Source of the DNA: Prorocentrum cordatum | Taxonomy: Eukaryota > Sar > Dinophyceae > Prorocentrales > Prorocentraceae | NCBI GenBank assembly: GCA_963575745.1 | Contig: CAUYUJ010014205.1 | Location: forward strand, 47,501-111,500 | DNA: 64,000 nucleotides | Direction of reading: 5' to 3' | In this document: positions 1-64,000 of the stretch, in pieces | Numbering within the stretch: position 1 is the first letter of the stretch | How the letters are laid out: each line of letters opens with the position of its first letter | Translations under genes and position numbers: made by a program | The notes under the pieces: model-generated | Seen by the model: the letters and a program-made list of their open reading frames with translations, nothing else | What the model was told of the DNA's origin: nothing | The model's database searches: none

Positions 1-790
1 GCTGCACAGACCAAGGCTCCGCGCGCGGGCTCGCCTATTGCAGGCTGGTCTGCGCGCGGCTCTGGATCTGCTTGGTGCAGCTCGTGGGCACCATCGTTTC
101 CTGCGTCCCACTGCTTCTCATAATCTCCTTTCCCATCCCTCCCCCAGAACATCCCCCTCCCTTTCATTTGCATCATGCCTCCTCCTTCTGCATTTCTCCT
201 CTTTCTCCCCCTCCATCTCTATTTTGCCTTTGCCTCCTTCCTCCACCTTCCCTCGCTGCTTCTGCTCCGTCTGTACACTCGTTCCATCTGTTCATCCTTC
301 TCTTGCCCCCTGCCCCACACTTCCTGCCTTATCCCTTCTGCAACCTCCATCCTTCCGCCCTCCTCTCTCGTCCCCCCTTCATGCTGCCTCTTTTCTCCGC
401 CCTCCACCCTCCCCATCCCCCTCCTCATCACTCTGCATCCTCTCTCATCCCTCTTCCCTCCTCCCCCGTCCCTATCGTGCGTCCGCCTTCTCCCTCAACC
501 GTCCCTCTTCCCTGCTCGCTCCTGCGTCGTTGGCTTCCGCCTTACCCCTCCTTCCTCCACCCTGCTCGTCCTCTCATCCCCCTCTCTTCTTTTGCGTCCT
601 GATGCCGCCCTCTTCCTCCTCTTGCTCCTCATCTTCACTTCTCCCCCACCTCCCCTCCTGCTCCCTCGTTCCTGCTGTCATGCCTCTTGGCTCCTCCTTC
701 GCGAATGGACCAGGACACAGCATCACTGTCTCAAGACCCGAATGATGCAGCGCGATCGAATGCCCAGGCGCGTGGTGATCCAGTAGAACT
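1..790. repeat. C/T-rich low-complexity tract
   Basis: From about 110 to 690 the plus strand is almost entirely pyrimidine, made of CCTCC, CTTCC and TCCC words without a fixed period. Long Ser/Pro/Leu-rich frames across it are compositional. Similar tracts lie inside the second antizyme-like copy (51440-51620 and 51890-52210). No gene is seen here. Confidence 0.7.
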
Positions 791-945
791 TGAGCGCGCG
801 CGAAGCGTGCGACGGTTCCAGCACGCGCAGGTCTATGTATTTACTTATAAAGATACACAAAGGGAGCCTCGGCGAGGAGGAGCCTCCTAGGAGGAGGCAG
901 GGCTCCAGAGGCTGCGGGCGTGGATCTCTCCTGGCGGCTCTCGCG

Positions 946-1083
946 GAGGGAGCTGACGACATGGATGGCAGTATAGGCCCTCCCCCGGGCGGCTCGCCGT
1001 CCGGGGGAGGGTCTCACACACAGCGAAGTCCTCCGCCGTCGCGGAGGGAGCTCGCCCCCTACGAGCTGTGGTCCAGGGACGAG
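946..1083 (+). CDS. Antizyme-like gene copy 1, upstream exon (partial)
   Basis: This coding segment reads EGADDMDGSIGPPPGG and later SRRELAPYELWSRDE. It is matched by two separate segments of the second copy at 51332-51435 and 51795-51870. Many differences between copies in the GPPPGG part are synonymous, which indicates an exon and not a repeat. It ends at a GAG codon (1081-1083); the following GACCGG would be a GA-type donor. Joining to 3620 keeps phase 0 and recreates the contiguous RDEEAG sequence of copy 2. The upstream exon limit is not resolved: similarity between copies starts at 946, but neither copy shows an AG acceptor there. The product is called antizyme-like only because of the downstream exon. 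The CCCTCCCCCGGGCGG/CCGTCCGGGGGAGGG inverted repeat at 979-1012 falls in this exon. Confidence 0.6.
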
Positions 1084-1705
1084 GACCGGCGGTCCGCAGA
1101 AGGGGTGTGAGGCGGAGGGCCCAGGTGGCCTGCGATTTAGTGCTGTTCAGTCCCAGGCCCCAGAGCGCCCGACCCCTTCCCGAGGGGGTAGCGTGGCGTC
1201 CCAGATCCATCTTCGTTTGTCCCGGGGCCCGGGTGCTGCCTGTGGAGGCCGAACTGAAAAGGAAGACGCCGCGATCGAACAAATCATGTGCAGGTCTTGG
1301 CGGGGCGGCCTTCTGGGAGTGCAGGGGGCTTCGTATCCAGGATCGGAGGCGTCTGGGGCCCGCGCACTGCGAGGACCTCCGCCCTCGTGGAGCGAACCGT
1401 GGTTCCAGGGCGCGGAACAGGTGACCCCCATAACCCCCACACCCAACAGGTTGATGCTTTCAATCCTGGCGCTTTTGTTCAAGACCTCTCGGGGCCCGCG
1501 GACTGAAGACGGCACATCGTCAGACGTCTGCGAAGGAGGCCCAGAGGATCGAGAACCTCCATCCTGGTCGAATCTCCCCTTTGGAGTTGGACGTGGCCTT
1601 CTGAGAGGGCGGGGGGCCCTCCTCGAAGGTCTCGGAGGCGCCCGAGGAGCCAGGACACGGTCTCGGAGGTCTCCGACCCTCTGCCCCCCCCGAGGGTAGA
1701 TCGCT

Positions 1706-1762
1706 CAAGCGAAGAGGTGCTCGTTCAAGCGAAGAGCTGGTCCGTTCAAGCGAAAACGCAAC
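1706..1762. repeat. Short tandem repeat of TTCAAGCGAA
   Basis: Three direct repeats of about 21 bp containing YTCAAGCGAARAG occur in a row, immediately before the 10-bp minisatellite. Confidence 0.7.
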
Positions 1763-1794
1763 CAGCGAACACTACGTGAATAGACGCAGGTAGA

Positions 1795-2402
1795 CACAGG
1801 GGTGACACAGAGGGACACAGAGGGACACATAGAGACACAGAGAAAAACACAGAAAAACAGAGAGACACAATGGGAGACAAAGAAAAACAGAGAAACACAG
1901 AGGGACACAAAGGGGCACATGAAACACAAGAGAAACGCAGAGAAACACAGAGGGACACAGAGGGACACAGAGAGACACAAAGGGACACAGAGAGACACAA
2001 AGGGAAGCAAAGAGACACAGAGGGGCACAGAGAGGCACAGAGAGACACAACGAGACACAAAGAGACACAGAGGGAAACAGAGGGACACAGAGGGACACAG
2101 AGGGACACTGAAGGACACAGGGAAACACAGAGGAACTCAGAGGGACACAGAGAGTGACACAGAGAGAGACACAGAGGGACACATACAAGTACACGGGACA
2201 CAGAGGGACACAGAGAGACACAGAGGGACACATACAAACATACGGGACACACAGGGACACAGAGGGACACAGAGGGACACAGAGAGACGCAGAGGGACAC
2301 AGAGGGACACAGAGGGACACAGAGGGACACAGAGGGTCACCATAGGGACACAGAGGGACACAGAGGGACAGCGAAACACAGAGGGACACAGAGGGGCACA
2401 GC
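1795..2402. repeat. 10-bp minisatellite (AGAGGGACAC)n
   Basis: About 60 imperfect copies of a 10-bp unit close to AGAGGGACAC run without interruption. Because 10 is not a multiple of three, open frames of period 10 codons ([10 protein letters not shown] on plus, [10 protein letters not shown] on minus) appear on both strands. They are repeat artefacts and not genes. Confidence 0.95.
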
Positions 2403-2404
2403 TG

Positions 2405-3232
2405 GGAACCGGGATTTAATGCTTTTCCAGGCTCGATCACTCCAAAATCTCGGTTCCCGCAATCCCAGCGGTCGCCGCTCGTGGGGGCGGGGGCGGGGCA
2501 CCCGAGAGAGCCGGGAACCGGGATTTCGGGCTCCTGCAGGCTCGATCCCTCCAAAATCCCGGTTCCCGCCATCCCGGCGGTCGCCGATCGTGGGAGCGGG
2601 CGCTCGGGGTGCCTGACAGAGCCGGGAGCCGGGATTTCGGGCTGTTTTGGCTTCGATCTCTCCAAAATCCCGGTTCCCGCCATCCCGGCGGTCGTTGGTC
2701 GCGGGGCCCTGCGCGCACTCCACCTCCGAGTTTCCTGGCCGATTTTGCGAAGGCGTCCCGAGCGAGGGCGCGGGAGGCACCGGGAACTGGGATTTCTGCG
2801 CCTTCTGGGCAGGTGCTCTGCAAAATCCCGGTTCCCGCCAGCCGCGGGGCGCAGGGGCGTGGAAATCTTGGCTCCTGGCGCCCTTGCGCCCCGCGGCAGG
2901 CGGGTACCGGGATTTTCGTTGGCTCCTGTCCGGGACGTGCATGTGGAAATCCCGGTTCCTGCCAGCTGCGGGGGGCGTGGAAGTCTTGGCCCCTCCTGTT
3001 CGGAACTTGCAGAAATCCCGTTCCCGCCACCTGCGGGGCGCAGGGGCATGGAAACGTCGTGCTGAAATTCCGGTTGCCCCCAGCTGCGGGGCGCAGGGGC
3101 GTGGAAATCGGTCCTTGGCGCCTCTGCGCCCCGCGGTTGGCGGGAACCTGGATTGCTGTGAGCTCCTGCCTGGAACGCACAGGAATCCCGGTTCCCGCTA
3201 ATCGCGGGTGCGGGAGCAGCCGAGCCGCGCTT
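2405..3232. repeat. Degenerate tandem repeat with inverted GGGAACCGGGATTT arms
   Basis: About nine diverged units of 80-110 bp are present. Most contain GGGAACCGGGATTT followed 30-60 bp later by its complement AAATCCCGGTTCCCG, so each unit can fold into a hairpin. Loops carry GCTCGATC or GCGCCCCGCGGC words. Long frames here on both strands follow from the repeat and lack coding features. Confidence 0.85.
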
Positions 3233-3255
3233 CCTTGCTCCACGCTGCGTGTTCG

Positions 3256-3420
3256 AGGAGGAGAGGAGGAGGAGGAGGAGGAGGAGGAGGAGGAGGAGGA
3301 GGAGGAGGAGGAGGAGGAGGAGGAGGAGGAGGAGGAGGAGGAGGAGGGAGGAGGAGGAGGAGGAGGAGGAGGAGGAGGCGGAGGAGGAGGAGGAGGAGGA
3401 GGAGGAGGCGGAAAGGGAGG
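3256..3420. repeat. (GAG)n microsatellite
   Basis: About 165 bp of almost pure GAG/GGA triplets with rare GCG and GGGA interruptions. All three plus frames are open (poly-Glu, poly-Gly, poly-Arg) and should be ignored as genes. Confidence 0.98.
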
Positions 3421-3619
3421 TCGAGGGGGATATCAGAGAAGAGGGGGCCACAAAGAGGATCAGAGAAAAAACCGCAGCTTTTCATCCCTTTTCGCGCGCA
3501 CGCGCCGAAAGAATTTCGCTCGAACGGCTTCAGTTTTCGCGCGAACGTTTTCGCGCGAACGGCGCACTCCCAGGAGGCCATACCCCTCGCCCCGCCGGCC
3601 CTCCCTCCCTGCGCGCGAG

Positions 3620-3871
3620 GAAGCGGGCGCCGCCGTCGGGTTCAGGTGCGTCCACGACGTGCGGAGGCGGGTGTTCTACGCCAAGTTCGAGGCCAGGAAC
3701 ACCGAGCCCGACGCGCGCGGGAGCGATTTGGAGCGCGCGACCAAGGGCGCGATCACCACGCTGCTCGATGTCGCGGAGGCCTGCCGGTCGCGCAAGATCA
3801 CCATCGGGCTGGGCCCCGAGGACGCGGGCTCCGCGGAGCTCGTGTGCTCGTTGCTCTACCTGGGATTCCAG
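3620..3871 (+). CDS. Antizyme-like gene copy 1, core exon
   Basis: This 84-codon segment contains VFYAKFEARN, then LLDVAEACRSRKITIGL, then SLLYLGFQ. The order hydrophobic strand, (S/T)LLxxAE helix, strand, acidic pair, (L)LxxLGF matches the conserved core of ornithine decarboxylase antizyme (ODC_AZ family), which binds ornithine decarboxylase and targets it for ubiquitin-independent degradation. That family assignment is by memory of the motif and needs a profile search. The exon ends at TTCCAG with GC following (3872-3873), exactly where copy 2 also ends (58185, again GC), so a GC donor is likely. The family's usual C-terminal PGHPLVP-type segment was not found; it may lie on an exon outside the window or be lost. 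Confidence 0.6.
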
Positions 3872-4233
3872 GCTGGCGGAGAGAAGACCCAGAAAGATCG
3901 GCAAGGGCGATGACGGCGACGGCGAGTGGCCGCACCTTAGTGGGTGAAGGTGACGACTGCGACGGCGATTGTAATGGCTACCAGCGGGCCCGAGAAAGCG
4001 GGGCCCGTATCGAATTTCGACGCGTTGGTGGGCTTGAGTGGTTATCTCGGTGTTATTATGCTTTTTGCTGCAGATAGGGGTCACGCTCGGCGACGCCGGC
4101 GACAGCGAATGCAATGGCGACGACTGCGACGACAGTGACGACGACGACGACGGTTTCGACGATGGCGACGGCGAGCGCGACGGCGGCGACGGCGAGCGCG
4201 GGCTGAATCCAAATCGCATTTTGACACCCCTGG
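3872..4233. other. GACGGCGAC-rich spacer, probable intron sequence
   Basis: After the putative donor the sequence is rich in GACGGCGA/GACGACGAC words (3910-4200) with no supported gene. The copia element is inserted at its end, so the element probably lies in an intron of the antizyme-like gene. Confidence 0.4.
4229..4233. repeat. Target-site duplication CCTGG, left
   Basis: The five bases CCTGG directly abut the left LTR and are repeated at 11713-11717 directly after the right LTR. Five-base duplications are standard for Ty1/copia integrases. Confidence 0.9.
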
Positions 4234-4518
4234 TGTCGGAGCACTCCTCTGGAACCACCGAGGTTCTCCCACACGAAGTAGGGAACCAAACAGAACACAA
4301 TAAGAAATATTTTAAAAAAATAATCGAAGAGATTCGCTCGTAGTGTTGATTGACTCAGGGCCCCCTCGGTACTTGATTAACAACGGCGTCGGTGCGAACT
4401 CACGTGTGCGACGGCACACGTATATCAAATCACCATGAATCATTCACAGCACTGCTTTACTGCAACACATAATCATGATAAGTGAAACTACATTGGCACT
4501 GATCCTGTGCCATTGACA
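4234..4518 (-). repeat. Copia 3' LTR
   Basis: 285 bp, beginning TGTC and ending GACA, matching 11432-11712 throughout. It contains the palindrome-like CACGTGTGCGACGGCACACGT near 4412. An A-rich expansion near 4300-4325 distinguishes it from the other LTR. Confidence 0.93.
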
Positions 4519-4634
4519 CAGGGGGGAAAAAGGGAATCCTTTTGGTCCTTCTCCCAAAGAATATGAAACGTGCTCGCATCCATGCCGTCATATCTCACCG
4601 GGGGTACTATTCCATCCTCAATCTAGTCATTTGT

Positions 4635-5186
4635 TCAAGCCTCAAACTCGGCACTCAATGATGCCGTCTTTTCAAACTCTCGCAAATATTGAAACCTCGG
4701 CGTGGTCAGGTCACGCCTGTACGTGCACTGGCTCTGGGTGCTGGCCGTCCGCACAAGCTTCTTGTTGTCCGGCTCTCTCTCGTCGTTCGCTCTATGCTCC
4801 ATCGTCGTTGTGTCGGCCTTCTGCTCGGCCATCGTACGTGCATCTCGATGCACACGCACCTTGTCCATCAGTTTCTGGTCTGTCGTGTACTTGAGCCAGC
4901 ACGTAGCCGCCAGTGCGCATCCACAACAAAGTATAATCGCCACCAGCAGACCAAACAACGAAACGAGTACCCATGGAAACTCCGTCTCGACCTTCTCGAT
5001 CTTCTCGCCTTTGACACATTTCATAGCCGCCGCAGCCACAATCTGTGCAATCCTCCTTGCCGTACGGGTGCTGCCAATCGTCGCACGTACATGCTCTCTC
5101 AGCTGGTCCTCATGCTCGTCGCCGTCCTCGCCTTCTGCGTCTTCAGCCTGATTTGCCTCATCGAAGTCCGCCGCCGCTTCGTCCAG
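4635..5186 (-). pseudogene. Membrane-segment C-terminal extension of copia polyprotein
   Basis: One minus-strand frame is open from 5186 down to 4635. It starts with an acidic stretch (LDEAAADFDEANQAEDAEGE), then a basic region, then a hydrophobic run of about 26 residues (positions 23-48 counted from the Met at 5039) containing LVAIILCCGCALAATCW, then a charged tail rich in Arg, Lys and Glu. The preceding RNase H frame runs into a (GA)n tract encoding RERE, plus-strand (CT)n at about 5187-5204. A two-base slip in that tract would join the two frames, so this is most likely the end of the same polyprotein. Copia elements normally end with RNase H. An envelope-like role is possible but unsupported: no signal peptide or glycoprotein features are seen. 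Confidence 0.55.
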
Positions 5187-6808
5187 CTCTCTCTCTCTCT
5201 CTCGGCTTGAGCCCGTTCTTTCTGACTAACCTTCTTGCTTGCCGTGAACGTCGCGTCGTACTTGAGTGCGTGCGTCATCCTTCTCAGCTTCTCCACAAAT
5301 TGCTGCCGCACCTGCTTCGTAAGACCGTCCGCCATCTGCTGGGGCGTGTTGGTCCATCTCCATACACCCCCGAACTCGCGCATCTTCTCATTGACCTGCA
5401 AGATCTCGATCCCGGTCCTGCGCTCCGTCAAGCCTTTGGCTGCCGCCTGAGAGTTCGCCACGTCGTACAGCGCCTTGCAGTCCGTGATGCATGGTCTGCG
5501 TCCCAATACCTTCAACATCTCCGTGCCTGTCAGCTGCATCGTAGGGAAGAGCATCGTCGTGAGCATAGTCTTCGCAAACTCCAGCGCGTCCACTGCGTTC
5601 GCCGCGCTCTGAGCTTCGCCTGCCAAAGAGCTCCGACTGATCCTCACGAGCTTCTTGCTCGCCCAGTCTACTATCAGCAACTGCGTTGGCTGTCCGTCGT
5701 CGATCCTGGCATCCTCGATCACGAAGATCATGCAGCCGCCCTGCGATTCGCCATTCGGCCTCGTAGCCCAGGACGCGTCCCGGTGGACTCCAAGCCTCAG
5801 CTTGCTCCAGGCTCCCACGTATTTGATGCGGATCCCCACATCGCCACTCGCCTTCAGGCACCTCAGCGACTTATTGGCCTCCAATAAGCTACCGACCGTC
5901 GCCTTGCTGACGTCGCCTTGCGCGACCGGTACCGTCGCCGCCGTTTGGACCATGCACTGAGACGCTGGCCACTGCATGGCTCCGTTCAGCCCTCTGAGCT
6001 GACTGATCTCCTTCGGTGTGCACGGGTCGTCTGGATGTGTCCTCCTCGTCTTCGCGACGCTAATCGGCTTCACCTTATGTATATATGCCTCGGCCTTCAC
6101 CTCAATCTCATTACGTGAAAACGACTGCGTGTTCTCTTTGCCACAGCAAACGCTACTGCTCGAGAATTCCCGTTTGCCGAACTTGAACCTCTGGTTGAGC
6201 CTCTGCACCCGGTCCAAGAAGGTGCCTTCGTACGCCTGCTTGTTATAGAGGTCCTCCTCGCGCTCGAAGTTCTCGCCGCCGCCGATGAAGTCGTCCACGT
6301 GCAGCCCCAGCACGCCGTCCAACACAGTGCTGGTCGTTGTCCGCCTGCCAGATAAGAAACAGATCGTCCCCGTCGAGCGCCAGGCGGTACGACAGGAAAC
6401 AGCTTCTGTCCAGCGCGTGCTGCAGGAAGCCAATCTCGAGCATGGCCTTCGTGATCGTCTGATTCAACTGCCTAGGGGCTCGTACGTCTCCACAAGCGGG
6501 CTTCAGCATCTGCAGGATCTCGTCGTCCTGCAGGCCTGCAGGCCCATCATCTTCGCCAGTCGACGTCGTATGTCCTTGGCCGGCCTGCTGAAAATCCGAA
6601 CTCTTTGCTCTCTGATGTCCTTCGCCTGAAGGAATGCACTCTTCACGTCCGCTGCCACCATCTTCCAAGCTTGCTGGCACAGAACGAGCAGGATGGGGAA
6701 CCTCGTGAGTCGCGTGAGAGTAGGGCTCGCTTTCTCCACGTTAGTGCTGGTCACCTCTTCCAGGTGAAAGCCTTGCTCGCCTCTTTCACTCCATCCGTCA
6801 TTCTCCAC
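5099..6808 (-). pseudogene. Copia reverse transcriptase and RNase H
   Basis: Upstream frames contain RT motif A as AADVKSAFLQA (frame ending at 6503), then the motif-B region near ITKAMLEIGF (6243-6680 frame), then motif C as GLHVDDF (about 6310), a variant of the usual YVDD. RNase H follows with HRDASWA, SSLAGEAQSAAN (catalytic Glu), ITDCKALYDVAN (catalytic Asp) and NTPQQMADGLTK (final Asp), which is the Ty1-type domain order. These parts lie in different frames, so at least two frameshifts break the region. It made cDNA and degraded the RNA template in the ancestral element. Confidence 0.88.
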
Positions 6809-6809
6809 T

Positions 6810-7735
6810 TCAGCAGGAAACGCAGGGGCACACTTCTCCAGCGTCCGCCACCATCTCCTTAACTGCCTGCCACCCTTGGTTCTCGATCCATGGCTGCAGC
6901 GCCTTGATCTTCGCCTCGTCGAGCTGCCTCCGCTCGTCTAAACTTAGCCTGGCCTCCACCACCGAAGCCTTTCTGGCCGCGTTGGTCAGGTTGACCGTGT
7001 CCGCGTCTTCGCACAGTAGGAGTAGCTCGTCGCCTTCACCGCTGCTCGCTGCGCTGTCCGCTGTCGTCACGTCGGTCTGATTTGGTCTCTTTGGTAGTGG
7101 CCGTAATCCGTCCAGTCGCCTTGCCGCGTTGATGGCGTCCAGCAACTCGTCACCGTCCTCGGCCGTGTGCTCCTCCGCCTTTCGCTTCTCAACCGCGGTC
7201 CGGTTCGTCGTCTGCTCCATCTCGACCTGCTCAGGACCTGGTCCAGCTGGTGTCGTCTCGCGCTCCATCTCCGGGCTTCTCACGTCCTGTGACGCGTCAG
7301 CCGAAACGTCCGGGCGTGGGGGCTCGGACGCCGTGCGCGCCTGCATCTCGGCCACCTCGGGTACTCGGTCGCAGTCGTCGCTCTGCTCGCCCTCGCGGTG
7401 CTCGTCCTGCCGATCGGCCTCGGTCGCCTCCACCTGGCCGTCAGTGTCGACGCCCCTCATATCCATCTGCATGGGGAACTGCTCGTCCTCGTAATCCTCC
7501 GGCTGACCGATAACTGCACCAGTGTGAACGGCCCGTGTGGTCCGCGAATTTCGTGGATCCGCTGGTGTTCTTCAGCTTCTCTAGCACTCGCTCGGCCGAT
7601 GACAGTGGCAGTCCGTGATCGTCATCTTCTTCTTCTCTTTGTCGTCGCTCCTCTGGCAGTTCGGCTCGTAACAGCTCGTGCGTCGTCTGTATGAGCGTGC
7701 TGCCATACACACACCACAGCACTGACTGTCTAAGT
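6810..7735 (-). pseudogene. Copia linker between integrase and RT
   Basis: A 220-codon minus frame (6810-7472) is rich in Asp, Glu, Arg and Gln with no recognisable fold, and a further 93-codon frame covers 7441-7722. This corresponds to the poorly conserved integrase C-terminus and linker of copia polyproteins. Frame changes occur at about 7470 and at both ends. Confidence 0.6.
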
Positions 7736-9348
7736 TTACCGGGATCGTCCGTGTACTCGACCTGCGTGATTATCGCCGGTCCCTTCCAGTAGCTCTTGAT
7801 GAGGTCGCTTGTCGCGCCTCCAGACGTACACCCACTCGCCGACCTGGAATTCTCGAGAGAGGGGCCGGTTCTTGGCCGCCAGCGCCTCCCGAACTGCTCT
7901 CGCCACGTTCGCCGCCAGAAAAGCCTTGCCTGCGTCCCGCCTGCGCGCCAAGTTGCAGTAGAACTCCTCGTCGCGGTCGCCGAGGTCGCCCGTAGCTGTC
8001 GGCTCGTCCGCCAGGCTGCCCAGGTTCTTTGACTGTCTTCCTAGCGCCCGCTGCAGCTGGTTGCGCGCGTCGCAGGTCATGCGCACCGCAAGCTTCAAGC
8101 TGTCCTCAGGATGATCTTCATGATATCGTGCTATCTGCTCCCGTCGCACCTGATGATTCCGCTCGAGTATGCCAATTCGATGATGAGCATCCCTTGGAAT
8201 CAGCTGCAGCTTGATCTGCCGACCGTCGCACCACTCCATAAACTCGTCACTCACGTGCGCGCCACTCTGGTCAGCTCGAGTCTTGGCCGGCGCTCCAGCC
8301 CAGTTGATCCAGTGCTTCTCGAGCGCATTGATCTCGTTGCGTGCCTTCTCGTCCTTCACCACCGTATCGACCTCGAACCTTGAGCTCTCGTCCATGATGG
8401 TGAATATCATTTTGTGCTCGTCCTTCACACCACATGGAACGTGTCGACATCCACGATGTCGTTGAATACTCGATCCCGCGGGATGCGGGCGACTCGCACT
8501 GACTTCGGCCTCAGCCGCTTGAGGCATGTCTCGCATATGTATATCCTCGCACAGATGATCAGTCGGTCGTCCGCGTTCATCTCCTTCAATGCTGCTGCCA
8601 ACGCCTCGCTCGAGGGATGGCCCATCTGGATATGTAGTTTCTCTACCCACTTGACCTCCTCGATGGTGAACTTCTCCAGCAGTGCTTTCCACACCATCTT
8701 GTACTCGGTCTTTTCGAGGTCCTCCTGGGTGATCTCTTCCACCGCGTAGCTGGCCTCGTTCTGCGGATCGTCCACGATATAGATCGCCGCCTGGAATGCC
8801 ATCTTCCTCGGGTAGTTCTCCACCCCACGCATGTTGTGTCCACCCTCGAGACTCACGTGCTTATCCTTACAGCTGCATGTCTTCCAGAGTCCCTCGAACA
8901 TCTGGAGCTTCGTGGTCCTTACGTTGGTCGGCTTCTTGGTCGGTCCGAGCCTTTGACCTGCCGAGTCCAACGCCATGAGTCCGTAGGCGCACTGGTTCAC
9001 GAACGTGTCGTAACCCGTCATGCCGTACCACGCCTCGGTCTCCCACGACGTCGCGTACCGAGGGTGCTCTAGATACGCGTGCCTCTCCGCCTGCTGCTGC
9101 GCCTCGTAGATCTCCCTGAAACTCAAGGATTCGCGCTGCTGCTTGGCACGCCCTCTCCGTCGCTGCTGTCGGTATTCGTTGCTCTTGTTCGCTTCCGCCA
9201 GTGTGCTGATCGTCGACCATACAGTGCGCGGTGGTGCTATCCACACTTTTTCCGGCCTCTTCTTCACCAGCTCTGTCTCCAACGTAAATTTTTCCGTCTT
9301 GAGGTTGCCGTGTTTCTCCACGTAGTGCGCGATGCGTCCTTCTGTCAC
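7736..9348 (-). pseudogene. Copia integrase
   Basis: The N-terminal part (8425-9348) ends in a GAG-pre-integrase HHCC finger: LHIQMGHPSSEAL, then ICETCLKRLRPKS, followed by DIVDVDTFHVV with the first catalytic Asp. After a frameshift near 8440 the second part (7736-8692) has RADQSG with the second Asp and GILERNH with the Glu. The Asp-to-Glu distance is exactly 35 residues, giving a DD35E core. All three catalytic residues survive although the frame does not. Confidence 0.9.
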
Positions 9349-9357
9349 GAAGATCTC

Positions 9358-10044
9358 TCAGAACCGCCTCTTTGCCTTCGGCTTGCTGTCCAACGTGCGG
9401 TTGGTCTCTGCGAACAAATCCTCCAGCTGCTTCGCATCGAACTTCTTGGTCTCCGCATTCTCGATCTCGGCGTCGCCGTAGCTGCTGGTCACGAAGAAGT
9501 CCGTTTCCTTCTCGCTTTCCATTTTGTGGTCGCCGTCGGTGTCCGCGTCCGTTGAGCTTGACTCCTCATCTGCCGCTAGCACATCGGACGGGAAGCTAAG
9601 CAGATCGATGATCATATGGCCTTTCTCATTCGTCCCCATGTCGATCCACTCCGGTGGCTGATCGTCTAGATACATTACTTTCTTGTTGTGGTAGTCGATA
9701 ACCATGCCCCATTCCTCGAGACAGGGCCTTGCCACCAGCAGAGACACTCTTCCTGGAACGAGGTAGACCGTTATCTGCCTCATCGCGTTCCTCACCCAGA
9801 CAGGGAACGTCACCTGCTGCTTCGCCGTCGCAGTCTCGTCTTTGCCAAACCTAAACGTATTTTGGCACCTTGCCGTCTGGATCTCGTTGGATAGGCCCAT
9901 CTTCTGCAACTTCTCGCGCCATGCTGGCCACTCCTCGAGAACCATCACTGGTTTCGCCGCTCCACTGTCGCCGACAACTTTGCCCGTAGCCAAGTTCACC
10001 TCTTCTATCGTCGTCGTTTCGGGGCTCGGTGCGATCTCCGTCAT
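9358..10044 (-). pseudogene. Copia aspartic protease region
   Basis: This minus frame contains VVGDSGAAKPVM, a DSGA-type active site (DTGA in most copia proteases), and later LLVARPCLEEWGMVIDYHNK, which fits the C-terminal flap-distal strand of retropepsins. A short acidic Ser/Asp-rich linker follows. The frame ends at a stop at 9358 and integrase resumes in the same frame 10 bases on, so only one stop separates them. Confidence 0.75.
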
Positions 10045-11150
10045 CCATCTCGTCGTCGCTTGTACCGTGTTCCGTTCTGCTGAGTCGCACTTGCCGTTGT
10101 CATCTTAGGCGAGCCTTCGGGATGCCGTCCACCCTTGGCTCCACCTCTGCCTCCATATGGTTCTCTGCCGCCGTACCTGCCTCTTGCTTTGCCTTTGCTT
10201 GAGCTTCCACGTGACTTGCCGTATCCCGAGCCTGCTCGTCCTCGTCTTTTGGATGGCCGCATATTGCTGGCCCGCGGTGGTGGTAATCCTCGTCGGTCAT
10301 TCATCAACGCCACCACCGGGTAGAATCCTCTCGTTGTCGCCAGCTCTCTCATCTTCGCCCTGGCCTCCGTGTAGTTCGCCAAGGCCTCCTCCGTCGCTTC
10401 GTACGCGTCCTCGAGTTCCTCGGGGATCGGCTCCTCGTCTTCCTCATACCACACGTCGTCTTCTTAGTACAGCTCGTCCGTGTATTTTTTCTCGTGCCAG
10501 TAGGCATCGTCGTCCTCTTCTTCGGCCCAGTAGGTGTCGCCACCTTCGTAATTCTTGCCCCAGTACGTGCTCGTCACGCGCTCGATATCCTTCTTGTGTG
10601 CTGTGCTGTCGCCACCGAACATCGCCTTGAGTGACTCCGTCACCACCTGCACTGTGAGCTTGTTATTGCACAGCGCCTTGAGGTTCGGAATCTGCCATCA
10701 TGGAATCGCTGACCTCGTCATCATGTGCTAACCCGCCAGCAAGTCCGGTAGGTCCAGCCCTGCTTCTCGTAATTTGGACAACTCCTGGCCGTGTCGTAAC
10801 CCACACGCGTTCACAGTCTCCTTCAGCAACCTCGAGAACTCTCCAAAGAACGCGTCGCATCTTCCTGGCAACTCCACCTCCTGCGTGTATCTATACAGAA
10901 CGTCCAGCTTGCCAAAAATCTCATCGAACGCTTCGCTCGTGTCCATCCTCTCGAAGCTGATACTCTCGCAGGCGTCCCAGGCATCGCCTTGCAGCGCCTG
11001 CAGCCAGAGGTATGACCCTTCACTCACCACCATATCACCTCGGCGCTGACACAATCGCTGGAACACAGTCGCTCTCCTTCTGAAGTTGCGGTGCGTGTCG
11101 TGCCGTAGGTCAGTCGCGTCCAGGCAGCTCTTAGCCAATCTTGCGTCCAT
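10041..11150 (-). pseudogene. Copia Gag
   Basis: The first part (10728-11150) reads SYLWLQALQGDAWDA and SFERMDTSEAFDEIFGKLD, a helical capsid-like segment of the UBN2/retrotran_gag type. After stops near 10728 and 10464, the same frame continues to a basic tail rich in Arg, Gly, Lys and Ser (RRGRAGSGYGKSRGSSSKGK), which would bind RNA in place of a CCHC knuckle. The frame changes to protease at about 10044. The start is uncertain; Met at 11150 is the first in this frame after the leader. Confidence 0.7.
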
Positions 11151-11431
11151 CTGCGGCTGTCTGTCGCCTTTGCCTCGACCTTGGTCTCGGTCTCCATCCC
11201 GTAGGTCACCGTCCGTGTCGCCGTCATCCAGCCGAACATTGCCTTTTGGTTGATCCGCTGTGCCGTCACCGGCATCATCTGCTGGCTGCTGTTTGCCCTT
11301 GCCCTTGGGTGGGTCGTGGGCCGCCGCCGGAGCCAGAAGATCTCATCTTCATCTCGAAGAGTGCGATCACCCACGAGCGAGGTCTCCGATTCCTTTTGCC
11401 GCGGATCTGGAGCCACTGACTCCGCTACCAA

Positions 11432-11712
11432 TGTCGGTAGCACTCCTCTGGAACCACCGAGGTTCTCCCACACGAAGTAGGGAATCGAACAGAACAGAAT
11501 AAGAAATAGAAAGGGAATCGAAGAGATTTGCTCGTAGTTTTGATTGATTCAGGGCCCCCTCGGTATTTGATCAATAACAGCGTCGGTGAGAACTCACGTA
11601 TGCGACAGCACACGCACATCAAATCACCACAAATCATATACAGCACTGTTCCACTGCAACACATAATCATGATAATTGAAACTACATTGGCACAGATCCT
11701 GTGCCATTGACA
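11432..11712 (-). repeat. Copia 5' LTR
   Basis: 281 bp, TGTC...GACA, alignable to 4234-4518 along the whole length. CCTGG follows at 11713-11717. On the sense strand this LTR would contain the promoter. Confidence 0.93.
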
Positions 11713-11717
11713 CCTGG

Positions 11718-12109
11718 GAGCCGCCACCGGCTGCGGCGAAAGGGCTTACGGCCTGCGTCCACGACCGGCCCGCCATCCGCCGCTCTGGTCTCCCCTTCCC
11801 GCCGCTGCTCCTCCCCCCCTTCCTCCCGCGCTTCCAGTCTTGGAAGCCGCCTCCATCCGCACTCGGCGAGACCAAGGTCGTCCGATGATCCCTGGAGCTC
11901 TCTGGCAGTGCCCTGAGCGCCCAGGACCTTCCAGGACGTTCCGCCCCCTTTCTCGTGTTGCAGCTCGCCTCCGCGAGTAACCAAGCCGCGCCGCTGCACG
12001 GCGCGCGCGCGCGTGCGCACCGCTGCCGCGGGCGCGGAGACCTGGAACCAACATAGGACTGGGTTTCAATTTAGGAGAGGGGGGAGGGGGAGGCCGCCGA
12101 ATCATCCTA
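11718..12109. other. GC-rich spacer without supported gene
   Basis: GC-rich sequence with purine/pyrimidine runs (GGGGAGGGGGAGG near 12080). Short frames on both strands show no domain. It contains a CG repeat at 12000-12013. Confidence 0.4.
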
Positions 12110-13420
12110 CTACCACTTGAGGTTGTGCAAAGTGGGGAGGAGGGAAGGGAGGTAGGGCCCGCCCATTGCCCCTACAGCACAAAAGAAGTAGACGTGACAT
12201 CTTATATGTAGCGATGTACATGTGGTACTCTTGTCCGTAACGCTGTAGGGGAGGTACCACGGCGAGGTCTCGCTTCGCTGGCGCTTGGCATAGCTATCCA
12301 GGTCTGATACAGGATGCCACTTAGTACCCGTTGAAGGAGCCTGGGGGTCGTGATTCGTATAGGATTCGTAATCGATCTCGTTCCCGTCGGGCCCGATGAT
12401 CTCGATGTGGTACTTTGTACCACCTGTGATCGTGGGCTGGTAGTGGAGCTCTTGGGCATCGTGTAGCTCCTGGATGCCGTGATTCATGTAACTTACCGTC
12501 ACGAAGTTCATGTTGGCTTGGTCGTAGTCGTAGTCGGACTCGTTGATGTTGTATAGTTTGTGTACCACTTCCTCCTTGAGGTCCAGAGTTGTCGATGCAG
12601 TGGTTCTGTCAAGCTGCACGTAGGCCTCCTCTTGAGGGTTGAGCGGGAGGTACACTGGTAAGCGTACTGCCGATGGCCATGGTGTAGTTTCGTCGATGAT
12701 GTACGGCCTAATAGGCAGAAAGTAGTCCTGTCATAATAGAGTAGGTGGTACCTGGAGATGGTGTGCTCCTTCACGTCTGTTGTCTGGCTACACGTCGTTC
12801 TTGGCCTCACCACAGTTGCATTTGTACACCTTGATGGCGTATTCGTTGGAGTATTCCATGCAGTGGCATAGGGCGTGTTTGCCGCCCGCGATTTTGAAGT
12901 ATCTCTCATCGCTGTAGATCACGTTGGTCTTGCATAGCAGTTGTACCCACTTGTTCTCGTAGGGGAGGTCCAGTAGCCAGACCCCGGCCTCTTGATGTGT
13001 GTGGATATCCTGCGTGTCGGTACCGGCAGGCCTCCACATGGTACTGGATGCTAATCGGCTGTGGCAAAGATAGCCAAGGTTGTAGTAGCATGTAGGCGTG
13101 AGCCAGTGGCTGCATACGGTATAGATGCGGTATGAGGTGGGCATGTAGGTAATGATCGCATGGTTCCAGGTACCGGATTAGCCCAGACACTGATTTAGGT
13201 AGGAAGGTCGTGAGCAATGTGCGTATTTACATGTGGTGTAGCAAGTTTGTTTTTTGTTTGGCTGTAGATGTAGACGTGGTACTTCAGGTATGTAGTAAGG
13301 CAAGAGCTTGAGGCAACTGCAAGGATACACATTCTAGTTGCTGTCTTACGCGTCGAGGTCTAATGGAGTTGTTGATTTTGTAGTGCACCATCTCCAGATA
13401 TCGTGGATGTAAGAACTTGT
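12110..13420 (-). pseudogene. Unidentified broken minus-strand gene in an A+T-richer island
   Basis: Two frames in the same register, 12788-13144 (118 codons) and 12110-12655 (181 codons), have ordinary globular composition, unlike the Arg/Pro/Gly-rich shadows around them. The first contains YENKWVQLLCKTNVIYSDER and ends with a CHCMEY...KCNCGE cysteine cluster. The second contains GTKYHIEIIGPDGNEIDYES. Between them lies 130 bp in which another frame (KEHTISRYHLLYYDR) looks more natural, implying indels. Further plausible residues occur upstream to about 13420. I do not recognise the family. Composition and codon use differ from flanking DNA, so horizontal or viral origin is possible but not shown. 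Confidence 0.4.
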
Positions 13421-13489
13421 AAGCTAAGGGAGGTTGGTGAGGAAGGCGGGCATGAGGATCGTGATGTACTTTTGCGAAGGCCTTACGGC

Positions 13490-13935
13490 TGGTGCCGCCG
13501 ACCTTGAAGGCGGGACTTCCCCCGGGACCCCCGCTGGCGATTCCCCCCGGGACCCGCCCGGAGCCCGATGGGCAGTATTTTGATTGGGGATGTTCCCCCC
13601 CACACACCTTCCTCCCCACTTAGCCCCCCCAGCCGCAGCCCCCCCCCCCACTCGCCCAGTCCACCCCCTGTGAGCAATTCGGCCCCCGGTGGGACAAGGG
13701 GGGAACGTGGGGCGCGCCGGGCGCCCCCCTCCCGTTCAGAATGTCCTGCCTGGCCCCAGGCGCGGCCGCCCGCCGGCGCTCTCCCCCCCCTGGTCCCCAC
13801 CTGGCCCCAGGCAGGAAAGGGGAGATCGCGGGGTGCGCCAGGCGCCCCCCTTCCCGTGAGCATTTTTGGGGAGGCGCGGGCGCCCCCCCCCCCCACGCCG
13901 TGCGATTCGCCCCCATGGGGGGCCCGGTGGGTGGT
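13490..13935. repeat. C/G homopolymer-rich tract with internal duplication
   Basis: Runs of 6-12 C alternate with GGGG runs. A segment around CTGGCCCCAGGC and GCGCCRGGCGCCCCCC is repeated (about 13690-13790 versus 13800-13890). G-quadruplex formation on the minus strand is likely. No gene is supported. Confidence 0.6.
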
Positions 13936-13975
13936 CGGGACTGGAGGAAGGAATTATCTCACACTGAACCACCAA

Positions 13976-14047
13976 ACGGTCGGCGGATGACGGGAAGCGT
14001 CTTCGAGGTACGAGAAGCAAGCGGGACGTTCTGGCTGAATCCTTGAG

Positions 14048-14078
<31 letters not shown>

Positions 14079-14306
14079 TTAACTATATGGGTTGCCGCGC
14101 CGCACGGGATTTTTCGTTGGCGGATGACGGGAAGCGTCTTCGAGGTACGAGAAGCAAGCGGGACGTTCTGGCTGAATCCTTGAGTAAATATATCTTTTCT
14201 TTAACTATATGGGTTGCCGCGCTGCACGGGATCTTTCGTTGGCGGATGACGGGAAGCGTCTTCGAGGTACGAGAAGCAAGCGGGACGTTCTGGCTGAATC
14301 CTTGAG

Positions 14307-14343
<37 letters not shown>

Positions 14344-14392
14344 TTAACTATATGGGTTGCGCCGCCGCACGGCATTTTTCGTTGGCGGATTC
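13976..14392. repeat. Three tandem ~125-bp repeats with (AT)n spacers
   Basis: Each unit begins GGCGGATGACGGGAAGCGTC and runs through CTTTAACTATATGGGTTG to TTTTTCGTT. Copies start at about 13979, 14119 and 14240. After CTTGAGTA each copy has a TA tract of different length (about 30, 6 and 36 bp). A fourth copy lies at 34221-34358. Confidence 0.9.
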
Positions 14393-14730
14393 CCCAAAAT
14401 GGCCATTTCGCTCGAGACATCCTCCTAAAATCGAGGTGTTGGAGGCTATCGTTTAAGACGTCTTATGTTAAAAATGACGGTTTCGCTCGAGACATCCTCA
14501 GAAAGTCGGGGTGTTGAAAAATGTCAAGGATTTTTGTTGTGCATGAAAAATGAGCGTTTCGCTCGAGACATCCTCGAAAAAATGAGATGCCGACAGAGGT
14601 GTTTTACAACCTCTTATGTTAAAAATGACGTTTTCGCTAGGGACGTCCTCAGAAAATGAGCAGGTGGTCTGCCGTGCTCCTGTGTGGAGCACGGCAGAAA
14701 ATGAGCATTTCGCTCGAGACATCCTCCTAA
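14393..14730. repeat. Dispersed repeat with TTTCGCTCGAGACATCCTC motif, five copies
   Basis: The motif or a close variant (CGCTAGGGACGTCCTC in one copy) recurs at about 14405, 14481, 14556, 14631 and 14706. Spacing is near 75 bp, with ATGTTAAAAATGACG before two of the copies. Further copies occur at 31381, 32935, 34516, 35335 and throughout 59780-62230. Confidence 0.85.
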
Positions 14731-14739
14731 AATCGAGGT

Positions 14740-15090
14740 GTGGTCTGCCGTGCTCCTGTGTGGTCTGCCGTGCTCCTGTGGTCTGCCGTGCTCCCCACAG
14801 GAGCACGGCAGACCAAGACGAGGAGCAGGGCAGACCAGGCTTAGGAACCGAGAGGAGCACGGCAGACCAAGACGAGGAGCACGGCAGACCAGGCACCAAG
14901 AGCGCCCTCAAGACGACGGAAAGGATGACCAAGACGAGGAGCACGGCAGACCAAGACGAGGAGCACGGCAGACTATGCCCTAAGAGTGCCCTCCAGACGG
15001 CCGAACAAGGGCAGACCCCATAGGAGCACGGCAGACCACAGAAGAGCACGGCAGACCAACAGGAGCACGGCAGACCACACAAGAGCACGG
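14740..15090. repeat. 20-bp satellite array, left segment, with orientation switch
   Basis: Units resemble GAGCACGGCAGACCACACAG. At 14745-14795 the array reads in the reverse orientation (TGGTCTGCCGTGCTCC) and flips at a perfect 14-bp inverted repeat (14780-14793 with 14801-14814). The right part contains longer spacers such as CCAAGAGCGCCCTCAAGACG. The array is cut at 15090 by the first non-LTR element. Confidence 0.92.
15076..15090. repeat. Target-site duplication of LINE copy 1 (left)
   Basis: CACACAAGAGCACGG precedes the element and recurs at 22698-22712 directly after it. The unoccupied paralogous array has it once (31729-31743). Confidence 0.9.
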
Positions 15091-15112
15091 TCCGTAGCCA
15101 TTTTGGCTCAAG
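15091..15112 (+). other. Dinoflagellate spliced-leader sequence at LINE 5' end
   Basis: All 22 bases match the known dinoflagellate SL consensus (DCCGTAGCC...GGCTCAAG). It is followed by GCCATGG, not by the GT donor of an SL RNA gene. It therefore represents SL copied back from trans-spliced mRNA. Confidence 0.93.
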
Positions 15113-15270
15113 GCCATGGCGCACCCGACGACCGCGAGTCCGTCGGGCGTTCTTGAGCGCGAGGGGCGCCCCGCCGCGAGCCAGAAGCTTCGCCAATTTT
15201 GTTCTTCTTCGTTCCTGCAGGGCCGAGTGTATCGGCCGCGCAGCTGTCAGTCTTCCCTGGGTGAGCCGCC

Positions 15271-16569
15271 ATGTCGGAGGTTGCCTCGGGGCTGGCCAGG
15301 CGGGCGTACTGGTTGTGTGCTAAGCGTGGCTGCAGTGCTTGGAACTGGTGTGACAAGCGGTGGACGTGCAAGGCGTGCGGCACCAGTGCTCCCCCATGGA
15401 CGAAGAAGTATCGCTCTGACAAGCCCCCCCCGCGGGCGGACGCAGGCGGGTTCGTGCAGCAGCCCAGGGGAAGGGCTGAGCAGCGCGCTGCGAGGCGCTC
15501 GGCCTCCCAGCGGGCCCTCTCGGGGAGCACCGCGCCCAGCAGCGCCCCCAACAGCAGGGCACGGCGCGCGCGGCCTTGGGGAGAGGCCAAGACGCAGATC
15601 GAGGAGCTGCAGGCGCAGCTCGATGCGGCCAGGGAGCGCGTCGCCACGCTCCAGGGGGCTTCGGCGCTCGGGCTCTCAGTGGACTTCCAGCGTGAGGCGG
15701 AGAACGCCCTCCAGCAGGGCAAGGACCAGGTCGCCGCCCTGGAGCGGTCCGTCCAGGAGGCCCAGCGGACGGAGCGCCCGCCTCACTCTGTGCTCCACAT
15801 TGAGGCCAACGCCATCCAGAAGGTCGAGCGCCAGTTGGCCACGGCGCGTACCAGGAAGGAGAAGCTCCAGCTGCAGGCGTCCGAGCTGCGCGAGCTCATC
15901 GCGGAGAAGCAGGAGCAGCTATCGGCAGCCGAGTTGGGGGTTGATGAAGTCACTGGGCAGATTGCAGAGCTGGAAGAGACCAGGGCCAAGGTCACTCAGC
16001 AGGCGATCCAGCGGGCCAACGCAGCTGTCGGAGGCGTGCCGAGCCCGCTTGGGGACGCTGTCCAGGGGTTGCTCACTCAGGTTGGCGCCCTTTCGGATCT
16101 CCTCAAGCAGCACGGCGCCGACCTGCCGCCCAGGTTTTCGGAGATCGTCGAGATTCTCAACACGCAGAAGGAGGCGGTCGCTGACGTGCTCAGGCCCCGA
16201 AGCAGCTCGGTCAGGAAGCGTTGGGGCGACAGCGTCGGTGAGGACGGCCTCGCGACTGAGGATGACGACATGCCGCTCGACATCGTGGCCCCAGGTGGGC
16301 CTGCGGCCGCCCCTCCCGCGGCCGCCCCGCTGGCAGGGCCGACCGCGGCTGGGCCGCCAGCCGCGCGGGTCAGGCCAGCGGACGGACCCTACGGCCCAGC
16401 GGCGGCCCGTGGCCAACACGGGGCTACCCTGGGCGCGTGGCCTCAGGTGGAGCCCAGCCTCACCAAGGCCCTCGCCGAGCAAGGGGCGGCCTTCACGGAC
16501 GGCGACCCCTTGTTGGCTGCGGCTGCTGTCGTTGCTCCTGCTGCTGGGTACGGGCCGCGCCGTGGGTGA
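15271..16569 (+). CDS. LINE copy 1 ORF1: Cys-finger and coiled-coil RNA-binding protein
   Basis: 432 codons. Residues 14-37 hold W-x-C-x4-C-x3-N-x7-C-x2-C (Cys16, 21, 33, 36), close to a RanBP2-type zinc ribbon. Residues about 105-250 are a long Ala/Glu/Gln/Lys-rich coiled coil (for example EELQAQLDAARERV), expected to oligomerise. The C-terminal part is Pro/Ala-rich. By analogy with other LINE ORF1 proteins it should coat element RNA. Met at 15271 was chosen because the sequence CCGCCATGTCGG is in a good context and copy 2 has the same start and identical length. This frame is far better conserved between copies than the overlapping frame, indicating real selection here. Confidence 0.88.
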   Translation: MSEVASGLARRAYWLCAKRGCSAWNWCDKRWTCKACGTSAPPWTKKYRSDKPPPRADAGGFVQQPRGRAEQRAARRSASQRALSGSTAPSSAPNSRARRARPWGEAKTQIEELQAQLDAARERVATLQGASALGLSVDFQREAENALQQGKDQVAALERSVQEAQRTERPPHSVLHIEANAIQKVERQLATARTRKEKLQLQASELRELIAEKQEQLSAAELGVDEVTGQIAELEETRAKVTQQAIQRANAAVGGVPSPLGDAVQGLLTQVGALSDLLKQHGADLPPRFSEIVEILNTQKEAVADVLRPRSSSVRKRWGDSVGEDGLATEDDDMPLDIVAPGGPAAAPPAAAPLAGPTAAGPPAARVRPADGPYGPAAARGQHGATLGAWPQVEPSLTKALAEQGAAFTDGDPLLAAAAVVAPAAGYGPRRG

Positions 16570-19500
16570 TGCTGGAGCGTGGGAGTGGTCAGCTTCCACA
16601 GTCGGCCTCGATGTGGGGGCCAGCGAGACGCCTTCCCCTCGGGATGTGCGCGGGCCCAGCTGTTGGGAGAGGTGGAGGAGGCGCTGTGACGGCCGCTGGC
16701 GCGTCCGCGCCCCCCGCAGGCGGCGGGCGGCGCCGAGCACCCTCGCCCGAGGTAGCCAGCTGGCGCGGTCGGGATCACCGAGGTGGCCCCCCGACGGCCA
16801 GTCAGGGGCCAAGAGCGGTGGGATTCAGCCCCACGACGTCGCAGCTCTCGGCCCCGTTGGTGATGGGCATGCGCACCCCCCGCTGGCAACCGGAGGGGCG
16901 GAGGGACGGCCACCTCCCCAGCCCTGCGATGGCGCGCCGCGGAGGGAGGGACGGCCCCCTCCCGTTCTGGCGAGCGGCCCGCCGACGCCGCTGAGGAGCG
17001 CTGGAGCGAGGGGCCAGGTCCCCCCTCCAGTCCTGGTGGGGGCGGAGGGTCCCGCGACCAGGAGCACAGCGGGCCCCGTGTCTGACGCTGATGGGCGGGC
17101 CGCTCGCGAGGCAGCTGTCATCGGCAAGGCGCCGCAGGTCGGCAGGGCAGGAGGCCGGCAGCTTAGAGCCGGCCTCGTCATGTTCGGCTGCAACGGCAAC
17201 GCTTGGAGCAGGAGCATTGAAGCCCTCGAGGCCTTCTTCAAGGCGTACGACTACTGGCCTGACGTCGTGGCGCTGCAGGAGACGAGGCTCCAGCGTGCGC
17301 GCCTGCCCAGTGCTGCGGCTCAGGCCCGCGGCCTGGGCTACGCGGCCTTCCTCCACGAGGCGGCGCCGACGGGGAAGCAAGGGCCCCAGGCGACCTCAGG
17401 CGGCGTGGCGATTCTGGTGCGAGACGGCTTGCAGGCCGACGAGTCGGCGTGCCCTTTGCCCTCGGCCTTGCGCCACCGCCTCATCGGGGTGGAGGTCGCC
17501 GCTGCCTCGGGCTTTCGGGTCCTGGTGCTGGCTGGGTACTTTCAGCACTCTGTGGGCCCTCGAGGCACCAACCTGGACTTGTTTACGGCCATCTCGGAGG
17601 TGACGGGCTTTTCTGCCGACATCCCGTGGGTCCTCCAAGCCGACTTCAACATGGAGCCCGAGCCACTGGAGGAATTGGGGTGGCCCGCTGCGGTGCGGGG
17701 GCATGTCCTGGGGCCCTCGGAGGCGACGTGCCATGCCGAGGGATGTGACCACCTCTACGACTGGTTCGTGGCTTCCTCGGCGTTGGCAGCCTGCACGGCC
17801 TCCTGCGCCACCGCGCTCGAGGGCTTCGGTCTGCACCCTCATCGCCCTGTCCTGCTTCGTCTCCAGGACGTTCGGGCAGATGCGTTGGTGGAGGTTCCGT
17901 CCAGGCCCGCACGCTTCCCCGAAGTTGCTCCTGAGCTCCTTCGGGCGCGCGAGGACGCGGAGATTGCGTGCTACTCGGTTGGCAAGAAAGGACAGGTCAC
18001 GCCCAGGAGCGTCGCGTGGTCCTGGGACGCAGGCACTTCACCGACCAACCTCTCCGACGCCTTCAGCGAGTGGGCTGCGGCGGCAGAAGGCACCCTGGTC
18101 GGCATCCACGGCATCGTCCAGGCCGACTTGGCCCGTCATCTCGGCAGAGGAGAGGGGCCGCGGCTGACCCTCAAGCCCCTCAGTGCCTTGGTCAAGCGAG
18201 ACGCCAGGTTCAGGTTCAGCCTCCTCACGCACCGCTTGCGGAGCTGCCTGGACGTTGCCCTCCAGCGGTTGCGCGCTGAGAGGACTGGCCGCTGGCACCC
18301 TCGGCATGCAGACTGGTACGGGCACCAGGCCGTGCTCAGAGCGCAGCTCTTGCTGGAGGCGGTGCAGGAGGCGGCCGACTCGGACGGTGGAGCTCTTCCT
18401 GGCGCAGCTCCTGATCGACTGGGCGACCTGGTGTTTCAGGCGGGCGTCCACGGCAGCCCTGATGCCGTTCGGGACCTCCAAGGGCTGCTCGGAGCATCGC
18501 AGCGCCGCGACGCGGCTGAGAGCGCCCAGGCCTGGCGCAACTGGGCGCAGACAGCGGTTGAGAAGGGCGGTCGTCTGGCCCACCGCTTCTCGAAGGCGAC
18601 GCCTCCGCCGACGGTCAGGGACGCTGACTCTGGCAGGAGGCTCGTTGGGATGGCAGCGATCGGCGAGCTCACGAGTGTCTGGCAGAAGCTGTGGCTCCAG
18701 GACGGCTTTGCCCTGGGCGCTGGGGCCAGCAGCTGGGACGTTGGCGAGTGGCGGCTGCCACCCATCTCGCTGGAGCAGCTCCAGGCGGCCTGCAAGCGCT
18801 ACAGCCCCTCGGTGGGGCTCGGGTGCGACTCTCTGCACCCTCGGCAGATCCTCCTGCTGCCCGTGGCGCTGCAGCAGCGCATCCTGGACATCCTGGCGGC
18901 CTACGACGACGCCCCTGCATCGATCAGCGGGCAGGTCTCCCTGATGGTGTTCATCCCGAAGGCAGATGGAGGGGTAAGGCCCATTGCGCTGCTGCCGCTG
19001 GTCCTGCGGCTGTGGTCGCGCCTCCGCCAGCCGTGCTGCGCCCGCTGGGAGGCTGACCACGACTTCCCCTTTTTCTGGGGACGTGACGGGCGGGACTGTG
19101 AGCGGGCTGGGTGGCTGCACAACTGTTTTGCGGGGTTCGCGATGGCGAACCAGCAGTTCGAGGCCGCGAGCCTCTTCCTGGACATCAGCAAGTTCTACGA
19201 GCACGTGCGACATGATGTGCTCTGGGCGAATGCAGTACGTTTCGGGTTCAACCTCAGGCTGCTGCGCGGCCTCCTCACCTCCTACCAGGCCCCAAGGATG
19301 GTCCTCGCGGCGGGCATGGCTTCCCCCGCCTTCGGCACTACGGGTACGGTTCTGGCTGGGTGTGCGTGTGCGACAGCAGTTGCGAAGCTCCCAGTGCTGG
19401 GCGCCCTCCTGGCCGCGGGGGCGATGTGCCCATTGATCACGCCGCGGAACGTTGTCGACGACATCTCGCTCCAGGCGGTCGGCACGGCCCGACTAGTCAA

Positions 19501-22042
19501 GCGTCAGATGTTGGTTTCCAGCTGTGAAGTGGTCCGCCTGCTGCGTGAGCAGCACCTCCCACTCAACGAGAGTAAGTCGGTCTTCCTGGCCTCGTCGCCA
19601 CAGCTCGCCAAGGAGCTCTCCGAGGCGTGGGCAGCGCAGGGCCTGGCCTTCAAGAGGGGACTGCAGGCGAGGAACCTCGGCACCGACGCCAACATCACTC
19701 GTCGAGGCGTGCATGAAGGAGCTGGGCGTGCGGTCGGCGGCCTTCGGCGTGGCCGCAGGCTCGGGGTGCTTCGCTCCGCTGGGGCGGCGACCGAGATGGT
19801 CCACCGTGCTGGGCCCACCGCAGCGATGCTGTGGGGGCGTACTGTGACTGGTGTGCCTGATGGGGAGCTACATTCGTGGCGCTTGGCGGCGGCGCGCTCG
19901 GCTGGGAAGCTCCCCAAGGGCGCCTCACTCGGGCTGAGGCTCAGGGCGGCGGAGGTCATGCGGTCCATCGACCTCGACCCGAGCCCCGCGTTGCTTCGTG
20001 CCGCTGTGCAGATGGCGGCCAGCCTCCTGCAGTCGGGGGAGGTCTCGCAGCGCATGTTCGAGACGGCCGTGCAGGAGGCGGAGCGGAGGCACGCGGGAGC
20101 AGCAGCCCCATGGGCGCATTGCCGTACGCCAGTGGATGCCCTGGCTCTCTCGCTCACCAGGGTGGGCTGGAGACTCGTCCAAGGCACCTGCCTCGCCACC
20201 GACGACGGCCACTTCCTGGACCTGCGCATGATGGGGCCGCGCGAGCTGGGCCTGCTGGCAGCGGCAGGGGCGCGGCGTGCTTCGGACAGGTCGGAGCTGG
20301 CCCGCCTAGGCCATGGAGCGCTCCCCCCGATGCCCCTGTTCTGGGAGGCCTTCTCGGAGGTCCTCGGGTCGGGCAGCAAGCTCAGCCCCAGGGAGAAGGC
20401 GGCGGTGGTGAGTTTTCTCTCCAACGCCCACTGGCCCCAGATCCGTTTGCACTCGGCGGGGGAGAGGGAGCATGCTCGCTGCTGCGCGTGCGATGCACCC
20501 CGCGGCAGTCTCTGGCACAGGCTGTTCGAGTGTCCCGTCCTCGCGGGGCCGAGGCGCGACTCGGCCTCCGACCGCCTGCGGCGCTGTGCACACCGAGCAC
20601 GTGGCCGAGGTGAGGAGGCGGGGGAATGCTTTGCGCGCTGCTGGCTCCCTCAGCCCCCTAGGGCCGCTCTGAGGTCGGATGCCATGGCTGTCATGTGGTG
20701 CAATCGCCCCGTTGACGGTCTCCTCGGGGGGCGCCTCTACCTGGATGGGTCGGCGCTCGACCCCGAGCACGCGAGCCTGCGGCGTGCGGGCTGGAGCATC
20801 GTGCAGTGCGACCCCGACGGCAACATGGAGTGCGCGGTGTACGGCAGCGTGCGCCAAGACCTCTGCCCTTTCCAGTCGGCCAAGGACGGTGAGGATTTCG
20901 CGGTCTGGATGCTGTCCCGCTTCCTGGGCCCGTGTGTGGACGAGATCCTCATCGATTGTGCGTCTACGGTCAGCTGCCTGACGTTGGGCAAGAAGTACGC
21001 GACGGCAGCCAACAAGCCCAATGCCCATCTCTGGGCGGGGATCTACGCTTCGCTGGACGTGGACATGCTTAAGGTTACCAAGGTGGCAGCCCACTGCACC
21101 GCCCGTGACGTGCTGGAAGGCAAGATCACGGAGGCGGACCTCCGCGGCAATGGTCATGCCGACCGCTGGGCCAAGGCAGGTGCGGCGCTGCACCGCTCCA
21201 GCCCCGTGGCCAGGCGGGAGTTCTTCGGCACGATGGAGGTGGTGAGGGAGCTCTCATGCTGGGTGGCGCAGGCCTCCCTCATCTGGCAGGGGATCGAGGT
21301 CAAGGATTGCGAGGGCCTGCCAGTGGGCAGCGAGCGGATGGCTGTTTCCTTCGCCGCGCCCGTGGTGGAGCCTGCCAGCCGCCGCCAGGTCGACTCGGGT
21401 TCGGGCGACGGGTGGGCCTCGGCGGCGCGCGCTGGTGGAGTATCCCTCGGTGCGACGGCCTTCGTTTTCGCTGGCCACGTCCTGGCCTTCGCCAGGTGCG
21501 GGGAGGGCGCCGCCGAGCAGGAGCTGATGGCGTGCACCCACTGCGGGGCGTACGCGCGGCTTGGCGGGCGCTCAGGCGCGGCGCCCAAGCTCAAGGAGCA
21601 ATGCCCAGGGTCTGCTGGGCTTCCCAAGGGCAGGCGCGACCAGAAGGCACGCTGGCTGCAGGGGCGGCATCCTGCTGGCACGCCCCACAGCGGCAACAAG
21701 CGGGCCAGCGGCGCGGCGGTGCCCAGCCTGCGCAAGGAGGACGTGGTGCCGATGGACGCCAGGGTGCGCTTCCTGCAGTGGCTGGGCGTCCGTCCCGAGG
21801 ACGGTGCCCCTGGCGGCGATGCCGCCTGCGCCAGCCGCGGGCCCCCCAGCGGCGCGTCGGCCGCTGGCGAGGCTGCGGCGGCGCCGCTGGTGCCTGGCCC
21901 CGCGGGGGCCTCGAGGGAGGCATGGCTGAGCGCCTACGGCCTGGACGAGGCGAGCCTCCTCGAGTGGTCGGCCGCGGCTGAGGCGGCGCGCGAGGACAGG
22001 CGCAAGCGGCGCCGCCGCGCTGATGAAGACGAGGGGTCGTGA
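16570..22042 (+). CDS. LINE copy 1 ORF2: endonuclease, reverse transcriptase, RNase H
   Basis: The reading frame runs uninterrupted to the stop at 22042. Endonuclease (about 17168-17860) has FGCNGN, ALQETRL (catalytic Glu), ADFNMEP and LHPHRPVLL. RT (about 18760-19700) has FIPKADGGVRPIALL, motif A FLDISKFYEHV, motif B GTVLAGCA, motif C NVVDDIS (Asp pair at 19457-19462) and LNESKS. A zinc finger CxxC...HxxxxxC lies at 20481-20535. RNase H (about 20735-21190) has YLDGSA, DGEDFAV, LIDCAS, AAHC and NGHADRW. The C-terminus has CTHCGAY...C and a KRRRRADEDEG tail. No ATG in this frame lies between the ORF1 stop and the endonuclease (first Met is in GLVMFGC), so the start shown is only the beginning of the non-overlapping part. 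Frameshifting from ORF1, reinitiation or use of the ATG at 15116 are alternatives. Confidence 0.9.
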
Positions 22043-22697
22043 TGCAGCATCATCATCTTCTTCCTGTTGTGTCCGCCCTCTCTCGTGGTCTGCAGGTCAG
22101 CAGACACCTTCATTCTGTGAGTTCGTGAGGCTGCACCTTCATTTGTTGCGTGTTTCAGCCCTCACGTCGAGGTCAGGCATGTTAGCGTTGGCTGCGTGTG
22201 CTGGCCATCACCCTTGAGGTTCGTGAGGCTGCTCAGTCTTTTTGTCGTGAGTTTCTGCCCTCTCGTCCTCTGGAGGTCAGGCGTGTTTGGCGTTTGCAAT
22301 GCGTGTGCTGGCCGTCTGTGAGGTTTCGAGAGGCTGCACCGTCATTTTGTTGTGTGCGTCAGCCCTCTCGTCGAGGTCAGGCCTGTTTGGCTTTGGCAAC
22401 GCGTGTGCTGACCTCACCTCGTGGTTCGTGAGGCCCTTCGTCATTTTGTCGTGAGTGTGGGCCTCGCGTCTTGTTTGCAGCGAGGCAGGCATGGTTGGCC
22501 TCGCTATGCGTGCCCTCGCCTCCGCCTGCATTCTTGATTTCTTTGAAATCTGGGCGCTTCGCGCTTCTGGCGCTTCGCGCCCTCCCCGTCGGTGGCTCCT
22601 TCGGGGCCCCGTGGGTTGGCTCTGGAGGCCCTGGGGCCAACGTGCTCCGCGGGCCTCGGGCTCCTTTAGCCTTCATAGGCCCCGCAGCACAGCACAG
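22043..22697 (+). other. LINE copy 1 3' UTR with ~100-bp tandem repeats and terminal stem-loop
   Basis: Four or more imperfect repeats of about 100 bp (GTGAGGCTGC...CCTCTCGTCGAGGTCAGGC...GCGTGTGCTGGCC) occupy 22080-22500. Copy 2 has essentially no such expansion. From 22535 both copies share GGCGCTTCGCGCC-type hairpins, then GGGGCCCYKDGGGTTGG and AGCCTTCATAGGCCCCGCAG at the end. The shared terminal structure is a candidate recognition site for the element's RT. Confidence 0.75.
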
Positions 22698-22916
22698 CAC
22701 ACAAGAGCACGGCAGGCCACACAGGAGCACGGCAGACCACACAGGAGCACGGCAGACCACAAAGGAGCACGGCAGACCACACAAGAGCACGGCAGACCCC
22801 ACAAGAGCACGGCAGACCCCACAGGAGCACGGCAGACCCCACAGGAGCACGGCAGAGCAGACCCAAAAGGAGCACGGCAGACCACACAGGAGCAAGGCAA
22901 ACCACAGGAGCACGGC
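22698..22916. repeat. 20-bp satellite array between the two LINEs
   Basis: 219 bp of GAGCACGGCAGACC units. It matches 31729-31947 of the uninterrupted array almost base for base, with the same 191-bp spacing between the two insertion points. Confidence 0.95.
22903..22916. repeat. Target-site duplication of LINE copy 2 (left)
   Basis: CACAGGAGCACGGC precedes the spliced leader and recurs at 30094-30107 after the element. The empty array has it once at 31934-31947. Confidence 0.9.
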
Positions 22917-22938
22917 TCCGTAGCCATTTTGGCTCAAG
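22917..22938 (+). other. Dinoflagellate spliced-leader sequence at LINE 5' end
   Basis: Identical 22-base SL, again followed by GCCATGGCGC. The target base C (22916) precedes it, whereas in copy 1 the preceding target base is G. This shows the SL begins exactly at the element terminus. Confidence 0.93.
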
Positions 22939-23093
22939 GCCATGGCGCACCCGACGACCGCGAGTCCGTCGGGCGTTCTTGAGCGCGAGGGGCGCTCTGC
23001 CACGAGCCAGAAGCTTCGCCAAATTTGTGCTTCTTCGTTCCTGCAGGGCCGAGTGTCTCGGCCAACCTGCGGCCAATCCCTCGGTGAGCCGCC

Positions 23094-24392
23094 ATGTCGG
23101 AGGTTGCCTCGGGGCTCGCTCGGAGGGCTTACTGGTTGTGTGCTAAGCGTGGCTGCAACGCTTGGAATTGGTGCGACAAGCGTTGGACGTGCAAGGCGTG
23201 TGGCACCAGTGCTCCCCCATGGACGAAGGAGTACCGCTCCGACAAGGTCTCCCCTCGGGTGGACGCCGACGGGTTCGTGCAGCAGCCCAGGGGAAGAGCT
23301 GGCCAGCGCGCTGCGAGGCGCTCCGCCTCCCAGCGGGCCCTCTCAGGGAGCACGGCACCCAGCAGCGCCCCCAACAGCAGGACACGGCGTGAGCGTTCCT
23401 GGGGAGAGGCCAAGTCTCAGCACGATGAGCTCCAGGCGCAGCTCGAGGCGGCCAAGGAGCGGGTCGACAAGCTCCAGGCGGCCGCGGCGCTCGGGCTCTC
23501 GGAGGACTTCCAGCGAGAGGCGGAGAAGGCCCTCCAGCAGGGCAGGGACCAGGTCGCCGCCCTCGAGCAGTCGGCCCAGGAGGCCCAGCGGACGGGGCGC
23601 CCGCCCCACTCGGTCTTCCACATCGAGGCCAACGCCATCCAGAAGGTCGAGCGCCAGCTGGCCGCTGCCCGCACCAAGAGGGAGAAGCTCCAGCTGCAGG
23701 CGGCTGAGCTGCGTGACCTCATCGCGGAGAAGCAGGAGCAGCTGTCTGCGGCCGAGTTGGGAGTTGACGAGGTCACTGGGCAGATTGCCGAGCTGGAGGA
23801 GACCAAGGCCAAGGTCACGCAACAGGCGATCCAGAGGGCCAACGCGGCAGTCGGTGGTGTGCCGAGCCCGCTCGGGGACGCTGTCCAGGGGCTGCTCACT
23901 CAGGTTGGGGCCCTGTCGGACCTCCTCAAGCAGCACGGGGCTGAGCTGCCCCCCAGGTTCTCGGAGATCGTCGACATTCTCAACACGCAGAAGGAAGCGG
24001 TCGCTGACGTGCTCAGGCCCCGCAGCAGCTCGGCCAGGAAGCGCTGGGGCGACAGCGTTGGCGACGACGGCCTCGCGACTGAGGACGATGACATGCCGCT
24101 CGACATCGTGTCCTCAGGTGGGCCCGTGGCCGCCCCCTCCCCTGGCGCCCCGCAGACAGGGCAGTCCGCGGCTGGGCCTCCCGCCCCACGGGCCAGGTCT
24201 GAGGACGGACCCTACGGGCCCGCAGTGGCCCGTGGCCAGCACGGAGCGACTCTGGGTGCGTGGCCCCAGGTGGAGCCCTGCCTCGCCAAGGCCCTCGCAG
24301 TGCAAGGGGCGGCCATCTCGGACGGCGACCCCTTGGTGGCTGCAGCTGCTGTTGTGGCTCCTGCTGCAGGGTACGGGCCGCGCCGTGGGTGA
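23094..24392 (+). CDS. LINE copy 2 ORF1: Cys-finger and coiled-coil RNA-binding protein
   Basis: 432 codons, exactly the length of the copy 1 protein and nearly identical from residue 170 to 360. The N-terminal finger (Cys16, 21, 33, 36) is unchanged. Most differences are conservative and lie in the first coiled-coil half (DELQAQLEAAKERVDKLQ) and in the Pro/Ala-rich C-terminus. ORF2 is read in the +1 frame relative to it, as in copy 1. Confidence 0.88.
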   Translation: MSEVASGLARRAYWLCAKRGCNAWNWCDKRWTCKACGTSAPPWTKEYRSDKVSPRVDADGFVQQPRGRAGQRAARRSASQRALSGSTAPSSAPNSRTRRERSWGEAKSQHDELQAQLEAAKERVDKLQAAAALGLSEDFQREAEKALQQGRDQVAALEQSAQEAQRTGRPPHSVFHIEANAIQKVERQLAAARTKREKLQLQAAELRDLIAEKQEQLSAAELGVDEVTGQIAELEETKAKVTQQAIQRANAAVGGVPSPLGDAVQGLLTQVGALSDLLKQHGAELPPRFSEIVDILNTQKEAVADVLRPRSSSARKRWGDSVGDDGLATEDDDMPLDIVSSGGPVAAPSPGAPQTGQSAAGPPAPRARSEDGPYGPAVARGQHGATLGAWPQVEPCLAKALAVQGAAISDGDPLVAAAAVVAPAAGYGPRRG

Positions 24393-27300
24393 CGCAGGAG
24401 GACTGGAGTGGCAAGCCTCCACAGCCCGCGGGCCCAGCTGCTGGGACAGGTGGAGGAGGCGCTGCGACGGCCGCTGGCGCGTCAGAGCCCCTCGCAGGCG
24501 GCGGGCGGCGCCCAAGCCCCTTGCCCGAAGTAGCCAGCTGGCGCGGTCGGGAACACCGAGGTGGCCCCCCGACGGCCAGTCAGGGGCCGAGAGCGGTGGG
24601 ATTCAGCCCCACGACGTCGCAGCTCTTGGCCCCGTTGGTGAAGGGCAGGCGCACCCCCCGCTCGCTACCGGAGGGGCGGAGGGACGGCCGCCTCCCCAGC
24701 GGTGGCCACCACCCGTGCAGGCGAGCTGCCCGCCGACGCCGTCTAGGAGCGCTGGAGCGTGGGGCCAGGTCCCCCCTCCAGTCCTGGTGGGGGCGGAGGG
24801 CCCCGCGACCAGGGGCTCGGCGGATATGGAGCCTGGCGTTGAGGAGCGCGCGGCTCGCGAGGCTGCCGTCATCGGCAAGGCGCCGCTGTTTGTCAGGGCA
24901 GGAGGCCAGCAGCTCCGAGCTGGCCTTGTCTTGCTCGGCTGCAATGGCAATACTTGGAGCAGGAGCATTGAGGTCATTGAAGCCTTCTTCAAGGCGTACG
25001 ACTACTGGCCCGACGTTGTGGCGCTGCAGGAGACGAGGCTCCCGCATGAGCGCCTGCCCAGTGCGGCGGCTCAGGCCCGAGGCCTGGGGTACGCGGCCTT
25101 CCTACACGCGGCAGTGTTGACGGAGAAGCAGGGGCCCCTGGCGACCTCAGGCGGCGTGGCAATCCTGGTGCGGGACGGCTTGCAGGCCGATGAGTCTGCG
25201 GCCCCGCTGCCCTCGGCTTTGCGGCACCGCCTCATCGGAGTGGAGATTGCCGCCGCTTCGGGCCTTCGGCTTCTGGTGCTCGCTGGTTATTTTCAGCACT
25301 CTCTGGGTCCTCGAGGCACCAACCTGGACTTGTTTTCGGCTATCTCCGAGGTGACGGGCTCCTCTGCAGACATCCCGTGGGTCCTTCAAGCGGACTTCAA
25401 CATGGAGCCCGAGCCCCTGGAGGAGTTGGGGTGGCCCGCGGCGGTGCGGGGGCACGTCCTGGGGCCCTCGGAGGCGACGTGCCATGCCGAGGGCTGTGAC
25501 CACCTCTACGACTGGTTCGTGGCTTCTGCGGCGTTGGCTGCCTGCACGGCCTCCTGCGCCACCACGCTCGAGGGCTTTGGTCTGCACCCTCATCGCCCTG
25601 TCCTACTTCGCCTACAGGATGTTCGGGCAGATGCGTTGGTTGAGGTTCCGTCCAGGCCCGCCCGCTTCCCCGAAGTAGCCCCTGAGCTCCTTCGGGCACA
25701 CGAGGACGCGGAGATTGTGCGTTACTCGGTTGGCAAGAAAGGGCAGGTCACGTCCAGGGAGGTCTCGTGGTCCTGGGACGCGGGCTCCACTCCGACCAAC
25801 CTCTCCGTTGCCTTCGGCGAGTGGGCGGCGGCCGCAGAAGGCACCCTGGTCGGCATCCACGGCATCGGCCAGGCTGACCTGGCCCGTCATCTCGGAAGAG
25901 GAGAGGGGCCGAGGCTGACCCTCAAGCCTCTCAGCGCCCTTGTCAGGCGTGACGCCAGGTTCAGGTTCAGCCTCCTCACGCACCGCCTAAGGAGTTGCCT
26001 GGACGTGGCCCTCCAGCGGGTGCGCGCAGAGAGCACTGGCCGATGGCACCCTCGGCATGCGGACTGGCACGGGCACCAGGCCGAGCTCAGGGCGCAGCTC
26101 TTGCTGGAGGCGGTGCAGGAGGCGGACGACTCGGTCGGTCAGGGTCTTCCTGGTGCTGCTCCTGAGCGGTTGGGCGACCTGGTGTACCAGGCGGGCGTCC
26201 TGGCAGCCCTGAGGCAGTTCGGGACCTCCAAGGGCTGCTCAGTGCTTCGCAGCGCCGTGATGCGGCTCAAAGCGCCCAGGCCTGGCGCAGCTGGGCCCAG
26301 ACAGCGGTCGAGAAGGGCGGTCGCCTGGCCCACCGCTTCTCGAAGGCGACGCCCCCGCCGACGGTCAGGGACGCTGACTCGGGCAGGAGGCTCGTTGGTA
26401 TGGCAGCGATTGGTGAACTCACGAGTGTCTGGCAGAAGCTGTGGCTCCAGGACGGGTTTGCCTCGGGCGCAGGGGCCAGCAGCTGGGACGTGGGCGAGTG
26501 GCAGCTGCCCCCCACCTCGCTGGAGCAGCTCCAGGCAGCCTGCAAACGCTACAGCCCCTCGGTGGGCCTCGGGTGCGACTCCCTGCACCCTCGGCAGATC
26601 CTCCTTCTGCCAGTGGCGCTGCAGCTGCGCATCCTGGACATCCTGGCGGCCTACGACGAGGCCCCAGCATCGATCCACGGGCAGGTCTCCCTGATGGTGT
26701 TCATTCCGAAGGCAGACGGTGGGGTAAGGCCCATTGCGCTGCTGCCGTTGGTCCTGCGGCTCTGGTCGCGTCTCCGCCAACCGTGCTGTGCACGCTGGGA
26801 GGCTGACCACAACTTCCCCTTCTTCTGGGGACGTGATGGGCGGGACTGTGAGAGGGCTGGTTGGCTGCACAACTGCTTCGCGGGGTTCGCGAAGTCGAAC
26901 CTGCAGTTCGAAGCCGCGAGCCTCTTCCTGGACATCAGCAAGTTCTACGAGCACGTGCGGCACGACGTTCTCTGGGCGAATGCGGTACGTTTCGGGTTCA
27001 ACCTCAGGTTGCTGCGTGGCCTCCTCACGTCCTACCAGGCCCCTAGGATGATCCTCGCGGCGGGCATGGCCTCCCCCGCCTTCGGCACTACGGGAACGGT
27101 GTTGGCGGGGTGTGCATGTGCGACAGCAGTTGCGAAGCTCCCAGTACTGGGAGCCCTCCTGGCAGCGGGGGCGACGAGCCCGCTGGTCACGCCGAGGAAT
27201 GTGGTCGACGACATTTCGCTCCAGGCGGTCGGCACGGCTCGGCTCGTGAAGCTGCAGATGGTGGCCGCCAGTTGTGAAGTGATCCGCCAGCTGCGTGAGC

Positions 27301-29786
27301 AGCACCTCCCACTCAACGAGAGTAAGTCGGTCTTCCTGGCCTCGTCGCCACAGCTCGCCAAGGAGCTCTCCGAGGCCTGGGCGGTGCATGGCTTTACCTT
27401 CAAGAGGGGACTCCAGGCGAGGAACCTCGGCACCGACGCCAACATCACCCGCCGTGGAGTTCATGAAGGAGCTGTGCGTGCGGTCGGCGGCCTTCGCCGA
27501 GGACGCAGGCTAGGGGTGCTTCGCTCAGCTGGCGCGGCGACCGAGATGGTCCATCGTGCTGGGCCCGCCGCGGCGATGCTGTGGGGGCGCACTGTGACTG
27601 GTGTTCCTGATAGGGAGCTGCATTCGTGGCGCTTGGCGGCGGTGCGCTCAGCTGGGAAGTTCCCTAAGGGGGCCTCGCTCGGGTTGAGACTCAGAGTGGT
27701 GGAGGTCATGAAGTCCATCGACCTTGACCCGAGCCCCGCGCTGCTTCGTGCCGCGGTGCAGATGGCGGCCAGTCTCCTCCAGTCGGGGGAGGTCCCGCTG
27801 CGTATGTTCGAGTCGGCCGTGCAGGAGGCAGTGCAGAGGCACGCGGGAGCAGCAGCCCCTTGGGCGCACTGCCGCACGCCGGTGGATGCCCTGGCCCTCT
27901 CGCTCTCCAGGGTGGGCTGGAGGCTTGTTCAAGGAGCCCGCCTCGCAACCGACGACGGCCATCTCCTGGACCTGCGCATGTTGGGGCCGCGCGAGCTGGG
28001 CATGCTGGCTGCGGCAGGGGCACGGCGAGCGTCGGACAAGTCGGAGCTGGCCCGCCTCGGCCACGGTGCGCTCCCCCAGTCGGCCCTGTTCTGGGAGGCC
28101 TTCGCGGAGGTCCTCGGGCCTGGCAGCAAGCTCAGCCACAGGGAGAAGGCGGCTGTGGTGAGCTTCCTTTCCAACGCCCACTGGCCCCAGACCCGTCTGC
28201 ACTCGGCGGGAGAGAGGGAGCACGCTCGCTGCTGTGCCTGTGAGGCCCCCCGCGGCAGCCTCTGGCACAGGCTGTTCGAGTGTCCTGTCCTTGCGGGGGC
28301 CAGGCGTGACTCTACCTCTGACCGCCTTCGGCGCTGTGCGCATCGTGCACGCTGTCGTGGCGAGGAGGCGGGTGAATGTTTCGCGCACTGCTGGCTCCCT
28401 CAGCCCCCGAGGGCCGCCCCGAGGTCGGACGCCATGGCAGTCATGTGGTGCAATCGCCCCGCCGACGGTCTTCTCGGGGGGCGGCTCTACCTGGATGGGT
28501 CGGCGCTCGACCCCGAGCACGAGAGCCTGCGGCGTGCGGGCTGGAGCATCGTGCAGTGCGACTCCGACGGCAACATGGAGTGCGCGGTGTACGGCAGCGT
28601 GCGCCAGGACCTCTGCCCGTTCCAGACGGCGAAGGACGGCGAGGATTTCGCGGTCTGGATGCTGTCTCGCTTTCTGGGCCCGAGCGTTGACGAGATCCTC
28701 ATCGATTGTGCGTCCACGGTCAGCTGCCTCACGTTGGGTAAGAAGTACGCGACGGCAGCCAACAAGCCCAACGCCTATCTCTGGGAGGGGATCTACGCGT
28801 CGCTGGACGTGGACACGCTCAAGGTGACCAAAGTGGCAGCCCACTGCACCGCCAGAGACGTGATGGATGGCAAGATCACGGAGGCGGACCTCCGTGGCAA
28901 CGGACATGCAGACCGCTGGGCCAAGGCGGGGGCGGAGCTGCACCGTACCAGCCCAGTGGCCAGACGCGAGTTCTTTGGCACGATGGAGGTGGTGAGGGAG
29001 CTCTCTTGCTGGGTGGCGCAAGCCTCCCTCATCTGGCAGGGGATCGAGGTCAAGGACTGCGAGGGCCTCCCCGAGGGCAGCGAGCGGGCGGCCGTCTCCT
29101 TCGCAGTGCCAGTGGTGGAGCCCGCCAGCAGCCGCCCGCCCGACTCGGGTTCGGGCGACGGGTGGGCATCGGCGGCGCGCGCTGGTGGCGTCTCCCTCGG
29201 GGCGACGGCCTTCGTCGTCGTCGGCCACGTCCTGGCCTACGCCAAGTGCGGGGAGGGCGCAGCCGAGCAGGAGCTGATGGCGTGCACCCACTGCGGGGCG
29301 TACGCGCGGCTGGGCGGGCGCTCAGGTGCGGCGCCCAAGCTCAAGGAGCAGTGCCCAGGGTCGGCTGGGCTTCCCAAGGGCAGGAGAGACCAGAAGGCGC
29401 GCTGGATGCAGGGGCGGCACCCTGCTGGCACGCCCCACAGCGGCAGCAAGAGGGTCGGTGCGTCTGTGCCCAGCTTGCGCAAGGAGGACGTGGTGCCGAT
29501 GGCCGCCAGGGTGCGCTTCCTGGAGTGGCTGGGTGTCCGCCCCGATGATGCACCTGGCGGCGTGGCCGCCGACGCCTGCCGAGGGCCCCCCAGCGGCGCG
29601 GCGGCCGCAGGTGAGGCGGAGGCCGAGCCTTTGGCGCCTGACTCCTCGGGGGCCTCGAGGGAGGCGTGGCTTAGCGCCTACGGGCTCGACGAAGCGAGCC
29701 TCCTCGAGTGGTCAGCCGCAGCAGAGACGGCGCGCGAAGACAGGCGCAAGAGGCGCCGTCGCGCTGAAGGTGACGAGGGGGAGTGA
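24393..29786 (+). pseudogene. LINE copy 2 ORF2 with a single-base deletion
   Basis: Endonuclease motifs (LLGCNGN, ALQETRL, ADFNMEP, LHPHRPVLL) are intact in the first frame, open to 26694. Copy 1 reads GTCCACGGCAGCC where copy 2 reads GTCCTGGCAGCC at 26196-26208, one base short. The downstream frame then carries RT (LDISKFYEHV; VVDD at 27204-27212), the zinc finger, RNase H (YLDGSA, IDCAS, AAHC, NGHADRW) and the CTHCGAY tail to the stop at 29786. Everything else looks functional, so the deletion is probably recent. Confidence 0.88.
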
Positions 29787-30093
29787 TGCTGCATCACTTT
29801 CCTCCTCCTGTTGCATCTGCCCCCCGTCACCTCTTTTGGCGTGTGCGTGAGGCAGCATCTTCTGCCCCGCATTGCTGTTGCAGCGAGGCGGCTCTGTCTG
29901 GCGTGAATTGCGCCGCAGCCCCGCTGCCTTCTGATGTCTTTGAAATCGTGCGCTTCGCGCATTTGGCGCTTCGCGCCCTTCCCCCTGGCGGCTCCCTTGG
30001 GGCCCCTAGGGTTGGCCCTTGAGGCCCTGGGGCCAACGGGCTCTGTGGGCCTCGGGCTCCTTTTAGCCTTCATAGGCCCCGCAGCTCACAGCT
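29787..30093 (+). other. LINE copy 2 3' UTR
   Basis: 307 bp, lacking the tandem expansion of copy 1 but sharing the terminal 150 bp, including TTTGAAATC, the GGCGCTTCGCGCC hairpins and AGCCTTCATAGGCCCCGCAG. Confidence 0.75.
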
Positions 30094-31005
30094 CACAGGA
30101 GCACGGCAGACCACACAGGAGCACGGCAGACCCCACAGTAGCAAGGCAGACCCCAAAGGAGCACGGCAGACCACCGGAGCACGGCAGACCACACAGGAGT
30201 ACGGCAGACCCCACATGAGCACGGCAAATCCCAAATGAGCACGGCAGACCACAAGAGCACGGCAGACCACACAGGAGCACGGCAGACTCCACAGGAGCAC
30301 GGCAGACCACAAAGGAGCACGGCAGACCACACAGGAGCCCGGCAGACGCCACAGGAGCACGGCAGACGCCACAGGAGCACGGCGGAACCCACAGGAGCAC
30401 GGCAGACCGCGCGCGGGTACAACATAAACGCGCCTTTTTGTTGTACCCCGAACGCCGCTGGCGTTTCCCCAACAGGAGCACGGCAGATCTCACAGGCGCG
30501 CGGCAGACCCCAAATGAGCACGGCCGACCACAGGAGCACGGCAGACCCCAAATGAGTACGGCAGACCCCAAAAGAGCACCGTAGACGCCTCAGGAGCACG
30601 GCTGACCACACAGGAGCACGGCAGACCACACAGGAGCGCGGCAAACCACAAAGGAGCAAGGCAGACCCCAAATGAGCACGGCAGTCCACACGTTCGCACG
30701 GCAGACCGCACAGGAGCACGGCAGACCGCACATGAGCACGGCAGACCAAGAAGGAGCACGGCAGACCACACAGGAGCACGGCAGACCACACAGGAGCACG
30801 GCAGACCACACAGGACACGGCAGACCCCACGGGAGCACGGCAGACCACACAGGAGCACGGCAAACCACACAAGAGCACGGCAGACCATACAGGAGCACGC
30901 CAGACCACACAGGAGCACGGCAGACCACACGTTCGCACGGCAAACTCCACAGGAGCACGGCAGACCCCAAAGGAGCACGGCAGACCACAGGAGCACGGCA
31001 GACCG
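30094..31005. repeat. 20-bp satellite array, right of LINE copy 2
   Basis: About 45 units of GAGCACGGCAGACC plus 4-8 variable bases. It contains a 10-bp perfect inverted repeat GGGTACAACA/TGTTGTACCC (30415-30424 and 30439-30448) within a non-satellite insert of about 60 bp. The whole segment is repeated at 31934-32815. Minus-strand frames of up to 388 codons (CRAPVWSAVLLCGLPCS) are satellite artefacts. Confidence 0.95.
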
Positions 31006-31245
31006 TCTTCGAGGCCTCTTGGGCCGTCTTGGGGCCCTCTTGGAGCCATCTTAGCCGTCTTGGAGGCCATCTTGGCCGTCTTGGAAGACATCTTGGGCGT
31101 CTTGGAGGCCTCTTGCGCCGTGTTAGGGCCCTCTTGGGACCGTCTTGGGGACTTCTTGGGCCGTTTCGGGGCCATCTTGAAGGCCTCTTGGGCGATCTTA
31201 AAGCGATCTTGGGGGCCTCTTGGGCCGTCTTGGGCCGTCGGAACG
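31006..31245. repeat. CTTGGGGCC/CTTGGAGGCC degenerate minisatellite
   Basis: Irregular 12-24-bp words GGCCGTCTTGG, GGCCTCTTGG and GGCCATCTTGG. The same family is found at 41700-42005, 42610-43010 and 43220-43640, and inverted at 34555-34870 and 35385-35585. Confidence 0.85.
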
Positions 31246-31440
31246 CGGCAGGCCATCATTTAGTCTGTTCTGTTGCGTTTATGGGTTTCTCTGACGTTCT
31301 CGCCAATACGGTCTCTGACGCACGTGGTGGATAAAAAACGGCGCTTCCCGTTCTTGTCCGGTCAGGTTCCCCAAAATGGCCATTTCGCTCGAGACATCCT
31401 CGAAAAATCGAGGTGTTGGAGGCTATCGTTTAAGACGTCT
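31246..31440. repeat. Dispersed repeat ending in the CTCGAGACATCC motif
   Basis: The part 31249-31375 is nearly identical to 36132-36255 (GGCAGGCCATCATTTAGTC through GTTCTTGTCCGGTCAGGTT). The distal half carries TTTCGCTCGAGACATCCTC and GAGGTGTTGGAGGCTATCG, as at 14405. Confidence 0.85.
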
Positions 31441-32820
31441 TAGGAACCGAGAGGAGCACGGCAGACCAAGACGAGGAGCACGGCAGACCAGGCTTAGGAA
31501 CCGAGAGGAGCACGGCAGACCAAGACGAGGAGCACGGCAGACCAGGCACCAAGAGCGCCCTCAAGACGACGGAAAGGATGACCAAGACGAGGAGCACGGC
31601 AGACCAAGACGAGGAGCACGGCAGACTATGCCCTAAGAGTGCCCTCAAGACGGCCGAACAACGGCAGACCCCATAGGAGCACGGCAGACCACAGAAGAGC
31701 ACGGCAGACCAACAGGAGCACGGCAGACCACACAAGAGCACGGCAGGCCACACAGGAGCACGGCAGACCACACAGGAGCACGGCAGACCACAAAGGAGCA
31801 CGGCAGACCACACAAGAGCACGGCAGACCCCACAAGAGCACGGCAGACCCCACAGGAGCACGGCAGACCCCACAGGAGCACGGCAGAGCAGACCCAAAAG
31901 GAGCACGGCAGACCACACAGGAGCAAGGCAAACCACAGGAGCACGGCAGACCACACAGGAGCACGGCAGACCCCACAGTAGCAAGGCAGACCCCAAAGGA
32001 GCACGGCAGACCACCGGAGCACGGCAGACCACACAGGAGTACGGCAGACCCCACATGAGCACGGCAAATCCCAAATGAGCACGGCAGACCACAAGAGCAC
32101 GGCAGACCACACAGGAGCACGGCAGACTCCACAGGAGCACGGCAGACCACAAAGGAGCACGGCAGACCACACAGGAGCCCGGCAGACGCCACAGGAGCAC
32201 GGCAGACGCCACAGGAGCACGGCGGAACCCACAGGAGCACGGCAGACCGCGCGCGGGTACAACATAAACGCGCCTTTTTGTTGTACCCCGAACGCCGCTG
32301 GCGTTTCCCCAACAGGAGCACGGCAGATCTCACAGGCGCGCGGCAGACCCCAAATGAGCACGGCCGACCACAGGAGCACGGCAGACCCCAAATGAGTACG
32401 GCAGACCCCAAAAGAGCACCGTAGACGCCTCAGGAGCACGGCTGACCACACAGGAGCACGGCAGACCACACAGGAGCGCGGCAAACCACAAAGGAGCAAG
32501 GCAGACCCCAAATGAGCACGGCAGTCCACACGTTCGCACGGCAGACCGCACAGGAGCACGGCAGACCCCACATGAGCACGGCAGACCAAGAAGGAGCACG
32601 GCAGACCACACAGGAGCACGGCAGACCACACAGGAGCACGGTAGACCACACAGGACACGGCAGACCCCACGGGAGCACGGCAGACCACACAGGAGCACGG
32701 CAAACCACACAAGAGCACGGCAGACCATACAGGAGCACGCCAGACCACACAGGAGCACGGCAGACCACACGTTCGCACGGCAAACTCCACAGGAGCACGG
32801 CAGACCCCAAAGAAGCACGG
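31441..32820. repeat. Uninterrupted satellite array carrying both LINE empty sites
   Basis: This segment equals, in order, 14843-15090, 22698-22916 and 30094-30980 with the two LINEs removed. The insertion points are present once each, CACACAAGAGCACGG at 31729-31743 and CACAGGAGCACGGC at 31934-31947, 191 bp apart exactly as in the filled copy. The GGGTACAACA/TGTTGTACCC hairpin recurs at 32255-32288. Small differences (for example a duplicated AGGAACCGAGAGG unit near 31442) show it is a separate locus. Confidence 0.93.
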
Positions 32821-33290
32821 CAGTGGTACGTGGCACTGCTGTGGTATGCCGTACTAAAAACGTGGAATATCTCATAAGCCCAGGGGACAAAAGGACGCTT
32901 CCCGTTCTTGTCCGGTCAGGTTCCCAAAATGGCCATTTCGCTCGAGACATCCTCAAAAAATCGAGGTGTGGTCTGCCGTGCTCCTGTGTGGTCTGCCGTG
33001 CTCCTGTGGTCTGCCGTGCTCCCCACAGGAGCACGGCAGACCGCGCGCAGGAACCGAGAGGAGCACGGCAGACCAAGACGAGGAGCACGGCAGACCAGGC
33101 ACTGAAACCGAGAGGAGCACGGCAGACCAAGACGAGGAGCACGGCAGACCAGGCACCAAGAGCGCCCTCAAGACGACGGAAAGGATGACCAAGACGAGGA
33201 GCACGGCAGACCAAGACGAGGAGCACGGCAGACTATGCCCTAAGAGTGCCCTCAAGACGGCCGAACAATCATCAAACAAACAATGAGTCT
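32821..33290. repeat. Mixed repeat block with inverted satellite
   Basis: Contains GTTCTTGTCCGGTCAGGTT and TTTCGCTCGAGACATCCTC (32905-32952), reversed satellite units, a 14-bp inverted repeat (33008-33021 with 33029-33042) and then forward units. It resembles 14700-15000. Confidence 0.85.
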
Positions 33291-33740
33291 AACGTCGTCT
33301 TGGAATCGTTTTTGAGGGCATCAGTACGGCCCCCCAAAAACAAAATCGGCCCAAAGATGACCCGCAGAGTGCCCTCAATACGGCCGACCATGACGATTTC
33401 GCTGGGGACGTGTTCAATAAATTAAGAGTGTATCAGCACCGTCTGCTGCAACAACGCTGTGCTGGTCTGCCGTTCTCCTGTGGTCAGCTGTGCTGCTCTG
33501 CCGTGCTCCTGCGGTCTGCCGTTCTGGTCTGCCGTTCTGGTCTGCCGTGCTCCTGTGGTCTGCCTTCCTGGTCTGCCGTGCTGCTGCCGTCTGTCGTGTT
33601 GCTGCGCTGTGCCGTGTAAGCTGATAAACCGGTCAGACCGATGAAGAAAACGAGAGTCGGGTTACAACGGCTACGCAGATTTAAACTGCTAGTCCAAAGG
33701 CTCTCCAGAGGACCCCAACATCTCCCAAGCACACCCCGAG
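33291..33740. repeat. Spacer and reversed satellite relatives
   Basis: From 33455 to 33615 the sequence is made of TCTGCCGTGCTCCTGTGG and TCTGGTCTGCCGTTC words, reversed and shortened satellite units. The first 160 bp hold no recognisable gene. Confidence 0.7.
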
Positions 33741-33745
33741 AAGTC

Positions 33746-33925
33746 CATCATCATCATCATCCTCATCATCATCATCATCATCATCATCATCACCATCATC
33801 ATCACCATACTCATACTCATACTCATCATCATCATCCTCCTCCTCCTCATCATCATCATTATCATCATCGTACGCATCACCATCACCATCAGCAGCAACA
33901 TGATCATCACCAACAACAGCAGCGT
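33746..33925. repeat. (ATC)n microsatellite
   Basis: About 180 bp of CAT/ATC triplets with CAC, CTC and ACTCAT interruptions, giving poly-His and poly-Met frames that are not genes. Confidence 0.95.
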
Positions 33926-33934
33926 CAATGACAT

Positions 33935-34230
33935 GATCTGGTCTGCTATGTTCCTATGGGCTGCCGTGCTGGTCTGCCGTGCTGGTCTGCCGTGCCGGAC
34001 TGCCGTGCTCGTCTGCCGTGTCGGTGTGTTGTGCTGGTCTGCCGTGCGGGTCTGCTGTTCTGGTCTGCCGTGCTGAAGCTGAAGCTTTGGGGGCTTAAAG
34101 CCAGAGAAAGAGAGAGACATAGAGAGATAGAGAGGGAGAGAGATTCTCTAACTAAGGGGTACGGGCTCCATCCCGAAACTCGTTGGCGGTTCTCTAACTA
34201 AGGGGTACGGGCTCCATCCCGAAACTCGTT
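33935..34230. repeat. Reversed satellite relatives and a 50-bp tandem duplication
   Basis: 33950-34075 repeats CTGCCGTGCTGGT. A (GA)n tract lies at 34103-34142. A 50-bp unit TTCTCTAACTAAGGGGTACG...CTCGTTGGCGG is duplicated head to tail at 34143-34240 and recurs at 35630. Confidence 0.8.
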
Positions 34231-34505
34231 GGCGGATGACGGGAAGCGTCTTCGAGGTACGACAAGCAAGCGGGACGTTCTGGCTGAATCCTTGAGTAAA
34301 TATATCTTTTCTTTAACTATATGGGTTGCCGCGCTGCACGGGATTTTTCGTTAACGGATTCCCCAAAATGGTCTGGCGTGCTCCTGTATGGTCTGCCGTG
34401 CTCTTGTGTGGTTTGCCGTGCTCCTGTGTGGTCTGCCGTGCTCCCGTGGGGTCTGCCGTGTCCTGTGTGGTCTGCCGTGCTCCTGTGTGGTCTGCCGTGT
34501 TCCGG
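34221..34505. repeat. Fourth GATGACGGGAAGCG repeat copy followed by reversed satellite
   Basis: 34221-34358 matches the tandem block at 13976-14392 but has no (AT)n expansion. It is followed by seven reversed satellite units up to 34505. Confidence 0.85.
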
Positions 34506-34880
34506 AAAATTGGCCGTTTCGCTCGGGACGTCCTCAAAAAATCGGCTCCGGAGGGGACTCCGAAGCAGCATTATCTTGGAATCGCTCCCGGAGGGCCTCC
34601 AAACGGCCCAAGAAAGCCCCCGAAGGCCCCCCAGAGGACCCCCAGAGCGCCCCAAGAGACCCCCAAGAGGCCCCCAAGGGGCGGCCAGAGGCCCGCCAGA
34701 GCGCCCAAAACGCCCCAAGAGACCCCCAAGAAGCCCCCCAGGGGCTCCAAAGAGGCGGCCAGAAGTCCCCCAGAACGCGCGAAAAGGCTCCAGGAGTTCC
34801 CTGAGAGCTTCAAAACGCCCCATAGAGCCCCCGAAGGCCCCCCCCGGGACTCCCCCAAGAGGCCCCCGAGAGGCCAGAGG
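34502..34880. repeat. Repeat: CGCTCGGGACGTCC motif plus inverted CTTGGGGCC minisatellite
   Basis: 34502-34690 is about 95% identical by eye to 35323-35510. It starts with GGCCGTTTCGCTCGGGACGT, passes through GCAGCATTATCTTGGAATCG and enters CCCAAGAGGCCCCC repeats. Confidence 0.85.
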
Positions 34881-34977
34881 CTACGACAGCCCCAAGAGCG
34901 TCCAAGATACCTCCAAGACGGCGCCGAAGCCAGGAAACGCAACAGGGATGCCCGCAGGGCGTTCAGAGATGGTCTCA

Positions 34978-35137
34978 CGCTCTGCAGCAACACCATGCTT
35001 TCAGGGTCCGCGGATATTCCTTTCTGATTCGCGGCTGCCTGCTTCTTCTCTCAACGGCGGACTGCAGCAACACCGTGCTTTCATGTTCGGAGGAGTTTCC
35101 TTTCGATTCGCGGCTGCCTGCTTCTTCTCTCAATCCC
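34978..35137. repeat. 78-bp tandem duplication
   Basis: CTGCAGCAACACCRTGCTTTCA through GATTCGCGGCTGCCTGCTTC occurs twice in a row (34980-35056, 35058-35136). Confidence 0.85.
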
Positions 35138-35322
35138 GGATGTCTGTGACCCTGTACCTTACGATGTATTTAGCCTCGAGTCTGCTCCGAAGGAGCCGAT
35201 GCGGACGCGTAGGTGATAGGGGAGGAAAGAGGGAGGAGGAAAGGGAGGAAGGGAGAGAGAGGGGGGTGGGCGGAGAAGGAGACAACGAGGATCATCGAAT
35301 GGTCAGGGGCGGGGTGGCCAGG

Positions 35323-35590
35323 AAAAATGGCCGTTTCGCTCGGGACATCCTCAAAAAATCGGCTCCGGAGGGGACTCCGAAACAGCATTATCTTGGAATC
35401 GCTCGCGGAGGGCCTCCAAACGGCCCAAGAGAGACCCCGAAGGCCCCCCAGAGGACCCCCAAAGCGCCCCAAGAGACCCCCAAGAGCCCCCAGGACGGCC
35501 CCCAAGACGACCCACGGTGCCGCCAGGACGGCCCAGGATGTCCTCAGGACGGCCTCGAGACGGCCTCCAGACGAACTCGAGGATGACGGG
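35323..35590. repeat. Second copy of the 34502 repeat
   Basis: See 34502-34880. Here the minisatellite part continues as CCAGGACGGCC and GACGGCCTCGAGACGGCC words. Confidence 0.85.
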
Positions 35591-35629
35591 AAGCGCCTCC
35601 GGCGTGCACCGTTGGTTCTGGGGCTTACT

Positions 35630-35735
35630 TTTCTCTAACTAAGGGGTACGGGCCCGCACTTCGGAACTCGCTGGCGGCGGCCTGCGGCAGCAGAGGGACG
35701 CGGGCACCCCGAGCCAGCCGGCAAAGGTCCTCTTG

Positions 35736-35768
<33 letters not shown>

Positions 35769-36131
35769 TTCGTCAATAACGATCTCGAAAATTACGACAA
35801 AAAACGATGACAGAAAACGACCACAAACATAACACAAAAAACAACCGAACACGGAATCCAACAACAAAAAAACAATCAGAAAAACGACCGCAATCATAAA
35901 ATGATAACGACGGCGACAGCGAGAACGGCAACAGCGGACGATTATAATGAAAACGACGACCACGACAAAGGAAAGGCACGCGACGACGACGACGGACAAA
36001 CAAAAGACAAGACAGGCTGGAACAGAAAAAGTAGGCTGGGCGACAACGGGTGGGGGCCCGCGTGGCCGAGAGAAAAGCACAGTGTCGACACCATGATGTG
36101 GCCAGGGCAGCAGACTACCTCGACAGACCAG
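35630..36131. other. Low-complexity spacer with (GTC)n and A-rich ACGACGAC words
   Basis: (GTC)n at 35737-35772, then an A-rich strand with AAAACGACG and ACAAAAAACAACC words to about 36000. No gene is supported. Confidence 0.6.
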
Positions 36132-36255
36132 CGCGGCAGGCCATCATTTAGTCTGTTCTGTTGCGTTTATGGGTTTCTCTGACGTTCTCGCCAATACGGT
36201 CTCTGACGCACGTGGTGGACAAAAAACGGCGCTTCCGTTCTTGTCCGGTCAGGTT
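36132..36255. repeat. Second copy of the 31249 dispersed repeat
   Basis: Matches 31249-31375 from GGCAGGCCATCATTTAGTC to GTTCTTGTCCGGTCAGGTT with only a few changes. Confidence 0.9.
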
Positions 36256-36454
36256 TCTGCGCAGTGGGAGACCGGATGCGTATCTACGGTCGATCTCCTC
36301 ATCTCCCTCCTCATCCGTCAGCATGAATTGCTTCTTTTCCTGTTCCCCAGGTTGTGCCATCCCGGAAGTCTCCCCTGGTGGGTACAGCATTGCTGTTGGA
36401 CTTCGACATCGGATGGCCAAGCTTCCCAGGTGGCACTCTCTCGTCTGGCTCCTA

Positions 36455-37180
36455 GAAGAGGAGGGGAGGGGGAGGGGGAGGAGGAGGAGGAGGAGGAGGA
36501 GGAGGAGGAGGAGGAGGAGGAGGAGGAGGAGGAGGAGGATGTGTTTAACATCGACGGACAGTTGCCGTCGATACAATTGGGGGCTGCCGAGGCCACCAAG
36601 TGGGAACGTCATCGCGCTCACAACTGGTCGCACTGTCGAGATAGCACGCCAGGACGGCCGTCGGGCGGGCGGGCTCCAGATGCAACCGTGGTGCAAGAGG
36701 ACAGCACACCAACCAACCCCTTGGTGTAGCCGCTGCCATGCAACCGTCGGCACTTTCACACTGTGTTCAAAAGGCTGTATTTTCCCCCTCCGAACCTACT
36801 CTGGCTCGAAGCAGTGGTAGAACGCGCCAGAAGGCCTGGACGCGAACTCTCCCAGACGGGGCCTTGGTTAGAACGACCAGTTGTTGCCTGGGCGGGGGAG
36901 AGGGGGAACGGGATGAGGAGGAGGAGGAGGAGCAGGAAGAGGAGGAGGAGGAGGAGGAGGACGAGGAAGAGGATGAGGGCCACAGTGAACCCAACATGCA
37001 TCGACAAGAATACATTACGTCTCCATCTCTCAAGTCCCCTTCTCATAAGTCTCTACACGCTGTCGCTTCCACTGCGGGAAGCGCACGCCTTGTCAGACGA
37101 ACACCCCGTGGGCCTGCCATTCATGCGAGACCCCGTTTCCGTATGACACGCTTTCCATGAAGCCAGCTGTACGAGCAGCG
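36455..37180. repeat. (GGA)n microsatellites and spacer
   Basis: Pure GGA/GAG runs at 36460-36540 and 36910-36975. The sequence between them has no frame with recognisable domains. Confidence 0.8.
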
Positions 37181-37264
37181 ACCGTGAAGTTCGAGTAAGT
37201 GCTGAGGTGTAGCTCCGCTTTGATCACGAAATGCTCTCCGGGCGTGTAGGGCTTGCGCACGGGC

Positions 37265-37575
37265 ATCGTTCTTACCATAAGATTCGAGTGCGAGCCCCAT
37301 TCACGAAACGCTTTCCATACAGGTAAGTGCTGCAAGCGTGCAAGACGAATGCACGCGGCGCCAAGACGAGAGCTCACTTTGGAAACGAGCCGCCCTCCAT
37401 TCGCGCAATTGTTGCAGACGTGTAAGACGAACGCATGTGGCGCCGAAGCGAGAGCCCCAGTTTAGAAACAGCACGGTCTCCATCTGAATAATTGCTACAG
37501 GCTTCGGAAAGTATGATGCACGGTGCAAACGCGACAGCCCCACGTTAGAAACCACCCGCCCTCCATCCGTATTAT
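37265..37575. repeat. Degenerate ~80-85-bp tandem repeat
   Basis: Three to four diverged units share TTGCTGCAGRCGTGYAAGACG, GCGGCGCCRAGRCGAGAGC and RGAAACRRSCCRYCCTCCAT elements with a spacing of 80-85 bp. Confidence 0.65.
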
Positions 37576-37823
37576 TGTTATGCCCATGTGGTTTTTTCAA
37601 GCATCATCCCCACATCATTGTCTGATGGCAGCCGCGGCCTCCGGATGTTTGAGCACTGCATGCTCATGCATGTGCCGCTGAGGAAAACACTCAGGAGGAA
37701 GAAACCTGAGCAATGACAGCGACGGATCGGAAAGTGCAGCAGGTCGCAAAGAAGCAATTCTGGCGCAACCGCACGCATGGGGGGGCTGGCTGCCCAAGGG
37801 TGCCTGGAAAGATGACTGCTCTA

Positions 37824-38517
37824 TCAAGCCAAATGCTCAACAAAGCAACCCCCCAATCGTATGAAGTGGGTTGCACCCCCCGACGTGCGACGAAAACACA
37901 TGAAGTGAGGACGGGGGGGCCGTCGGCAAGCCGGCCGCGATGCGTAGAGCAATGCGCAAGACTCTGAGCTCAGACGTGTCCCCGGAGCCCCGGATCGAGA
38001 AATACACGTATCTGAAGTCAGCGGCGCCCCAGCCGCAGTGGCGCAGGTCAACAACCAGCTGCGAGACGTGTTGCGCCAGGCTCTTGATGGGCACCTCCAC
38101 CTCTCGCATACGAGAGACCCGGGAGAGCACGTATGCTCGCAGTGCCCGGGGTGAGGAAGCCCATGGCGGAACAGTGCTGAATCGCTTTGGCTGGTAATCC
38201 ACCTGCAGGCTGAATTTATCAATGACGAGGTCAAGCCAACCCTGAAAACGACCGTCTTCCGCTTCGTCGAAACTGACGGGGTAAATTAACGATACGGCCT
38301 CGGATAAGCATTTCCGGCAAAGACATGCCGAGCACATCAGAAGGTCGTCGACGTACCTGCTTGCCGCTACAGTCTCCTCCCAGCTCCTGCCATGCCTGAT
38401 ATAGCGCAAGTCGCGCAAACGGTCCTCATCCCTGCACCATCTCTCTTCTGACGCACATAATATCAGTGTTGGCAGTGTCGAGGACGGGTGTGCGCTGCGC
38501 CAACACGAGATTCCCAT
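37824..38517 (-). pseudogene. Reverse transcriptase remnant with RYVDD motif
   Basis: This 226-codon minus frame contains SRYVDDLLMCSACLCRKC, an RT motif C, then about 35 residues later WLDLVIDKFSLQVDYQPKR. That YVDD...(F/W)LDL...L...Y(R/Q)K layout is reminiscent of Penelope-like and related RTs, but the fragment is too short to classify. Motifs A and B were not found upstream, so it is truncated. The downstream part (SELRVLRIALRIAAGL) is not recognised. It is unrelated to the satellite LINEs (VVDD) and the copia element (HVDD). Confidence 0.6.
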
Positions 38518-38629
38518 ATTGACAACGACCAGCGCGCCACCCGTCGAAGTGCTGATACGTATTCACTTGTCGAGATCCAGTTTGAGGAAGTCTCAGGCGA
38601 AACACCTAGCCCGCCCTAGCGACGCGTCT

Positions 38630-38830
38630 GGTGGTGCGACACGGAGGGGCTATCTGTTTCGGAGCGGGATGGGGGATGCCGAGGGAGATGGGGGTGAGGG
38701 ATTCGAATGAGAGGGAGGAGGATCTCCAGGACGCGGAGGGGCAGGCGAAGGAGGGGTGGGGGGGGAGGAGGGGCGGGCGGGCTCGCCCAGCTCCTCCGCC
38801 TCCTCCTCCCCACCCGCGTCCCTCCCCTCC
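38630..38830. repeat. G-rich then C-rich low-complexity tract
   Basis: GGGATGGGGGATG and GGAGGGGTGGGGGGGAGGAGG words followed by CTCCTCCGCCTCCTCC. It separates the two retroelement remnants. Confidence 0.6.
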
Positions 38831-38997
38831 TGGGCGACTGGTCTGGCCTATATGCCGACGAGCCGACCGCCCAGGGCTGCCCCTCTCGGGAGCCTCTCGG
38901 GGGGCATCGGGCCGAGTTGGGTCAGTGCCTCGGCCGCGGACCGCGAGGAATGGAATGGAATGGGCTCCTTCACGATGTGAATCCTCAAACGCCCGAG

Positions 38998-39900
38998 CTA
39001 CACTAGAGCTGCTCGGTTGGCCGCCTTGTCCTTCGGTGGCCTCCCTGCTTCGAAATTATCGAGGTACTTGCGGCGGGCATCCGAAAGGTGTCCTTCGCAT
39101 CTGGATGACAACCCTTCTCCTGAGCTGCTCAGAACCGAAAAAACGCAAGACGAGCAAATCCACGTGCCTGATGAGGAGGAGTACAGAGGAGAATGGGAAG
39201 CGTGAATCCAACCACTCCCTAAGTGAACCTTAAACCCCCTCGGCAGACGACGGACATGAGAATTAACTGGGGTCAGACTGGGGCATGGCGTGCACAACCA
39301 CTCAGTACGGCAATCCAAGGAAGCGCTCCCACAACACCGCACACACTGCTTGCCACAAACATTGAGGGCATGTCCGGAGGCGAACATGGCGAGCGTGGAC
39401 GGAGCAGGAGGAGGGGAGGGCCGCCCAGGGTTACGCCTTTCGGGAGAGGGCCTGGCCGCCATGGCCTCGAGGGTACTTCTGAGCAGCCTTTTCCGAACCA
39501 GGGACGCGTCGAAATCAACCTTACGAACACGGCCAATGATTTCAGGATCTAGCTGGTGCAAGTCAGCTCCCTCACGGGCAAAATGATCTGCCATGTCATT
39601 GCCAAAGGTAAGAAACTCGGGATACCCACAAGAAGTCCACGCGTCGATCTCGACATGCGACGGAACTTGCAGGACAACCACCAGAGATAAATCCCTCCCC
39701 TGCACACGGACAAGATCCCCAATCATTTTCCAAGGGAGAAGGTTGGCCCCCTAGGTCTCTGGACATACCCATCGTACCAGTCGTCGGCAACGCTACTGTT
39801 CTCCGTGACATACACCAGGGGCCCCGACGAGTACTTGAGCGCCAGATATAATCCCCGGACCTCACCTCTAGGGACTGTCTAGGGGCACCCTGGGAGGCCT
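38998..39900 (-). pseudogene. RNase H domain remnant of a retroelement
   Basis: The frame 38998-39726 has VLQVPSHVEIDAW (the His-containing strand) and FGNDMADHFAREGA (N-x-x-A-D), the C-terminal half of an RNase H domain. A Cys-rich segment CGKQCVRCCGS...C..C and a Pro/Ser-rich tail follow. In a neighbouring frame just upstream (about 39730-39880) EVRGLYLALKYSSGPLVYVT supplies the Glu-helix and Asp-strand region, so a frameshift near 39730 splits the domain. In minus-strand order it precedes the RYVDD fragment, so the two probably belong to different elements. Confidence 0.6.
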
Positions 39901-39999
39901 CCAAAAACAGCACCATGAATAACAGGCGGGTGGTGCGAGATAATCGAGACAGCGCCCACACCACATCGTCAGCGCCCACACCGCGGACCGCGAGGAGGG

Positions 40000-40082
40000 G
40001 GGGAAGGAGGGAGACGAGGGGGAGGGGGATGGGGAGGTGGAGGAGGAGGAGGAGGAGGAGGAGGAGGAGGAGGAGGGAGACA
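40000..40082. repeat. (GGA)n microsatellite
   Basis: GGAGG words becoming pure GAG triplets at 40033-40078. Confidence 0.9.
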
Positions 40083-40224
40083 TCGTCACATCGAGGCTAG
40101 GCGGTCAATGTGTTTGATGGTGCTTGCCATTTCGGGGGCCTCTGGGGGGCTTTCGTCGCCACGGCTGGGTTCTCTTCAAGATTTGGGGCAAAGCGCCCCA
40201 GGCCTTCCAAGGCAGGCCCAGGGG

Positions 40225-40372
40225 AAAGCCGCAGGGTCCATACTCCACACCCCGAAGATAGTCCCAAACCTCCCAAATTGAGGCCCGACCTCCGTTCTGG
40301 ATGGGACCACACCCCCAAGAGAGTCCCGAACCTCCCAAATGGAGGTTCGACCTCCGTTCTGGATGGGTTTTG
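40225..40372. repeat. ~65-bp tandem repeat
   Basis: Two units of AGTCCCRAACCTCCCAAAT, TTGAGGCCCGACCTCCGTTC and TGGATGGG occur in direct order. A diverged relative is present near 43975-44025. Confidence 0.75.
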
Positions 40373-40529
40373 TGCAAGACGCTTCTCGTTTACCGCCCGC
40401 CCATGCCAGTTCTCGCCAGAAGAGGCGAAGACGGGTCCAAGACGAGATGAACACAGGTTGAAATAGTCCAGCGGCCCCATCGGTGTGTTTTGTACTTCTT
40501 CTTGCGTTCCACTCGTCCTCCCTCTCATC

Positions 40530-41690
40530 GGCGATCGGACTCAGGTATGCCGCGTGTCTGACCGATGGTGAAATTATCTGTTGATCGTCGGCCCGTCATC
40601 CTTATCAGCGGATCAGTGACATGGGCGCTGGCTCTCTGGACCTTTGCTCCTCATCCACGGCGTCAACGAGGGCCAGGAAAAGAGGCGTCCATGCCATCGC
40701 TGATTCGACTCAGGTATGCCGTACGGCTGATCGACGATGCAGTTGCCGGTCGGTCGTCGGAGCAATGATCGGGGGCCGGCTCTCTGGAACCCGCGCGCCC
40801 TATCCACAGCATGAGGCCAGAAATAGCTTGAACATTGCTCACCATCAACCAGAGACGGCGCGAAAACGCGCCACCAGGCGCCAAGAAGGGCCGAACGAGG
40901 CCCCGACCAAGCGCGAGCCGCGTTGGGCCGCAGTCCCGTCCGAAAGCCATCAAAAACGGGCCCGGATCGGGGGTGTTTTGGGCTCTGTTTTGGGGCCCGA
41001 TTTGGGCCCAGATTCGCCCAAGATTGATCCAGGATCGCGTCGAAAGACGGCATGGACAAAATGCATGCGTATTAGAATAGAAAATGCTCCAGACGAGCCC
41101 GACAGAGAGCTAGGATAGGCGTCTGGGCGACCCCCTGCGAGGCTAAAGTCATCAAAGTAAGGGCTTTGGGAACAGCCTGACATTCGATCTCGTCATGAAC
41201 GCCGTGTTGAAGCCGTCGTGAGGCTCGAAGAGGGTCGATGGCGCAGCCAGGTGGCGGAATGGCGGAGGCCTCTGGGGGGGAAGGATTCACAGTTAAATCA
41301 TGTCAGACACTCACACGCAGACACACTACACACCACACATACACACATCCTGCACGTGTGTGTATGAGCCTGGACACGCACGTGCCACTTGTTACATGCC
41401 ACACGTCGCTGAGCCCAGTGAGCGGGCGGATTCCTCTCGCTTCGCGGGATGCACGTCCGGAGCACGTAAAGACAGGTCGTTGGGTAGTTTGCCCTGCTCG
41501 TCTGCCGCACTGTTATGCCTTGTCGTTCTGCCCGCCCTGGGGCGTTGTCAGTTCCACTGGGGGCGGCTGCGCCCCACGAGCGTGCGAATGTCCACGAGGG
41601 CCATGAGCATTCAATGCACGTCAGCATAAGGCAACGCCAAGTTCAAACTCCGATGAGCGTAGCAATAGCGCGCCATTCGTATACAATTCC
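40530..41690. other. Unassigned sequence with one ~100-bp duplication
   Basis: CAGGTATGCCGYRYG...GATCG to GCGCTGGCTCTCTGGA occurs at 40541-40645 and again, diverged, at 40709-40795. A CA-rich stretch (ACACACTACACACC) lies at 41320-41365. No coding signature is seen. Confidence 0.5.
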
Positions 41691-41699
41691 CCGGGCCTC

Positions 41700-42005
41700 T
41701 CGGTGGTTTCTTAGGGCCGTTTGGTGGCCTCTTGGGGGCCTCGGGGGCCTCGTTGGGGCCTCTTGGGGACCTCTGGGACCGTCTTGTGTCGCTCTTGCGC
41801 CGTCTGGCCCCCTCGAAGGCCGTCTTGAGGGCGCCTCGGGGCCCCCATTCTGGCTCTCTCGGGGTCCTCTTGGGCCGTCTTGGGTGCCTCTTGAGCCGTC
41901 TGAGGGGCCTCTTTGGGCAATCTTTGGGCCGTCTTGTGGCCCTCCTGGGGCCTCTGGGGTCGTCTTGGGGCCATCTTGGAGGCTGCTTGGGCCGTCATGG
42001 GCCCC
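41700..42005. repeat. CTTGGGGCC minisatellite
   Basis: Same family as 31006-31245: GGGCCGTCTTGG, GGGGCCTCTTGG and GGGCCATCTTGG words. Gly/Leu-rich frames here are artefacts. Confidence 0.85.
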
Positions 42006-42609
42006 CCAGAGTCGAAGCAGGAGAGAACGCGAAACTCTTTTAAAGCCAATCGGGAAATGGGGGGGTACTTTGATCCGCCGATGTGTCGCGACTCCAGGCG
42101 GGGGCAGGGGGGGGATACATGATAATGTGAAATCATGCCGTACGTCGCAGTTATGCGATCGTTAGACGTACGGGATACGTTGCATCCGCTCCACTCCGCG
42201 ACCTGCCCCCGGCAAGACGTCACTTCTGGACTTGGATTCAAGAGATTTGCGCCGTTCCGTCGACCACCAGATGAGGAGTTTGTGCGGCTTCCGATTCTCG
42301 GGATTACGCCGCACCGCCGACCCCATATAGATGCCTGCCAGTGGGGGCCTCCTGTGGGTCCGTTGAGGGTCTGGTGGGCCTCTTGGGTCTGGGTTGCGGG
42401 ATTGACGCCGTTCGGATGGCTGATGGGGTCGCGTGGGAGGCGCGTCGGGAGCGTCATGGAGGCAGTGTTTGAACCTGTTGGGGGCCTCATGGCAGCGTCT
42501 GGGTGCTTCTTAGGGGGCCCTTTTGGCGCTCTCTGGGGACCTCTTGGAAGCTTTTTGGAGGCTCTTGGGGGGGACGGGAGCTCGAAATGTCCGTTCAGGC
42601 TCCCCCTCT
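42006..42609. other. Spacer between minisatellite blocks
   Basis: Unique-looking sequence to 42330, then GGCCTCNTGGG words again from 42345. No supported gene. Confidence 0.4.
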
Positions 42610-43640
42610 AGGCCTCCCCTTGGGGCCGTCTTCGGGGCCTCCTCGGCCGTCTTGGAGGCTTCTGTAGCCGTCTTGGGACCCTCGTGTGCCGTTTTGGGGC
42701 CTTCTTGGAGGCCTGCTGGCCCGTCTTGGGTCGATCTTGAAGGCCGCTTCTACCTGGGTGGGCCACGTGAGGGCCAAAGAGGCGAATGTGCCAAACATAT
42801 AGGCATTCCAAAAGGAGTGGGACGATACGTGCTCCTTGAAGGCATCTTGGAACGCCCCGTGGCGACTTCTTGGAGCGTCTTGGGGGCCTCTGGGGCCGTT
42901 TGGGGCCAATCTTGTGCGTCTTGGCGCGATCTTGCGGCGACTCGTGCCCCTCTTGGACCTTCCGAGGGCCCTCTTCGAGCCCTCTTGGCCCGTTTTGGGG
43001 CCCCCTGTCCCCCATGGCGCGTTCGGGCGGTCCCCAGGGGGACCCCCTCCATCCAAATTGACCAGACCGGGGTCCCGGAGGAGGGGTTTGGGGAGGGGGA
43101 AGCGTTTCACACGCCGATGAACCCCAAGGGGTCGGTGGATTTTATGTGCGTATGTGGTTTGACGCCTCCTGTCGTGCTGCCTGCGTGTAGTTGTTGCTGA
43201 TTCGTCCTTCTCTTCCTCAGTTTGTGTTGCGGGGTGTCTCAGGGGCTTCTTGGAGGCGTAGGTGGCGGCCTCTTTTTCAACGCTCCCGGGGGTTTTGGGG
43301 GGCCCTCTGGTGGCTTCTCGCGGGCCCCTTGGGGACATTCTGGGGGTCTTGGGGGTTATCTTGCGGGGAGGGTCCCGGCGGGTTCTCCCCACTGGGCCTA
43401 TCTTGGAGCCTTCTTGCGGCCCTCTTGAGGGCCGTCTTGGGCTAGTCTGGGGGGCCCGTCGCGCCTTGTGGGGCTTGCAGACGCCCGCCAAGGCGAAACC
43501 GCGAACATCATCAATGTTTGGTAATTACCTCTTGAGGCCCTTTTAGGGGTCCTACTGGGGACCTTGTTCGGCGTCTTGGGCCGTCTTGAGGCTAGTTATA
43601 TTTCTTGGGCATCTTGGTGTCCACGGAGGGTTGTTTTCAA
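42610..43640. repeat. CTTGGGGCC minisatellite blocks
   Basis: Dense at 42610-43010 and 43220-43640. The 200-bp interval between them includes CCCCCTCCATCC and GTTGTTGCTGATTCG without a gene. Confidence 0.8.
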
Positions 43641-44194
43641 GGCTCCGAGGGCCCCGGAGGGGCGTTGGGGAGCTCGAAGCCCCATGCCAACCCCTCCAAC
43701 AGGACTCTTGGGCCCCAGGGGCGGGGAAAGGGGGAAGGGTGACAGCCCGTCATCTCACGCGCCTTCTCGTCCTCAGCAAGCGGGGGTCCGAGGATCTTCA
43801 GTTTGGAGGCTCCCAGATGTTTTGGCTCTCATGGGCAGTTTCTCTCAGGATCCCTCTCTTTCGTCGCAAGTGGATCGGCAGGGCGTTCCGCGCTCCTGTG
43901 TGGATCGGGCTGACCCGACCAGGATTCAGGCCGCGGGCCGCGGTTCAGCCTGGATCGGGTGGTGCCCCTCGGCTCAAGAGGATCCAGAACCTCCAGAAGG
44001 GAGACTCGACCTCCATGCTGCATCTGTTCATTCGATATTGATCTTCCCCAGATAACCAGAAACTTGCACTTTGGAGTATCAGCTTTACTGGCGGAGTCAC
44101 ATTTTAGCCAGCGTAGGCCCCAAACAGTCATTTCGTGCAATATATGCGGCGCAATCTGGGTGGTGCAATCTAGGTGGTGCAATCCCTGTGGTGC
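43641..44194. other. Unassigned sequence
   Basis: GC-rich to 44040, then balanced composition. It includes a relative of the 40225 repeat (GATCCAGAACCTCCAGAAGG at 43980) and GGTGGTGCAATCT repeats at 44158-44200. Confidence 0.4.
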
Positions 44195-44400
44195 AATCTC
44201 ATGGCGCAGAAAGCAATGCAAAGCAATGTAATGCGATACAAAGCAATTCAAAGCAACGCGAAGCAATGCAAGGCAATGAAAGGCGATACGAGGCGATGCG
44301 CAGCGAATGCGAAGCAATGCGCAGCGAATGCGAAGCAATGCACAGCGATGCAGTGGGATGCAAATCGAAGCAAAGGAATGCAAAGCAAGACAAAGCAGAG
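44195..44400. repeat. ~10-bp minisatellite GCAATGCAAA
   Basis: Imperfect units such as GCAATGCAAA, GCGATACAAA, GCAACGCGAA and GCGAATGCGAA run for about 200 bp. The reverse strand gives a period-10 hydrophobic frame (SHSLRIASHSLRIA). Confidence 0.9.
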
Positions 44401-44580
44401 CAGCGCGGCGCAGGTGGCGGCGACGGACGGCGGCGACGGGCGACGACAGGCGACCACAAGCCAGCCGGACCGACACCGGGGCCCAGTTACGGCGACGGAC
44501 GGCGGCCACGGGCGGCGACGGGCGGCCACAAGACTGGCCGGACCGAGCCTTGGGCTCAGTTGCCCTCGAAGAGGAGGTAT
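44400..44580. repeat. CGGCGACGG tandem words with a ~75-bp duplication
   Basis: GGCGACGGACGGCGGC...ACAAGCCAGCCGGACCG is followed by a second diverged unit ending ACAAGACTGGCCGGACCG and CTTGGGCTCAGTT. Confidence 0.7.
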
Positions 44581-44918
44581 AGCCCCTGAGTGCAAGCATT
44601 GCTCCTGGGGGAAAACCGCAGAATGGAATTGGGCAAATCATGTGGATTGGACGTTGAGCCTTCATTTCAGATGTTTCTGTTTCTGGCTCTTTCAGATTTA
44701 CCTCTGTGGAGGCTCCCTGGGGGGTGGGCATCCTCTGGGCCTCTCAGGTCCGACTACACCTGCACCGCCACCTCCGAGTGCTCCACGTCTGCGGAGGAGG
44801 ACGGCCTGCAGGACAACGGGACCGACAGCAGCTAGGTGACGACTCGTGTCTTCTTGCTCATATCTTCCTGGAAGCCCCCCTCGAGCTTCCCAGGAGGTTC
44901 CCGTACCGGCTACACGTG

Positions 44919-45068
44919 AGAGCGACTTTTCGCCAGAGTGACCTACAGTGCGCGGCTTTCGGGCGGGCGCGGGGGGGCCAAACCCTAGCACGAAGGCCGA
45001 CACCGTCGCATCCCATGCAACGATATGCAAACCGCGCGCCAACGGTCATTCTTGCCCAGGATCACTCT
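44919..45068. mobile_element. Candidate MITE copy A (terminal inverted repeats)
   Basis: 150 bp. The left end AGAGCGACTTTTCGCCAGAG is the approximate reverse complement of the right end CTTGCCCAGGATCACTCT over about 33 bp. The interior includes TGCGCGGCTTTCGGGCG and CCAAACCCTAGC. A related copy lies at 46455-46615. A target-site duplication was not resolved. Confidence 0.5.
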
Positions 45069-45099
45069 TGTATGTCGCCGGCTGCAGGTTCCGCAAGAC

Positions 45100-45400
45100 C
45101 TCCCCGTCAGGCCTGCTTGGGCTGCGCTGGTCTTGCCAGGTGCTTCACATGGGTTTCCTGGAGGCTTCCTGGGCTCCTTCTGGGAGTTCACGAGCCTCCC
45201 AGGCGCCGCCCAGTCTTCACATGAGGCTCCTGGCGGCTTCCCGGGATCTTCCCAGCGCCTCCCAGGCCTTCCCAGAGCCTCTAAGTCCAGGGCTTCCAAA
45301 GGCCATCCCAGAGCTCCCCAGGTTTCCCGACGCGTTCCCAGGGCTCCCTGCAGGATCTCCAGCGTGGCCGCCAGAGAACTCGCAGTGGCTTCTCGAAGGG
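45100..45400. repeat. CTTCCCAGGAGCCTCC degenerate repeat
   Basis: CCTGGAGGCTTCCTGGG, TTCCCAGCGCCTCCCAGG and CTTCCCAGAGCC words recur every 12-20 bp, a relative of the CCTGGGGCCTCC array at 59190. Confidence 0.7.
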
Positions 45401-46454
45401 AGGTGTTCCCACGCGCGCTGCCCATGTGCACCACCCACGCGGGCGGCCCGCAAAGGGAGGAGGGGCGTTGCTTGAAGCTCATCTTCTGAGACCTGCTGTC
45501 AAGTCGCCCCCCTCCGCTCGAAAGAAAAGGCAGCAACCAGGAGTCTGGCCCTGGATGGGGCCCACGGACCGAGAGGCCTCTGGCCAGCAGAAACAACTTT
45601 TCGTTTGTCTGCCTAGGGCTGTCACCTCCGACGCGCATACTCGGAGCCGATTCTCTCTCTTTCTCTCTCGCGAGAGAGCCGATTTGGTCTGCCCCAGCCT
45701 ATCATTGCCAGGGCGATGGTATTCACGTGTGCGCATGCAACCTGGCCAAGCCAGTATGGCCTCTGCACCGATCCTGGGCCGAGATGGGCCGCGGATGATC
45801 GGCGGCGCGCCCAGGGGGGGAAAGTGAGAGGAGGCAGGCCTTCTCAGAAAGCTGCGCTTCCCGGAAGCCCTCCGGCCTTCTGAGAAGCCGTCGGTGTCTT
45901 CGGAGAGGGCTCAGAACGCTGCTCAGAAGGCCAGAGGCCTTCTGAGCCTTCTGAGAATGCCCGCCTCCTCTGCCTTCCCCCCTGGGCGCGCCGCCGAGGT
46001 GAGCTTGCCAGGATCGGTACACGCGCACAGTTCCCCGTCCACCCGCAAAAAGATAGAGAGAGAGAGAGAGAGGGAGTGATAAAGAGAGAGAGAGAGAAAA
46101 CAAAAAAAAAAAAAAAACGGTCCTCAGGTACTGGCCGTAGCTCGACCATCCATGCGTGAGCCCTCGTCGCGCCCGGCGCTGGCAGACTTTTTTTGCCGGC
46201 ATTCTCCCCGCCGCGGCGTGCGTGGGGACGCTCCTGACCGGTCCCCGAGCCCTAGGCGTGCCGCTCGTGAGTCGCCTGGGCCGGCGACGGGGCGCCCCGG
46301 CGCGGAGCACAAACGCGCCCCCCCGCAGCGGGGGGCCCTCCGTGCCAGCTTGGGCGGCCCGTCCGTCACCCACTCGATGATGCAGTGTGGCCTCATCCCG
46401 GGCGCCGGCAAGAGAGGCGATCCTGGCCCGGCCCTGACCTCGACTACGCGTAGA
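45401..46454. other. Unassigned sequence with (GA)n and poly(A)
   Basis: An (AG)n tract at 46051-46102 runs into a 16-base A run (46102-46118). CCTTCTGAGAAGSC words repeat at 45835-45960. TCTCTCTTTCTCTCTCGCGAGAGAG at 45652-45676 contains a palindrome. No gene is supported. Confidence 0.5.
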
Positions 46455-46615
46455 AGAGTGACCCTTCGCCGGAGTGACTTTCTAGTGCGGGCCCACTGGG
46501 GGCCCCCCCCGATCGCTGAGTCCGGCACGATGGCAGCAGCCTGCGCGCTTGGGTTTGGCCCCCTCGCGCCCCCCAAGAGGCGCGCACCAAAGGTCACTCT
46601 TGCCCAGGGTTACTC
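46455..46615. mobile_element. Candidate MITE copy B
   Basis: 161 bp. Left end AGAGTGACCCTTCGCCGG and right end CTTGCCCAGGGTTACTC are inverted repeats over about 35 bp with several mismatches. GCGCGC...GGTCACTC next to the right end mirrors GAGTGACTTTCTAGTGCG on the left. It is better preserved than copy A. Confidence 0.55.
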
Positions 46616-46629
46616 GTGCGTGCAGCCGA

Positions 46630-46680
46630 TGACCTCCTCCCTCCTCCCTCCTCCTCCCTCCTCCCTCCTCCCTCCTTGGC
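46630..46680. repeat. (CCTCCCT)n short tract
   Basis: CTCCTCCCTCCTCCCTCC words over 50 bp. Confidence 0.85.
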
Positions 46681-48055
46681 AGAAGAGCCACACCACGGGA
46701 GGGCTTCGGGGCCGCCGTCGGCCTGCCAGGGTGCCCCCGCCCTGCCCCGGGGGGGCGCGGCCGTCCGGGAGCGGCTCGGGCTGAAGCGCCGGTCCCCGGG
46801 GGCGGAGCCCAGGCCTGCCCGGGGAGCCACGTGGCGGGGGGTGCGGGGAGGGTGCGGAGCGCAGCCAGAGGGGGGGGGGTCGGTGCGGGGGGGGAGGGGG
46901 CTGCTTTGGGCAGGCAGGGGGGCCTCCCAGAACGCAGAGCCCCTCGCGCCTCCAAGAAGCCGTCTCAGGAGCCTCGGGGCGCTTCTAAGAGGCCTCGGGG
47001 TGCCTTCGTGGAAGGCCGCCCCCCTCGCCCCACCCCCCTAGAGCCTAGGACGCTCTTGTCGGCACCCGATCATACTGGGCTGCCTAGGAGCCTTTGGGAT
47101 TGTCTGGTCGTCCCTGGCCGAACCCTGAGAGAAGCTGACGCGCTCTCCGAATTCGTGTACACTTTGGATCAGCAGGCGCACGCATGTACAGGTGTTTTTT
47201 TTTTCAGCGAGGTGGGAAGACTTGTCGTCGCCCTTCCGCCAACAGCGGTTGTTGTCGTCGCATCGTTGGCACTTCGTAATGTATTGGCAATTGCTAGTTG
47301 ACACTTTGTATGGCTCGTCAGTGTGTTCTTGTCCTTGGTCGCAGGATTAAGTGGGACATACGGGACGTTGTACATAGTTACGACACTTCAATTTCCTCGC
47401 TCTTCGGCACTTGACTGTTGCGAGGCTGTGGCAATTGTCTACATGAGTAAAGCTTTACAGCGCAAACCAAACCACCTCCACGGAAAAGTGCTCGGCTGAT
47501 GAGGATGGGGGTGGGAGTGAATGCGCATCTGCGTCGTGCTCATGGTGTTGCTTCAGTTGGCCAATCAGTGTTTTCGTTCTGCTAGTTAGTAACGATGGCC
47601 AGGGCTCAAGGTCCATCCACCCCAGTCCGCGACCCGCCGTTGGCTTCGCGCCTCGGTCGGGCCGCGCAGGGGACAGAGCTCGCTTCACGCTCGATCCGTG
47701 ATGGGCCGATGTTCCAGGCACCTGGCGCCTCGATTTGGCTCCGAGGCACGGGCCCGTGGACCCGGGGACCCTTGGACACCTTCCGAGGCCTCCTCAGGAT
47801 CGATTCTTTCAGCTCGGCTTCCAGGGGCCGCTCTCAGGTCCCCATGGTCACCGGAAGCCGATCCAGGGCGGGGGGGACAGCGCCCCGAGACGAAAGCGAT
47901 GTCCTGGCGGTGGACAGCCAGAAAGATCTAGAGTCTTCACTCAAAAAGTCAGGCCTCCGTTTAGAACGAACTACTCCCTGGCGGCAGAAGACTCGGATCA
48001 GCATACGTACGCGGGCCAAGATATGTTTTTCTTGAGCCCTAGATGTCGGAAGCGC
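46681..48055. other. Unassigned sequence
   Basis: GC-rich with G runs (46860-46900) up to 47040, then more balanced. A T run of 10 bases precedes CAG at 47196-47208. None of the frames carries a recognisable domain. Confidence 0.35.
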
Positions 48056-48278
48056 CGTGCCGTTCAAGTGAACGGATATGTGTTGCGCTCGTTTCGAATC
48101 GGAGCGTGCCACATGTTATGGGGGGAGATGCGAGACGCTGGTCGGGCCCTCTGTGGCGTTCGAGCAACCGTATGTTATGGGAGGAGCTTGTGTGGTGGTC
48201 AGGCCCGCTTTGGCGCTCGAGCACCCACATGTTCTGGGAGGGGTTAGGGGACCGCTGTGGCGCTCGAGCTTCCGACCT
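48056..48278. repeat. ~65-bp tandem repeat
   Basis: Three to four units contain GCGCTCGAGC or a variant, then CCACATGTTATGGGRGGAG and GGTCGGGCCC, at about 48085, 48150, 48210 and 48262. Confidence 0.8.
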
Positions 48279-48299
48279 TGACAGTTTGCTTTTCTTCGT

Positions 48300-48450
48300 C
48301 CTCTTCGTCCTCCCTCATCTTCTTCATCTTCCTACTCGTCCCCCTCCCCCTCGCTCATCCCGCCTTTCCCCCCCTCCTGCCTCCTCCCTCGGCCTCCCTC
48401 CTCCCTCCTTCCTCCTCCTCCTCCTCCTCCTCCTCCTCCTCCTCCTCGAA
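48300..48450. repeat. (CTC)n microsatellite and pyrimidine tract
   Basis: CCTCCTTCC words end in pure CTC at 48411-48447. Confidence 0.9.
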
Positions 48451-48819
48451 CCTCCGTTTCGAACATGCCGGATTGTCTGGGCAGGACCGATATTGCGGCC
48501 TCCTGGAGCATCCCCATGGCAGAGAGATCACGTCGGGCGCCCCTGGCATTCCAACGAATTGGCCGATGCGCCCGAACTCTAGGTCTGTTGGGCCCGCGGA
48601 TTGAACGCATCCATTCTTTCGGTGAAGCTGCTGCCAGAGGGGCGAAGATGTTTATTTGGGAGGATCGGGACAACCGGAACGCGTGAAGAAACATCCAGAG
48701 CAGAGGCCGACTTTCGTTCTGGAGGCTTGCGCTCCTCTGGGCGGGCTCCCGCTGGGCGGGTTACTCGTCCCCCGAGCCGTTTCCCTGGCGGTCAAGGCGG
48801 CTGGAGGCCTCCAGAGGCC

Positions 48820-49075
48820 CACCTAGATCTCTCCTCGATCCCTCGATCTTCGACCCCTCGATCTTGGATTCCTCGCTCCCTCGGTCCTCGTTCTGTCGAT
48901 CCCTCGATACCCGATCTCTGGAAAATCGATTCCTCGATGCTCGATTCCTCGATACTCGAGCCAACAAGCCTCGAGCCCTCGAACCTGTGACCCTTCCGTT
49001 CTTTCGATTCAAACCTCGATCCCTCGATCTCTTGAGCATTGATCCCTCGAGATCTATTGAGACTCAGACCTCCGA
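48820..49075. repeat. ~11-bp minisatellite TCGATTCCTCG
   Basis: CCCTCGATC, TTCCTCGAT and ACTCGAG words recur every 8-13 bp. Reverse-strand frames read IEGSKIEGSR. Confidence 0.85.
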
Positions 49076-49079
49076 CGTA

Positions 49080-51331
49080 ATTCCTGCGTAAACGCAGCAC
49101 GGAGGTATTTCGCCGTTTTCGGCCTCCGGGGGCCCTCGCCGGGCCCCACGGCGTCAAACACAACTCGAGATGAAAAGCCGGCCCTGGGCAAAGGGGCGAG
49201 ACTTCGGTGGGGCCATCGAATCTCTGGGGATCTCTCGATTTCTGTGCTCATCTCTGGAGGCCCACCTCACTTTTGGATGAAGCCAGCGGCCTCGATCTCT
49301 CTATGTAAGCCCCCTGGAGGTCTGGATGTAGCGTGTCCCCTGTGCACGCCCATACAATCGACCTTTTTGAACGAATCAGGACGGAAGTCTTTCGTCGTTT
49401 CCTGCGTCCCAGACACCTGGCGCCTCGAAAAGATCCAAGCCAGTTCTTTGTTGTTCTTGATTTCTGGGGGAAAAGGTTCCCTGGGGAAGGGGTGAGTCGA
49501 ACGGGTTGGGGAGCCACGTATCGAACAGAAAACGAAGTGCCCGATGTCTGGGGATACCCGTTCTCGTGCTCTGGGGGCCAGCAGGAAGCGGTCCTGGGGC
49601 GAGAGACCAGTTGCTTGGGAAGGTGTCGAGAGGTTTGGTGACGAGGCTTACCAGAAAGTTGGGTACACATGACACGGCCCGCCTGGGCGAGGGATGGGTA
49701 GGTAGACACGGGGTTAGATGTCTTTCCAGCGCTCGGCCCTTGCATAGCCGGGCATGCCTTGCATCCGCATGTGTATCCAGCGCTGTGGCCCGGCCCCCCC
49801 GATGTACAGCATGACCACACGTGAATCCGTGTGTTTACAGCTTCACGGTGGTCAACAAATCACGACGTCGGATGTTTGCGGACACTTGTGCCCGTAGCGG
49901 GATCACGTCTCAGTTCGAAGTTTTGGAGGATCGAGCATCTTCACAATAAAAGTTTGACCTTGATTTTGGATGTCGTTTCCCCTTCATCCTAGAGGTCTTG
50001 TTTGGATGGTCGGCTTGCAAAACGGAGTTGGTTGATCTTCTAGAGTAGTTTCTTGCCACGTGGCAGAGGCAACGAAACATCAAAGCAAAAACAGTGTCGA
50101 CCCTGGAGCGGCCCCTCGATCGCTCCGACCTGCGTCGACGGCGGCGCCTTGGGACACGCCCTGCTTACACGTGCGCCGCCTACCGTAAGCCTCATCTGGC
50201 GCACCCTGACAGACCACCTCCTTGGCCAGACCAGGTCTTATGATGGAGGACCCGGGCTTCCGACGCCCTGAACAAGTCCGGACCGAGTTGTTTCTTTGTT
50301 TTCGGCGTTTGAGCGTCGTTTTCAGGTTTTTCATCTGACAGGAGCGATTTTCGACAAAACATTTATCCTCAGGAAATTGTCCGGAGCTCCAGGGACCTCG
50401 CATTGAAAAAATCGAACATCGGGTGTCTAGGCATGAACAGATCCTGAGGGAAAGGGCTCCTCAGGTTTTTCGCTTGCTTCCAGAATCCTTTCTGGACGCC
50501 GGGGCCGTCAAGAAACGAGTCGGCATAAAGAAACGTCTACAGGGAAAGCCTGATGGTCCAGGAGCTGTCTCCTTCATGACCCCTTTCCCTTTCCCTCATG
50601 GCAGCTTCGAATATCGTCAATGATTTGCCCTGAGCTCGGAAAGCTGTATATTTGGGGGCCAGCAGCCACAGTCCGTCCAGATTGCAGGGAGCGGAAATCG
50701 GGAAGTCTGGTAAAACACGTGAGCCCAAATCGCATTATATGTTCTATGAAATCATCTTGGGATCAGTGGCGTCAAATAACACATATTACGTGAGTTGGTC
50801 TGAGTTCGTCTGTCGGCCAAGTGCGTTGCAGATATGGCAAGATAGCTGTGTGCCTCTCCAGTCTTGCTCCTGACACCGGCACAGAACCTTGTGGTTGAGT
50901 ATGTTGCAATTGGGGTTCAAGCATGCTTTAAGTATCGTGCTACGAAGCATGAGCGGATTTGCGATCTGATCGATCTCTTTCTAGGCCTGAGGCGTGAGCT
51001 CGAGGACCTGATCTCTGTCGGACCTTGGCGTGCCAGCGTCTCATGTCGTCTCAATTCCGCCCTCTGGTAACATTCCTGTCGCCTCCTACTCCCGCGAACC
51101 CTGGGCTCGAGCTATCTTGTTGGACACATCAACTGGGCATCGAAAGTAAGACACCTTTATCAACGCGAGCTCTCGAAACGCATTGCCGATCCACCCTGAG
51201 ATGGCGCGGTATGAGAGGAAGCAGTCAGGGGGCAAGCTGCGCGACTTGGTCTGACTCCCGGCTGAGGTCGCGGCCTGCGACGGCACTGAGTGCCTCCGGG
51301 TCGCGGGTTTCACCCCGTGCGGAGAGAACCC
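49080..51331. other. Unassigned sequence, no supported gene
   Basis: About 2.2 kb of moderate composition with short frames only (longest about 190 codons, minus 49248-49820, Ser/Pro/Arg-rich without motifs). I see no repeat of length and no domain. Confidence 0.4.
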
Positions 51332-51435
51332 GGACGAGGGAGCTGACGACATGGATGGCCATATAGGCCCTCCCCCCGGCGGTTTGCCGCCGGGGGGAGG
51401 GCCTTACACGCAGCAGCGCTACCCACCTTCAAGGA
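51332..51435 (+). CDS. Antizyme-like gene copy 2, upstream exon (partial)
   Basis: Reads EGADDMDGHIGPPPGGLPPG, matching copy 1 at 946-1030 in the same frame with several synonymous changes. The match fades after TQQRYPPS, near CAAGGAGCGG, and is picked up again at 51795. An intron of about 350 bp, absent from copy 1, therefore separates them. The CCCTCCCCCC...GGGGGGAGGG inverted repeat at 51368-51402 is the counterpart of 979-1012. Confidence 0.55.
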
Positions 51436-51794
51436 GCGGGGGTTCATGAAAGGTGGTTTCCGATCTGTCTGCTCGCCTCCTCGGCTCCTCCCAGTAACCC
51501 TCCTCATCCGCGTTCCTCCTCCTCCTGCTCCTACCTCCCTCCGTCTATCCTTCTCTCCTCTTTCCTCTTCTTCCGACAACCACCCTACCATAAGAGGTAC
51601 CCCCTCGCCCCCCCCCTCGCCGCCCCCCGAGATCTGATAATGTCTCGTGCGCGCTGCTCACCACCGCTTCTTCGGGTAAACGGCAGATGCATGGGGGGAT
51701 CCAGACAGGCAGGCAGTTTCGAAAAGGGTTTCCCCTACTTGTAGATACTTGTAGGTCCACCCCAGAGGGACACGCGTCTTGCCCCCTTCAGGCC
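51436..51794 (+). other. Inferred intron in copy 2, pyrimidine-rich
   Basis: Dominated by CCTCCTCC and CTTCCTCTTCC words (51440-51625), then GTAGATACTTGTAGG. Copy 1 is contiguous across this point. Confidence 0.45.
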
Positions 51795-51870
51795 CCTCCT
51801 CGAGGAGGGAGCTAGCCCCCTACGAGCTGCGGTCCAGAGATGAGGAGGCGGGCACCGAAGTGGGCTTCAG
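51795..51870 (+). CDS. Antizyme-like gene copy 2, second exon
   Basis: Reads SSRRELAPYELRSRDEEAG and TEVGF(R). It spans without interruption the point where copy 1 has its 2.5-kb GA-AG intron. It ends GGCTTCAG|GTGCGG at 51870/51871, a GT donor. The codon is completed at 56266 (G TGC GTC CAC), restoring FRCVHD as in copy 1. Confidence 0.6.
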
Positions 51871-51889
51871 GTGCGGAGTTCTGCCCAAA

Positions 51890-52215
51890 ACGTTCTCACC
51901 CTGCATCCCTCCTCTTCTCCTGCGTCCTCCCTCTCTCCCTTTTGCTTTTGCCCTGTCCCATCCCCTTTTTCCTCCTCCTCCTCCTCCTCCTCTTCCTCCT
52001 CATCCTCCTCTTCATCCCTCCTCATCCTCATTCCTTCCTACGTCCCTCTTTCATCCATCCCTCCCCCCCTCCCTCCCTCCCTCTTCCTCCTCCACCTCCT
52101 CCTCCTCCCCCTCCTCTTCTGTTTTCCTTCCTATTGCTTCTCATCTTTGCCTCGCTCTCCGCTCACCCCCCCCCCCTCGCCTCCGCCGCCGCCGGCCACT
52201 TTCCCTCCCGCCATA
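51890..52215. repeat. Pyrimidine-rich low-complexity tract
   Basis: CCTCCTCC, TCATCC and CCCTCCCT words, similar to 110-690. Confidence 0.8.
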
Positions 52216-52584
52216 TCCCTCCTCATCTTTGACGTTGCGCAAACTTAGGGATGCAGCCTGGAGCTTTACTGGACGTGTGAAAAAAGCGTACGCTGGCTAA
52301 GCGGAGCGGAAAACAAAGTCAACTTGGTTAGCACAGCAGACAAGGACAGGCCATTAGAAAAGAAGAGGGGCCCCAAGGGCTCAGAGTACACGCCAGAGAA
52401 AGGCGGTATGCAGGAGGAGGGACCGAACGGATGAGATCCTTAGTCGCAAAAGCTCATGATAAAGCAAGGATGCACCGAACGAGGGAGAGGACGAACTACG
52501 CGTGTACAGTAGCAGGCCTATGAACAGTGAGATGGTGCGCAGAATAAGTTCATCGCCGAAGTCCCCTCAACCAATACTGATACA

Positions 52585-52910
52585 CTAAACCCCCACCCGA
52601 GCACCATCATAGCAAGTCCTTGCGTGCAATCAAGGATAAAAATGACAAGGGTGAACATGACAAATTCTGGCAGGCGACGGGTGTAGCTAGGCCAGCTTAT
52701 CGTGATTCCACCTCCCCCCCACCTCCATTTGAGCCTCTAACCCCCTTCCCGAACACCACCATAGTAAGTAAAGGCGTGTAATCACTGAATAAACACATGA
52801 TAATATCTGAGAGGCGACGGGTATAGCAGCTATGACGAGAGAAGCTGGTGTGGCGATTGTACACTGGCGGGCTGGCGCGTAACTAGGCTGGCCTATCGTG
52901 ATGGAGCGTG
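52585..52910. repeat. Diverged ~140-bp direct repeat
   Basis: CCCCCACCCGAGCACCATCA...GGCGACGGGTGTAGC...GGCCAGCTTATCGTGAT (52590-52705) recurs as CCCCCTTCCCGAACACCACC...GGCGACGGGTATAGC...GGCTGGCCTATCGTGAT (52739-52903), with extra sequence inserted in the second copy. Confidence 0.75.
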
Positions 52911-53884
52911 GGCGAATGCGTATGGCTTGAGAGCGAGCGCCTGGCGAAGACCAAAACGGCGATAATTGTCAGTACTGTTTCTTCACCCACCCATCCGTGC
53001 CCCCAGTTATGCTTCTGTCGGCTAAACAGTTGTGCAGAGAAGTCTAGCGCGTGCGAAGTGGCTTGCCTAGGTAGCGCTGTGTACTAAGAACCAGCATGGC
53101 GGTAGTAAGCTGGTCTGGTTAAATGGCCAAGGCATGTGCCGGTGAGGCTTTGAGAGTTGGTCGTCCGAGCAGGCAGAGGAACGGAGGTAGAGTGGAGTGC
53201 AGGATGACCGAGGCTAAAGCTGCAACATTAACAGTAAAGAGGGTACACGCGTGGCGGCAATTCTCGGGCTGCTACCCAGGGTTTTCATCTCCACCCCAGT
53301 CCTCCAGGGCCTCGGGACCCCCATGCTGTTTTGAAATTATTTTCGGGTTTAGCACGGACCCTGGGTACCATAGGTTGGAACAGTGTACTTGGTTGGCCTG
53401 TGCTCTGGCGATGCCAGTGGCAGCACGTGGGGCTGCTACTTATGTCGGTTAAATCGGGGGGCATTCTTTTGTATCCAGGGGGGCTTAAACGGTAGAGTAC
53501 ACAATCGGCTGAAAAAGTTCTGGCAGCATCAATAAGCAAAGTGCGTTTGAGCAGAGCAAATTCATTGTGAGCAGCGTAGGGTGCCCGAGGCCCCCCCTCC
53601 CAACTCAGATTCCCTACCGCAATCAAGAAACTAATCATCAAGGATGGGGCAACAGTAGTCACAGAGATGGCGACAGGCAGAAACAGCGTCCCTGGACAGC
53701 CCATCAGCAGGCAGAACGACCCAGAATAGGGAGGGGGGAGCAGGTGCAGTGCCGAGCCAAGGCCAGAGAAGCACGTGCGCCTGGTGTCCGCAAGCGGACA
53801 CCAGGCCCCACATATCCCCCAAGGCCCTAGCAGGAAATCACATCGGAGGGGGGAGGAGAGGTCAGAGGCCCAGAGCATCACAAG
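52911..53884. other. Unassigned intronic sequence
   Basis: Balanced base composition. The longest frame (minus 53285-53881, 198 codons) shows no motif. GGTGTCCGCAAGCGGACACC at 53779-53798 is a 20-bp perfect palindrome. Confidence 0.4.
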
Positions 53885-54990
53885 TTAGAAGCAAGAGAAA
53901 TATGAGATACGAATCACTTGAGTGACCAGGATGCCAGCAACTGTGCGATTAGGGGGGGAGAGGCCGCTCAGTAATCCGTGTTCTGTTAGTCCTTGTAGTT
54001 CTGGCGGTGGCTGATGTGGAGGTTGCGTGGTCCTAGACAGCTCCCAGTAGCCCTTGTCAGTTGTGATGCGGTACCCAGTGCACATGAGGTTCATGTGATG
54101 GGAGATGTGAGGTCGTGGATCCAAACATCCCATTTTGCGCCGGTAGTGTGCCTCTTGTATGCTGTCGCATGGATAGTCTGTGTGTGGGAACTTGTTCTAC
54201 CCCCAGTAGTCTCCACCGTCTGTCTGTCTGGTGGGGAACCTTGGCTTAGGTGTTGGTGGTGCTTTGTGCTCTGGCACTGGAAACTTGGGCGTGAGCATAA
54301 TCGGTGCTGCCAATGCCGTGGTAATTTCCAGTCGCTGCCAGAGTTCTGCATTCGCGCATGTTGCATTGTCGTATTTATTCAAAGCATTGTTGGAATTATT
54401 GCTGGTGGTGCCGTATAGTGACTAGGCATTGCATGAATATCTATCTGATCGGTGGCGTCTTCGACATAGTCTGTTTCGATGTGATCCGTGTGTTGGGGTA
54501 TCGGTGTTGAGCCTGTCTGACCGTCTGGTAAATGGATCGGTGGTGCTTTTGGTCGGAAGCAGATTTTCAGGGTATCTGTGGTACTAGCTTTGATGCTGGT
54601 ATTTCGGTGAGCCATTTTTGTGCCGTTGTTGCTTCGGGAGGTGGGCAGATCACGGGGATCTTGAGTCTTGGTGGGGGTGGGTGGATCGGGCTGCGAATCA
54701 CTCGGGCGGTATTGGGCTGCTGCGTGGTATGTGTTTTTATGTATGTTGGTTATTGGGCAGGCGTGGTAGTAGCTTGCTGTTGTGTAGCAGGGTCTACCTG
54801 TCGTGTTGGTTGTGGTGAGTCTTCCGAAAGGTGGTCGCTGCTTGTGGAGCTTGAGGCAGATGTGGGGAGGTTGTGGTCATTGTGCAGCGTGTCGATTGGG
54901 TTGCATATTTGCTGTAAGAGCCGTGTTGTGTCTTGTATGCGTATTGCCCAGTCGTATTGAATTTCTTCGTCGTATTCTCGGCATGAGTGG
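53885..54990 (-). pseudogene. Unidentified broken minus-strand frame in A+T-balanced DNA
   Basis: Frames 54197-54382 and 53885-54133 are in the same register and separated by a single TAG, with coherent residues between them (NKFPHTDYPCDSIQEAHYRR). They read LEITTALAAPIMLTPKFPVP and HHMNLMCTGYRITTDKGYWE. A third frame (54379-54615) with KASTTDTLKICFRPKAPPIH lies upstream in another register, and Thr/Pro/Asn-rich residues extend to about 54990. The plus strand is T/G-rich, unlike other introns here. Family unknown. It resembles the 12110-13420 island in composition, but I found no sequence match between them. Confidence 0.3.
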
Positions 54991-56150
54991 AGTCATTGTG
55001 ATACCGTGATGATGGTTTGCTTGATTGTGTCGTTCATTGTTCTTGTAAGTGCGCTGATCATGGAGGTGGGGTGTTTGTTAGTGAGGTTGACTGCTAATCT
55101 AAAGTTCTCGTGGTACAAGTAGCGCGTCGCAAGGTCTTGTATGCTTCGACCAGGCAGTAGTCGTGGTTGATCGTCTGGTCGTGGTCGCCGTGGAGAAAGG
55201 TGTGTGTCTGCCGGCTTGGCGTCCTTGAGTATGAAGTATGTAATCGTCTTGGTGGGTGGGAGCTTGAACGTTGAGAGTCGCGTCGCGCATGGGTCAGGCT
55301 CGAGTGGTGGATGCGGTATGGCGTGCTGGTGATTGTTGCTGATGAAATACTCGCCTCCTCCTCCTCCTCCTCCCTCATCTCCCTCATCTCCCTCCTCTTC
55401 TTGCCTTTCCCTTTCTTATCTTCCATCCCCTTCCTCCACCCCTCCTTGTCTTCCTCCTTTTCCTCGTCGCTGAATTGGACCAAAACACGCATGTCTTGTT
55501 ATACTGGCCGCGTGTAGCTTTTGCAAGCATGTGTTCACATGTTCCGCACAAGCATGCAGGTACTTATCCTCCCTCCTTTCCCCTTCTTCCCTCGTATCAG
55601 GAGGGGGACCGCGGTAAGCCCAGGATGCATCATCGACGCTGCAGCACACCCTGCCGAACCAAATTCATCCTCGGGATCCCCTGCAAGCAGTTCATGTCAT
55701 TACAAAGAGCACCATCTGAGGAGATACATTGCGAGAGCACCATTTTGAATAATGAGCCTGTTGCCATCCTTGTAACAGTTGTGCGTGTTGTGTTTGGGGG
55801 TCATACAACTGGTGTGCGTTTCAGGTAAGACCCTTGTTTTGAAAAGGATTCAATGACTAACAACTAACATGCTCTTGCTATGAATGAGTCCGACGAGTGT
55901 GCACGGCGTTACAGTGAGAGCCACGTTTTGAAGTCGATTCGCCCTCGAACCGTGAAGCTGCTGGAACAACAGTTCCAGGATCATAGCCGATAGGGAAGTC
56001 TCAAGCGAAACCCTGGACCACCATAGTGACACGTTTGACGAGGAAAAAAGATCTTTGTGCAAGGACGAGGGCTGGAGGAGGGGGAGGGTGAGAAGGGGGG
56101 ATCGGAGGCAGACGACGAAGATGAGGAGGGGAGGGAGAGAAGGAGGGGGA
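54991..56150. other. Unassigned intronic sequence
   Basis: Contains CTCCTCCTCC at 55350-55376 and no supported gene. Short plus frames near 55475-55828 lack motifs. Confidence 0.35.
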
Positions 56151-56265
56151 TTGGGAGGAGGAGGAGGAGGAGGAGGAGGAGGATCATCGTTCCCTCGCTC
56201 CTTCCTTTTTCCTCCTTCCCTGGAGCGAGGGCAGGGCGCAGGGAAGGGTTTGTGGCTCCAGCCAG

Positions 56266-56286
56266 GTGCGTCCACGACACGCGGAG
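56266..56286 (+). CDS. Antizyme-like gene copy 2, micro-exon
   Basis: Twenty-one bases encode (R)CVHDTR(R), matching CVHDVRR of copy 1. The exon ends CGGAG and the next bases GCCGAC form a GC donor. Resuming at 56585 gives CGG AGG CGG ATC TTC, which matches copy 1 CGG AGG CGG GTG TTC. Such a short exon is inferred only from the paralogue. Confidence 0.5.
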
Positions 56287-56584
56287 GCCGACTCGCGACA
56301 CAGAGGGCCCCTACCCAACCCCAGTTGCTTGGCAAACGGTGATGGCGTGGCAGCACCTACGCCTAGGAGGGGGGGGGAGGAAGAGGAGGAGAAGGAGGAG
56401 GAGGAGGACGGATGGATGGCAAGTTCTGCTCCCGCCCCGGATCCTGACCCTCGGACGTCCCCGGACGTCCCCGGAGGCCCGACACTTCCCCCTCGAGTCG
56501 GAGGGCCTCGACCCTCGAGGGTCGGGGGCAAAATTCGGCAGGGATGGAGGGCAGGAGGGCGGGCCCAATCCTGCCGGGCGCAAG
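56287..56584 (+). other. Inferred 298-bp GC-AG intron of copy 2
   Basis: Starts GCCGAC and ends GCGCAAG. AGGC is present at both junctions. Internal (GGA)n at 56370-56413 and GACGTCCCCGGACGTCCCCGG at 56454-56474. Confidence 0.5.
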
Positions 56585-56640
56585 GCGGATCTTCTACGCG
56601 AAGTTCGGGGCCAGCCGCGGAGAGGCCGACGGCGACGGAG
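56585..56640 (+). CDS. Antizyme-like gene copy 2, FYAKF exon
   Basis: Encodes (R)RIFYAKFGASRGEADGDG, aligned with RVFYAKFEARNTEPDARG of copy 1. Similarity ends near 56640; the exact donor is unresolved. The following 1.4 kb is repeat-rich and absent from copy 1. Confidence 0.5.
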
Positions 56641-58036
56641 CAGGCCCTGCTCAGCGACGTCGTCGTCGTCGCCGCCGTCGTCGCCACGGCCCAGCGCGGC
56701 TGAGCTGGCCGTGGCGGCGCAGTGAGTTCCGAGCAGATCTCGTCCTGAAGGGGGAACGTCAGCTTAGCCAGGCTCGGTGATCCTGCATCGAGGACCCAGT
56801 AATTCTCCGAGGTTCGAGGTTCGAGCATCGATGTCGTCGTCCTCTTCGTCGTCTTGGCCGCCGCCATCGCCGCCACCGCCGCCGTCGGCGTCAGCGTCGT
56901 CGTCGTCCTCGTCCTCGTAGTCGCCGTCGTCGTCGTCTTCGTCGTCACCGTCGCTGTAGTCGTCGTCACAACCGTTCTCGCCCTCGTCCTCGTGCTCGTC
57001 CTCGTCGTCGTCAGGACAATCCGTTCAGAATCGGTCATCCGACCCCTCCCGCGGTCCAGGCCTGGCCGGTTGTTCGAGCTGCGTCCAGCCGGGGCGACGA
57101 AATTATCCAGGAGCCAAACATTTCCGATACGATGACCGTCATCGTCGTCGTTTTGGTCGTGGTCGTCGTCTTCGTCGCCGTTCTCGTCGTCGTCGTGGCG
57201 CGCAGAGGTCTCCATAGGTCCATAGGTCCTCTGAGGCCTGCGGAGGCTCAACATAACAGCGAGAAGCTCCCAATGATTTCGATGCATGTCGTCATCTTCG
57301 TCGTCGTCGTGGTGGTGGTCGTCGTCGCGCAGGTACCCGCAACTCCGACGCATTGATTTTTTCAACCCATTGACCCCAGAGGTCTCGACCCATCCAACGC
57401 TGATTTTTGTTGGTCCCCGACCCATGTTGGATGGTCCCAGAGCCCAAAAACGGCCCCCAGACGCCATCAATGGAAAATCCTGCGCATTGAAACAGATCAC
57501 GGCCCAGGAAGTATGGGGAGCCGACGCTCAGGTATGCAGAGGCCTCTGGAGGGTTCCAGATGCCCAGAAAGGGTCAGAAGCGTAAAAGAAAACAACAACA
57601 TATCCACGTCGTCGTCGTCGTCGCTGTCGCCGTCGCCGTCGTCCGACCAACATGCGCTCAAAAACAGTCGCCCAGACCCTCCTGGGGCCCCTCCTGGCAG
57701 GTGTTTTCGAGCCGCGTCCGGGCGCGCGCGACGACCCGCCACGACGACGTCGATGTCGGCAGCGTCGGCGGAGATCGCCGCAGGTCTCCAGAGGTCCCTG
57801 CAGGGCCTCCTGAGGTCCCTGCGGGGTCTCCGTGGGTATCCGAGGGCCTCCAGAAGCCTCCAAAAAGTCCTGGCGCCCCAGTGGCCAGGGGCATCCAAAA
57901 TCCTGTTTCTTTTGGATCCTCGCCGCAGTCGTCGTCGTCGTCGTTGTCGTCGTCGTCGTCGTCCTCCTCCTCCTCCTCCTCCTCCTCCTCCTCCTCCTCC
58001 TCCTCCTCCTCCTCCTCCTCGTCACCGCACACGGAG
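56641..58036 (+). other. Inferred third intron of copy 2, triplet-repeat-rich
   Basis: GTC/CGT triplet tracts dominate 56820-57020, 57120-57200, 57290-57330 and 57600-57640, with (CTC)n at 57960-58022. CTCCAGAGGTCCCTGCAGGG words lie at 57780-57850. It ends CACGGAG|GCGACACG. Confidence 0.5.
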
Positions 58037-58185
58037 GCGACACGGAGCGCGCCACTAAGGGCGCGATCACCACGCTGCTCGACGTCGCCGAGGGCTGCAG
58101 GGCGCGCAAGATCACCATCGGCCTCGGCCCCGAGGACGCGGGCTCGGCGGAGCTCGTGTGCTCGCTCCTCTACCTGGGATTCCAG
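58037..58185 (+). CDS. Antizyme-like gene copy 2, core exon
   Basis: Reads DTERATKGAITTLLDVAEGC, then RKITIGLGPEDAGSAELVC and SLLYLGFQ. It is almost identical to copy 1 with mainly synonymous differences, so purifying selection has acted. It ends TTCCAG at 58185 with GC following, the same boundary as copy 1. The antizyme-type (T)LLxxAE and LGF positions are conserved. Sequence after the boundary is unrelated to copy 1, supporting an exon end. Confidence 0.6.
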
Positions 58186-59185
58186 GCGCAGCCCTCAGAT
58201 CGACGATCCAGTTCTTGTCCTCAGGTTCGGCCTCTGGGAGGCCGTTTCGAGCCCCGGGATCGTCAGACACCGATTTGATGTGAGAAGCCAGCCAGGATGA
58301 TCCAAGAATCGATGGTGACTGGACTTCGGAGCCCGAGGGTCGACGTGCAAAGCGTTCGGACGTTCCTGGCCCCCTCGGGACCTCCTCGTCGCCACGGCTG
58401 GGTCCGCCTCGAGGTCCTCGTCGGAACGCGCTTCGGGACGGGCCCGGGGGGGCCATCGCTGAGGCGGGCGGCCCAGACCGCCGACACCGCAAAAAGTCGC
58501 TGTGGCCGTCTGTGCCTTCCTCGTGCCGCCCTGGGACCGTCCGAAAAGGAGGAAATGGCCCGGGGGTGACAGGCAGGTCCCACGGGCGGACGGCAGCGGG
58601 AGAGGGGCGACCGACGGGAGGCCGAGAGGCGCCCTCCTGGGACGCGGGGTGGCCCTCCGGGGCCACCCGAGGGCGTCTAATGGGAGTGTGGTCTGCCCCC
58701 CCCCCCCCGTCGACTGCGTCCTTGCTAACGGCTCCCGAGGCTTCTGGAGGCCTCCAGAAGCTCCACAAGGGGCCCGAGAGACGGCATCGATTGTCCAATG
58801 CCCTACCCCCTCGAACCTCCCCGAACCACCTCGACTCCTCGGAGGAGGAGGTGGGCGGGAGGAGGGGCACTGATGCAGGCGGGCGGGGGCGGAGGTCGTC
58901 GACCGCCGCATGGAGCCCCAAGGGGGCACAGCTTGGGGTGCAAGCCAGGCCTCTGCTTACATCAAGCTGTTCGAGCCGCATCCTTCCTCAGATCTGGCGT
59001 CGTCAATTACTCACTGCGTGGAGCTCCCCATATGTGCATCTACTCGCATGGACCTGTCCGCCGTGAATGTCTATGCGCAAGAGCTTTCGAATATAAACGG
59101 GCTTCAGTTGTGGCGGTCTGGTCATGAATCTAACTGCGAATGAATTGGAGTGTGAATGAGCCTCAGTAGTACGAGCGCGTCTCTG
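58186..59185. other. Unassigned sequence, probable intron
   Basis: GC-rich with CTCCAGAAGCC and GGCCTCCAG words. A run of 12 C at 58698-58709. No later antizyme exon was found. Confidence 0.35.
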
Positions 59186-59189
59186 CGCA

Positions 59190-59285
59190 TGAGCCTGGGG
59201 CCTCCTGGGGCCTCCTGAAACCTACTGGGGCTTCCTGGGGCCTCCAGGAGCCTCTTGGGGCCTCCTGGGACCTCCCAGGGAGGCT
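59190..59285. repeat. CCTGGGGCCTCC minisatellite, first block
   Basis: GGGGCCTCCTGGGGCCTCC words over 95 bp. A second block lies at 59570-59760. Confidence 0.85.
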
Positions 59286-59570
59286 TCGTGCCCCAGGAGA
59301 GGCCCAATCTATAGCAACCAACGTACATAAAAACATTGCGGATCGGAGCCACAGGAGAAGGGCAATCTATAGGAACACACGTAAAGCACCAAGGACTCGT
59401 GCCCCAGGAGAGGCCCAACATATAGGAACATAAGTAAAACATTTAGGATTGTGTTCACAGGAGAAGGACAATCTATAGAAACATACGTATAACGTCAAGG
59501 ATTCGTGCTCCAGGTGAGGCCAAATCTATAGGAGCATACGTAAAACACATGGGATTGGAGCCATTCCTGT
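59286..59570. repeat. ~60-bp tandem repeat
   Basis: About five units contain CCCCAGGAGAGGCCCAATC or CACAGGAGAAGGGCAATC, then TATAGGAACATACGTAAAAC and RAGGATT. Confidence 0.85.
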
Positions 59571-59765
59571 TGCCTTCTGAGGCCTCCTGCTCCTGGGGCC
59601 TCTCGGGGCCTCCTGTTGCCTTCGGAAGTCTCCTGGCGCTTCCTGGGGCCTCCTGGGGCCTCCTGTGGCTTCCTGAGGCCTCCTGGAGCTTCCTGGGGCC
59701 TCCTGGAGCCTCTTGGGACATCTTGTGGCCTCTTGAGTCTTTCTGTGGCCTCCTGATCCCACGAG
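59571..59765. repeat. CCTGGGGCCTCC minisatellite, second block
   Basis: GCCTCCTGGGGCCTCC and GCTTCCTGGGGCC words. Confidence 0.85.
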
Positions 59766-59784
59766 TCTGGCCACCAAAACAGGC

Positions 59785-60205
59785 AAACCGAACGAGACAT
59801 CCTCAAAATCTGGCCCACCTGGGGGTGAACATGAGCGTCTCGCTCGAGACATGCTTCAAATCTGCTCCGAAAGCGAAAGATGTTGGGACAGAAAACAAGC
59901 AAACCGCTTGAGACATTCCTACCAAACGGCCGCGAACGGGACCGTGTCATACCCCTCGGCGGCCCCCTTTAGGAGCGTGAAACTGAGCGCCTCGCTCGAG
60001 ACATCCTCCAAATCTGCTCCGAAAGCGAAGGATGTTGGGACAGAAAACAAGCAAACCGCTTGAGACATCCCCACAAAACGGCCGCGAACGGGACCGTGTC
60101 ATACCCCTCGGCGGCTCCCCTTAGGGGCGTGAAAATGAGCGCCTCGCTCGAGACATCCTCCAAATCTGTTCCGAAAGCGAAGGATGTTGGGACAGAAAAT
60201 TACTC
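59785..60205. repeat. ~155-bp tandem repeat with paired CTYGAGACATYCYC motifs
   Basis: Units contain GCGCCTCGCTCGAGACATCC, then AAATCTGCTCCGAAAGCGAA, GATGTTGGGACAGAAAACAA, then AACCGCTTGAGACATCC and CGGCCGCGAACGGGACCG, ending CCCCTCGGCGGC. About two and a half copies lie here; related arrays are at 61170-61745 and 61960-62225. Confidence 0.9.
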
Positions 60206-60349
60206 GACGCGGGGCTCCCCATATGTGCATCTCATTCTCTTGGTACGTCTTTCTCTTGATATCTGTCAATGAGCGCCTGTGTGCGAAGGCGAACCGCTCG
60301 CTCGAGATATTCCCACAGTCTGCAAGCATGAGTGCGACCAATAGCAAAT

Positions 60350-60870
60350 CTGAGAACGACTGATTCTGAGTGTGAGTTAATCTGGGTGCGATTGAGCCTG
60401 GGTTTGAGTGGGTATGCGTGTGAGTAAATATGAGCGCGAGTGCGTCTGTGTGCGAGTGGGTCTGAGTATGGACGAATCTGAGTGTGAGCCAGTCTGTGAT
60501 TGAGCGGATCGTAGCATGATGAGTCTGAGCATGAGTGAGTCTGGGCTTGAGTGGGTCTGAGTGTGAGAAAAAGTGTGTGTTAATGAATATGAGTGCGAGT
60601 GAGCCGAGTGCGATTGGGTATGGATGTGAGGCAGTCTGAGTGTGAGTCGGTCTGCGTTTGAGCGGACCGAAGGATGATGAGTCTGAGCAGGAGCGAGTCT
60701 GAGTATGAGTGGTTCTGAGCGTGAGTCTGAGTGTGAGTAAGTTTAAGTATGGACATGAGCGAGCCTAAGTGCGAGTGAGCCTGCGTGTGACTGAGTCTGA
60801 GTATGAGTGAGTATGAATGCAGAAGAGTGAAGGAGAGCGGAGAGCGAAGGAGAGTGAGGCGGACGCGTTT
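60350..60870. repeat. GAGTCTGAGTRTGAGT minisatellite
   Basis: Irregular 6-12-bp words (TGAGTCTGAG, TGAGTATGAG, GTGCGAGTG) for about 500 bp. Smaller blocks at 61750-61885 and 62230-62390 belong to the same family. Confidence 0.9.
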
Positions 60871-60934
60871 GAGTAAAACCTAAAGCTTTGGAACATCGAA
60901 CCTCGATCGTCTGGCCCTGGCTACTCGAGTTGCC

Positions 60935-61165
60935 CACGTCCTCCTCCTCCTCCTCCTCCTCCTCCTCCTCCTCCTCCTCCTCATCATCATCATCATCAGC
61001 ATCCCCTTCCTGCTTCTGCTCCTACCGTGTTCATGCTGTCCTCCTTCTCCTCCTCCTCCTCCTCCTCCTCCTCCTCGTCCTCTTCCTTCTCCTCCTCCTC
61101 GCTTCCTCCTTCTCTTCCTCCTCCTCCTCCTCCTCCTCCTCCTCCTCCTCCTCCTCCTCCTCCTT
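60935..61165. repeat. (CTC)n microsatellites
   Basis: Pure CTC runs at 60939-60980, 61047-61076 and 61118-61163 separated by CATCATCATC and CTTCC words. Confidence 0.95.
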
Positions 61166-61169
61166 GGGA

Positions 61170-61750
61170 GTGCTGAAACCAGCAAATCGCCTGAGACATC
61201 CTCCCAAAACTGCTCCGAAAACGACAGATGCCCAGCATCATAACAGCCAAACCGCCTCAAACATCCCCGCAAACTGGGCGCGAACGTCCTCCAAATCTGC
61301 TCCGAAAGCGAAACATGTTGGGAGAGAAAATGGCCAAACCGCTTGAGACATCCCCAGAAAATCCCGCGAAAGGGGCCGAGTGAGATACCCCCCGCCGCCC
61401 CCCTTATTGAAACCAGCGAATCGCCTGAGACATCCTCCAGATCTGCTCCGAAAGCGAAACATGTTGGAAGAGAAAATGGCCAAACCGCCTGAGACATCCC
61501 CACAAAATCCCGCGAAAGGGGCCGAGTGCAACACCCCCCCGCCGCCCCCCTTAGAGTGCTGAAACCAGCGAATCGCCTGAGACATCCTCCAAATCTGCTC
61601 CGAAAGCGAAACATGTTGGAAGAGAAAATGGCCAAACCGCCTGAGACATCCCCACAAAATCCCGCGAAAGGGGCCGAGTGCAACACCCCCCCGCCGCTCC
61701 CCTTAAGAGTGCTGAAGCCACAGAATCGCCTGAGACATCCTCAACATCAG
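61170..61750. repeat. ~150-bp tandem repeat, GCCTGAGACATCC variant
   Basis: Three to four units share GAAACCAGCGAATCGCCTGA, CTCCGAAAGCGAAACATGTT, AGAGAAAATGGCCAAACCGC and AATCCCGCGAAAGGGGCCG, ending in CCCCCGCCGCCCCCCTTA. Confidence 0.9.
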
Positions 61751-61919
61751 TGTGTGTGAGTCATCCGATGAGTGGACCTGAGTGAGTGTAGTGAATGTAT
61801 GAGTACAAGTACGAGTGAGTCTGAGTGATGAGTGAGTCTGAGTGATGAGTGAGTCTGAGTGATGAGTGAGTCGGAGAGATGAGTTGAAGTGGTGTTCTGT
61901 TCTCTCTCTGTTCCTCCGG

Positions 61920-62225
61920 CGCGGTCCGCCAATAACAAGAACCCCATACTTAGGATATGGGGAACAAGCAAATCGCTTGAGACATTCCTACCAAACGGCC
62001 GCGAACGGGACCGTGTCATACCCCTCGGCGGCTCCCCTTAGGGGCGTGAAAATGAGCGCCTCGCGCGAGACATCCTCCAAATCTGCTTCGACAACGAAAG
62101 ATGCTGGGACAGAAAACAGGCAAACCGCTTGAGACATCCCCACAAAACGGCCGCGAACGGGACCGTGTCATACCCCTCGGCGGCTCCCCTTAGGGGTGCT
62201 GAAACCAGCGCCAAGCCTGAGACAT
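61920..62225. repeat. Third array of the ~155-bp repeat
   Basis: Two units as at 59785. It is preceded by ATAACAAGAACCCCATACTT and AGGATATGGGG (61923-61962), which recurs at 62448-62482. Confidence 0.85.
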
Positions 62226-62430
62226 CCTCACAATCTGCTGTGTGTAGAGTAAGTCTGAGTATGAGTAGGTCTGAATATGAGTAGGTCTGAGTATGAGTAT
62301 GCCTGAGTATGAGTAGGTCTGAGTATGAGTAGGTCTGAGTATGAGCAAGTCTGTGTATGAGTAAGTCTGTGTATGAGTAAGTCTGGGTATGAGGAGGAGG
62401 AGGGAGGAGGAGGGAGGAGGAGAGGAAGGA
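62226..62430. repeat. GAGTATGAGTAGGTCT minisatellite and (GGA)n
   Basis: 12-bp GAGTAGGTCTGA units followed by GGAGGAGGGAGGAGG at 62392-62424. Confidence 0.9.
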
Positions 62431-62479
62431 GTAGGAGGCGTCCAAGTGATAACAAGAACCCCATCTTAGGATATGGGGA

Positions 62480-62990
62480 ACAAATATAGAGAGGGCCAGT
62501 TTTCGCCGTTGGGAGCGTCTTGAGGCCCATTTCGGCGCCTGGGAACGTCAACGGAACACGAGGCGGGATGAAACACCCGCACCGGGGAGGTCGGCGAAGA
62601 GAGTCATCTACAGTCCAGGCGATGAAACATACACCATTCTGGCAGGAGGGGCCCTGGTTGTCGGGCCGTCCCTCAGGTCTCGGTCGGGGAATCTTTTCAT
62701 GGCTGAGGCTCGCTGGGTCCAGAGGAGCCCCTTCGTGGGCGATTCATCGCTCCTCATGGTAGCACGATGATTGTAGAGCTGCAGATAAGGAGGCGTGCAG
62801 CCAGGCTTCCGTATACCGTACTTTCGAGCCGCGTGCCCCGTGGTGTCCGTTCGAGTTGCCAGTTCGAAACATAGTTTGGCCCAGGGCTTATGCATGTAGC
62901 TGCAAGAACTTCGGGGAAGGCGGCTTGATTCTGACTCCAGAAGAACCCTGGTTCGGAAACGTGACAAAAGCACGTTCTGTGGACGCTTGG
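62480..62990. other. Unassigned sequence
   Basis: No repeat or gene recognised. The longest frame (minus 62608-63258) has no motif and runs into poly-Pro/Gly tracts. Confidence 0.4.
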
Positions 62991-63130
62991 AAGGGGGGGG
63001 CTTTAACCGTGGGGGGGGGGGGCCCTCTCCTGAATTGCAAGGGGGGGGTCGAACTGGCCCCCCCGAGCCCCCCCCCCAAGGAATTGTTGGGGGGGGTGCT
63101 CGAACCGGGGAAGGGCCCTCCCCTGCAACC
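62991..63130. repeat. Long G and C homopolymer runs
   Basis: Runs of 7-12 G on the plus strand and 7-9 C interleave. TTCGAACC-type words recur with a similar G/C context at 63628-63720. Confidence 0.85.
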
Positions 63131-63189
63131 GACGACGGCGAGCGCCAGCGCCAGCGCCAGCGCCGTCGGGCAGCGACGACAACGACGAT

Positions 63190-63615
63190 GACGACGAGAC
63201 AATCGAGCTTGATGCTTTCGAGGCTGGATCGAGCACCAGTAAGGTTTTCGAATTCCATTGGAGGCGGATCGAGCCCTAGTAGGTTTCAAGTAGAGCTTGA
63301 TCTAGCTAGCTATACTAGGTTTTTGAGCTGGATCGAGCTTTAGTAGAGTTCAAATAGAGCTGGATCCAGCTACAGCGGGATTCTATGCGTTTTGGAGCGA
63401 GCCGGCTAGGATGTTATTAAAGTGGGGTCCAGCCAGCTGGAACAGGATTCCATTAGGGCTCGATCGAGCCGTAGTAGGATTCAAGAAGGGTTGGATCCAG
63501 GTGTAGTAGGATCTTATCAGAGTTGGATCGAGCCGGACTACGATGCTATCAAAGTTCGATGCAGCTATAGTGGGATTCTAGTAGAGCTTGATCGAGCACC
63601 AATCGGATTCTTTTA
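63190..63615. repeat. ~40-50-bp degenerate repeat with GATCGAGC and TAGTAGGATTC
   Basis: Units of the form GGATCGAGC, then TAGTAGGATTC(T)AGTAGAGCT, recur about nine times. GATCTAGCTAGCTATACTAG near 63300 is partly palindromic. Confidence 0.85.
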
Positions 63616-63898
63616 CGGAGAGGGGATGGCCCCCCCCCCGGTTCGAACCCCACCCTCGCCTTTCCACAGGGGGTGTGGGGGCCGGTTCGAACCACCTTCC
63701 CTTTGGCGGGGGGCAAAAGAGAGCCGGTGAAAGAGGCCGCTGTCGGGGGTGGGGCCGGTTTGCCATTTTAAGAGCGTTCTTAATTTTTTCTGGGGGGGGT
63801 TAGGTGCCGATGTGTGCCAAATATTGTTCCGAGGCAAGCGTCCACGAAACGCGTTCTCTCGGAACGCGACATGTCAAGCTTTGTACAACGTAGATCAG

Positions 63899-63928
63899 CA
63901 GTAGCAGCAGCAGCAGCAGCAGCAGTGA
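63899..63928. repeat. (CAG)n microsatellite
   Basis: Nine or ten CAG triplets (GTAGCAGCAG...CAGT). Confidence 0.95.
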
Positions 63929-64000
63929 TATTCTGTATATCAACCGTCGTCTAGTCAGACACCTTTGATTAGCTTGTCTCCAGGAATCCGCTGGTTTGTT

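Follow-up and report, generated by a model that had tools for sequence, protein, structure and literature searches.

A LINE family of Prorocentrum cordatum that begins with the host spliced leader and inserts into a 20-bp satellite

Results

The window is a 64,000-nucleotide stretch of the Prorocentrum cordatum genome (assembly GCA_963575745.1, contig CAUYUJ010014205.1, positions 47,501 to 111,500). All features below lie on its forward strand and are given in window coordinates. Two related elements, copy 1 (15091-22697, 7607 bp) and copy 2 (22917-30093, 7177 bp), are each bounded by a target-site duplication (TSD) and each have a matching empty site. Local BLAST aligned them at 87.75% identity over 7233 columns that include some flank. 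The TSD of copy 1 is CACACAAGAGCACGG (15 bp; 15076-15090 and 22698-22712) and that of copy 2 is CACAGGAGCACGGC (14 bp; 22903-22916 and 30094-30107). Both start at (G/A)AC|CACA, and their ends, AGCACGG and AGCACGGC, are offset by 1 base. These boundaries agree with the first-pass annotation, which had placed two LINEs in matching phase of a 20-bp satellite. The satellite extends to the left of copy 1 (14790-15090), between the copies (22698-22916) and to the right of copy 2 (30094-31004).

An uninterrupted paralogous satellite array (31441-32824) stands in tandem with the filled one and contains the empty sites of copy 1 (31729-31743) and copy 2 (31934-31947). Both elements and one copy of each TSD were removed by script, and the resulting flanks aligned to 31452-32823 with 0 indels and about 6 mismatches counted by eye, which upholds the claim that both empty sites are preserved nearby. 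Local BLAST of the filled against the empty array gave 98.97% (292 bp), 98.70% (231 bp, 12 bp of which are element tail) and 99.66% (890 bp) identity. The two sites had been annotated as 191 bp apart in both versions; the spacing is indeed equal in the filled (22713-22902) and empty (31744-31933) arrays, at 190 bp. Paralogy is also found upstream of the array (14390-14465 versus 31367-31442, 97%), followed by about 324 bp unique to the filled side, and a third, partial array copy lies at 33049-33268.

Copy 1 ORF1 (15271-16569) encodes 432 aa with an N-terminal Cys/Trp zinc-ribbon-like motif and a coiled-coil-like middle, names that reflect a reading by eye; 0 Pfam families scored above cut-off. 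The ORF2 frame spans 16571-22042, within which the true start may differ. It contains an APE-type endonuclease (about 17174-17851; Pfam Exo_endo_phos), a reverse transcriptase (RT; about 18941-19588; RVT_1, below cut-off), zinc-finger-like motifs and putative RNase H motifs (20735-21170), the RNase H and the catalytic residues having been assigned by eye. Copy 2 has an ORF1 of 432 aa (23094-24392) and a frameshifted ORF2 region (24394-29786) in which two frames overlap at 26400-26694. Exo_endo_phos scored 32.7 bits in copy 1 and 27 bits in the other (cut-off 24.5), and RVT_1 scored 21.1 bits in copy 1 and 22.5 bits in copy 2, under the cut-off of 29.6. A metagenomic protein carrying Pfam RVT_1 and endonuclease domains (P0026) matched at 33% identity over 98% of the query. 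Of the direct repeats at least 60 nt long, the satellite alone was found to bound a single element, and thus there are no long terminal repeats. The RT, the APE-type endonuclease, the TSDs and the lack of long terminal repeats identify the elements as LINEs (non-LTR retrotransposons), with an APE-type domain in place of the restriction-like endonuclease of R2-type LINEs. The encoded set is APE-type endonuclease, RT and probably RNase H. In IMG/VR, the satellite had 0 matches and ORF2 had one pattern-matched stretch that tblastn did not confirm.

The dN/dS ratio between the copies is 0.18 for ORF1 and 0.14 from the RT to the end of ORF2, with dS about 0.33-0.35; by these ratios both ORFs are under purifying selection. 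Such divergence under selection, set against arrays at most about 1% apart, indicates two old, maintained lineages that were inserted recently. A frame running from an ATG just behind the leader through ORF1 was considered as a protein and rejected, as it is not conserved (dN/dS 1.99).

DinoSL is the 22-nt leader that the dinoflagellate cell splices onto its own mRNAs. Its sequence is printed in one passage of PMC8045281 and given in the abstract of PMC2606063. Copy 1 opens with the complete 22-nt leader, TCCGTAGCCATTTTGGCTCAAG (15091-15112; exact 21-nt match at 15092-15112), and so does copy 2 (22917-22938; exact match at 22918-22938); in both it adjoins the TSD, and 0 such 21-nt matches are expected from shuffles. 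The description of the elements in the first-pass annotation did not include the leader. Peptides from leader and satellite were looked for in 38 gene models of the LINE family and occurred in 0.

The 3' tails are (CACAG)2 in copy 1 (22688-22697) and CTCACAGCT in copy 2 (30085-30093), neither with poly(A). Six of 20 fetched 3' windows contained a 3' end, and these 6 likewise end in CACAG or CTCACAG units. A poly(A) tail may be a defining mark of DinoSL-tagged retrocopies, and all 8 of the 3' ends seen here are without one. In folding, the 120-nt 3' ends have only a slight advantage over shuffled sequences (z = -1.94 and -1.61), and no structure is claimed.

Two window copies alone are too few to call a LINE site-specific, so the case for specificity rests on junctions collected genome-wide. 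The family 5' end occurs 106 times in the genome versus 0 in the control, and 64 of these places, from 60 regions, were sampled. Nearly all sampled copies have an exact 59-nt match and are young; the search pattern holds 7 nt of leader, which places leaderless, 5'-truncated and diverged copies outside the sample. The satellite adjoins the element at 61 of 64 junctions, always in the same orientation (61:0, plus versus minus), and 53 of 64 lie 0-3 nt from one motif, in an arc that covers 4 of the unit's 20 nt. In a genome of 4.13 Gb the satellite itself amounts to about 1.1 Mb, or very roughly 0.03%, as extrapolated from 2682 exact 31-mers with the ratio of the single 64-kb window. Beyond the 3 junctions that do not adjoin satellite, another 8 are off-position or have inserted bases. 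Satellite is absent at the junctions of L061 and L078; L030, L063, L068, L071 and L079 use other positions of the unit; T runs or a second leader separate satellite and element in L039 (+), L056 and L069; and L088 is off by 1 nt.

With shifts permitted, the flanking sequences group into 36 contexts; they form 26 clusters at ≤3 mismatches (the largest with 21 members) and 23 at ≤6. Since many junctions have a common flank, the number of independent events is below 64, and with one representative per cluster (≤6 mismatches) the share inside the arc is 14 of 23. The unit CACACAAGAGCACGG is common to 20 of the 64 junctions. Within it, L055, L066, L086 and the type formed by copy 1 and L059 have flank and TSD in common and elements that differ at 6-18 of 113-169 positions, which, judged from sequence, is independent reuse of the same base of one satellite unit by at least four clearly different elements. 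This comparison rests on a 170-nt alignment, p-distances over about 330 nt being inflated for E2 and L050. The TSD at the boundaries of L055, L059, L066 and L086, read by eye, is CACACAAGAGCACGG; 'TSDs' of 25-30 nt with matching element lengths in these four copies were discarded as matches to later satellite units. Copy 1 and L059 differ at 2 of 169 positions and may be one duplicated insertion. Target, position and orientation are thus shared as in site-specific LINEs, the position more weakly by flank cluster (14/23), and the genome-wide junctions bear out the annotated site-specific LINE, with insertions away from the satellite limited to 3 of the 64 places collected out of 106. The satellite may serve the LINE as a 'safe haven', as had been proposed.

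The 21 invariant letters of DinoSL are exact at 61 of 64 junctions. The 14 invariant letters upstream of the search pattern are exact in the same proportion (61/64), although the pattern required no more than the leader's final 7 nt. The first base is T in 56, G in 5, A in 2 and C in 1; one G is an artefact of the L039 tandem leader, and some of these bases may belong to the target. L005 and L027 also have tandem leaders, and re-splicing onto an older leader predicts the arrangement seen in L039. At 18 of 64 junctions an extra G separates the target from the leader; it is missing from the right TSD in all 3 such copies checked (L055, L066, L086), which would fit a copied cap. L068 has C rather than G, and given this C the extra base may be untemplated. 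The leader at the element end suggests that the LINE copies were made from finished, trans-spliced, leader-tagged mRNA.

Exact DinoSL copies number 14,218 genome-wide. An RT is encoded downstream in the sense direction at 14 of 20 sampled ten-kb DinoSL loci (2 of the 14 by weak matches), and triplet repeats directly precede the leader in 20 of 28 cases. Several unrelated LINE families, along with non-RT retrocopies, start with the leader at the identical base in this genome. That unrelated families share this start makes the leader-taking route appear general among P. cordatum LINEs.

Discussion

We consider it highly probable that an ORF1/ORF2 LINE prefers one position of the satellite and is copied together with a trans-spliced leader, as in the following cycle. 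The element would be transcribed, perhaps inside a longer transcript, and the host would trans-splice the 22-nt DinoSL onto the 5' end of its RNA. As read from the TSDs, the predicted endonuclease nick falls in the lower strand of the satellite at 5'-TGTG^GT(C/T)T-3', opposite (G/A)AC|CACA. The CACAG or CTCACAG run at the RNA 3' end could pair with the nicked TGTG end and prime reverse transcription there, with slippage by whole units. Copying would run through to the leader's final base, as the junctions suggest, and a second nick predicted from the TSDs after GAGCACGG would set their 14-15 bp length. Copying to the end of a trans-spliced leader would leave that leader in the DNA of each full-length copy.

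The element could instead encode the leader in its own DNA, as a fixed 5' UTR or promoter acquired on a single occasion and not re-added by trans-splicing. Nearly all 64 copies have just one exact leader, with few accumulated relics, as such a fixed part would give, but unrelated LINE families and non-RT retrocopies begin with the identical leader at the same base, and the tandem leaders of L039, L005 and L027 and the variable first base also speak against a fixed part, which we regard as quite unlikely. That the LINE generated the satellite, by 3' transduction or tail expansion, is barely credible: CACAG is common to element tail and satellite, but satellite lies on both sides with the TSDs inside it, an insertion-free array exists, the empty sites contradict the idea at the window locus, and 2682 satellite 31-mers stand against 106 element 5' ends.

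The apparent preference for one position of the satellite might also have arisen with little target preference, if LINE-holding arrays were amplified by segmental duplication and other insertions were lost. Arrays at the window locus are duplicated, one unit recurs at 20 of 64 junctions, and the flanks collapse into 23-36 clusters, with 21 of them in a single cluster at 3 mismatches. Amplification is nevertheless very unlikely as the source of the pattern, given different elements in one unit with nearly identical flanks, the 61:0 orientation, 14 of 23 representatives in the 4-nt arc versus about 5 expected by arithmetic with free phase, and at most 3 of 23 clusters without satellite, as only 3 junctions are. 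At the window, the empty array (31441-32824) could be an assembly duplicate, an alternative haplotype set in tandem, as its divergence of about 1% or less and the absence of indels would allow. This is unlikely, because the upstream flanks are structurally unlike, with about 324 bp on the filled side only, and the third partial copy is more local duplication. The genome-wide preference for one satellite position is independent of whether this array is genuine.

On a wider scale, we would judge as evenly balanced the proposal that the LINEs of dinoflagellates depend on host trans-splicing for their propagation. Many families without a start of their own would take the leader and write it back each round, and would also have made the leader-tagged retrogenes. 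Families would share out tandem repeats (the 20-bp satellite, TCC and other triplet microsatellites) as landing sites, so that leader-tagged DNA in P. cordatum would be mostly LINE DNA. The leader marks a full-length insertion to the base, which makes target choice, 3' slippage and possible cap copying readable from natural insertions.

DinoSL-tagged retrogenes of dinoflagellates were reportedly described by Slamovits and Keeling in 2008. They are characterized, in the relevant passages of PMC12014239 and PMC6050394, as genomic copies of trans-spliced mRNA with the leader at the 5' end. The P. cordatum LINEs resemble them in the leader-bearing 5' end, the probable origin from trans-spliced mRNA and the tandem relics, but those are host genes, whereas here the LINEs themselves carry the leader. 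On the enzyme that made the retrogenes, two papers lean to Ty1/copia in the passages concerned: a 2018 review treats the element type mediating dinoflagellate retroposition as undetermined and deems LTR elements (Ty1/copia) more likely, and an Oxyrrhis EST paper found Ty1/copia alone and took it as a suitable RT source. LINEs with the leader to the first base and TSDs are a direct candidate for this enzyme, and the question is now testable. Suessiales LINEs are, by one comparison in PMC8045281, remnants of an ancient expansion, in contrast to the two recently inserted lineages under selection found here.

Trypanosomatid L1Tc/ingi LINEs likewise reside in a genome where spliced-leader trans-splicing takes place. 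A section of PMC4748587 gives them their own Pr77 promoter and ribozyme, with Pr77-driven reporter RNAs that are without leader, whereas the P. cordatum family has the leader terminal in nearly every copy examined. In the same way LINE and spliced leader are found together in trypanosomatid SLACS/CZAR/CRE. Those elements insert into spliced-leader genes, whereas the P. cordatum LINE has the leader as its own terminus and a satellite as its target. Specificity for rDNA, for telomere repeats and for microsatellites has precedents among LINEs (R1/R2, TRAS/SART and Waldo/Mino), and Kojima and Fujiwara are said to have treated site-specific LINEs in 2004. The P. cordatum LINE has in common with them a multicopy target, a fixed position and orientation, and an encoded endonuclease and RT. 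The satellite had been announced as a new kind of target; it is a further target, of a kind already known from these LINEs. Unlike them, the P. cordatum LINE has a 20-bp satellite as its target and starts with a host spliced leader.

Two LINEs and their empty sites

The first-pass annotation had claimed two LINEs, two target-site duplications (TSDs) and two empty sites within a 20-bp satellite, and all are present in the sequence. Copy 1 (15091-22697) and copy 2 (22917-30093) interrupt a filled array whose joined flanks are nearly identical, with zero indels, to the uninterrupted empty array at 31441-32824. The two sites lie 190 bp apart in both arrays. The copies are only 87.75% identical, with a dS of ~0.33-0.35 and a dN/dS of 0.18 for ORF1 and 0.14 from the RT to the end of ORF2. 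Of the 152 changes in ORF1, 95 are at third codon positions, as are 353 of the 560 in ORF2. Taken together, these values indicate that the two LINEs, 190 bp from each other, come from long-separated lineages that each remained functional until recently. Both ORF frames are open in copy 1, and the ORF2 frame is interrupted in copy 2. Unnamed Prorocentrum cordatum proteins match ORF2 of copy 1 at up to 98% identity (P0003; the best local alignment covers 46% of the query).

A frame starting at an ATG three bases behind the leader of copy 1 (15116-22042, 2308 codons) is open across ORF1 into ORF2; a check over ORF1 found no protein-level conservation of this frame. Both arrays carry a short non-satellite insert (30408-30470, filled; 32249-32310, empty) with an inverted repeat, GGGTACAACA / TGTTGTACCC, both features being recognized by eye. 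A third partial copy, of the left part of the array, lies at 33049-33268 and is 98% identical to 31442-31661. The 64,000-base window is 61% G+C, and its minus strand at 5099-9348 contains copia-type Pol-like ORFs with RNase H and integrase-like stretches, read by eye.

Genome-wide support for specificity toward one satellite site

Junctions were collected from a 4.13 Gb assembly of 21,875 contigs (window, C13356:47501-111500); the published genome size is ~4.15 Gbp (PMC10449503). A 59-nt pattern, which joins the leader's final 7 nt to the 52 nt of element that follow, matched 106 places (63 + 43) with ≤3 mismatches and none in the control. Exact matches numbered 66 among the 100 places listed. 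Sixty small regions gave 64 junctions, comprising 61 of the 66 exact places and three one-mismatch neighbors; the five other exact places are the window's own two, one at a contig edge and two others. Satellite, scored when it made up at least half of the last 40 nt of flank, adjoins 61 of the 64 junctions, and its orientation agrees with that of the element at 61 and is opposite at 0. The junction falls in a 4-nt arc of the 20-nt unit, 0-3 nt behind AG(C/T)A(C/A)G, in 53 cases. Among the 11 outside the arc, L088 is 1 nt before the motif's end, L061 and L078 are without satellite, L030, L063, L068, L071 and L079 are at different positions, and L056, L069 and L039 (+ junction) have intervening T runs or a second leader. 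The order at these last three junctions is satellite, CTCGAT, T run, leader.

The 64 flanks are not independent, since they collapse into 36 contexts (shifts ≤3 nt allowed), 26 clusters at ≤3 mismatches or 23 at ≤6, the largest of 21; 20 junctions use the unit of copy 1, CACACAAGAGCACGG. With one representative per cluster, 14 of 23 remain in the arc, and the 4 in 20 expected of free phase is well below this. Exact satellite 31-mers number 2682 in the genome, which corresponds to ~1.1 Mb or ~0.03% of it, a rough figure scaled from one window's ratio (8 exact 31-mers per 3329 bp). Within these limits, the genome-wide junctions support the proposed site specificity.

Repeated insertion and 3' tails

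The 3' end lay inside 6 of 20 windows fetched. L055, L059, L066 and L086 share copy 1's satellite unit and, read by eye, its 15-nt TSD. L059 is near copy 1 (2/169 differences) and shares its CACAG tail type; L055, L066 and L086 have CTCACAG tails and differ from copy 1, L059 and each other by 6-18 per 113-169 positions. Such element differences despite a common unit and TSD indicate at least four insertions at one base position of homologous units. L050 has its own TSD, CACACAGGAGTACGG, as does L068 (CAGCACGGCAGACC), in another phase. One copy lies in a satellite remnant shortly behind the 3' end of another at L049, L053 and L085.

The tails are short CACAG or CTCACAG runs with no poly(A), and they correspond to the satellite sequence where the lower strand is nicked (CACAG / TGTG). 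This match suggests that the tail would pair with the nicked satellite end and slip as reverse transcription starts.

The spliced leader at LINE 5' ends

Both window LINEs start, immediately behind the target, with TCCGTAGCCATTTTGGCTCAAG, for which the chance expectation is none. Comparison with the published sequence, DCCGUAGCCAUUUUGGCUCAAG (PMC8045281; abstract of PMC2606063), identifies it as the dinoflagellate spliced leader (DinoSL). That the LINEs themselves carry the leader at their terminus is the main novelty. An extra G separates target from leader at 18 of 64 junctions and is missing from the right TSD in L055, L066 and L086; it may be a copied cap, a reading against which the extra C of L068 counts. 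L005, L027 and L039 have tandem leaders in which CCATTTTGGCTCAAG comes after a complete DinoSL, as would be expected from renewed trans-splicing of a leader-bearing copy at the AG within its old leader.

Exact DinoSL occurs at 7201 + 7017 genomic places (control, 0). A non-random sample of 28 loci was inspected, eight cut out automatically and 20 hand-chosen among 100 listed. At 20 of these 28 loci, a stretch with triplet periodicity stands immediately before the leader; by eye, most are (TCC)n. The corresponding background is 2.2% for positions in the window and 7.3% when the loci are pooled. The family's RT profile matched in sense downstream of the leader in 10 of 20 ten-kb loci, nine of which also matched the endonuclease profile. 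A Pfam scan among the other ten covered ten ORFs from four loci and detected RVT_1 above the cut-off in L016 and L027 and weakly in L017 and L018, so that RT lies downstream of DinoSL in 14 of 20 loci, two of them weak. Several leader-bearing copies are bounded by 10-21 bp TSDs, found by script, and L014, L023 and L026 are short TSD-bounded copies in which an ORF but no RT was seen. TSDs of this length are more typical of LINE-type insertion than of an LTR integrase.

The virus-like contig L001 (IMGVR_UViG_3300045993_001077; 7157 bp, A+T-rich, 22% G+C) carries exact DinoSL twice on the minus strand, at 2746-2766 and 2893-2913. Behind one are a 254-aa ORF, of higher G+C by eye, and a short A run, an arrangement that looks like a dinoflagellate processed cDNA within a viral genome.

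Comparison with known elements

Published accounts, as far as consulted, treat DinoSL as a mark of retrogenes and call the responsible element type unknown or think it LTR/Ty1-copia. The open-licence PMC literature searched yielded no statement, in the portions covered, of dinoflagellate LINEs starting with DinoSL. The trypanosomatid L1Tc offers a contrast: the leader is absent from its Pr77-driven reporter RNAs (PMC4748587), whereas both window LINEs begin with the leader.
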